33,306 nucleotides of DNA from an uncultured Bacilli bacterium. Lineage in GTDB: Bacteria; Bacillota_I; Bacilli_A; RFN20; CAG-826. The stretch covers positions 1-33,306 of the forward strand of contig CALVXH010000011.1 of NCBI GenBank assembly GCA_944368945.1, in the 5' to 3' direction. Positions 1-33,306 of the stretch are shown in pieces (position 1 is the first letter of the stretch; each line of letters begins with the position of its first letter). Both the position numbers and the translations under genes were made by a program. A model generated the notes under the pieces. That model had not been told where the DNA came from. It saw nothing but the letters and a program-made list of their open reading frames with translations, and ran no database searches.

Positions 1-66
1 GGCTATGCTAATGAAGAACCTAAGGAAGCAGCACCTAGAAAGAAAGACTACATCGTTAGAGTATAA
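1..66 (+). CDS. C-terminal end of an unidentified protein (5' truncated by window edge)
   Basis: Frame 1 is open from the first base and ends in TAA at 64-66, giving the last 21 residues, ending KKDYIVRV. The tail is rich in Glu, Lys and Pro/Ala and looks like a flexible charged C-terminus. Nothing in it identifies a family. It is followed about 30 bases later by a terminator-like hairpin, which supports it being a real gene end and the end of its transcription unit. Confidence 0.6.
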   Translation, partial: GYANEEPKEAAPRKKDYIVRV

Positions 67-96
67 AATATTTACAATATACTTATTTAATCACTT

Positions 97-140
97 AAGC
101 CATCATTCTTATTTTGCTGAGCTTGGTGGCTTTTTTGTTT
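97..140 (+). terminator. Rho-independent terminator
   Basis: AAGCCATCA (97-105) pairs with TGGTGGCTT (124-132) with one G-U pair, and is followed by a run of T residues interrupted by a single G (131-140). The loop is long (about 18 nt), so the hairpin is moderate. It closes the unit ending at 66. Confidence 0.6.
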
Positions 141-149
141 TTCTAAGAA

Positions 150-580
150 TTGCTTAGAAAGGTAAAGTCAAGATTTACCAAGTGTGATTTAATCAGGAAT
201 AAAGATAATAAAGTAGCTAAAATTTCTTTTTATGGTAGTAGTGAAGATAATTATAAGGTAGGGGATGAAATTGATCCTTTTGTTAATATTGATAATTTGT
301 CTTTATATTCATTAGATTATGATAGATTAACTACCAATAAAGACTTAACTAAACCTATAATTAGTTTAGGCTTAAAAAAATAAAAAATAATTATTATTTA
401 ACAGAGGATAAACTATTTGCAAAAAATAAATACTTTATTATTAAGGGTATATTTAATATTTCTAAAGAGAAGATGATTTTAAGTGTGATAAATAACAAGG
501 ATGAAAGTTATTCTATTATTGTAGATAAAGATGATAATTTATATGTAGAAATGTGTGTTTTTATTAAATATAAAAAATAA
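150..580 (+). pseudogene. Small unknown protein split by a -1 frame change at an A7 run
   Basis: Frame A runs from a TTG at 150 to TAA at 381-383 (77 residues). Frame B continues without a stop from the A-run to TAA at 578-580, adding about 66 residues with similar composition (Lys, Asn, Asp, Ile rich). The two halves join exactly at A AAA AAA (374-380), positioned as an in-frame -1 slippery heptamer with the frame-A stop directly after it. Joined, the product would be about 143 residues, soluble, with no signal peptide or membrane segment and no family I recognise. There is no good ribosome binding site before the TTG and an in-frame TAA lies at 144-146, so the true start is uncertain. It may be a decayed gene, a homopolymer sequencing error, or real slippage. 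Confidence 0.45.
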
Positions 581-755
581 TTTTGACTTTTAAAAACCAT
601 GCAAAAACGGCATATTTATTTGAATAAATTAAAATAATAATAAAAAAATCTTATATTTTATTTGCAATTTATATAAAATAACAAGGACCTATTAAATGCA
701 AAAAGTATTTTAATTATTTGATAGTTGTTATATAAATAAAGTTAAGAGTGAGCCT

Positions 756-1460
756 ATGTTAAGAATTGCAATTGTTGAAGATGATGTTAAATATCAAGAC
801 ACTATTAAAGAATATTTGTCTCGTTATGAAAAGGAAAATTCTACTGAATTCAAAGTTGAAGTTTTTTCTAATGCGTTAAATTTTTTAGATGATAAAACAT
901 TTTTTAACATTATATTTTTAGATATTGAAATGCCATTTATGAATGGACTTGAAGCTGCTAAAAAGTTAAGAGTTTCAAATTCTAAAAGCACAATTATATT
1001 TATAACAAATATGGCTAAATATGCTGTTAAAGGTTATGAAGTTGACGCTATGGACTTTTTAATTAAACCTGTAGAATATTTTAACTTTTCATTAAAACTT
1101 GCTAAAGCAATTAGAATTCAAGATGATGAAAATAAAAAATATTTAATGCTTGATACAAGTGCGGGAATGATTAGAGTTAACATTAATGAGATTTTATATG
1201 TTGAAAGTAGTCTTCATTATGTCTTTTATCACACTTCAAAAGAAGAATATAAAGTTAGAGGCTCAATGAAGGTTGTAGCTGAAGCATTAGAAAAATATCA
1301 TTTTGCGAAGTGCAATAGTTCATTTTTGGTTAATCTAGCAAAAGTTGATAAAGTTGTTGATGATGGTGCTTATTTAAATGGAACTGTTATAAACATTTCA
1401 AGAAGTAAGAAAAAAGAATTCTTAGATGCTCTTGCTAATTATTATGGTGATTTTAAATGA
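756..1460 (+). CDS. LytTR-family response regulator (AgrA/LytR type)
   Basis: A 234-residue two-domain regulator. The receiver domain (about 1-120) has the acidic pair E8-D9-D10, the phosphoacceptor D56 in FLDIEMP, T84 at the switch position and K104-P105, so all catalytic receiver residues are present. Residues about 130-230 form a LytTR DNA-binding domain (LMLDTSAG..., ILYVESSLHYVFYHT, SFLVNLAKVDKV). This family binds pairs of direct repeats about two helical turns apart and usually activates transcription. The stop overlaps the kinase start in ATGA (1457-1460), implying translational coupling and a cognate pair. The start is preceded by a weak SD-like AGAGTGAG. A plausible target is the promoter before the SGNH lipoprotein downstream. 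An AAAGTTAAG matching the generic LytTR box lies at 738-746. Confidence 0.92.
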   Translation: MLRIAIVEDDVKYQDTIKEYLSRYEKENSTEFKVEVFSNALNFLDDKTFFNIIFLDIEMPFMNGLEAAKKLRVSNSKSTIIFITNMAKYAVKGYEVDAMDFLIKPVEYFNFSLKLAKAIRIQDDENKKYLMLDTSAGMIRVNINEILYVESSLHYVFYHTSKEEYKVRGSMKVVAEALEKYHFAKCNSSFLVNLAKVDKVVDDGAYLNGTVINISRSKKKEFLDALANYYGDFK

Positions 1461-2752
1461 TTGCTTTTTTAATCCAGTTATTAATTCCTATTTTATTAAT
1501 TTTTATTCGATTTAAAAAAAGAAAATATTTTTTAATTAGACTATTAGGATGTGCATTAGTTACATTTTTAATAGCATTTTTTATTCCAAACGAATCAACA
1601 CTATCTTTTCTAGGAAAAGAAGTTAGTTATTATATATTTTACTTATTAACATACCTTTTTGCGTTTCTTTATGTTTTAGTTTGTTTTGATTTGCCTTTAA
1701 CGCCGGCTTTATTTTATGCAATCGCAGCTTTCTTAATTCAAAACTTAGCACACCATATGTTTGGTCTTATTTTACGTTTTGCCGGAGTAAGCTTAATAAA
1801 TCAATATAATAAAATAGAATATTTAGTAATACTTGGCTGCATGTATTTAGTTGTTTATGCAATATTTTTGTTTACTTTTTTCTACCGTTTAAAACCAGAA
1901 ATGTTATTAAAATTGCCAACAACATCAACATTTCTAATTTCAGGTGTCTTTTTGACAATAATGATTATATTAGGAATTTTTATTAGGCATATTCGTTATG
2001 ATCTTTTTAGCAATTTAAGTGTTGCTACAATTTACGAAACTTACTCAGTTGTTTTAGATGTTTTGATTTTGTCTATTCAATTTAATGTATTTAAAAACGA
2101 ACGACTTAAAGAAAGCAATAAAGAGTTAGAACAAAAATTGGAATTTGAAAGTCAATACTATAAGCTTGCACAGGAAAATATGGAGTTAATTAATATTAAA
2201 TGCCATGATTTGAAACATCAAATTGGTGCATTGAAGTCTATAGATGATAGTGATCTTAGAAAAAATAGTATTAAAGAACTTGAAAAAGAAGTTTTAATCT
2301 ATGAGGACATTGCTAAAACAGGAAATGAAGCTTTAGATTACATTTTTACTGATAAAAGTCTATTAGCAAGGAAAAAAGATATTACTTTTACATATATTGC
2401 TGATGGCAAAAAAGTAGACTTCATGAGCTTTAGTGATATATGTTGCTTATTTGGAAATATTTTAGATAATGCTATTGAAGCAGTTTCAAAAATCGAAGAC
2501 AAAGAAAAAAGAGTAATAACATTAAAATTGATTGAAAAGGCAAACATGGTTTATATCCATATTTCTAATTACCATGAAAATAAACTTCAATTTAAAAACG
2601 GCTTGCCATTAACAACAAAAAAATCATCTGGACATGGTTTTGGAACAAAATCCATAAAATACATTGTTGAAAAATATAATGGCAACTTAACTATTAAAGA
2701 TCAAAATAATCTCTATGTTATGGATATTTTGTTTCCTATTAAAGAAAAATAA
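1457..2752 (+). CDS. AgrC-like GHKL sensor histidine kinase (HPK10 type)
   Basis: 431 residues. The N-terminal half has about six to seven hydrophobic segments (near residues 2-18, 27-43, 57-77, 83-103, 120-143, 157-176, 190-210), a polytopic membrane sensor as in AgrC. A charged coiled coil follows (about 213-247, KESNKELEQKLEFES). The phosphoacceptor box is CHDLKHQIG with H250 the likely phosphorylated residue. The N box is GNILDNAIEA (N334, D337, N338) and the G box is GHGFGTKSIKYIV. It would autophosphorylate and phosphorylate D56 of the overlapping regulator. No AgrB/AgrD-like peptide-maturation genes are next to it, so the signal is unknown. The stop is followed within a base by the phased repeat array and then a terminator. 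Confidence 0.92.
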   Translation: MIAFLIQLLIPILLIFIRFKKRKYFLIRLLGCALVTFLIAFFIPNESTLSFLGKEVSYYIFYLLTYLFAFLYVLVCFDLPLTPALFYAIAAFLIQNLAHHMFGLILRFAGVSLINQYNKIEYLVILGCMYLVVYAIFLFTFFYRLKPEMLLKLPTTSTFLISGVFLTIMIILGIFIRHIRYDLFSNLSVATIYETYSVVLDVLILSIQFNVFKNERLKESNKELEQKLEFESQYYKLAQENMELINIKCHDLKHQIGALKSIDDSDLRKNSIKELEKEVLIYEDIAKTGNEALDYIFTDKSLLARKKDITFTYIADGKKVDFMSFSDICCLFGNILDNAIEAVSKIEDKEKRVITLKLIEKANMVYIHISNYHENKLQFKNGLPLTTKKSSGHGFGTKSIKYIVEKYNGNLTIKDQNNLYVMDILFPIKEK

Positions 2753-2822
2753 TTGCCTAAAATTTGCAAATTATTGCCAAGTAAAGTAAATTTTTGCCAA
2801 AAAAATACATTTTTATGCCAAT
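2753..2822 (+). promoter_or_regulatory. Helically phased TTGCC(A/T)A direct repeats, candidate LytTR activator sites
   Basis: Five related copies occur in about 65 bp: TTGCCTA (2753), TTGCAA (2764), TTGCCAA (2774 and 2794) and ATGCCAA (2815). Their central G residues lie at 2755, 2766, 2776, 2796 and 2817, intervals of 11, 10, 20 and 21 bp, all whole numbers of helical turns. They lie just upstream of the candidate -35 of the SGNH lipoprotein gene. LytTR regulators typically bind direct repeats on one face of the helix upstream of -35. Seen: copies and spacing. Inferred: binding by the adjacent regulator. The last copy also forms the left arm of the terminator. Confidence 0.45.
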
Positions 2823-2843
2823 TGAAATATATTGGCTTTTTTT
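2817..2843 (+). terminator. Terminator of the regulator-kinase operon
   Basis: GCCAAT (2817-2822) pairs with ATTGGC (2831-2836) around an 8-nt loop, followed by seven T (2837-2843). The stem is short, so termination may be partial. Its position argues that the following gene starts downstream, at 2881. Confidence 0.55.
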
Positions 2844-2859
2844 AATGGATAATTATAGT
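2832..2859 (+). promoter_or_regulatory. Candidate promoter of the SGNH lipoprotein gene
   Basis: TTGGCT (2832-2837) and TATAGT (2854-2859) are separated by 16 bp. The -35 is a poor match, as expected for an activator-dependent promoter, and overlaps the terminator's right arm. Transcription would begin near 2866, about 15 nt before the start codon. Confidence 0.35.
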
Positions 2860-2880
2860 AACAAAGAAATCGAGCACAAT

Positions 2881-3693
2881 ATGAGAAAAAGAGATTTATT
2901 AACAATAGTATTTTCATTTTTGATGTTAACAAGCTGTTCTTGTTCAGTTTTTGCTGCTGGTAATGATTCGAAATATGATCCAAGTAATTGCGAACTAAAA
3001 ACAAATATTTTAAATGGAAAGACAATGTATTGGTTAGGATCAAGTGTTACTTTAGGAATGGAAAGTGGCGAACAAGGTGTTGCTGAATACTTAAAGGCAC
3101 TTGATGGAGTTAATTTTGAAAAAGAAGCAAAAAGTGGAACAACTTTAAAAGGTTCATTAACTGATGATAGTTATGTGGCTAGATTAGTAAATAGTAAAAA
3201 GTTTGATAAAAATAAAAATATTGATGCATTTATATGTCAATTGTCAACTAACGATGCTAAGAAGGTTAATGTATCATCATTTGGTAGTGTTACTAGTCAA
3301 GATAAATTAAATTTAAACGATTTTGATGTTACAACAACAATAGGTGCTATGGAATATGTTATTAACTATGTTCGTAACACTTGGGATTGTCCTATATATT
3401 TTTATACCAATGCTTATATTGCTGATAGTGGAATGAAATCTATAAGCCATACATTAGGTAGCGATTATAAAAAACTTATTGACTTATCATATGATGTTTT
3501 GGATAAATACAATTCTCTACCAAATTACAAAGTAAAAATAATTGATATGTTTAATGATGAGGATTTTAACAACATTACAGATGATGAATATAAGTTATAT
3601 ATGTTTGATGCAATTCACCCAACTAAAGCTGGCTATTTAGAGTGGTGGACTCCATTTTTTGAGAATTATTTTTTTAACGAATTTGGAGAATAA
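2881..3693 (+). CDS. SGNH/GDSL-family hydrolase, predicted lipoprotein
   Basis: I place the start at ATG 2881 (270 residues). The longer reading from TTG 2794 runs through a terminator and would bury the signal peptide. Residues 1-18 form a lipoprotein signal ending in lipobox L16-T17-S18-C19, so it should be anchored outside the membrane. SGNH landmarks are present in order: G53-S54-S55 (block I, S55 the likely nucleophile), S-T-N124-D (block III Asn) and D243-A-I-H246 with HPTKAGY (block V dyad). The canonical Asp of GDS is replaced by Ser. Such enzymes are esterases, often acting on acetylated glycans, so the substrate is not predictable. It lies right after the LytTR/kinase pair with its own candidate promoter, and may be its target. 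Confidence 0.8.
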   Translation: MRKRDLLTIVFSFLMLTSCSCSVFAAGNDSKYDPSNCELKTNILNGKTMYWLGSSVTLGMESGEQGVAEYLKALDGVNFEKEAKSGTTLKGSLTDDSYVARLVNSKKFDKNKNIDAFICQLSTNDAKKVNVSSFGSVTSQDKLNLNDFDVTTTIGAMEYVINYVRNTWDCPIYFYTNAYIADSGMKSISHTLGSDYKKLIDLSYDVLDKYNSLPNYKVKIIDMFNDEDFNNITDDEYKLYMFDAIHPTKAGYLEWWTPFFENYFFNEFGE

Positions 3694-3704
3694 ATTAGGT
3701 TATA

Positions 3705-3739
3705 AAGTGTTTGAATTAGGTACCACTTCAATCACTTTT
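3705..3739 (+). terminator. Possible weak terminator after the SGNH gene
   Basis: AAGTGTTTGAA (3705-3715) and TTCAATCACTT (3727-3737) are complementary except for one central mismatch, with an 11-nt loop. Only four T follow the stem, so termination is uncertain. A second small perfect hairpin (GTCAG/CTGAC, 3750-3764) lies between it and the next ribosome binding site. Confidence 0.35.
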
Positions 3740-3791
3740 AATAAAAAATGTCAGTTTTGCTGACTATATACTAAATTAGAAGGAAATACAT

Positions 3792-6700
3792 ATGAAAACA
3801 AAAATAACAAGATACAAGAAACTTTATAGAGTTCTTGCCTCTACATTTCTTCTTACAGGGATTTTAGGTGTAAGTGGTCAAATTGTTACGCAAGAATGGA
3901 GTACCTACATAAATAAGTATTTAGGTATTTCTGGAACACAAGTAGTTCCATCTGAAGATAGTCAAGAAGATCCAACACATTTTAAGAGTGATTTTAGTTC
4001 TTATACAGAAGTTAGAGATCATGCAAGAGATGTAGCTAGAGAAGTTCAAGCTGAAGGAACTGTTTTAATGACAAATAAAAATAAGGCTTTACCTTTAGCA
4101 AAAGGGTCAAAAGTTACATTCTTGTCATATTCAACAGTTGATATCGCTTATGGTGGAACTGGAAGTGGCGGTGTTACGGCTAGTGAAGAGCGTGAAACTA
4201 ATTTATTAAAGGCTGCCACTAAAGATAATCGTTTGGATATGAACGAAACAATTTATGATTTCTATAATGATCAACTTGCTTCAGGATACGAAGCTAAAGA
4301 TGGTGCTATTACTAGAAAAGAAGGTGGAGGATGGGGTGCAAACGCAACTCCTGTATCCTATCAAGCACCTGAAATTAATCCAAGCAAATTTACAAGTGAA
4401 GTTACTGAAAGTTTTAATACTTATAAAGACGCTGCAATTTTTGTTTTAACAAGAATTGGTGGTGAAGGAAATGATTTATTAAATAGTGGTGACAATGCAG
4501 ATAGTAACTATTTACAATTAACAGATGATGAAAAGGCAGTTCTTCAAGCGATGAAGGATGGTCCATTTACAAAGCGTATTGTTTTAGTTAATACATTTAA
4601 TACACCTGAATTAGATTGGCTTGATGAATATAACATTGATGCTTGTTTATATATTGGTGGTCCTGGTGAAGTTGGACTTGATTCTGTTGTTGATATTCTT
4701 GTTGGAAATGTTAATCCAAGTGGAAAACTTGCTGATACATATGCAACTAGTAGCTTTTCATCACCTGCAATGCAAAATTTTGGCGAATTTGAATTTGCAA
4801 ATTCGAGTGAAGTAACAAATCCAGATAGTAAAAAGTATTTAATGTATAATGAAGGCATTTATGTTGGATATAGATATTATGAAACAAGATATGAAGATCA
4901 AGTTTTAAATAGATATAATGCAACAAGTGCAAAAGGAAGCTATGCATCAAATGGTGGATGGAATTATGCTGATGAAGTTCAATTTTCATTTGGATATGGG
5001 TTAAGTTACACTACGTTTGAACAAAAATTTGATAGTTTATCAGTTAACGAAGCAGAAAAGACTGCAGAAATCAAAGTAAGTGTTAAAAATACTGGTTCTG
5101 TTGCAGGCAAAGATGTAGTAGAAATTTATGCTCAAGCACCTTATTATGAAGATGGCGTTGAAAAGAGTGCAATTCAACTTTGTGGTTTCTATAAAACAGA
5201 AGTTATTGAGCCTAATGTAACAAAGCAAATTACATATACTGTAGATTTAAATGATATTGCAAGTTATGATTATGAAAATAATAAAACATACATTTTAGAT
5301 GAAGGTACATATTATTTTTCAATTGGAAATGGAGCTCATGAAGCATTAAATAATATTCTTTTAGCTAAAGATGCAACATTGCCAACAGGTGAAAGTGGAA
5401 ATGAGGCAAATGCTAAAATTTGGAATAAAGGTTCATTTAATAAAGATGAATACTCTTTAAGCAAGACAAATAGAAAAGTTACAAATCAATTTGATGATGT
5501 CAATATTAATTACTATAAGACTGGTGAAGACGATATAGTTACTTACCTTTCTAGAAGTGATTGGGATAAGACATGGCCTGAAAATATGACTGGCTTTAGC
5601 GCTCCTGAAAAAATGCTTAGCGATATTAGTAGTTTATATGATGCTAATAATAATCCATCAGCTTATGAAAAAGGTGATAGTGATATTAGTAGTATTACAA
5701 CTGGATCAACAGCAACCTCTTATAATATTGCAATGATGATTGGGGTAGATTATGATGATTCAACTTGGGACGATTTACTTGACCAAATCACTATAGATGA
5801 AATGGCAGATTTCACTAGACAGGGAAGAGTTGCAATTCCATCAGTTAATCAGCCTGAAACGACAGCTGTTGATGGTCCTGCTGCTTGGACAAAATCATCT
5901 TATTATGAAAAATATGACGATTATGGCAATTTGAAAAAGACAAATGAAGCAATGGTTTTATACCCAACTGAAACAGTTATTGCTTCAACATGGAATGTTG
6001 ATTTAACACACAAAGTAGGTCTTTCATTTGGTGAAGAAGGCTTATGGGGTGGCGGTGTTGGCTGGTATGGTCCAGGTGCAAACATCCATAGAACTCCATT
6101 TAGTGGAAGAAATTTTGAATACTATAGTGAAGATGGCTTTATTAGTGGAAAACTTGCAGAAGCTGAAACTAAAGGAGCAATGGAAAAGGGCGTTATTCCT
6201 TACTTAAAGCATTTCTTCTTAAATGATCAAGAAACAAACAGAATTGGTGTTTGCACATTCTCAAACGAACAAGCATTAAGAGAAATTTACTTACGTGGAT
6301 TCCAATATGCTTTTGAAACAACAGGTGAAGACGATAAAGCTTGTACTGGTGTTATGGGAGCATTTAATAGATTAGGTGTTACTTGGACAGGACATGATTC
6401 TAATCTTTGGAAGAACGTCATGGAAACAGAATGGGGCTTTACAGGCAACATTACTACTGACTTTGGGCAAAAGCCACAATCATTAATGGAACCTCAACTT
6501 GCTTTAGAAGCAGGTACAACAATGTTCTGTACAAGTGGAACAAGTATGTCATCAATTCTTGCAGAAAGAGCAAAATCAGATGTTAAATTACTTGGATATT
6601 TAAGAGAAGCAACTCATAGAAATCTTTATAATATGGCTAATTCACTAGCTATGAATGGCTTAACTTCAGATTCTAAAGTTATCGATGTTGTAACTTGGTA

Positions 6701-6800
6701 TGAGGGAGCAATAATTGGTGTAATTAGTGCTTCAGCAGTAATTGCAGCAGCTTCATTAGCCTTACTTGGTTATTCAACATTCAAAAAGGAGGAAGAATAA
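3792..6800 (+). CDS. Domain-swapped glycoside hydrolase family 3 enzyme with N- and C-terminal membrane anchors
   Basis: 1002 residues with a good ribosome binding site (AGAAGGAAA). Order of parts: N-terminal membrane segment (about 13-33); the GH3 C-terminal alpha/beta sandwich (about 75-360; EGTVLMTNKNKALPL, GGPGEVGLDSVVDIL, NPSGKLADT); a Y-E-T-R/FGYGLSYTTF segment near 399; an Fn3-like domain (about 410-520); then the GH3 barrel (about 665-955). The barrel has D694-G-P, K806-H807-F and ITTD890F, where D890 is the expected nucleophile. E225 in GGEGND is a candidate acid/base. A last membrane helix (about 971-997) ends in FKKEEE. Sandwich-before-barrel order is known in some GH3 beta-glucosidases, for example of rumen Firmicutes. 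Anchors at both ends are less usual. It likely cleaves beta-linked oligosaccharides at the cell surface. The sugar is not predictable. Confidence 0.9.
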   Translation: MKTKITRYKKLYRVLASTFLLTGILGVSGQIVTQEWSTYINKYLGISGTQVVPSEDSQEDPTHFKSDFSSYTEVRDHARDVAREVQAEGTVLMTNKNKALPLAKGSKVTFLSYSTVDIAYGGTGSGGVTASEERETNLLKAATKDNRLDMNETIYDFYNDQLASGYEAKDGAITRKEGGGWGANATPVSYQAPEINPSKFTSEVTESFNTYKDAAIFVLTRIGGEGNDLLNSGDNADSNYLQLTDDEKAVLQAMKDGPFTKRIVLVNTFNTPELDWLDEYNIDACLYIGGPGEVGLDSVVDILVGNVNPSGKLADTYATSSFSSPAMQNFGEFEFANSSEVTNPDSKKYLMYNEGIYVGYRYYETRYEDQVLNRYNATSAKGSYASNGGWNYADEVQFSFGYGLSYTTFEQKFDSLSVNEAEKTAEIKVSVKNTGSVAGKDVVEIYAQAPYYEDGVEKSAIQLCGFYKTEVIEPNVTKQITYTVDLNDIASYDYENNKTYILDEGTYYFSIGNGAHEALNNILLAKDATLPTGESGNEANAKIWNKGSFNKDEYSLSKTNRKVTNQFDDVNINYYKTGEDDIVTYLSRSDWDKTWPENMTGFSAPEKMLSDISSLYDANNNPSAYEKGDSDISSITTGSTATSYNIAMMIGVDYDDSTWDDLLDQITIDEMADFTRQGRVAIPSVNQPETTAVDGPAAWTKSSYYEKYDDYGNLKKTNEAMVLYPTETVIASTWNVDLTHKVGLSFGEEGLWGGGVGWYGPGANIHRTPFSGRNFEYYSEDGFISGKLAEAETKGAMEKGVIPYLKHFFLNDQETNRIGVCTFSNEQALREIYLRGFQYAFETTGEDDKACTGVMGAFNRLGVTWTGHDSNLWKNVMETEWGFTGNITTDFGQKPQSLMEPQLALEAGTTMFCTSGTSMSSILAERAKSDVKLLGYLREATHRNLYNMANSLAMNGLTSDSKVIDVVTWYEGAIIGVISASAVIAAASLALLGYSTFKKEEE

Positions 6801-6801
6801 T

Positions 6802-7233
6802 ATGGAAAATGTATTAGGTTATCTTAAAAGTAGAACACCTGGATGGTTTGTAACTTTAGCAACATTATTCTTAGGTTTAATTACTTTAATTATATATACA
6901 GCTAGAGGTGGTAATTCATATTCGCCTGTATCTACAACAGCAGTAATAATCTTTGTAGTAGCAATTATTACAAATGCCTTGATTCTAATTAAAGATTTTA
7001 AGGTAGGAGCTTATGTCCCATTTATCTTCTATGTTGTTGGTTTAGGTGTGTTACTTAATACAGAAATGTTATTTATTTCAAATGTATTAACCGGAATTGA
7101 TAATAATGCATTTGATCCTGCGTATATAGCGATGTTTATCTTCTTAATTCTTACTATTGTTTGTAGTTTCGCTTCAACAATAATGACAATTCATAAAGAA
7201 GAAAAAGCAATCACAGTTACAGCAGCTAATTAA
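6802..7233 (+). CDS. Small four-helix membrane protein linked to GH3
   Basis: 143 residues from ATG 6802. AAAAAGGAGGAAG, inside the last codons of the GH3 gene, is an excellent ribosome binding site with correct spacing, whereas an in-frame upstream ATG at 6766 lacks one. Four hydrophobic segments lie near residues 16-36, 46-65, 71-91 and 107-128; there is no signal peptide and no soluble domain. I recognise no family. A one-base gap from the GH3 gene and a shared terminator show that they are co-transcribed. It may assist insertion or positioning of the doubly anchored glycosidase, which is inference from context only. Confidence 0.8.
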   Translation: MENVLGYLKSRTPGWFVTLATLFLGLITLIIYTARGGNSYSPVSTTAVIIFVVAIITNALILIKDFKVGAYVPFIFYVVGLGVLLNTEMLFISNVLTGIDNNAFDPAYIAMFIFLILTIVCSFASTIMTIHKEEKAITVTAAN

Positions 7234-7235
7234 TA

Positions 7236-7264
7236 AAAAAATCCCTGTTATGCAGGGATTTTTA
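7236..7264 (+). terminator. Rho-independent terminator of the GH3 operon
   Basis: AAAAATCCCTG pairs perfectly with CAGGGATTTTT around a 5-nt loop (7248-7252), with the T-tract in the right arm. A strong terminator. Confidence 0.9.
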
Positions 7265-7343
7265 TTATAAATAAATAGTTATTATTACTTTCGCTTTATA
7301 TAATAATTGCCTCTTATTTAATCTAAAGCCTGGAGGTAATGAA

Positions 7344-7822
7344 ATGAAAGGTATTAAAAAGGGATTTTATTATTAAGTTTAGTTAGTATAAGTTTTGGTT
7401 TAAATATAACAAGTAATAAAAATAGTAACGAATTAAAATTAAGTTCTTTTAGTAATAAAAGAATTAGTAAGGCTAATAAAAATGCTGATTCAAAATTGAA
7501 AGTAACTCTTCTAGATGGAGGGGATGCTAGTGACACATATGAAGTTAAAGAGAAAGGATATGGTTGTATATCGATAGTAATCACTTCACCTGGTGATTAT
7601 TTAATTATACAAGTTGATACTTCTAAAGCTGGTGAATATAAGCTTGGTTTTAAAGCTACTGACAAGTATGGTGTTAGTCAAGAAAAATATGTCACTATAA
7701 AAGTTATAAAAAAAGATAACAATAAGTTAGCAATTATTATCCTTTCTTCGTTCATTGTTGCAATTTTAGCAATTGGTGGAGTTACCATATTAATTATTAA
7801 AAAAGTTAGTAAATCTAGATAA
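7344..7822 (+). pseudogene. Small surface protein with an Ig/cadherin-like domain and C-terminal anchor, frameshifted in the signal peptide
   Basis: GGAGGT (7332-7337) precedes ATG 7344, but that frame stops after MKGIKKGFYY at 7374-7376. Reading in the -1 frame from the AAAAAGGG run (7356-7363) restores GILLLSLVSISFGLN, a textbook signal-peptide core, and continues open to TAA at 7820-7822. Restoring one base, most simply an A, would give a protein of about 158 residues: signal peptide, an Asn/Ser/Lys-rich linker, a beta domain of the Ig/HYR-like type (TSKAGEYKLGFKATDKYG), a C-terminal membrane helix (AIIILSSFIVAILAIGGV) and a basic tail. This is a type-I surface protein layout. The downstream ORF has no plausible start of its own. 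The indel may be a true mutation, phase variation or a sequence error. A TATAAT lies at 7299-7304. Confidence 0.6.
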
Positions 7823-7854
7823 TATTTTTAAATTTTATTTGATGTGCATATTGA

Positions 7855-8658
7855 TTAATCGATTATATTGAAATGCTTTAAGGCATTAAATAAACCATCA
7901 TTTTCAATATTATCAGTTACATAATATGCATATTTTTTTGCTTCATCTTTCCCGTTTCCTAAACATATTCCGTATTTAACCATTTGAAACATTGGAATAT
8001 CGTTAGTATCATCTCCAAAAGCCATTGCTTCGTCTTTATTTAATTTTAAATAGTTATAGATATTTTTAACACCTTCGCTTTTTAAAAATTCTTTAGAAGT
8101 TAATTCGACATTTGTAGAAGTGAATCTATTGTATAAAAGATTAAATTTTGATGTTAGTTCCTTTAAGACTAGGTCACTTTCTTCATATGAAAATATCTGA
8201 ATGCTTAAAACTTTTTCACCTTTATACTCTTTAATGTCTAATGGATAAGGTTCGTAGAAATAACTATAGAATTCATCGATAATTTTTTTGTCTGTTTCAT
8301 TTATATATGTGTTATATAAAGTTACTAAATTATAAGAATAATTGTGTTTATTTAGATAATCAATAATTTCATTTTTTATATCATCAGCTATAAAATACGC
8401 ATAGAGTATTTTATTATCGATAATAGTTGCTCCACCATTATTGACAACATAGCCATCAAAAGGAATTAAATCAAAAGTTTTTAATTCTTTTAAAGCGTAA
8501 TATGATCTAGCAGAATTAATAATTAATTTTATACCTTTATGATGTGCTAGATTTAGTGCTTCTACACCTTTTAAATTAAATGATTTACTTTTATGATCAA
8601 ACAATGTCCAATCAAAATCCAAAAATATTGCTCTAATTTTTTCCACATTTTCAATCAT
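7855..8658 (-). CDS. Cof-type HAD-superfamily phosphatase (subclass IIB)
   Basis: 267 residues, the usual length for Cof/YidA-like phosphatases. Motif I is D14-F-D16-W-T (nucleophile D14, acid/base D16), motif II is S49 in INSARS, motif III is K189 in SKEFLKSEG, and motif IV is GD216DTND220. A type IIB cap lies between motifs II and III. It is a cytosolic Mg-dependent sugar-phosphate or nucleotide phosphatase, and substrates of this family are broad and not predictable from sequence. It is a single gene on the minus strand, divergent from the bPH2 gene, with no strong ribosome binding site before ATG 8658. No partner gene is evident. Confidence 0.9.
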   Translation of the reverse strand: MIENVEKIRAIFLDFDWTLFDHKSKSFNLKGVEALNLAHHKGIKLIINSARSYYALKELKTFDLIPFDGYVVNNGGATIIDNKILYAYFIADDIKNEIIDYLNKHNYSYNLVTLYNTYINETDKKIIDEFYSYFYEPYPLDIKEYKGEKVLSIQIFSYEESDLVLKELTSKFNLLYNRFTSTNVELTSKEFLKSEGVKNIYNYLKLNKDEAMAFGDDTNDIPMFQMVKYGICLGNGKDEAKKYAYYVTDNIENDGLFNALKHFNIID

Positions 8659-8794
8659 ATATTTTTTTCAAGCGGTAATCAAATATGCATTTAAAAAATT
8701 TTATCTAGATTTTATGTAAGAAAATAAATATTTTGCTATTATATTATATATCGTTCTATTTTTGATTTTTTTATTAATAGAGGACTAACTATTT

Positions 8795-9397
8795 ATGAAA
8801 ACAGTTGATGAAAAATACTTTATAAATGACACTAAAGGAAATAACTTTTCGATTGAGGATTCATTATCTAGTGATGAATCCTTATTATGGAAAGGAAAAC
8901 CTTTAAGAAAGTCATTCATTTTAAATTCTGTATTAAAATTTCTACCTTTTGCGTTGATTTGGCTAATTTTCGATACTTTATTTATTGTTTTATTAGTTCT
9001 TAACGTTAAAGAAATTCCTACAATTGTAATTGTATTTTTAGCTATATTCTTCTTATTTCACCTTATACCAGTGTGGCTATGGATTTATTCGATTATTTCA
9101 GCTAGTAAAAGACAAAAAATAGAAGAATATGCTTTTACAAATAAAAGAATTTTAATCAAGCAAGGATTTATAGGTAGTACCATAATTAGTGTTTTTTATG
9201 ATTCAATTAATAGCGTTAATTTAAAAATTGGAATTATAGAAAAGATGTGTCATGTAGGTGATATTTATATATTGTCTAACAATCAAAAAGTAGTGCTTGA
9301 AGATATTTTAGATCCTATTTTCATTACTACTAAGCTTCAAGATATTGCCTTAACAAACAAGAAGGACATTTATTTTCCTAATAATTTAAGGAAATGA
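8795..9397 (+). CDS. Bacterial PH-domain (bPH2, YdbS/YdbT-like) membrane protein
   Basis: 200 residues. The N-terminal cytosolic stretch has the typical LLWKGKP entry, followed by two hydrophobic segments (about 45-70 and 75-103), then the bPH2 motif EEYAFTNKRILIKQGFIG and the beta-rich segment YDSINSVNLKIGIIEK...GDIYILS. Members are membrane-associated with unknown molecular role, sometimes in envelope stress. The start follows GAGGA, about 10 nt upstream. The stop is 10 bases before the next gene, so the two are probably co-transcribed. Confidence 0.8.
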   Translation: MKTVDEKYFINDTKGNNFSIEDSLSSDESLLWKGKPLRKSFILNSVLKFLPFALIWLIFDTLFIVLLVLNVKEIPTIVIVFLAIFFLFHLIPVWLWIYSIISASKRQKIEEYAFTNKRILIKQGFIGSTIISVFYDSINSVNLKIGIIEKMCHVGDIYILSNNQKVVLEDILDPIFITTKLQDIALTNKKDIYFPNNLRK

Positions 9398-9407
9398 TGA
9401 ATTAGCG

Positions 9408-9782
9408 ATGAGATTTTTACATTTTATTAAAAAGATTACTAAAATAACTACTGGTAATGGCAAAAAAAGACTATGGTATTCAATAAGTAACATCTTATTA
9501 ATCATAATTGCTTTTTTATCAGTTTATTTAATTTTTTATTTATCTAGTAATTTTAATAATGCTGGTAGTAACTTTATTTGGTATATCGTAGGAATTATAG
9601 TTGCTATTATAGTTGGAATTACAAGTTTTTTAGAAGGAGTGATAACTCAAGTTGTTTTAACAATCTTTTCTTTTTTAGGAATTATTATTTCTAAAGAAAG
9701 ACTATTAAATTTTTTAGCATTTTTAATTACTATAGTTAGTTATATCGCTTTAATTATTGCTTTTATTTATTTGATTCATTAA
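9408..9782 (+). CDS. Unknown four-helix membrane protein
   Basis: 124 residues: a short basic N-terminus (KKITKITTGNGKKR) followed by about four hydrophobic segments (near 25-46, 58-75, 78-94, 102-122). No family recognised. It follows the bPH2 gene by 10 bases without a strong ribosome binding site. Its last 33 bases overlap the 3' end of the convergent gene on the minus strand. Confidence 0.65.
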   Translation: MRFLHFIKKITKITTGNGKKRLWYSISNILLIIIAFLSVYLIFYLSSNFNNAGSNFIWYIVGIIVAIIVGITSFLEGVITQVVLTIFSFLGIIISKERLLNFLAFLITIVSYIALIIAFIYLIH

Positions 9783-10733
9783 TCTAAAGCCATTATCTTC
9801 CATTATTTTAATGAGTTTATCTTTAATAAAAATAAGTAAAATTAAAAATATTAAGTAACCTATTAAATAAATAAAAATTAATATTTCACTTAAAATAATT
9901 AAAATAATTTTAATAAAAATATTTATATTCTTTATTGAAGGTTTAATTTTAATGATATTTCCACTAATTGAATCGTCTTGATAAGAGTATGAATAAATAT
10001 AAGTTCCATAAATTTTAGATTTAATTAATACTAGAGAATTTTCTTTATTAGTTAAATCTAATTTTTTATCTTTAGAAGAATCTACTTCTTTAAAAGCAAA
10101 ATTATTATTAACTATTAATGAGTATTTTTTAGAAAAGACAATAAGTAAAGAAATCATTAATGTAAATATTCCAATCGAAATTCCACTAATTCCATTATAA
10201 AAATTAGTATCTATACTAGGAGAAGTGTTAATACTTAATAAAGCGATTTGAGTAGTTAATAAGGATGTTAAAGCACAAATAAAATATATCAATAGTAAAT
10301 TTCTTCTTGCTAATGTATCAATATTAATTTTAAAAAAAGATCTGATTGTTATAATTAATTGAGTAAAAGCGATTAAAGCTAAAAAAATTGAATAGACTAA
10401 GGTATACTTTGTTTTGATATTTAAGTCGTTAAGTAATAAGCCCATGTAGATTATATAAATTAATGAACTTATAAAAATCAGGATTGCTGTTAATAAGTTA
10501 AATCTAGTATCATTTGCCTTATTTTTACTTATTGAGTAAAGTGAAACTAATTTAGAAAAACTGATTAATAATGAATAAATACCAATAATTAAAATAGAAT
10601 AATTTAAAAATAAACCGGTAATAATATTAAATAAAGCCACTAAAAAATTAATTATTAAAGATAAATAAGGCAGTTGTTTAATATATTTTTTAAAAAAAGT
10701 ATCTTTCTTCTTCTTTTTAGCAATATTTTTCAT
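9750..10733 (-). CDS. Unknown polytopic membrane protein
   Basis: 327 residues beginning with a very basic stretch (AKKKKKDTFFKKY), then about six hydrophobic segments between residues 18 and 205, a hydrophilic loop of about 60 residues (about 208-268, beta-rich) and two further helices near the C-terminus (about 272-307). No family recognised. No Shine-Dalgarno is visible before ATG 10733; instead a perfect TATAAT lies six bases upstream, which would place transcription start at the start codon. It is convergent with 9408-9782, overlapping it by 33 bases. Confidence 0.7.
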   Translation of the reverse strand: MKNIAKKKKKDTFFKKYIKQLPYLSLIINFLVALFNIITGLFLNYSILIIGIYSLLISFSKLVSLYSISKNKANDTRFNLLTAILIFISSLIYIIYMGLLLNDLNIKTKYTLVYSIFLALIAFTQLIITIRSFFKINIDTLARRNLLLIYFICALTSLLTTQIALLSINTSPSIDTNFYNGISGISIGIFTLMISLLIVFSKKYSLIVNNNFAFKEVDSSKDKKLDLTNKENSLVLIKSKIYGTYIYSYSYQDDSISGNIIKIKPSIKNINIFIKIILIILSEILIFIYLIGYLIFLILLIFIKDKLIKIMEDNGFRLMNQINKSNN

Positions 10734-10739
10734 GTCGTT

Positions 10740-10745
10740 ATTATA
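10740..10745 (-). promoter_or_regulatory. -10 element, possibly leaderless
   Basis: On the minus strand TATAAT is followed by AACGAC and then ATG at 10733. The expected transcription start falls on or next to the ATG. No convincing -35 or extended TG is visible. Confidence 0.4.
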
Positions 10746-10906
10746 ATTTTAAAAATGAAATAAAAAACGACAAATATTGCATATAGTGTAGTATTTTAAA
10801 ATATTTACACATGAAATTAATAACGATTTCAAACGAAAGTAAAGTAATTTACTAAATTAAATAAAAGTAAAATATTAATTTTTTATTAAGGTTATTTAAA
10901 TTTTAA

Positions 10907-10934
10907 TTAACTAATGAAAAATTAAAATCATAAT
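10907..10934 (+). promoter_or_regulatory. Candidate promoter of the five-gene surface operon
   Basis: TTAACT (10907-10912), a 16-bp spacer and CATAAT (10929-10934) give a start near 10941, just before the ribosome binding site AGAGGAAAA. Matches are partial and the region is very AT-rich. A short palindrome AGTAA-T-TTACT lies upstream near 10840-10855. Confidence 0.3.
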
Positions 10935-10954
10935 AGTCACAAGAGGAAAATTTT

Positions 10955-13192
10955 ATGTGGAAAAAAAGAATTCATAAGAATTTTAGATTATTTTTTTGTG
11001 CATCTTTTTTAGGCTTATTGCCTTTAACTTCGTGCAGTGAAACGATTGTAGAAACTCGAAAAAGTTTTTCATTTCAAGACAATTCTATTGATTTATTAGT
11101 TGGTAATTCTTTAGAAGTAAATGTTAATGCAAGTAAAGATATTAACTTATTGCAGGACATTAAATACACATTTAACGGAGAAGATGAATTAACGCTTGAA
11201 AACACTGCGACTGGATTAAAAATTACTGGTAATAAGGAAGGAAGTTATTTAGTAAACGCTTCTTATGTAGATGATGAAAAAATCATTAGTTCATTACTGG
11301 TAAATGTAAATAGCGAAAGTGTAACCTACGAATATAAATTAAATTTAGATATCTCAGCTACTAAAGTTAAATATTTAAAAGGTGAAGAATTTTCTTCAAA
11401 GGGATTAAAAGTTTACGCTTCCTTGTATGAAAATGGTGTAGAAATTTCTGATTATAAATTTTATTTAGAAAACTACACTTTAAACTTCGATGAAGGCCAA
11501 AAGCTTGATGAAATTGGAGAATTTGATGTAACGATTAATTGCGATCCTTATGGAACAACTTCATATAAAATTAATGTTAGTGAATCACTTAATGAGATAA
11601 GTTATGCAATTGATACCACTAATATGAGCACCACTTATAAAAGAGGTCAAATATTTTCTACTTATGGATTAAAAGTATATAAAGTTAATACATTATATTC
11701 ATTAGATGATTCTAATAATATAGTTACTTCTTCAGATAAAGAAGAAGTAACTTCATTTACTACATCTATAGTTAATGGTACAAAATTGGATACTGATGGA
11801 ATTATTGAAGTAGGTGTAAGTGGGGAAGGATTTGATGAAAAATTTAAAATTATAGTTTATGAAGACGATACGACTATAAAAGATGTTGCTAATAAATATA
11901 TAAATACTAAAAATATAGGTTTGAAAGTTCAATCCACAATTGCTACTAAGACAGATTATTTAGGTTTTAATAAATTAATTACTTATAAACCTAACTATGT
12001 AGATATTAAAGAGTATAAAAAAGAATCTAGAGACGATTTTTCTTCTAGTGAAGTAAGTAAAGAAAGTGGAATGATAAAAGACGCAAATGATAATTCATTT
12101 ACTTATGAAATTATAGATAACAAAGTTACCCCTTTAGATCTAATAAAACAAGATACAACTAATATTTGGGATGATTTAATGTATGGGGATATTATTACTT
12201 TTAAGGCTTTCAATATTAAAGATTTTCCAACAATTACATTAAAAAATGATGCTCATTATTATATTGAAGAATTTGAAGTAGGTTCAATTAATGAAACTAC
12301 AATTAGTACATATCCATTATTAGAAGCAGCATTTAAATTAGCCAATATGGATACATCATTATATGAATTTGTTTCTAGCTTTGAAATTAATGTAGAAAAT
12401 GAACTAATTTCCATTAAAGTAAACGTTAAAAATTTTGGATATTTTGAAATTTCAACAATTCCACAAGCTGAAAATCTTGATGTTGATTTAGTAAATAAAG
12501 CCACAAAAGAAGGTGAATTTACTTTTAAAACAACAGTTGATCCAAATGTAACATCAATTATTGATTTAATGAAATTAAATAATTATACATTTGATACAGG
12601 AAATGGAATTATTCAATACTATAACGAAAATTATGTTTATACACATTATGATCCAATTTATATACTTGCAGGATTATCTTCAATTGGATATTTAAAAGTT
12701 GATCATCCTATCGGATCATTAACTAAAACAGGTATTTATTCATTTACAGCTAATGAAGACTCGGGTGAAATTTTAATTGATGAAACTAGTCTTAAACTTG
12801 TTTATGAAGATACAAATATAGTTAGTTATTCTTCGTTATTTACTAGTCTTGTGCCAGGATTCTTAACTAGTGAATTTGAATCTATCATTGGTAATGATTT
12901 ATCTTTAGCAACATTTAATATTATCGAAGGAACTACAAATGCTCTATTATCAACAAATGCCGATGTGAGCGAAGCATTTATGAATTTCTTCTTTGGGGAA
13001 GGAGAATCGGATAATAGAACAAATGCCATAAACTATGGCTATATTAATGGAGCAATGCTTTCAGGTGTTGATGAAAATGGAGATAGATTTATTAGCCTTA
13101 TGTGCGTAAATAAATCTCTATATGGTTACTCAAAAACATTAAATAAAGTCGGTTCAACTTATATTGATAGCATTGAACAAATTATTAAGTGA
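10955..13192 (+). CDS. Ig-like lipoprotein with tandem C-terminal domain, paralogue 1
   Basis: 745 residues. Lipobox L24-T25-S26-C27 predicts an outer-face lipoprotein. After an Ig-like region come two Big_3-type bacterial Ig domains: one with KVKYLKGEEFSSKGLKVYA (about 130-210) and one with TYKRGQIFSTYGLKVYKV (about 215-305). The C-terminal half holds two copies of a domain I do not recognise: the first from about 310, the second starting IIDLMKLNNYTFD (about 530). The same two-copy layout is found in the products of 13202 and 19387. AGAGGAAAA precedes the start. It is the first gene of a five-gene run; the next starts 9 bases after its TGA. A structural, binding or adhesive role is inferred. 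No catalytic motif seen. Confidence 0.8.
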   Translation: MWKKRIHKNFRLFFCASFLGLLPLTSCSETIVETRKSFSFQDNSIDLLVGNSLEVNVNASKDINLLQDIKYTFNGEDELTLENTATGLKITGNKEGSYLVNASYVDDEKIISSLLVNVNSESVTYEYKLNLDISATKVKYLKGEEFSSKGLKVYASLYENGVEISDYKFYLENYTLNFDEGQKLDEIGEFDVTINCDPYGTTSYKINVSESLNEISYAIDTTNMSTTYKRGQIFSTYGLKVYKVNTLYSLDDSNNIVTSSDKEEVTSFTTSIVNGTKLDTDGIIEVGVSGEGFDEKFKIIVYEDDTTIKDVANKYINTKNIGLKVQSTIATKTDYLGFNKLITYKPNYVDIKEYKKESRDDFSSSEVSKESGMIKDANDNSFTYEIIDNKVTPLDLIKQDTTNIWDDLMYGDIITFKAFNIKDFPTITLKNDAHYYIEEFEVGSINETTISTYPLLEAAFKLANMDTSLYEFVSSFEINVENELISIKVNVKNFGYFEISTIPQAENLDVDLVNKATKEGEFTFKTTVDPNVTSIIDLMKLNNYTFDTGNGIIQYYNENYVYTHYDPIYILAGLSSIGYLKVDHPIGSLTKTGIYSFTANEDSGEILIDETSLKLVYEDTNIVSYSSLFTSLVPGFLTSEFESIIGNDLSLATFNIIEGTTNALLSTNADVSEAFMNFFFGEGESDNRTNAINYGYINGAMLSGVDENGDRFISLMCVNKSLYGYSKTLNKVGSTYIDSIEQIIK

Positions 13193-13201
13193 GGTGGGAA
13201 T

Positions 13202-15073
13202 ATGAGAAAGAAAAGAGTACTTGCTATTAGTAGTACATTATGTCTTACGTTAGGCGCACTTTCGTTATCTTCTTGTGATTCTACTGGTGATGTAATTAAT
13301 AGTGCGTTAGAGGATAATAAAATTTTATTAAGTGTTTCAAAAAACACTTTAAAAGTATCTGAAACCGTAACTATTGATGTTACTTGTAGTTATGACAAGT
13401 CAACACTTTTATGGGTAAGTGAAGATGAAAATGTTGTAACAGTTAATAACGGGGTAGTTACAGCAGTAGGCGAAGGAAAAGTTAAAGTTTATGTATATCC
13501 AAAAGAAAATTTTTACATTAGCTCATATGTAGAATTTGTTGTTAGTGGAGATACTAGTGAAGGCGAAGCAATAAAAACATTATCTATTGATACTACAAAT
13601 GTAAAAACTTCATATAGATTAGGCGAAACTTTGGACTTAACTGGATTAGTTGTAAAAGTAGATGGCGAAGAAGTTAGTGATTATTCTACAAACCCTAGAA
13701 GTGGAACAACATTACAAGTTCTTGGCGAATTGGAGGTTGTTGTCTCTCATAGTGGTTGCGAGTCTCAATCATTTACCATTACTGTTGAAGAAAACCCTGT
13801 TGATACAACTTTATTAGATTTAGTTACTAAATTAGGAGAAACTAAAAACTATAATTTTAATTCAACATTGACAGGTCCATTCTTAAATGAAGAAACAGGT
13901 CAAGTTGAAGAAGGGTCAATGAGTTATGATTATACATTTAATGAAGATAAATTCTATTTAAAAATAACTGCATTTGACGAAGTTTTTGATGGATATGACT
14001 TTGGTTACGTTAATACAGAAAAAGGCGTTCTTAAATACACAATTGTTGATGAAATTGTAACTCCTATCTGTTACGAATCGCATGAAAATTTTGATTATAG
14101 AGAAGTTTCAGCATACAAAGATGAAAATGTCTTTACTTTAGAAGGAATGCCAGTTAGACAAACTAACGGATATTACTTAGTAACAGATTCTGATTTAATT
14201 AATGAGATTGTTGCGTGTGCTGATGCTAACTCTTCAATTGTTTATAGCACAATGAAATCTGTTAAAGGCTATGTATTAGGCGAAGATTCATTTAAATTTG
14301 TTGTTGATTGTGGAAGTGTTGGTGAACTTGATGTCACATTTAGTAGTATTGGTACTGCTGATGTAGCTGGAGTTGATGCGTATTTAGAAGAAAATGGATC
14401 AGATATTGAAGTAAGTGATGATTTAACCGCCATTATGGATAAGGTTAACGCAAATAATTATACATATACATATTCTTATAAAGATGAAAATAATAATAGT
14501 GCATTAATGGCGACTGCTTATATGACTGATTCATACTATGTAATCGTTTATTCAGATGAGTATCTTGAATTTTTCAAGAAGACTCATCCAACTGAAACTT
14601 TACCAGTAAGTACAGGCAAATTGCTTAAAGATGATAAAGTATATGATTTAACTATTACTAAAGATACAGAAGGTGAAGTTACTGTTACTTCTACTGAATC
14701 AAGTGATGATCCTACAACATTTCATCAAGATGGAGGGTATTTCTCTTCATTCCCTGCATTAGAAGATGCTAATGCTGATATGTATACATATGAAGAAATT
14801 CCTGAATTAGGAGCAGAAGGATTTACCGTTTCAGGTGATAGTTTATCTTATGATTTCTTTGAGTGGTTTGGCTACTCGTTAGAAACAACTGGATTAGTAC
14901 CATTTAAATTTGGTTTCTATTATTCAAAAGGTGTAACAGAAGCATTAGATCAACTTTATTTGCTTGAAGTTACATTTGATTTAACTGGTAAATATTATAC
15001 GTTAGGTTTAGTTTTATCTAACCTTGGAACAACAAGTTACAAACCTGTTGAAGATTATATGGCAACATTATAA
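13202..15073 (+). CDS. Ig-like lipoprotein with tandem C-terminal domain, paralogue 2
   Basis: 623 residues. Lipobox L22-S23-S24-C25. A Big_2 domain (about 40-115; WVSEDENVVTVNNGVVTAVG) is followed by a Big_3 domain (about 124-199; SYRLGETLDLTGLVVKVDG). Two related units follow: unit 1 begins LLDLVTKLGETKNYNFNS (about 203) and ends FSSIGTADVAGVDAYLEEN (about 396); unit 2 begins AIMDKVNANNYTYTYSY (about 412) and ends SNLGTTSYKPVEDYM at the C-terminus. The shared start and end signatures show internal duplication. GAGGTGGG overlaps the stop of the previous gene and gives a strong ribosome binding site. Function unknown; surface binding inferred. Confidence 0.82.
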   Translation: MRKKRVLAISSTLCLTLGALSLSSCDSTGDVINSALEDNKILLSVSKNTLKVSETVTIDVTCSYDKSTLLWVSEDENVVTVNNGVVTAVGEGKVKVYVYPKENFYISSYVEFVVSGDTSEGEAIKTLSIDTTNVKTSYRLGETLDLTGLVVKVDGEEVSDYSTNPRSGTTLQVLGELEVVVSHSGCESQSFTITVEENPVDTTLLDLVTKLGETKNYNFNSTLTGPFLNEETGQVEEGSMSYDYTFNEDKFYLKITAFDEVFDGYDFGYVNTEKGVLKYTIVDEIVTPICYESHENFDYREVSAYKDENVFTLEGMPVRQTNGYYLVTDSDLINEIVACADANSSIVYSTMKSVKGYVLGEDSFKFVVDCGSVGELDVTFSSIGTADVAGVDAYLEENGSDIEVSDDLTAIMDKVNANNYTYTYSYKDENNNSALMATAYMTDSYYVIVYSDEYLEFFKKTHPTETLPVSTGKLLKDDKVYDLTITKDTEGEVTVTSTESSDDPTTFHQDGGYFSSFPALEDANADMYTYEEIPELGAEGFTVSGDSLSYDFFEWFGYSLETTGLVPFKFGFYYSKGVTEALDQLYLLEVTFDLTGKYYTLGLVLSNLGTTSYKPVEDYMATL

Positions 15074-15090
15074 AAAGGAGATGTTTATTT

Positions 15091-17343
15091 ATGAAAAAGA
15101 CGATTAAAGTATTAGCTCTTTCTAGCTTGCTTACATTTGCAGCGTTGCCAACAGTTTCATCTTGTACTACAGAAGATGCAATTGACATATTTTCAAAAAT
15201 TGATAGCCCAATTGTAATTAGTGGTATGAAATCACTAAAACCAGGTGAGACTTGCACACTTATTGCTAATTTTGCGGGCGAAAGTGAAGATGTTAAATGG
15301 CTATCAACATCTCCAGAAGTAGCAACTATTAGTGATGAAGGTGTTGTCACTGCAGTTAGTGCTGGTGAAACAGAAATTGTTTGTCAAGCATTAAGTGATG
15401 CTAAAACTAGAGGTATAGCTACAATCACTGTTTTACCTAGTGAAAGTGACGATGTTTCTGAATATGTAACTGTAACATTTGTTGATTATGATGGCACTGT
15501 GCTTGATGAAATGATAGTTAAAAAAGGCACTGTGCCTGAATATAAAGGAAAAAACCCAACAAGAATTAGCGACTCAGATAATTCATATGCCTTTGCAGGT
15601 TGGGATAAAGAATTTGGTGCAATAAATTCAGATACAACATATACAGCTGTATATGATCCAATTCCATTAACAGATTTTGAATTTGCTGTTGATATTGTTC
15701 ATGGTGGATATATGGTCACTGGATATAGTGGAACAAGTACTGAAATTGAAATTCCAGCAACATTTGCATTTAGAAAAGTTTCTTCCATTGGTGATGGAGC
15801 ATTCTCAGGAAATACAACACTTACCAAAGTAACTTTGCCAGAAGGATTAATTTATATTGGCAAACAAGCATTCTATGGATGTACTGGTATTACTGATATG
15901 AATATTCCTCTTAGTGTGACAACTTTTGGCGCTGAAGCATTCTCAAATTGTTCTAGTTGGAAAACTAGTGTTGTTCTTGGAGATGGAGTCACTGATATTC
16001 CAGAAAACTGTTTCTATAACTGCTATTCATTGCCAAGAGTAGATGGCCATGAGAATTTACTTACTATTGGTAGAGCTGCATTTGGCAATTGCTATGTATT
16101 AGTCTTTGAATTTAGTGATAAGATTACACATATCGATGGCTTTGCTTTTGAAACTAATACAGCATTAATTCATGTTGAATTACCTGATAGTATTACATAT
16201 TTAGGTGAAAGTGTTTTCTGCCATTGTTCAGAAATGTTCACATTAAAGTTACCTAAAAATCTTGAAACAATAGATTATGAAAAAGGTGGCTATCAATCGT
16301 TAACATTAGGATGCAATTCTTTATATCAAATCACAATTGATGAATCCAACTCTAACTTTAAAACAGATGAAGGCAACGTTGGATTATATAGTAAAGATGG
16401 AAAGATTCTTTATACAGTTGCAGTTACTGGTACTGGAGAATATGACATTCTAGCTACATGTGAAGAAATTAAGGGAACTGCATTTTATAATTTTGCTGGT
16501 ACAAAAATTGTTATTCCAAGTTCAGTAAAACTTATTGATACATGGGCATTCTGGAATTCCGAAGTCGATGAGATTGTATTTGAGAATGGAGGTACTACAT
16601 TAGATATCTCTGATGATGCATTTGATGGTTGTAACAACTTAAAAACAGTTACATTACCAGACCATATGGTAGATATTCCAAATAATATGTTCAGAGATTG
16701 TGCTGGTCTAGAAGAAGTTGTTTTAAGCGATAAAACTGAGACTTTAGGAAACTATGTTTTCTATAATTGTGAAAGATTAAGTTCAATTACATTACCAGAA
16801 GGCTTGACTTCTATTGGAACATATTGCTTCTATGATACAGCTATTAAAGAAATTACAATTCCTGCTGGAGTCACAACGATTAATTCAAGTACTTTCTATA
16901 ATTGTACTGAATTAAAGAGTGTAACTTTCTTAGGAGATATAACTTCACTTGGAAGTAGTTCATTTAGTGGTGCTGGATTAGAAACATTTGATATCCCTGA
17001 TACAGTTACAAAAATTAATTCTTACGCATTTAGATATTGCGATCAATTAAAGTCTGTTGAATTACCAACTGCTTTAAAAGGAACATCTGCAATTTCATCT
17101 AACGCATTTACAAGTTGTACTGCTTTAGAAGAAATCACTTTTGGTCCAGGACTAAATGATGCTGAATTAGGTTCTTGGAGTTTAAATGTTCCTGCTAACA
17201 CATTTACTAATGATGCCAATATTAAAACTATTAACTTTAGAGGTAGTGAGGCTGCGTTTAGCAAAGTCACTGTAAAAGATACTAATTTACAAAAATTAGT
17301 TGCCAGTGGCCAAATTACAATTAACTTCAATTATGGAATGTAA
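15091..17343 (+). CDS. BspA-like leucine-rich-repeat lipoprotein with Big_2 and InlB-type repeat
   Basis: 750 residues. Lipobox V22-S23-S24-C25. A Big_2 domain (about 40-115; WLSTSPEVATISDEGVVTAV) is followed by an InlB B-repeat/Listeria-Bacteroides-type domain (about 126-190; VTFVDYDGTVLDE, FAGWDKEFG). From about 200 to the end run BspA-type LRR_5 repeats of about 23 residues with the signature I-x-x-x-A-F-x-x-C/N-x-x-L-x-x-V-x-L-P (for example IGKQAFYGCTGITDMNIP). This family is commonly surface-exposed and binds host or neighbouring-cell ligands. Start follows AAAGGAGATG at good spacing, 17 bases after the previous stop. No cell-wall sorting signal; anchoring is by lipid. Confidence 0.88.
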   Translation: MKKTIKVLALSSLLTFAALPTVSSCTTEDAIDIFSKIDSPIVISGMKSLKPGETCTLIANFAGESEDVKWLSTSPEVATISDEGVVTAVSAGETEIVCQALSDAKTRGIATITVLPSESDDVSEYVTVTFVDYDGTVLDEMIVKKGTVPEYKGKNPTRISDSDNSYAFAGWDKEFGAINSDTTYTAVYDPIPLTDFEFAVDIVHGGYMVTGYSGTSTEIEIPATFAFRKVSSIGDGAFSGNTTLTKVTLPEGLIYIGKQAFYGCTGITDMNIPLSVTTFGAEAFSNCSSWKTSVVLGDGVTDIPENCFYNCYSLPRVDGHENLLTIGRAAFGNCYVLVFEFSDKITHIDGFAFETNTALIHVELPDSITYLGESVFCHCSEMFTLKLPKNLETIDYEKGGYQSLTLGCNSLYQITIDESNSNFKTDEGNVGLYSKDGKILYTVAVTGTGEYDILATCEEIKGTAFYNFAGTKIVIPSSVKLIDTWAFWNSEVDEIVFENGGTTLDISDDAFDGCNNLKTVTLPDHMVDIPNNMFRDCAGLEEVVLSDKTETLGNYVFYNCERLSSITLPEGLTSIGTYCFYDTAIKEITIPAGVTTINSSTFYNCTELKSVTFLGDITSLGSSSFSGAGLETFDIPDTVTKINSYAFRYCDQLKSVELPTALKGTSAISSNAFTSCTALEEITFGPGLNDAELGSWSLNVPANTFTNDANIKTINFRGSEAAFSKVTVKDTNLQKLVASGQITINFNYGM

Positions 17344-17359
17344 TGGGAGGTAGAGGTTT

Positions 17360-19381
17360 ATGAAAAGAAAAAATAGAGTCGCTTTAGTTGGCCTATGTGC
17401 ATTATCTCTAGGTCTTATTGCTGGCTGGTCTAAACCATCAGCAGCAAGTGCAGCAGCTAGTGAAAATTCATCTGAAATGAGTGAAGATACATTATCACAA
17501 AGTGCGACTATTACAGGCAGTGATAAAATTGAAATCGGTGGTAGCACACAATTAGGCCTTTCATTATCTAATGTTAGTGCAGCCACATTTATTTGGGAAT
17601 CTTCCGATACAAGTGTTGCTACAGTTAAAGATGGTTTAGTAACTGGCTTAAAAGCTGGTACAGCAACAATTACTGTAACATGTGTAGAAGATTTATCTCT
17701 TGAAGCTACAAAAGAAATCACTGTTGTTAAAGATTTAGATGGAAAATATAAAGTAAGTTTTGTTGATTATGATGGAACATTATTATATGAAACCTATGTC
17801 GATGAAGGTGCTACAGTTACTTTTAAAGGCGAAGAACCTACTAGATTAAATTCAACAACAACATTATATTCATTTATTGGATGGGATCACGATTTAACTA
17901 ATATCACCGATAATACTTTAATTAAGGCTAAATATTCTGAGACAGATTTTAGTGATTATTTCTTTGAAGATCTAGGTACAACATATAAATTTATTGGATA
18001 TAGTGGTGAAGGTGATACTTTAACTATTCCTACTTCATTTAACGGAAGAGCAGTTACGGCAATTGGTAGCAATGTTATTAAGGGAAATACACATGTTAAA
18101 AAGGTAGTTATTCCTAAAGGAATTGATACTATTGATTCAAATGCTTTCTCAGATTCGGAAACACTTGAAGAAGTTAATATTCCAAGTACGGTTTATTATT
18201 TTGGAGAAAAAATCTTTTATCAATGCAGTGCACTAAAAACAGTTACTATTGAGGATGGAGTTACTTCAATTGCTGATGAAATGTTTAGATCGTGTAGCGC
18301 TTTAACATCTATTGAAATTCCAAATACTGTTACTAGGATTGGAGAGAATTCATTTTTTATGTCAGGCTTAACTGAACTAACAATTCCTGAATCTGTTACT
18401 GAAATTGGTCAAATGGCGTTCTCGAATTGTGCGAGTTTAGTAAAAGCAACGGTAAAAGCAAATATTGAAACATTGCCAAGTAGTTGCTTCTCATCTGATA
18501 AACAATTAACTACATTGGAACTTGATTGTCCTGTCGTTAAATTAGATACTGCAGCAGTAATGTCTTGTACAGCATTAACTGAAATTACTTTGCCAGACAC
18601 ACTTACTACGATTGGCGATAGAGCTTTCTCAGGATGCACAGCTTTAGCAACAATAACTTTAGGTAGTGGAACTACTGATTTTGGTGAAGATTCATTAAAT
18701 AATGTACCTGCCTTAAATGATGGCGGAGCAGGTATAAAACTTAAAGAAGATGATACAACTCACTCTATTGAAAATGGAATTCTTTATTCAAATAGCGGAA
18801 GTAAAATCTCTTTAGTTCTTGATGCCGCTAGTGTTCCAACCACATTAAATTTTAAAGAATTGGGTGTTACTGAAATTGGAAGTTTTGCTTTCTTAGATAT
18901 TACAACTATTACATCAATTTCACTTGATGGAGTTACATCTATTGGTGTTCATGCTTTTGATGGATGTAAAGGTGTAACTGGTGAACTTTTAATTCCCGAA
19001 AGTTGCGTTGATGTTGGTTTAGGTGCTTTTGAATATATGAGTGGTATTACAAGTATTAATATTCAAACATTATTTGGAGACACTAAGACAATTCCAGAAG
19101 AAATCTTTAGAAATTGTACAAGTGTAACTACAGCATCTATTCCAGATGGAATTGAGAAGATTAGTTTACGTGCATTTGGATGGATTGGTACTAAATTTAC
19201 AAGTGTTAATATTCCAAAGAGCGTAACTTATATTGGAAATTATGCTTTCCAAAGCAATTCAAAACTTATCATAACTTATGAAGGAACAGAGGAAGATTGG
19301 AAGAGTGTTACACTAGATGGCACATATGCTATTCCCAGTGCACAACAAAAAACAATGATCTTTGCCGGAGAAGGAGAATAA
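17360..19381 (+). CDS. BspA-like leucine-rich-repeat exported protein, lipobox Cys replaced by Trp
   Basis: 673 residues and a clear paralogue of the preceding gene: signal peptide, Big_2 domain (about 50-125; WESSDTSVATVKDGLVTGLK), InlB-type repeat (about 129-193; VSFVDYDGTLLYET, FIGWDHDL) and LRR_5 repeats to the C-terminus. The signal ends L19-I20-A21-G22-W23-S: a lipobox in all but the Cys, one base from TGC or TGT. An Ala-rich stretch (PSAASAAASE) supplies a signal-peptidase-I site near residue 33, so the protein is probably released or held by partners. No C-terminal anchor. GGGAGGTAGAGG precedes the start, 16 bases after the previous stop. Confidence 0.85.
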   Translation: MKRKNRVALVGLCALSLGLIAGWSKPSAASAAASENSSEMSEDTLSQSATITGSDKIEIGGSTQLGLSLSNVSAATFIWESSDTSVATVKDGLVTGLKAGTATITVTCVEDLSLEATKEITVVKDLDGKYKVSFVDYDGTLLYETYVDEGATVTFKGEEPTRLNSTTTLYSFIGWDHDLTNITDNTLIKAKYSETDFSDYFFEDLGTTYKFIGYSGEGDTLTIPTSFNGRAVTAIGSNVIKGNTHVKKVVIPKGIDTIDSNAFSDSETLEEVNIPSTVYYFGEKIFYQCSALKTVTIEDGVTSIADEMFRSCSALTSIEIPNTVTRIGENSFFMSGLTELTIPESVTEIGQMAFSNCASLVKATVKANIETLPSSCFSSDKQLTTLELDCPVVKLDTAAVMSCTALTEITLPDTLTTIGDRAFSGCTALATITLGSGTTDFGEDSLNNVPALNDGGAGIKLKEDDTTHSIENGILYSNSGSKISLVLDAASVPTTLNFKELGVTEIGSFAFLDITTITSISLDGVTSIGVHAFDGCKGVTGELLIPESCVDVGLGAFEYMSGITSINIQTLFGDTKTIPEEIFRNCTSVTTASIPDGIEKISLRAFGWIGTKFTSVNIPKSVTYIGNYAFQSNSKLIITYEGTEEDWKSVTLDGTYAIPSAQQKTMIFAGEGE

Positions 19382-19386
19382 CAAAA

Positions 19387-21126
19387 ATGCGACACGTTAA
19401 AAATTTATTAATATTGACTTTATTATTTGGTTCTGCAGGGTTTTTAACTAATTGTTCAACTAATATTACTTCTAGCGATACCATTAATGTATCGCTAGAT
19501 GAACCATATGTTAGTATGGGTATTAATGCGACTAAAGATATTGACATAGATGTAAATTTTGATGATGTCGCGATTTCAGTTGAAAATCAAGACTTAGTAA
19601 AGGCTTCATACTTTGAAAAGAAATTGACAATAATTTCTAATTCTAATGTTGGAACAACTAGAATCAAAGTATATAAGTCTAGTGATGAAAATATTTTTAA
19701 AGATATTTTAGTTACAGTAACTAAATCAACTACTACAAGTGAGTTAAGCATCTTAGACAGTGGTGAAACAACTTATAAAATTGGTGATAAATTTACAAGA
19801 AGTGGACTTGAAGTAGCTATTGTTACTAAGCAAGGAGACACAGTTTTAAATACATTAAGATTAGATGACTTTGAAGTATTTTTATCAATAGAAGACGGTA
19901 CTATTTTTACATCAACTGGGAAAAAAGTAATTTATGTTTCTACATTAGATGCCTCAATAAAACCAATTAGTTATGAAATTGAAGTTGTTGATGATAATCT
20001 TTATCCATTAAAAAGACTTACTAACTTATTATCTAGTAATAATTATTCAATGAGTTTTAAAACAAACTATAACTCAATATTAACTATTGATGGAAAATTA
20101 ATTTTTAATCCTAATTACTTCATCAATACTTATATGGATTTATGCTTTGCTAAAGATAACAATGGTGTGTTTAAGTATGAATATAATAATGGAGTAATTG
20201 GATCTTCAATTATCACTAAAAATGGTTATTTTACTGATTTAAAGTCTGATGATTTATATGATGCTGTTGGAATGTTTTCATCAACAGTTGGACTTAAAGA
20301 CTTTGAAGATGAATATTTTGATGATGTTATAGTAAGTGGATCAACATATACTTTTAAAAATAAGGAATTATTATCTTTATTTTGGAATGATACACTTGGA
20401 TTTAATGGGTCAGCCGATACATTAAATTTAAATGTTGAAGGTGATGCTATATCTTATGTTATTAGTGGAACGATTAGCAGCGGATTGGAATTAACTTTCG
20501 CAGGTACTATTTATGATATTGGAACAACAAGGGAAGCATCAATTGAAGCATATTTAAGTTCTTCACATAAGGTAAGTGAAGTAGGTGATCCAACTGTTAG
20601 TTCACTTGTTACTGAATTAAGAAAATGCAACTATACATATGCGGAAGATAATTTCACAATTTATGTAAATCCAAATTATGTTTACATTGAAGATTCAACT
20701 AGTGGAGGAAATGGTGAAGGCTTTATTGAACAAGATGATGGCGTATATAATTTTGTTGTTGAAAACGAAGTATTAACTTTAGAAGATAAAGTTAGTGATT
20801 TTGATTCAATTGAAGAAACTATTTATGACTTTAATAACTACTCGTTGTTTAAAGATGAAGAAATAAGTTCTTATTATGATTCAAGTTATTATGGTGGATA
20901 TATTAACTTTGACTATGAAGGATCACTAGAATTAATGACTAATTTCTTTGAATCATTTTATGGAAACTTATCTTCATATACCCCGTTTGGAACGATATTT
21001 AAGAGTGATTCTACATTATCTAATGCGGTGATGGATGTATATTTAGAGACTGCAAGTGGTGGCATGACTTATGTTGAAGGCAACTTCTTAAATATTGGTT
21101 CTACATCAGTGTCTTATATTAAATAA
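19387..21126 (+). CDS. Ig-like lipoprotein with tandem C-terminal domain, paralogue 3
   Basis: 579 residues from ATG 19387, five bases after the previous stop. GGAGAAGGAG inside the previous gene's end serves as ribosome binding site, and a longer in-frame reading from 19297 would put the signal peptide internally. Lipobox L20-T21-N22-C23. A degenerate Ig-like domain is followed by a Big_3 domain (about 118-200; TYKIGDKFTRSGLEVAIV). Two units then follow: unit 1 starts LKRLTNLLSSNNYSMSFK and ends YDIGTTREASIEAYLSS; unit 2 starts LVTELRKCNYTYA and ends FLNIGSTSVSYIK at the C-terminus. It is the last gene of the operon, before a strong terminator. Function unknown; surface role inferred. Confidence 0.82.
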   Translation: MRHVKNLLILTLLFGSAGFLTNCSTNITSSDTINVSLDEPYVSMGINATKDIDIDVNFDDVAISVENQDLVKASYFEKKLTIISNSNVGTTRIKVYKSSDENIFKDILVTVTKSTTTSELSILDSGETTYKIGDKFTRSGLEVAIVTKQGDTVLNTLRLDDFEVFLSIEDGTIFTSTGKKVIYVSTLDASIKPISYEIEVVDDNLYPLKRLTNLLSSNNYSMSFKTNYNSILTIDGKLIFNPNYFINTYMDLCFAKDNNGVFKYEYNNGVIGSSIITKNGYFTDLKSDDLYDAVGMFSSTVGLKDFEDEYFDDVIVSGSTYTFKNKELLSLFWNDTLGFNGSADTLNLNVEGDAISYVISGTISSGLELTFAGTIYDIGTTREASIEAYLSSSHKVSEVGDPTVSSLVTELRKCNYTYAEDNFTIYVNPNYVYIEDSTSGGNGEGFIEQDDGVYNFVVENEVLTLEDKVSDFDSIEETIYDFNNYSLFKDEEISSYYDSSYYGGYINFDYEGSLELMTNFFESFYGNLSSYTPFGTIFKSDSTLSNAVMDVYLETASGGMTYVEGNFLNIGSTSVSYIK

Positions 21127-21142
21127 AAATAATTAAATTTAT

Positions 21143-21175
21143 AAAGGAGATAGCCAAGAAAGTTGTCTCCTTTTT
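21143..21175 (+). terminator. Strong terminator of the five-gene operon
   Basis: A 12-bp stem (21143-21154 with 21162-21173, two G-U pairs) around a 7-nt loop, with TTTTT at 21171-21175. Confidence 0.9.
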
Positions 21176-21295
21176 ACTTACTTTTATAATAAGCAAGATA
21201 AGAAAAAATTTACAATATAGATTCGATAATTGAATAAAATAGTTTAGTTTTACATAGTTTTTTTAATAAAAGGTTATCTAGTATTTATTACAATA

Positions 21296-21324
21296 TTGAT
21301 TTTTTCTTTTTATTGTTATTAAAT
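21296..21324 (+). promoter_or_regulatory. Candidate promoter of the Ntn-hydrolase gene
   Basis: TTGATT (21296-21301), a 17-bp spacer and TTAAAT (21319-21324). Each hexamer matches consensus at four of six positions; the ribosome binding site follows at 21338-21343. Confidence 0.35.
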
Positions 21325-21348
21325 TTTAAATGTTTGTGAGGAGTGAAA

Positions 21349-22599
21349 ATGAAAAAATATAAAGCAAAGCAAAAGAAAAGTTTATTAACGAAAATATTAA
21401 TTATTACTGGAACAGCCTTATTAGTTGTTGTAGTTGCTGGAGTCAGTACAGTATTTGGATTATGGGGAAATGAGATTGCTTCTATATGTTCTATTAAGAA
21501 AATTGACAATGCTGATCCATCTACCAATGCAGGACCAGTATATGAAATGAATATCTCTGGTGGATATTATTTTGATAAATTCGTTGAAAATGGTGGAGCT
21601 AGTAGTGATGATCAATTAATTGATTTTATTGTTGATAATATTTCGAAAGGAATTTTACCAATCAGTATGAAATCACCTACTATAGGATGTTCATCATTTA
21701 CTGCAATTAACGAAAAAGGTGAACGTTTATTTGGAAGAAATTATGATTTTAGCAAAACAACAAGCATGATAGTCCACGCTAATCCAGGTAATGGCAGACA
21801 TAAATCAATTTCATCAGTTGACTTAGAATTTTTAGGAATTACAAATGGTACTGAATTAACTTCTATTATGCAAAAAGCACTTTGCTTAGCAGCACCTTAC
21901 GCACCTTTAGATGGAATTAATGACGCAGGAGTTAGTTGCGGAATTTACATGTCATATCAAGGCGATAGTAATGGTACAGTTGTTGCTACTGACCAAGACA
22001 CTTCTAAACCTGATTTAACTTCAACAACTATGCTTAGATTAATTCTTGATTATGCTGATAATGTTGAAGAAGCAATTTCTTTAGTTGAACAATATGATTT
22101 ACATGACTCAGCAACAACATCATTCCATTATATGGTTGCTGATAAAACTGGAGCTAGTGCAATATTTGAATGGGTTGCAAATGATTCAAAAACAGATACA
22201 GATGGTTCGAAAAGAGAATTAAAAATCTATAGAAATGATGATGATGCAATTCTTGGAGAAAAAGAAGAAACAAATGATTTCCAATATATTACAAACTTTA
22301 TAGTTACTCCAAATTACTACACAAGTGATGAAGAGAAAAAAGGCCTTGATCGTTATGATCAAATTGAAAGTATGATAAATCCTGATGGAACAAATACTGA
22401 AGGCAAAATCACTGATGTAGAAGCGATGAATATTTTAAAAACGGTCGGAAGAAGAAATTGGAATTCATTAGAAGGTAGCCAAGACTCTAATAGTATTACT
22501 GTATGGTCAACCTTGTATAATTTAACAACATTAGAATCTACTTTTGTCCCAAATGAAAAATTTGATAATCCAAATTCGATTTTCAAATATAAGCTTTAA
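21349..22599 (+). CDS. Membrane-anchored Ntn hydrolase (acyl-coenzyme A:6-APA acyltransferase/choloylglycine-hydrolase type)
   Basis: 416 residues from ATG 21349, with GAGGAG five bases upstream. A basic N-terminus and one membrane helix (about 12-36) place the rest outside. The Ntn core begins at IGC114SSF, followed by GR130NYD133F; the C-R-D spacing (16 and 19) equals that of C2-R18-D21 in bile salt hydrolases. In this superfamily Cys becomes the catalytic N-terminus, and acyltransferase-type precursors cleave themselves at a Gly-Cys bond. G113-C114 is such a bond, so self-cleavage could release the enzyme from its anchor and 113-residue propeptide. Further conserved-looking parts are NDAGVSCGIYMS and HYMVADKTGASAIFEW. 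It would hydrolyse linear amides; the substrate is unknown. Monocistronic, with its own terminator. Confidence 0.8.
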   Translation: MKKYKAKQKKSLLTKILIITGTALLVVVVAGVSTVFGLWGNEIASICSIKKIDNADPSTNAGPVYEMNISGGYYFDKFVENGGASSDDQLIDFIVDNISKGILPISMKSPTIGCSSFTAINEKGERLFGRNYDFSKTTSMIVHANPGNGRHKSISSVDLEFLGITNGTELTSIMQKALCLAAPYAPLDGINDAGVSCGIYMSYQGDSNGTVVATDQDTSKPDLTSTTMLRLILDYADNVEEAISLVEQYDLHDSATTSFHYMVADKTGASAIFEWVANDSKTDTDGSKRELKIYRNDDDAILGEKEETNDFQYITNFIVTPNYYTSDEEKKGLDRYDQIESMINPDGTNTEGKITDVEAMNILKTVGRRNWNSLEGSQDSNSITVWSTLYNLTTLESTFVPNEKFDNPNSIFKYKL

Positions 22600-22626
22600 T
22601 TATTTTTCATATCAATCTTGAATTAT

Positions 22627-22666
22627 ACTCTTTTTAATGTCTTTGCATTTTAAAAAGAGTTTTTTA
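22627..22666 (+). terminator. Rho-independent terminator
   Basis: ACTCTTTTTAA (22627-22637) and TTAAAAAGAGT (22650-22660) form a perfect 11-bp stem with a 12-nt loop, followed by a T run. Confidence 0.85.
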
Positions 22667-22742
22667 TTTTTAGTTGACTAAGAAAAATATAAAAAATGTC
22701 GTGAAAAGAAAATTAAAAAGTTTCGATTGCATCAAAATAATT

Positions 22743-22770
22743 TTGATTTTTTCTATATTAGTATTAGAAT
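22743..22770 (+). promoter_or_regulatory. Candidate promoter of the OmpR-type regulator
   Basis: TTGATT (22743-22748), 16-bp spacer, TAGAAT (22765-22770; five of six). The start near 22777 leaves a leader of about nine bases with AAGAGA as ribosome binding site. Confidence 0.4.
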
Positions 22771-22785
22771 TAGATTATAAGAGAA

Positions 22786-23460
22786 ATGAATAAATTTTTA
22801 ATATTTTTATTTTGCGATGATTGTAAAGTCAACGATATCATCCTTTCTTCATTTAGCAAATTTAATTTTTCAATTAAATCTTTTAATAATGAAGAACAGT
22901 TTTTTAAAGAGTTTAAAGATGTTAAACCTAATTTAATATTGCTTGATTTTGCATATGGTGAAGCAAATAATTTAACGATTTTAAAAACTATTAGAGATGA
23001 TATTGCTAATGAAAATATTTCAATATTGGTTTTAAATCCAAGCGGAGATATTAATGTTAAATTAGATTTATTAAATAGCGGTGCAGATGATGTAATCGAT
23101 GTTCCTTTTGATATTAGAGAATTGATTAGCAGAGTAAACATTCATTATAGGAAGTTTTTAAATAGCAAATTTGTTATAAAAATTAACGATTTCTATTTAG
23201 ACAGAAAAAATGAAATGCTATTTAAATTTGATGAACAAATTTATTTAACAAAAAACGAATTTAAAATTATCGACTTTCTATTTAGAAATAGAGGAAAAAT
23301 AGTTTCAAGAGAAGAATTATATAATATTATTTGGGGTATAGACAACTGTATAAATTCAAGGTCAGTCGATATGCATATTAAGTCAATAAGAGAAAAAATA
23401 GGAGACGCTAATAAGAACTTTATTTTATCTATTTACGGACAAGGATATAAAATAGAATAA
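22786..23460 (+). CDS. Orphan OmpR/PhoB-type response regulator with degenerate receiver
   Basis: 224 residues. The receiver (about 1-120) keeps D11-D12 and D54 (LILLDFAYG) but has lost two switch residues: the Thr/Ser position reads N (ILVLNPSGD) and the invariant Lys before Pro is V106 (DVIDV106PF). A complete OmpR winged helix occupies about 128-224, including TKNEFKIIDFLFRNRGKIVSREEL and the C-terminal YGQGYKIE. No kinase gene is adjacent. In known atypical receivers, loss of the Lys/Thr pair goes with phosphorylation-independent action, so this regulator may be constitutive or respond to another signal. Target genes cannot be told from the sequence. Shares a bidirectional terminator with the convergent LysR gene. 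Confidence 0.87.
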   Translation: MNKFLIFLFCDDCKVNDIILSSFSKFNFSIKSFNNEEQFFKEFKDVKPNLILLDFAYGEANNLTILKTIRDDIANENISILVLNPSGDINVKLDLLNSGADDVIDVPFDIRELISRVNIHYRKFLNSKFVIKINDFYLDRKNEMLFKFDEQIYLTKNEFKIIDFLFRNRGKIVSREELYNIIWGIDNCINSRSVDMHIKSIREKIGDANKNFILSIYGQGYKIE

Positions 23461-23472
23461 TACACAATGCAA

Positions 23473-23499
23473 AAAAGATACGATTATATCGTATCTTTT
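23473..23499. terminator. Bidirectional terminator
   Basis: AAAAGATACGAT (23473-23484) and ATCGTATCTTTT (23488-23499) form a perfect 12-bp stem with a 3-nt loop and A/T tracts on both sides. It lies between the convergent OmpR-type and LysR genes and overlaps the LysR stop. Confidence 0.88.
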
Positions 23500-24356
23500 A
23501 TTAAATTTAGCAATTTTTCTGCAGGTTTAGAAAGTATTTTAAACTTTTTCCGTATAATGCTGATTGAAATAGTTAATTCAGGATTTAATTTCTTATAAAT
23601 TAAGTTGGTATTATTAACATCAACTATATTCTTTAATGTTAACAGATAGCCCATTTTTTCTTTAGCCATATAAATAGCATTATTAACTAAAGAATAAGTA
23701 TTAACGATATTTAATTCGCCTTCTTTTTTATTAAACCAAGAAATTACTTTTTCTGAATTAATTGACTGCCTAGATAAAATTAATGGTAATTTATTTACAT
23801 CATTTGGGGTTATAAATTCTTTATTAGATAATGGATCTTCTTTGTCTAAAAGGAAACTCCATGTTTCTTTATATGGTAATTTAATGTAGTTATATTTCGC
23901 TTGATCGACATCTCCATATACAACACAAAAATCAAATAACCCATTGTCTAATCTGTCTAAAAGATCCAATGAGTCCCCACTTGTAAAGTGAAAATGAATA
24001 TCTGGATATTCTTTTTGCAAAGTATGGCAAATTTTAATTATTTTAGAAATTGATGATGATTCACCAGCACCTATATAAAGATCACCTTTAATTGAACTAT
24101 CAAAATGAATAAGTTCATCCTTAGCTTTTTCACTTAATGAAGTGATTTCTTCAGCTCTTCTTTTAAAATATATTCCTGCTTCAGTTAATTCTATATTTCT
24201 TTTTCCTCTAATAAATAATTTATGTTTTAATTCATATTCTAATATGGCTATTTGTCGAGATAAAGTAGGCTGTGTCATATTTAAAATTTTTGCAGCTTTA
24301 GAAAAACTTCCTTCATTAGCAATAGTTAAAAAATAATGTAAAATTCGTATTTCCAT
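23484..24356 (-). CDS. LysR-family transcriptional regulator
   Basis: 290 residues, standard length. The N-terminal winged helix-turn-helix (about 1-60) reads LHYFLTIANEGSFSKAAK, LNMTQPTLSRQIAILE and ELTEAGIYFKRRAEEI, all typical. The remainder (about 88-290) is the periplasmic-binding-like effector domain (DLYIGAGESSSISKI). It is divergent from the alpha/beta hydrolase gene with 102 bases between starts, the classic LysR arrangement in which the regulator controls itself and the divergent operon. The effector is unknown. By linkage it likely senses a redox or small electrophilic compound; this is inference. Confidence 0.93.
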   Translation of the reverse strand: MEIRILHYFLTIANEGSFSKAAKILNMTQPTLSRQIAILEYELKHKLFIRGKRNIELTEAGIYFKRRAEEITSLSEKAKDELIHFDSSIKGDLYIGAGESSSISKIIKICHTLQKEYPDIHFHFTSGDSLDLLDRLDNGLFDFCVVYGDVDQAKYNYIKLPYKETWSFLLDKEDPLSNKEFITPNDVNKLPLILSRQSINSEKVISWFNKKEGELNIVNTYSLVNNAIYMAKEKMGYLLTLKNIVDVNNTNLIYKKLNPELTISISIIRKKFKILSKPAEKLLNLIKDTI

Positions 24357-24458
24357 ATTAACATTTTAATATGCTTTAAAGGCATAATAAACCATTAATT
24401 TTAGGTATTTGAACATAACATAAAAGTATAATAAACTAATTGTGAAATGGAGATATTT
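24357..24458. promoter_or_regulatory. Divergent LysR/hydrolase control region
   Basis: TATAAT (24427-24432) serves the rightward operon, without a good -35, as expected if LysR activates it. ATAATAAAC occurs twice as a direct repeat (24384-24392 and 24428-24436), the second overlapping the -10. ATGCTTTAAAGGCAT (24371-24385) is an imperfect dyad that could be a LysR box. On the minus strand a TAAAAT lies six bases before the LysR ATG. Confidence 0.45.
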
Positions 24459-25430
24459 ATGAGTGAAGAATTAATGGAATATCCTTGGGACAAAACATTT
24501 CCTAAATCGAATTTAGTTAATGTAACAAAAGTTTCTTTCCACAATAGGTATGGAATAAAACTTGTTGGAGATTTATATACTCCTATTAAGTATGATCATA
24601 AATTAAGTGCGATTGCTGTATCAGGTCCTTTTGGAGCTGTTAAAGAGCAAGCTTCAGGATTATATGCTCAAGAACTTGCTAAAATGGGATTTACTGCTTT
24701 AGCTTTTGATCCTTCGTTTATTGGGGAAAGCGGAGGAGAAGTAAGAAATGTAGCATCTCCTGATATAAATACTGAAGATTTTTCTGCGGCAGTTGATTTT
24801 TTATCTACTAGAGATTTTATAGATCCAGAAAAGATTGGTATTTTAGGTATTTGCGGATTTGGTGGTATGGCATTAAATGCTGCAGCTATGGACACTAGAA
24901 TTAAAGCTACGGTTAGTGTAACAATGTATGATATGAGTAGGGTCACTGCTAATGGATATTTTGATAGTGAAAATACATTAGAGGATAGACTTAATAAAAA
25001 GATATCTTTAAATAAACAAAGAACTGAAGATTATAAGAATAATACTTATAAATTAGCTGGTGGGGTAAGTGATGTAATTCCTAATGATGCACCTCAATTT
25101 GCTAAAGATTATTATACTTACTATAAAACTAAAAGAGGCTATCATATTAGGTCATTAAATTCTAATAAAGGATGGAATGTAACTAGTAGTTTATCATTTA
25201 TGAATATGCCTTTATTAAGTTATGCTGAAGAAATAGAAACACCAATCTTACTTATACATGGAGAAAAGGCCCATTCACTTTATTTTTCTAAAGATACGTT
25301 TAAAAGATTAAAAGGTGATAACAAGGAATTATTAATCATTAAAGACGCAAATCACATAGATTTATATGATAATTTAGAAAAAATACCTTTTGATAAAATT
25401 AAAGAATTCTATTTAAAGTATATAGGTTAA
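24459..25430 (+). CDS. Alpha/beta hydrolase (YcjY/dienelactone-hydrolase-like) with Cys nucleophile
   Basis: 323 residues from ATG 24459, chosen over ATG 24447 because ATGGAGAT then gives a properly spaced ribosome binding site. The oxyanion segment AIAVSGPFGAVKEQ and the nucleophile elbow GIC132GFGG are clear; Cys replaces Ser as in dienelactone hydrolases and the YcjY-like group. H299 in DANHIDLYD is the catalytic His, and the acidic residue probably lies in ILLIHGEKAHS. No signal peptide, so cytosolic. First gene of a probable three-gene operon with a flavoprotein (4-base gap) and a cyclophilin-like lipoprotein, divergent from LysR. Substrate unknown. Confidence 0.88.
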   Translation: MSEELMEYPWDKTFPKSNLVNVTKVSFHNRYGIKLVGDLYTPIKYDHKLSAIAVSGPFGAVKEQASGLYAQELAKMGFTALAFDPSFIGESGGEVRNVASPDINTEDFSAAVDFLSTRDFIDPEKIGILGICGFGGMALNAAAMDTRIKATVSVTMYDMSRVTANGYFDSENTLEDRLNKKISLNKQRTEDYKNNTYKLAGGVSDVIPNDAPQFAKDYYTYYKTKRGYHIRSLNSNKGWNVTSSLSFMNMPLLSYAEEIETPILLIHGEKAHSLYFSKDTFKRLKGDNKELLIIKDANHIDLYDNLEKIPFDKIKEFYLKYIG

Positions 25431-25434
25431 TGGT

Positions 25435-25977
25435 ATGAAAAAAGTAACAATAATTAAGTCTTCATTTAGAAATAATAGTAATTCAAATTTACTTGCAGAT
25501 AAGTTTATCGATGGATTAAAAGAAAATAATAATGTAATTAAAGTTGTTGAATTAAAATCACTCAATTTAAAATTTTGCAATGGATGTTTAGCATGTAGTA
25601 AATTAAAAAAATGTGTAATAAACGATGACATGAATTCCTTATATGATGAAATTAGCAATAGTGATGTTTTAGTATTTGCTTCCCCAATTTATTATTATGA
25701 TGTTTCTGGTCAACTTAAGACATTCTTAGATAGATTGAATCCATTATTTTTTAGAGAAAATAAATTTAAAGAAGTGTATTTAATTTTAACTTCTGCTGAA
25801 GAAGATAATTCTACAATGGATGTTGCAATTAGTAGTGTAAATGGTTGGATTAGTTGCTTTGAAAATTTAAAGTTAGTAGACGTTATTAAAGGGCTAGGAG
25901 TAAATGAGGAAAAAGAAATTCTTAGCCATCAAGATTTACTTGATGAATCTTATAATTTAGGAAAATCAATTAGATGA
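25435..25977 (+). CDS. Flavodoxin-fold NAD(P)H oxidoreductase with iron-sulfur-flavoprotein-like Cys motif
   Basis: 180 residues. The FMN-binding N-terminus reads TIIKSSFRNNSNSNLLAD, and ASPIYYYDVSGQLKTFLDR is the second flavin-binding signature. C48-x2-C51-x2-C54-x5-C60 followed by DDM matches the compact cysteine motif of iron-sulfur flavoproteins, though many relatives with similar Cys bind no cluster. It would reduce quinones, disulfides or other small electrophiles in the cytosol. Its final codon and stop overlap the next gene in ATGA (25974-25977), so translation is coupled. Confidence 0.88.
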   Translation: MKKVTIIKSSFRNNSNSNLLADKFIDGLKENNNVIKVVELKSLNLKFCNGCLACSKLKKCVINDDMNSLYDEISNSDVLVFASPIYYYDVSGQLKTFLDRLNPLFFRENKFKEVYLILTSAEEDNSTMDVAISSVNGWISCFENLKLVDVIKGLGVNEEKEILSHQDLLDESYNLGKSIR

Positions 25978-26534
25978 AACTACTTAGATTGCTTGCTTTT
26001 ACTCTTATGATTAATTTATTTTCATTATCATCTTGTGAAAATGGTAATAGCGTTGATGATTCAAATCTAAACACTAATACTGATTCTAATTTAGATGATG
26101 ACACATCTAGTGATAATGAAAATAATGAAACTGATAGTAATGAAGATGGTGATAATTTAGAGGGTGAAATAGATATGAATCAAAAAGAACTAAAATTAAC
26201 AATTGATAATAAAAGTATTGATGTTAAATGGGAAGTTAATGATTCTGTTAAGGACTTAATTAGTAAAACTGGCGAAGGAATAACTGTAAATGCAACTAGA
26301 TATGGAGGCTTTGAACAAGTTGGTTCTTTAGGAAGGACAATTGTAAGTAATGATACATATTTAACTTCAACTGTTGGTGATATTTTCTTATATTCAAGAA
26401 ATCAAATTGTAATATTTTTTGGTTCAAATTCTTGGCAATACACTAAATTAGGACATATTGAGAACATGTCAAATAATGAAATTATCGCATTATTAGATGT
26501 TCCTAGCGTTACCATAAATTTAACTGCAATGTAA
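25974..26534 (+). CDS. Cyclophilin-like fold lipoprotein
   Basis: 186 residues. Lipobox L18-S19-S20-C21, then an extremely acidic Asp/Asn/Ser/Glu linker (about 22-65) and one compact domain (about 68-186). The domain carries landmarks of the cyclophilin-like family: ATRYGGFEQVGSLGRTIV, a GDIFLYSRNQIVIFFGSNSW stretch and YTKLGHIENM. The fold resembles cyclophilin without being a proven prolyl isomerase. Overlap with the flavoprotein gene implies a joint role, perhaps substrate capture outside and reduction or hydrolysis inside; that is inference. No clear terminator follows. Confidence 0.85.
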   Translation: MKLLRLLAFTLMINLFSLSSCENGNSVDDSNLNTNTDSNLDDDTSSDNENNETDSNEDGDNLEGEIDMNQKELKLTIDNKSIDVKWEVNDSVKDLISKTGEGITVNATRYGGFEQVGSLGRTIVSNDTYLTSTVGDIFLYSRNQIVIFFGSNSWQYTKLGHIENMSNNEIIALLDVPSVTINLTAM

Positions 26535-26536
26535 AA

Positions 26537-26607
26537 TTTTAAATAAAGTTAACATTTTAATTAGTCTAAAAATAACTTAGATTTGCTAGTTTATTTAAAA
26601 AGTTAAC
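26537..26607 (+). repeat. Inverted and direct repeats between the cyclophilin-like and Fn3 lipoprotein genes
   Basis: TTTTAAATAAA (26537-26547) and TTTATTTAAAA (26590-26600) are an 11-bp inverted pair. AAAGTTAAC occurs directly at 26545-26553 and 26599-26607. The sequence is very AT-rich so chance is possible. It could act as a weak terminator or regulatory site. Confidence 0.35.
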
Positions 26608-26650
26608 CACTTATTTAAAATCTTTTATTTTCTGTGACATTTTTTGACAC

Positions 26651-26685
26651 TTAAAAAACAATTCTTTAATACATATAATGTATTA
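26651..26685 (+). promoter_or_regulatory. Promoter with an 8-bp palindromic operator over the -10
   Basis: TAATACAT-ATA-ATGTATTA (26667-26685) is a perfect inverted repeat. It contains TATAAT (26674-26679), with TTAAAA (26651-26656) at 17-bp spacing as a possible -35. A further TTGACA lies at 26644-26649 but is too far from this -10. A repressor bound to the palindrome would block the promoter of the large lipoprotein gene. Confidence 0.5.
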
Positions 26686-26715
26686 AACTGAAAGTTATTT
26701 TTTAGGGGGTTCAAG

Positions 26716-29700
26716 ATGAAAAAAGTGTTTAAATTTTTGCTTGCAGTATCATTACCATTCTTATTAGTTTCTTGTAATAGTGGCAGTAATGAAAATAATA
26801 GCGATAATAATTCTACTCAAAATCCTGATGAGGATACAAATACTGACGATACTACTAATAATGGTGAAAATAGTGGAAATGGAGATAATGTAGATAAAAC
26901 TATTCCTACTTATACTGGAATGAGTGTCTCCGATACAGTTGAAAAAACTGCTGTACCACAAGGGCAAATTAGAAAAGCCGCATCAACAAACTACGATTTT
27001 TATGTTCAAGCAAAATCAACTTTTTATATTGAAATTCACCTTGATAACCCTAGTCAATATGAAATTCTTTCGTTTACTTTAAATGATGTTAAATATCAAT
27101 CATATGAATTTAATAAAGGATCTAATTCTGAATTATTAATTTTAGAGGCAAAAGCTCCAGATACAGCAGGTAACAAAATATTTAACTTATCAAGTATTAA
27201 ATATGTTGATGGAGAAAGCATTAAAGATGTTGATTTAAGTAGTGCTAAAAGAAGCATTGACGTTGGCATTACATATGCTGAATTACCATCCGTTAATATA
27301 ATTAATGAAAATGTATCTTACACTTCTTATGATGCTTTATTTGATGTTGATGCTAAAGACATTCCTGATTTTAAATATGAATGTGTAATTTATGATGAAA
27401 ATAATAAGGAAGTTTCTTCTTTTTCTAGTGGTTCAACAACTTATAATTTGTCAGTTAAAGCTAATAAATTAAAGATGAATTCAACATATACTTATGAGTT
27501 TATTGGCACATTTGATTATTATGATGGAAAAGGAACTACTGAACATAGTTTTGGAGAAGGCACATTTACTACTTTAGATGGCGTTAAAATTATTAATGAA
27601 TCTGTAACATCGACTAGTTTTTCTTTTGAATATGACATTAAAGAACCATCTGTACAAATATCAAATATTTATTATGTAGATACAGTAGATTATACTCCTA
27701 CTAAATGTGATGTAAATAGTACTAATATAAGTGGATTAAAATCTAATAGAGATTATAACTTAAATGTTTCATATACATATGGTGAATTTAGTGGACATTT
27801 AGAAACTAACTTTAAGACTTTAGCAAAGCAACCTGGTAGTTACACTGTTAGTAATGTTACTCCAACTGCAAATAGTGTAAGTTTTAGTTTAAATATAGAT
27901 GATGAAGATGGTGCAACAAACATTTCTTCAATTACTTTATATGATGAAGAGACTGGTCAAAAGGTAAAAACTTTAACTAATACTACTAATCTAAGATTTA
28001 ATGATTTATATTCTAATCATAATTATAGAATAGAAGTTCTTTACTATAATAATTTAAATGATGGAAGCTCAAATCAATATTCTACTATAATCGAAACTTT
28101 CACCACATTAGCCAATACTGCTCCAAGCTATTCTTTTGTTTTAGGCAATACATCATATACAACAGCTGATATTTCATTTAATGAAAATGATCCTAGTGAT
28201 ATCGGAAATGTTGAAAGTTTTGAACTTTATAGAAATGATTCACTTGTTCCTGAACTAACAACAAAAACATTTGAAGAGATGTCAGAAAAATTAAAAAACC
28301 TTTATTCTGCATCGAAATATACTTTAAAAGCCAATTATTCTTATGATTTAAATGAAGGTGAAGGAGAAGTTGATAAATCTATTTTTATTGAATTTTATAC
28401 TTCTAAATATGATGCACCTACATTTAATATTAATGTTGAAAACATAGGATTTGATGATGTTTCATTTAGTATTAATCAAAGCGGATATGAAGATTTAATT
28501 TCGAAAACTTTAAAGGTAGTTAATAAAGAAACAGAAGAAGTTTTATATACCACTAATGAATTTGCTCTTAATAATAGTATTTTTGTTAATGGTTTAAATT
28601 CAAATTCAACTTATGAAATTATAATTGAGTATTCTTATGATTTAAATGATAGTAATGGAGTTATAAATCAAACTATAAGTAGTGAATTTACTACATCTAA
28701 ATATGATGCACCAAGTGTTGATTTAAACAATATGTCTATTGGCTTTAAATCGTTAAAATTTGATGTTCTTTTTGAAAATGCCCCAACAGTATTAAGCGCA
28801 TACTTGGAATTAATTGATAATGATACACAAGATGTTATAGCTAAATACGAAAATATAGAAGATGGACAACATTTTTTCATTGATTCTTTGAGTTCAAATC
28901 ATGAATATAAAGTAAAAGTAACATATGAATACAATCTAAATGATGGTAATGGAATTCAAGAAGGTGTTTATGAGAATGATTACTCGACCAAAGAATTATT
29001 AGATTATGATATTGACTTAATGATAACTGATGTTTCTGACACTTGGATTAATTTTAGGGTTGAATTAACGAACGAACAAAGTGTAATTACTCTTAATTAT
29101 GCAGAAATTCGTGATTATAAGACAAATGTTTTAGTTAATAGATGGGATATAAATTATAATTCAATTTATGATTATGGAGGAGGTGCAGTTGATTTATTAA
29201 GCAACCATAAGTACAAGCTTATTCTTTACTATTCTTTATTCTCAGCGGAAGGAATTAATGAACAACATAGTATTGAAGATGCTTTTACAACGAAAAGAAA
29301 TTATGAACCACAAATTTCACTATATTCCTGGTGCACCGGAGATAACTTTGTAACATTTTATTTCGGAGGTGGCACTGGATATCCAATTAAGTTTAATAGC
29401 GTTAGTTTGTATGATGAGAATGGAACTTTAATTGATACAAAATATAATTTTGGTAACAATTCTTATGCAACATTTAGAGATTTATTGCAAAATAAGACTT
29501 ATTATGCACAAGCTGAATATCAGTATGATTTACTTGATGGAAATGGTTTTTCAAGTCCACAAGTAACTGAAAAATCATATTTCACTACTAATTCGGGCCA
29601 TTCGTATCAAGCATGTGTTGAAAGTATTGGCAAAGATTTTGCCAATATTAAACTATATAATACTAACGAAATTGATAGTGTTATGACTCTAACCAGGGCT

Positions 29701-30660
29701 TATATGTATAAAAAAGATGATCCTGATAACATTATTAAAGAATTTACATTTAATACAGAGGAAGATCAAGTACTTGAATTTACTGATTTACAATCTTACA
29801 CAGAATATACTGTTGAGTATTATTACAATTATAGATATAAATACGGGCCTGAAGTTGGAGATTTGGATAATTTAAAGCAAACTTTTACATTCATAACAAT
29901 TCAAGAAGAAAGACCAGAAATGTTTTTTAATTATGAGGTTACTGATCATTCAATTAGCTATAGCATAGATTTAATAAAAGGAAACGCAAAAGGCGATTTT
30001 GAATCTGTTGAACTTTTAAATGAAAATTATGAAACAATAACTACGACATATGGTGGTGTACAAAGTGGCGAATATCTCGGCTTATCATCTAAAACAAAGT
30101 ATCATTTAAGGGCTAATTATCGTTATACTTTAAATGATGGAAAAGGTGAATACCTTTATAGTGTAACTGAAAATGGATATGCAACACTTAATGGCAAACC
30201 TGTCTTCAATGAATATTATTATAGAAGGTTAGGTGCTACTGATGTAATTATTAGTGACAATAAACTTTATGCTATATTTAGTGGTAGAGGCTATAGTTGG
30301 GATGATTGCGTTAAAATGTGTGAGGAGATGGGTGGACATCTTATAACAACTAATGATGATAATGAAGAAGCTATTCTCGATGAACTTTTAGACTCAACTA
30401 ATAATTTGAATTCTTGGATTGGCGGATATTATGAAGATGATTCATGGCATTGGATTAGTGGAGAAGAATTTGTATTTGATCAAGATAATTTCTATTATCC
30501 ATCAACGGTTGATCCAAATAATGGTGATGTTTTAAAGAGTTGGTTTGATGTAGCTAGATATTGGTATACATCACCTACAATTGGCAGTGATGATCTAGTT
30601 GCTTATGTACTTGAATTAGATATTGGTGGCGCATCTAATACTTGGATTGAAACATTATAA
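26716..30660 (+). CDS. Giant lipoprotein: about ten Fn3-like repeats and a C-terminal C-type-lectin-like domain
   Basis: 1314 residues; AGGGGG six bases before ATG is the ribosome binding site. Lipobox L17-V18-S19-C20, then an Asn/Asp/Thr/Ser/Gly low-complexity spacer (about 21-62) and an unknown beta-rich domain (about 65-187). Ten Fn3-like repeats follow; their closing F-T-T-type strands fall near residues 282, 364, 460, 559, 656, 754, 855, 954, 1056 and 1153, a period of about 82-102. Most repeats carry L-x-S-N-x-x-Y and Y-x-L-N-D-G-x-G. Residues about 1160-1314 are a C-type-lectin-like domain (YSWDDCVKMCEEMGGHLIT, SWIGGYYEDDSWHWISGEEF). The usual final Cys is not seen, so the fold may end early. 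It looks like a long stalk carrying a ligand-binding tip, probably an adhesin. Confidence 0.88.
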   Translation: MKKVFKFLLAVSLPFLLVSCNSGSNENNSDNNSTQNPDEDTNTDDTTNNGENSGNGDNVDKTIPTYTGMSVSDTVEKTAVPQGQIRKAASTNYDFYVQAKSTFYIEIHLDNPSQYEILSFTLNDVKYQSYEFNKGSNSELLILEAKAPDTAGNKIFNLSSIKYVDGESIKDVDLSSAKRSIDVGITYAELPSVNIINENVSYTSYDALFDVDAKDIPDFKYECVIYDENNKEVSSFSSGSTTYNLSVKANKLKMNSTYTYEFIGTFDYYDGKGTTEHSFGEGTFTTLDGVKIINESVTSTSFSFEYDIKEPSVQISNIYYVDTVDYTPTKCDVNSTNISGLKSNRDYNLNVSYTYGEFSGHLETNFKTLAKQPGSYTVSNVTPTANSVSFSLNIDDEDGATNISSITLYDEETGQKVKTLTNTTNLRFNDLYSNHNYRIEVLYYNNLNDGSSNQYSTIIETFTTLANTAPSYSFVLGNTSYTTADISFNENDPSDIGNVESFELYRNDSLVPELTTKTFEEMSEKLKNLYSASKYTLKANYSYDLNEGEGEVDKSIFIEFYTSKYDAPTFNINVENIGFDDVSFSINQSGYEDLISKTLKVVNKETEEVLYTTNEFALNNSIFVNGLNSNSTYEIIIEYSYDLNDSNGVINQTISSEFTTSKYDAPSVDLNNMSIGFKSLKFDVLFENAPTVLSAYLELIDNDTQDVIAKYENIEDGQHFFIDSLSSNHEYKVKVTYEYNLNDGNGIQEGVYENDYSTKELLDYDIDLMITDVSDTWINFRVELTNEQSVITLNYAEIRDYKTNVLVNRWDINYNSIYDYGGGAVDLLSNHKYKLILYYSLFSAEGINEQHSIEDAFTTKRNYEPQISLYSWCTGDNFVTFYFGGGTGYPIKFNSVSLYDENGTLIDTKYNFGNNSYATFRDLLQNKTYYAQAEYQYDLLDGNGFSSPQVTEKSYFTTNSGHSYQACVESIGKDFANIKLYNTNEIDSVMTLTRAYMYKKDDPDNIIKEFTFNTEEDQVLEFTDLQSYTEYTVEYYYNYRYKYGPEVGDLDNLKQTFTFITIQEERPEMFFNYEVTDHSISYSIDLIKGNAKGDFESVELLNENYETITTTYGGVQSGEYLGLSSKTKYHLRANYRYTLNDGKGEYLYSVTENGYATLNGKPVFNEYYYRRLGATDVIISDNKLYAIFSGRGYSWDDCVKMCEEMGGHLITTNDDNEEAILDELLDSTNNLNSWIGGYYEDDSWHWISGEEFVFDQDNFYYPSTVDPNNGDVLKSWFDVARYWYTSPTIGSDDLVAYVLELDIGGASNTWIETL

Positions 30661-30669
30661 AATATATGC

Positions 30670-30700
30670 AAAAAAGGAGCGATAAAATCGTTCCTTTTTT
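30670..30700. terminator. Bidirectional terminator
   Basis: AAAAAAGGAGCGAT (30670-30683) pairs with ATCGTTCCTTTTTT (30687-30700) with one G-U pair and a 3-nt loop. It lies between the convergent lipoprotein and bile-salt-hydrolase-like genes. Confidence 0.9.
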
Positions 30701-30723
30701 AATGAGAATTAAAATTGATATTT

Positions 30724-31701
30724 TTAAAATTCTTTTATAGATAATGTATTATTGATAGGGAAAACTAATAAATCTTTACCAACTTTTCTTTCTTCAGTAA
30801 GTGTAACTCTATTAATAGTATTAGAAAAATAAGTACGATATTGGTAGTAACCTTTTGTTAAATTCATAATTGCAGAATAAATAGTTGTATCAAATTTTCC
30901 TTCTTTAGTAGTAATTGCTCCATTAATCATTTTAACTGCATCTAAGACATTAAATAAATCAATGGTCATAATATCTTCATTGTCTTCTTTTGGAAGATGT
31001 TCTTTTAAAAAGGCAGCTTTTATAAATCTAGAAGGTGAAGAGTAATCTCCATTAATACCAAACATACCACTTCCTAAGGAGAATGGAGTTAATTTAAAGT
31101 TAGATGAAAATCTATTTTCTGGATAAGCATTAGTTAAATTTAAATATTGTCTAATATTTTCTTTATGAAATGGGAATGGAGGATTATTAGTTAATACATT
31201 AAATGGATTATCATAAACCTTTACATAGTTTTCATTAGTTTCAACAACAATACTTTGAGTGCCATCAGAAATTATCCAATGAAGTGGTGCTAAATCTAAG
31301 TTATCCATAAATTTAATATTTATTATATCTATATCTAATAGTAACTTCTTAGCTTCATCAACAGTTTTAGCTAATCCTAAAATATAAGGAATAAATTCAT
31401 ATGGAGTAATTAAATTTGATTTAGTTGCTTCGGTTATATCCTTGTATTTAGCTTGATTAGGAAAATTTAATCCAGCCATCGCTAAGCCATATTCATTAAA
31501 AGCATCAGCATATAATGGATAATTATTAATAACTGTAGCCATTCCTATAATTGCATAATGAGTCTTTAATGGATCATGCTTTTTAAATGTTAGATTATAG
31601 TTTCTAGGTGTAATAACGACTTCTTCATTAAAGTGATATTCGATATCCATATTTCTAGCAAAATAGGAATCATTATTTTTGTATGTAAATACTGTGCACA
31701 T
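30724..31701 (-). CDS. Choloylglycine hydrolase, bile-salt-hydrolase-like
   Basis: 325 residues, the family's usual length. Met removal exposes C2, the Ntn nucleophile (M-C-T). R16 and D19 in ARNMD, N79 in GLNF, N172 in VLTNN and R225 in PSRF correspond to active-site residues C2, R18, D21, N82, N175 and R228 of bifidobacterial bile salt hydrolase. Asn at the N82 position favours bile salt hydrolase over penicillin V acylase, which usually has Tyr there. It is cytosolic and would deconjugate glycine- or taurine-conjugated bile acids; other N-acyl amides are possible. Start follows AGAGGC, with an extended -10 promoter. Divergent from a MATE exporter, 81 bases between starts. A gut habitat is implied. 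Confidence 0.9.
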   Translation of the reverse strand: MCTVFTYKNNDSYFARNMDIEYHFNEEVVITPRNYNLTFKKHDPLKTHYAIIGMATVINNYPLYADAFNEYGLAMAGLNFPNQAKYKDITEATKSNLITPYEFIPYILGLAKTVDEAKKLLLDIDIINIKFMDNLDLAPLHWIISDGTQSIVVETNENYVKVYDNPFNVLTNNPPFPFHKENIRQYLNLTNAYPENRFSSNFKLTPFSLGSGMFGINGDYSSPSRFIKAAFLKEHLPKEDNEDIMTIDLFNVLDAVKMINGAITTKEGKFDTTIYSAIMNLTKGYYQYRTYFSNTINRVTLTEERKVGKDLLVFPINNTLSIKEF

Positions 31702-31719
31702 ATTATTTGCCTCTTATTG

Positions 31720-31728
31720 ATTATAGCA
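31720..31728 (-). promoter_or_regulatory. Extended -10 promoter of the bile-salt-hydrolase-like gene
   Basis: Minus strand TGC-TATAAT (hexamer at 31720-31725) is an extended -10. Transcription would start near 31713, giving a leader of about 12 bases that contains the AGAGG ribosome binding site. Confidence 0.6.
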
Positions 31729-31766
31729 TAAATATAATGATATTTATGACTATCTAAATGTAAGTA

Positions 31767-31775
31767 TGATATAAT
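31767..31775 (+). promoter_or_regulatory. Extended -10 promoter of the MATE gene, probably leaderless
   Basis: TGA-TATAAT (hexamer 31770-31775) is an extended -10. The expected start, about seven bases on, is at 31782-31783, where the GTG start codon lies. Confidence 0.55.
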
Positions 31776-31782
31776 TCGCTTC

Positions 31783-33195
31783 GTGAAAGAAATAACTAAC
31801 GAATTTAAAAGTGGAAATATACTTCCTTTAGTCTTTAAATTAACTATTCCAGCAGTCATTGCCCAGTTAATTACTTTTTTATATAACGTAGTTGATAGAA
31901 TGTATGTTTCTAATATTGAAGCAATTAAAACAGAAGCTTTAGCTGCTTTAGGAATTGTTTTACCAATTACTATTATTATTCAAGCTTTTGCTAATTTAAT
32001 TGGCTTAGGTGGAAGTCCAAAAGCTTCTATGAAATTAGGAGAAGGGAACAATAAAGAAGCAAATAAATATTTTAATAATTCGTTTATGATGTTAGTTATT
32101 TTAGGAATTATTTTAACTATCATTTTAATAAGTTTCCCTAAAGAAATTGTTACTTTATTTGGGTGTCCAACTAATGCTATTAAATATGCCACAGATTATT
32201 TAAGAATATACGCAATAGGGACAATATTTATAATGCTTGTTCAAGGTTTAAATCCTTTTATTAGTGCCCAGGGACATGCTTTTATAGCGATGTTAACAAC
32301 TTTACTTGGGGCAATTATTAATATTATTTTGGACCCAATATTTATCTTTAGTTTAAATATGGGAGTAAGTGGAGCAAGTTTAGCAACGATTATTTCTCAA
32401 TTTATTTCATTTATTTATGTTATAGTATTTTTTAATTTAAAAGGTTCAGTTTTTAAAATAAATATTAAGGAAATGCGACCTTATCGAGTAATAATTGGTG
32501 GAATTTTGTTTCTAGGATTGTCGCCTTTTATTATGACTTTTACTGAAAGTTTAATTCAAATTGTCTTTAATGTTTGCTTAAAAATTGCTACTGGAGGAGA
32601 AAGTAGTGAATATACAGCTGCTTTAACAATTATGTTAAGTGCTCTTCAATTAATCTCTCTTCCTTTAAATGGATTAGGATATGGAATAGCTCCCTATGTT
32701 AGTTATAATTATGGAAGTGGAGATTCTTATAGACTTAAAAAAGGTATTAAATATACTTTTATTATTGCTTTAGTTTTTTCAGTTATTTTATATTCAATAT
32801 CAATGGGCGCACCTGAAATATATGCTTATATATTTAGTGCTAATGTTGAAGTTAGAATATTAATAGAAAAATATCTGCCACTCTTTTTAATGGGGACTAT
32901 AATGTTTTCGATTCAAATGACTTTACAAAATATAAATGTTGCTTTGGGGCAAGGGAAAACTGCAATTATTTTAGCTGTCTTTAGAAAAGTAATTTTATTA
33001 ATTCCACTTTGCTTTTTATTAACATATGTAGTAGGTTTTGAAGGCACATATATGAGTGAAGGAATTGCTGATTTTATTGCTGGATTTATTACTGGTATAG
33101 TTATTTTTATTACTTTCCCTAGAGTTATTAAAAAGCGTGAAAATGAATTAAAATTAAATAAAGAAAACAATAATTTAACTAACTCAAATATTTAA
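31783..33195 (+). CDS. MATE-family multidrug/cation antiporter
   Basis: 470 residues, about 12 hydrophobic helices, typical for MATE. The N-terminus KSGNILPLVFKLTIPAVIAQ and NVVDRMYVSNI, the central NIILDPIFIF and GVSGASLATIISQ, and GYGIAPYVSYNYGSG are family landmarks. It exports cationic or amphipathic compounds using Na+ or H+. The GTG start has no Shine-Dalgarno and an in-frame TGA lies at 31747-31749, so no upstream start is available except non-standard codons; the position of the -10 suggests a leaderless mRNA. Linkage to the bile-salt-hydrolase-like gene hints at bile-acid tolerance, which is inference. Confidence 0.9.
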   Translation: MKEITNEFKSGNILPLVFKLTIPAVIAQLITFLYNVVDRMYVSNIEAIKTEALAALGIVLPITIIIQAFANLIGLGGSPKASMKLGEGNNKEANKYFNNSFMMLVILGIILTIILISFPKEIVTLFGCPTNAIKYATDYLRIYAIGTIFIMLVQGLNPFISAQGHAFIAMLTTLLGAIINIILDPIFIFSLNMGVSGASLATIISQFISFIYVIVFFNLKGSVFKINIKEMRPYRVIIGGILFLGLSPFIMTFTESLIQIVFNVCLKIATGGESSEYTAALTIMLSALQLISLPLNGLGYGIAPYVSYNYGSGDSYRLKKGIKYTFIIALVFSVILYSISMGAPEIYAYIFSANVEVRILIEKYLPLFLMGTIMFSIQMTLQNINVALGQGKTAIILAVFRKVILLIPLCFLLTYVVGFEGTYMSEGIADFIAGFITGIVIFITFPRVIKKRENELKLNKENNNLTNSNI

Positions 33196-33306
33196 AATAA
33201 ATATAACTAATAATAAAATATATTTATGGAACCTGTCTTTAGGGTTTACCCCTTGTTTTGAGGTGTTAAAATAACTATTAAACATTATAATTCAATCGAG
33301 AAAAGA
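33196..33306 (+). other. 3' flank of the MATE gene, unassigned
   Basis: 111 bases to the window edge. A patch less AT-rich than its surroundings (33225-33262) contains the small hairpin GGG-TTTA-CCC (33241-33250). A possible 11-codon ORF starts at ATG 33225. No terminator of the usual form, tRNA or gene is supported here. Confidence 0.3.

Follow-up and report, generated by a model that had tools for sequence, protein, structure and literature searches.

A five-gene operon of Ig-like lipoproteins and BspA-type leucine-rich-repeat proteins, possibly an enzyme-free capture array, in a genus of uncultured gut Bacilli

The window analysed here, 33,306 nucleotides long, is the complete contig 11 of an uncultured Bacilli bacterium (GTDB lineage RFN20; CAG-826), whose 1.6-Mb genome is spread over 131 contigs and is 92.9% complete. 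Five genes, which we call A, B, L1, L2, and A', lie in a row on its forward strand (Table 1). A sequence-only reading of this DNA had described them as one transcription unit, and we recovered the five open reading frames with the coordinates and lengths that it gave, with intergenic gaps of 9, 17, 16, and 5 bases and with a purine-rich ribosome binding site at every start. The single unit is apparent from the shared strand, the short gaps, and the terminator after the fifth gene, and no hairpin terminator was flagged on the forward strand between the five genes. The same reading had called all five products exported. This stands as far as signal peptides are concerned, which were judged by eye and are present in all five, but a lipobox, and with it a lipid anchor, was found in only four. 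The lipobox cysteine of L2 is absent in the genome of the window (G000) and in G151, and it is present in G070, G137, G049, and G152. The unit of the window therefore encodes four lipoproteins and one protein with an ordinary signal peptide, and given the missing lipobox, this L2 may be released or held by partner proteins.

Table 1. Features of the five-gene operon, in positions of the window
Feature	Coordinates	Strand	Description
Upstream intergenic region	10734..10954	+	Presumed promoter region; the divergent gene on its far side ends at 10733
Gene 1 (A)	10955..13192	+	745-aa lipoprotein; three Ig-like domains (residues ~38-304) followed by a C-terminal pair predicted to be LolA-like; sister of the lipoprotein upstream of the subtilase
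Gene 2 (B)	13202..15073	+	623-aa lipoprotein of the A superfamily; Big_2/Big_3-like N-terminus
Gene 3 (L1)	15091..17343	+	750-aa lipoprotein; Big_2 and BspA-type LRR
Gene 4 (L2)	17360..19381	+	673 aa; Big_2 and BspA-type LRR; signal peptide without lipobox cysteine in G000
Gene 5 (A')	19387..21126	+	579-aa lipoprotein of the A/B superfamily; length counted from the ATG at 19387 (the mechanical ORF list begins at an upstream TTG, 19297)
Hairpin terminator	21143..21173	+	12-pair stem, U-rich tail; -14.6 kcal/mol, z -4.4; 3' of gene 5

Two protein families make up the unit. Genes 1, 2, and 5 had been taken for paralogues, and profile-profile comparison bears this out: A, B, and A' align end to end as one superfamily (B versus A, 1.3e-38; A' versus A, 3e-23; A' versus B, 8.7e-20), with a mutual identity of only about 20% and weak BLASTP matches (best, 2e-7). 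Genes 3 and 4 are likewise paralogues (28% identity, E 4e-53), so that construction by duplication, as first suggested, agrees with the presence of two paralogous families in one unit. L1 and L2 belong to the BspA type of leucine-rich-repeat (LRR) proteins, as both lie far above the LRR_5 (PF13306) cut-off of 27.7 bits (L1, 359.4 bits, 6.6e-109; L2, 262.9 bits, 4.6e-79). Both also exceed the curated cut-off of the Pfam family Big_2, and B lies just under it. The InlB identity that had been assigned to the LRR genes was not upheld, because the B-repeat (PF09479/TIGR02543; Flg_new) reached only 13.5 bits in L1 (E 0.081; cut-off 27) and was not detected in L2, and NCBIfam gave no match. Ig-like pieces are the only parts of A, B, and A' matched in Pfam and NCBIfam, and the six C-terminal domains of these proteins, searched singly, had no credible Pfam match up to E 10, LolA-type families included. 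An internal duplication between the two C-terminal domains was considered and is unsupported by sequence (E 0.03 to 0.1). Domain searches of the five genes found no enzyme, as had been claimed, and specifically no protease or transporter gene. Relatives of protein A were found neither in viral contigs nor in an initial scan of genome contigs.

We searched 26 genomes of the genus for the set. Matches in most genomes of the order reflect the common Ig-like N-terminus and were left out of the counts. The full set in the order A-B-L1-L2-A' is present in 4 of the 26 (G000, G070, G137, and G049), and a three-gene core, B-L1-L2 without A or A', is present in two more (G151 and G152, the contig of the latter ending inside L2), which shows that these families are not scattered singly. 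One further genome, G131, retains A' pieces with a stop and no other member of the set. Identity of A, B, and A' to the window proteins is 59-63% in G070 and 27-35% in G137 and G049. Neighbouring genes outside the set are common to G000 and G070 only, indicating that the five genes are the conserved unit. In a ribosomal-protein tree, which does not include G151, the carriers are scattered over several deep branches. This suggests that the set is old in the genus and has undergone repeated loss or some transfer. The protein tree recovers A, B, and A' as three separate clades, and the L2 proteins of the four complete sets likewise form a clade; support for L1 is weaker (0.82), and the L2 proteins of G151 and G152 do not group with the others. 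A search profile built from the C-terminal half alone had no matches beyond the genus except for three weak ones (E 3e-4 to 6e-4); within the genus, a weak match was obtained in G026 (8e-5). A different cluster in G149 (L106 3617-10334) encodes two lipoproteins with homology to B in its C-terminal part. In single-sequence searches, loci in G160, G172, and G044 proved to be lipoprotein clusters that have neither an LRR nor a subtilase homologue.

This distribution bears on the idea that the five genes have no joint function and are unrelated or interchangeable lipoproteins, mainly variable antigens or decoys, kept together by ancestry. Many mixed lipoprotein clusters exist in the genus, and the set is missing from most species and broken in G131, as such an idea would have it. 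It leaves unexplained, however, the fixed order with a single copy per position over deep divergence and the separate monophyly of A, B, and A'. Nor were repeats or inversions suggesting phase variation noticed in passing. We therefore regard the idea as very unlikely.

The carrier genomes have a second operon, which includes relatives of the same lipoproteins. Its right part is constant and encodes an A-like lipoprotein (here called sA), a subtilase of 1400-1480 aa, a DUF3899 protein, a lipoprotein of about 1000 aa, OppB, OppC, and OppDF, the last being a fusion of OppD and OppF everywhere except in G098. sA lies immediately 5' of the subtilase wherever both could be read. The triad D178/H265/S657 and the oxyanion residue N367 of the subtilase are invariant in 10 of 10 sequences, and among solved structures C5a peptidase and the cell envelope proteinases are the closest to it. 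OppB, OppC, and OppDF are supported by Pfam. The 1000-aa lipoprotein occupies the position of the binding protein and had no match to SBP_bac_5 or any other binding protein in Pfam or among PDB sequences, so that the name OppA would follow from position. The left part of the operon is variable. One of its products is s727, a lipoprotein that also belongs to the A superfamily (profile E 5.5e-24 to 3e-20); G000 and G070 have an LRR lipoprotein and an M6 peptidase here as well. Divergent subtilase operons with DUF3899 occur in G026, G146, G155, and G085, together with an OppA-like gene where the stretch is long enough. The lipoprotein 5' of the divergent subtilase in G146 and G155 was considered as A-like and rejected, since in profile comparison the likeness stops at the signal peptide.

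Several results connect the five-gene set with this locus. A and sA come out as sister clades in the protein tree (support 0.994), with B next (0.947) and then A' and s727. The subtilase-Opp locus is immediately preceded by the five-gene set in G137 and by the broken A' remnant in G131. All seven carriers, the remnant of G131 included, fall within the 11 of 26 genomes that have sA and the orthologous subtilase; G149 is outside these. The Fisher test of this association gave 5e-4, or 2e-3 without the remnant, values that are not corrected for ancestry, and much of the association stems from one 11-genome clade that lacks both the set and the locus. In five of six carriers, the set or its core and the subtilase locus are on different contigs, and no promoter motif common to the two operons was found.

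The cell envelope of these organisms appears to be unusual. None of the 26 genomes, 20 of which are at least 90% complete, has a member of the MraY family (PF00953), whereas controls were positive in 12 of 14. Penicillin-binding transpeptidases are absent from 25 of the 26, the exception being a bin with 4% contamination. From these gene contents the genus is probably wall-less, and the absence of MraY agrees with the cell-wall gene loss reported for most RFN20 genomes (PMC7301438). The gut lineages RF39 and RFN20 have also been described as missing several amino acid pathways, and oligopeptide uptake has been proposed for them (PMC7301438). A sortase gene is present despite the predicted loss of the wall. 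One related uncultured Bacilli record comes from the omasum of a roe deer.

Structure prediction gave an indication of how the lipoproteins may fold. An AlphaFold model of A with 11 sA sequences (pLDDT 64, the last domain partly below 50) has three Ig-like domains, the first of which resembles solved Big-type domains (Z 9.9-11.1, rmsd 1.8-3.0 Å). Foldseek matches of this model to nuclear pore and cadherin structures were dismissed, as they stem from the Ig fold or from extended alignments whose rmsd is well beyond 10 Å; nucleoporin and PCNA matches of the sA model, and matches to viral structures, were dismissed on the same grounds. The C-terminal half was modelled with more confidence from the sA of G137 and ten relatives including A (pLDDT 87.8, pTM 0.82) and folds into two domains made up of helices and antiparallel strands. 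For the first of these, the top matches in the PDB are LprF (Z 9.1; 5.0 Å over 174 residues), LprG (Z 9.0; 4.7 Å over 165-174 residues), and LppX (Z 8.3), with rmsd values for the three of 4.7-5.3 Å, and lower-ranked matches are Csa1A, LolA-type proteins, RseB, and LolB. For the second domain, the match is RseB with Z 5.6, in the range below 8 where, according to the guide of the comparison tool, a match is possibly mere resemblance. We thus predict with moderate confidence that the first domain is a LolA/LprG-like half-barrel, and the models point weakly to a LolA-like half-barrel for the second. The full-length alignment of A, B, and A' to sA suggests a LolA-like fold for them as well.

LolA-type folds are best known as lipid binders and not as peptide binders. 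LprG and LppX are lipid carriers in mycobacteria, and wall-less bacteria often take in lipids. Since the top structural matches are the lipid-carrying lipoproteins LprF, LprG, and LppX, followed by LolA, the LolA-like heads of A, B, and A' might take up lipids, fatty acids, or sterols in the gut lumen and deliver them to the membrane. We hold this to be unlikely. The fold match is distant (rmsd of about 5 Å), was obtained with the sister protein, and is weak in the second domain; there is no sequence relation to the lipid-carrier families, and lipid capture would leave both the LRR partners and the subtilase association unexplained. A related idea is that tandem half-barrels on Ig-like stalks, held together with the LRR pair, collect amphiphilic peptides or lipids outside these wall-less cells and pass them to the membrane or to a neighbouring surface protease and importer. 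Although we think it decidedly unlikely, such an amphiphile pick-up machine, if true, would be a form of substrate capture without a described counterpart in Gram-positive or wall-less bacteria.

As for the function of the whole set, adhesion or ligand capture, as first suggested, would still seem to be the best class. With a rough probability of 0.4, we propose that the five genes serve the capture or attachment of extracellular protein or peptide material as an enzyme-free surface array. A, B, and A' would be anchored in the cytoplasmic membrane by their lipidated N-termini. Their stalk would consist of two or three Ig-like domains and their binding heads of two LolA-type half-barrels, and the two BspA-type LRR proteins would offer a wide area for the binding of proteins or glycans. 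As the cell probably lacks peptidoglycan, the proteins of the array would be its outermost layer. The set may have arisen early in the genus from the same families as the companions of the subtilase and the Opp importer, as an ancient paralogous offshoot. Most likely the array would work with the subtilase-Opp locus by holding the cell on, or by gathering, extracellular protein or peptide material, which the subtilase would cut and whose products the Opp-type importer would take up. We infer that the five proteins form one assembly, that it binds proteins or peptides, and that it serves the proteinase. Against the capture reading, carriers are a minority of the genus and most sets do not share a contig with the subtilase locus.

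Alternatively, the LRR and Ig-like lipoproteins may be purely adhesive and play no part in nutrition, the cell being attached by them to mucus, host tissue, feed particles, or other microbes. Bacterial adhesins typically carry BspA-type LRR and Big-type domains, the unit has neither enzyme nor transporter, and its proteins have diverged rapidly (27-35% identity between species), as is common among exposed surface proteins. Pure adhesion does not explain, however, the sister relation between gene 1 and the lipoprotein that is the constant neighbour of the subtilase, the adjacency of the two loci in G137, or the predicted LolA-like domains in tandem, and we consider it somewhat unlikely.

Comparison with known systems indicates that the individual parts are known folds and families. 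The nearest relative is the subtilase-Opp locus itself, whose sA and s727 belong to the same lipoprotein superfamily, with an Ig-like N-terminus, two C-terminal domains, and an LRR lipoprotein nearby; the five-gene operon differs in having no protease or transporter and in combining two LRR and three A-type genes in a fixed order. LppX, LprG, LprF, and the LolA superfamily share the predicted C-terminal fold of the sister protein sA and a lipid anchor, whereas the A-type proteins of the operon have tandem domains on an Ig-like stalk and no detectable sequence relation to them. Genes 3 and 4 are similar to other BspA-type LRR proteins and differ from them by their pairing and by being embedded among A-type lipoproteins. 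With the Listeria internalins (InlB) they have an LRR on an exported protein in common, but their repeats are of the BspA type, no B-repeat is confirmed, and they carry a lipoprotein or plain signal peptide. The lactococcal-type proteolytic system (cell envelope proteinase, maturation lipoprotein, and Opp) resembles the sister locus in its C5a-peptidase-like subtilase and its Opp permeases and ATPases; the five-gene operon contains none of these, and the 1000-aa protein of the sister locus lacks the SBP_bac_5 match. The sequence-only reading had put the gene set forward as a candidate for an undescribed system, and in the literature searched we also found no description of the five genes in their conserved order, of the predicted architecture of lipid anchor, Ig-like stalk, and two LolA-type domains, or of the link to a surface subtilase.

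The close form of the set is confined to one genus, and this limits its reach. Nevertheless, the amino acid and lipid supply of uncultured, gene-poor, and probably wall-less gut Bacilli is poorly known, and a lipoprotein superfamily that is undescribed, but whose predicted fold can be recognised, is now tied to a surface proteinase-importer locus. The soluble parts of this defined five-protein set are open to expression and ligand assays. If the capture reading is true, the array would be the surface with which organisms lacking both an outer membrane and a wall forage.

The MraY family was absent from all 26 genomes of the genus that were compared, and a PBP transpeptidase was found in one of them and was missing from the other 25. 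Despite the missing MraY family, the genome of the window carries a sortase gene (G000:C106:2613-2945).

In the glycoside hydrolase family 3 protein of the window the C-terminal domain precedes the N-terminal catalytic domain, a permuted order, and an Fn3-like domain is present here as well. The first choloylglycine hydrolase/acyl-transferase family protein has, judged by eye, an N-terminal membrane segment, and its gene comes after the five-gene operon only in this genome and in G070. The sole Pfam match of the 1314 aa lipoprotein is its C-terminal lectin domain; a relative also lies downstream of the five-gene operon in G070 (L025 810-4763).

Coordinates of the features discussed
Feature	Location	Strand	Source
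Glycoside hydrolase family 3 protein, permuted, with Fn3-like domain	window 3792-6800
Choloylglycine hydrolase/acyl-transferase family protein, first of two	window 21343-22599
Choloylglycine hydrolase/acyl-transferase family protein, second of two	window 30724-31701
1314 aa lipoprotein with C-type lectin domain	window 26716-30660		Pfam
~600 aa lipoproteins upstream of divergent subtilase (G146, G155)	L163 9160-10965 and L164 11291-13114
Four-gene lipoprotein cluster, G149	L106 3617-10334
~1000 aa lipoprotein, binding-protein position of sister locus	L035 1133-4126
~1000 aa lipoprotein, binding-protein position of sister locus	L109 9259-12264
OppC-type permease, sister locus	L109 5879-8014	-
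OppC-type permease, sister locus	L035 5357-7507
OppC-type permease, sister locus	L037 3780-6203

Outside the operon, the ~600 aa lipoproteins resemble the family of its lipoprotein A in layout when compared by eye, and their profile match to that family is limited to the signal peptide. Two members of the four-gene cluster match the C-terminal part of lipoprotein B (E 1.6e-20 and 1.4e-8); their host, G149, is without the orthologous subtilase.

The ~1000 aa lipoproteins of the sister locus are well conserved (54-80% identity) and begin with Big_2, and they matched no binding-protein family in Pfam, NCBIfam or PDB sequences. At that locus OppD and OppF form one fusion protein (1127-1365 aa); G098 is the exception and shows two ORFs. 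In the genomes of the tabulated copies the OppC-type permease has 711-816 aa, and ~430 residues separate the OppC_N segment from the permease domain, a stretch that is probably a large extracytoplasmic insertion.
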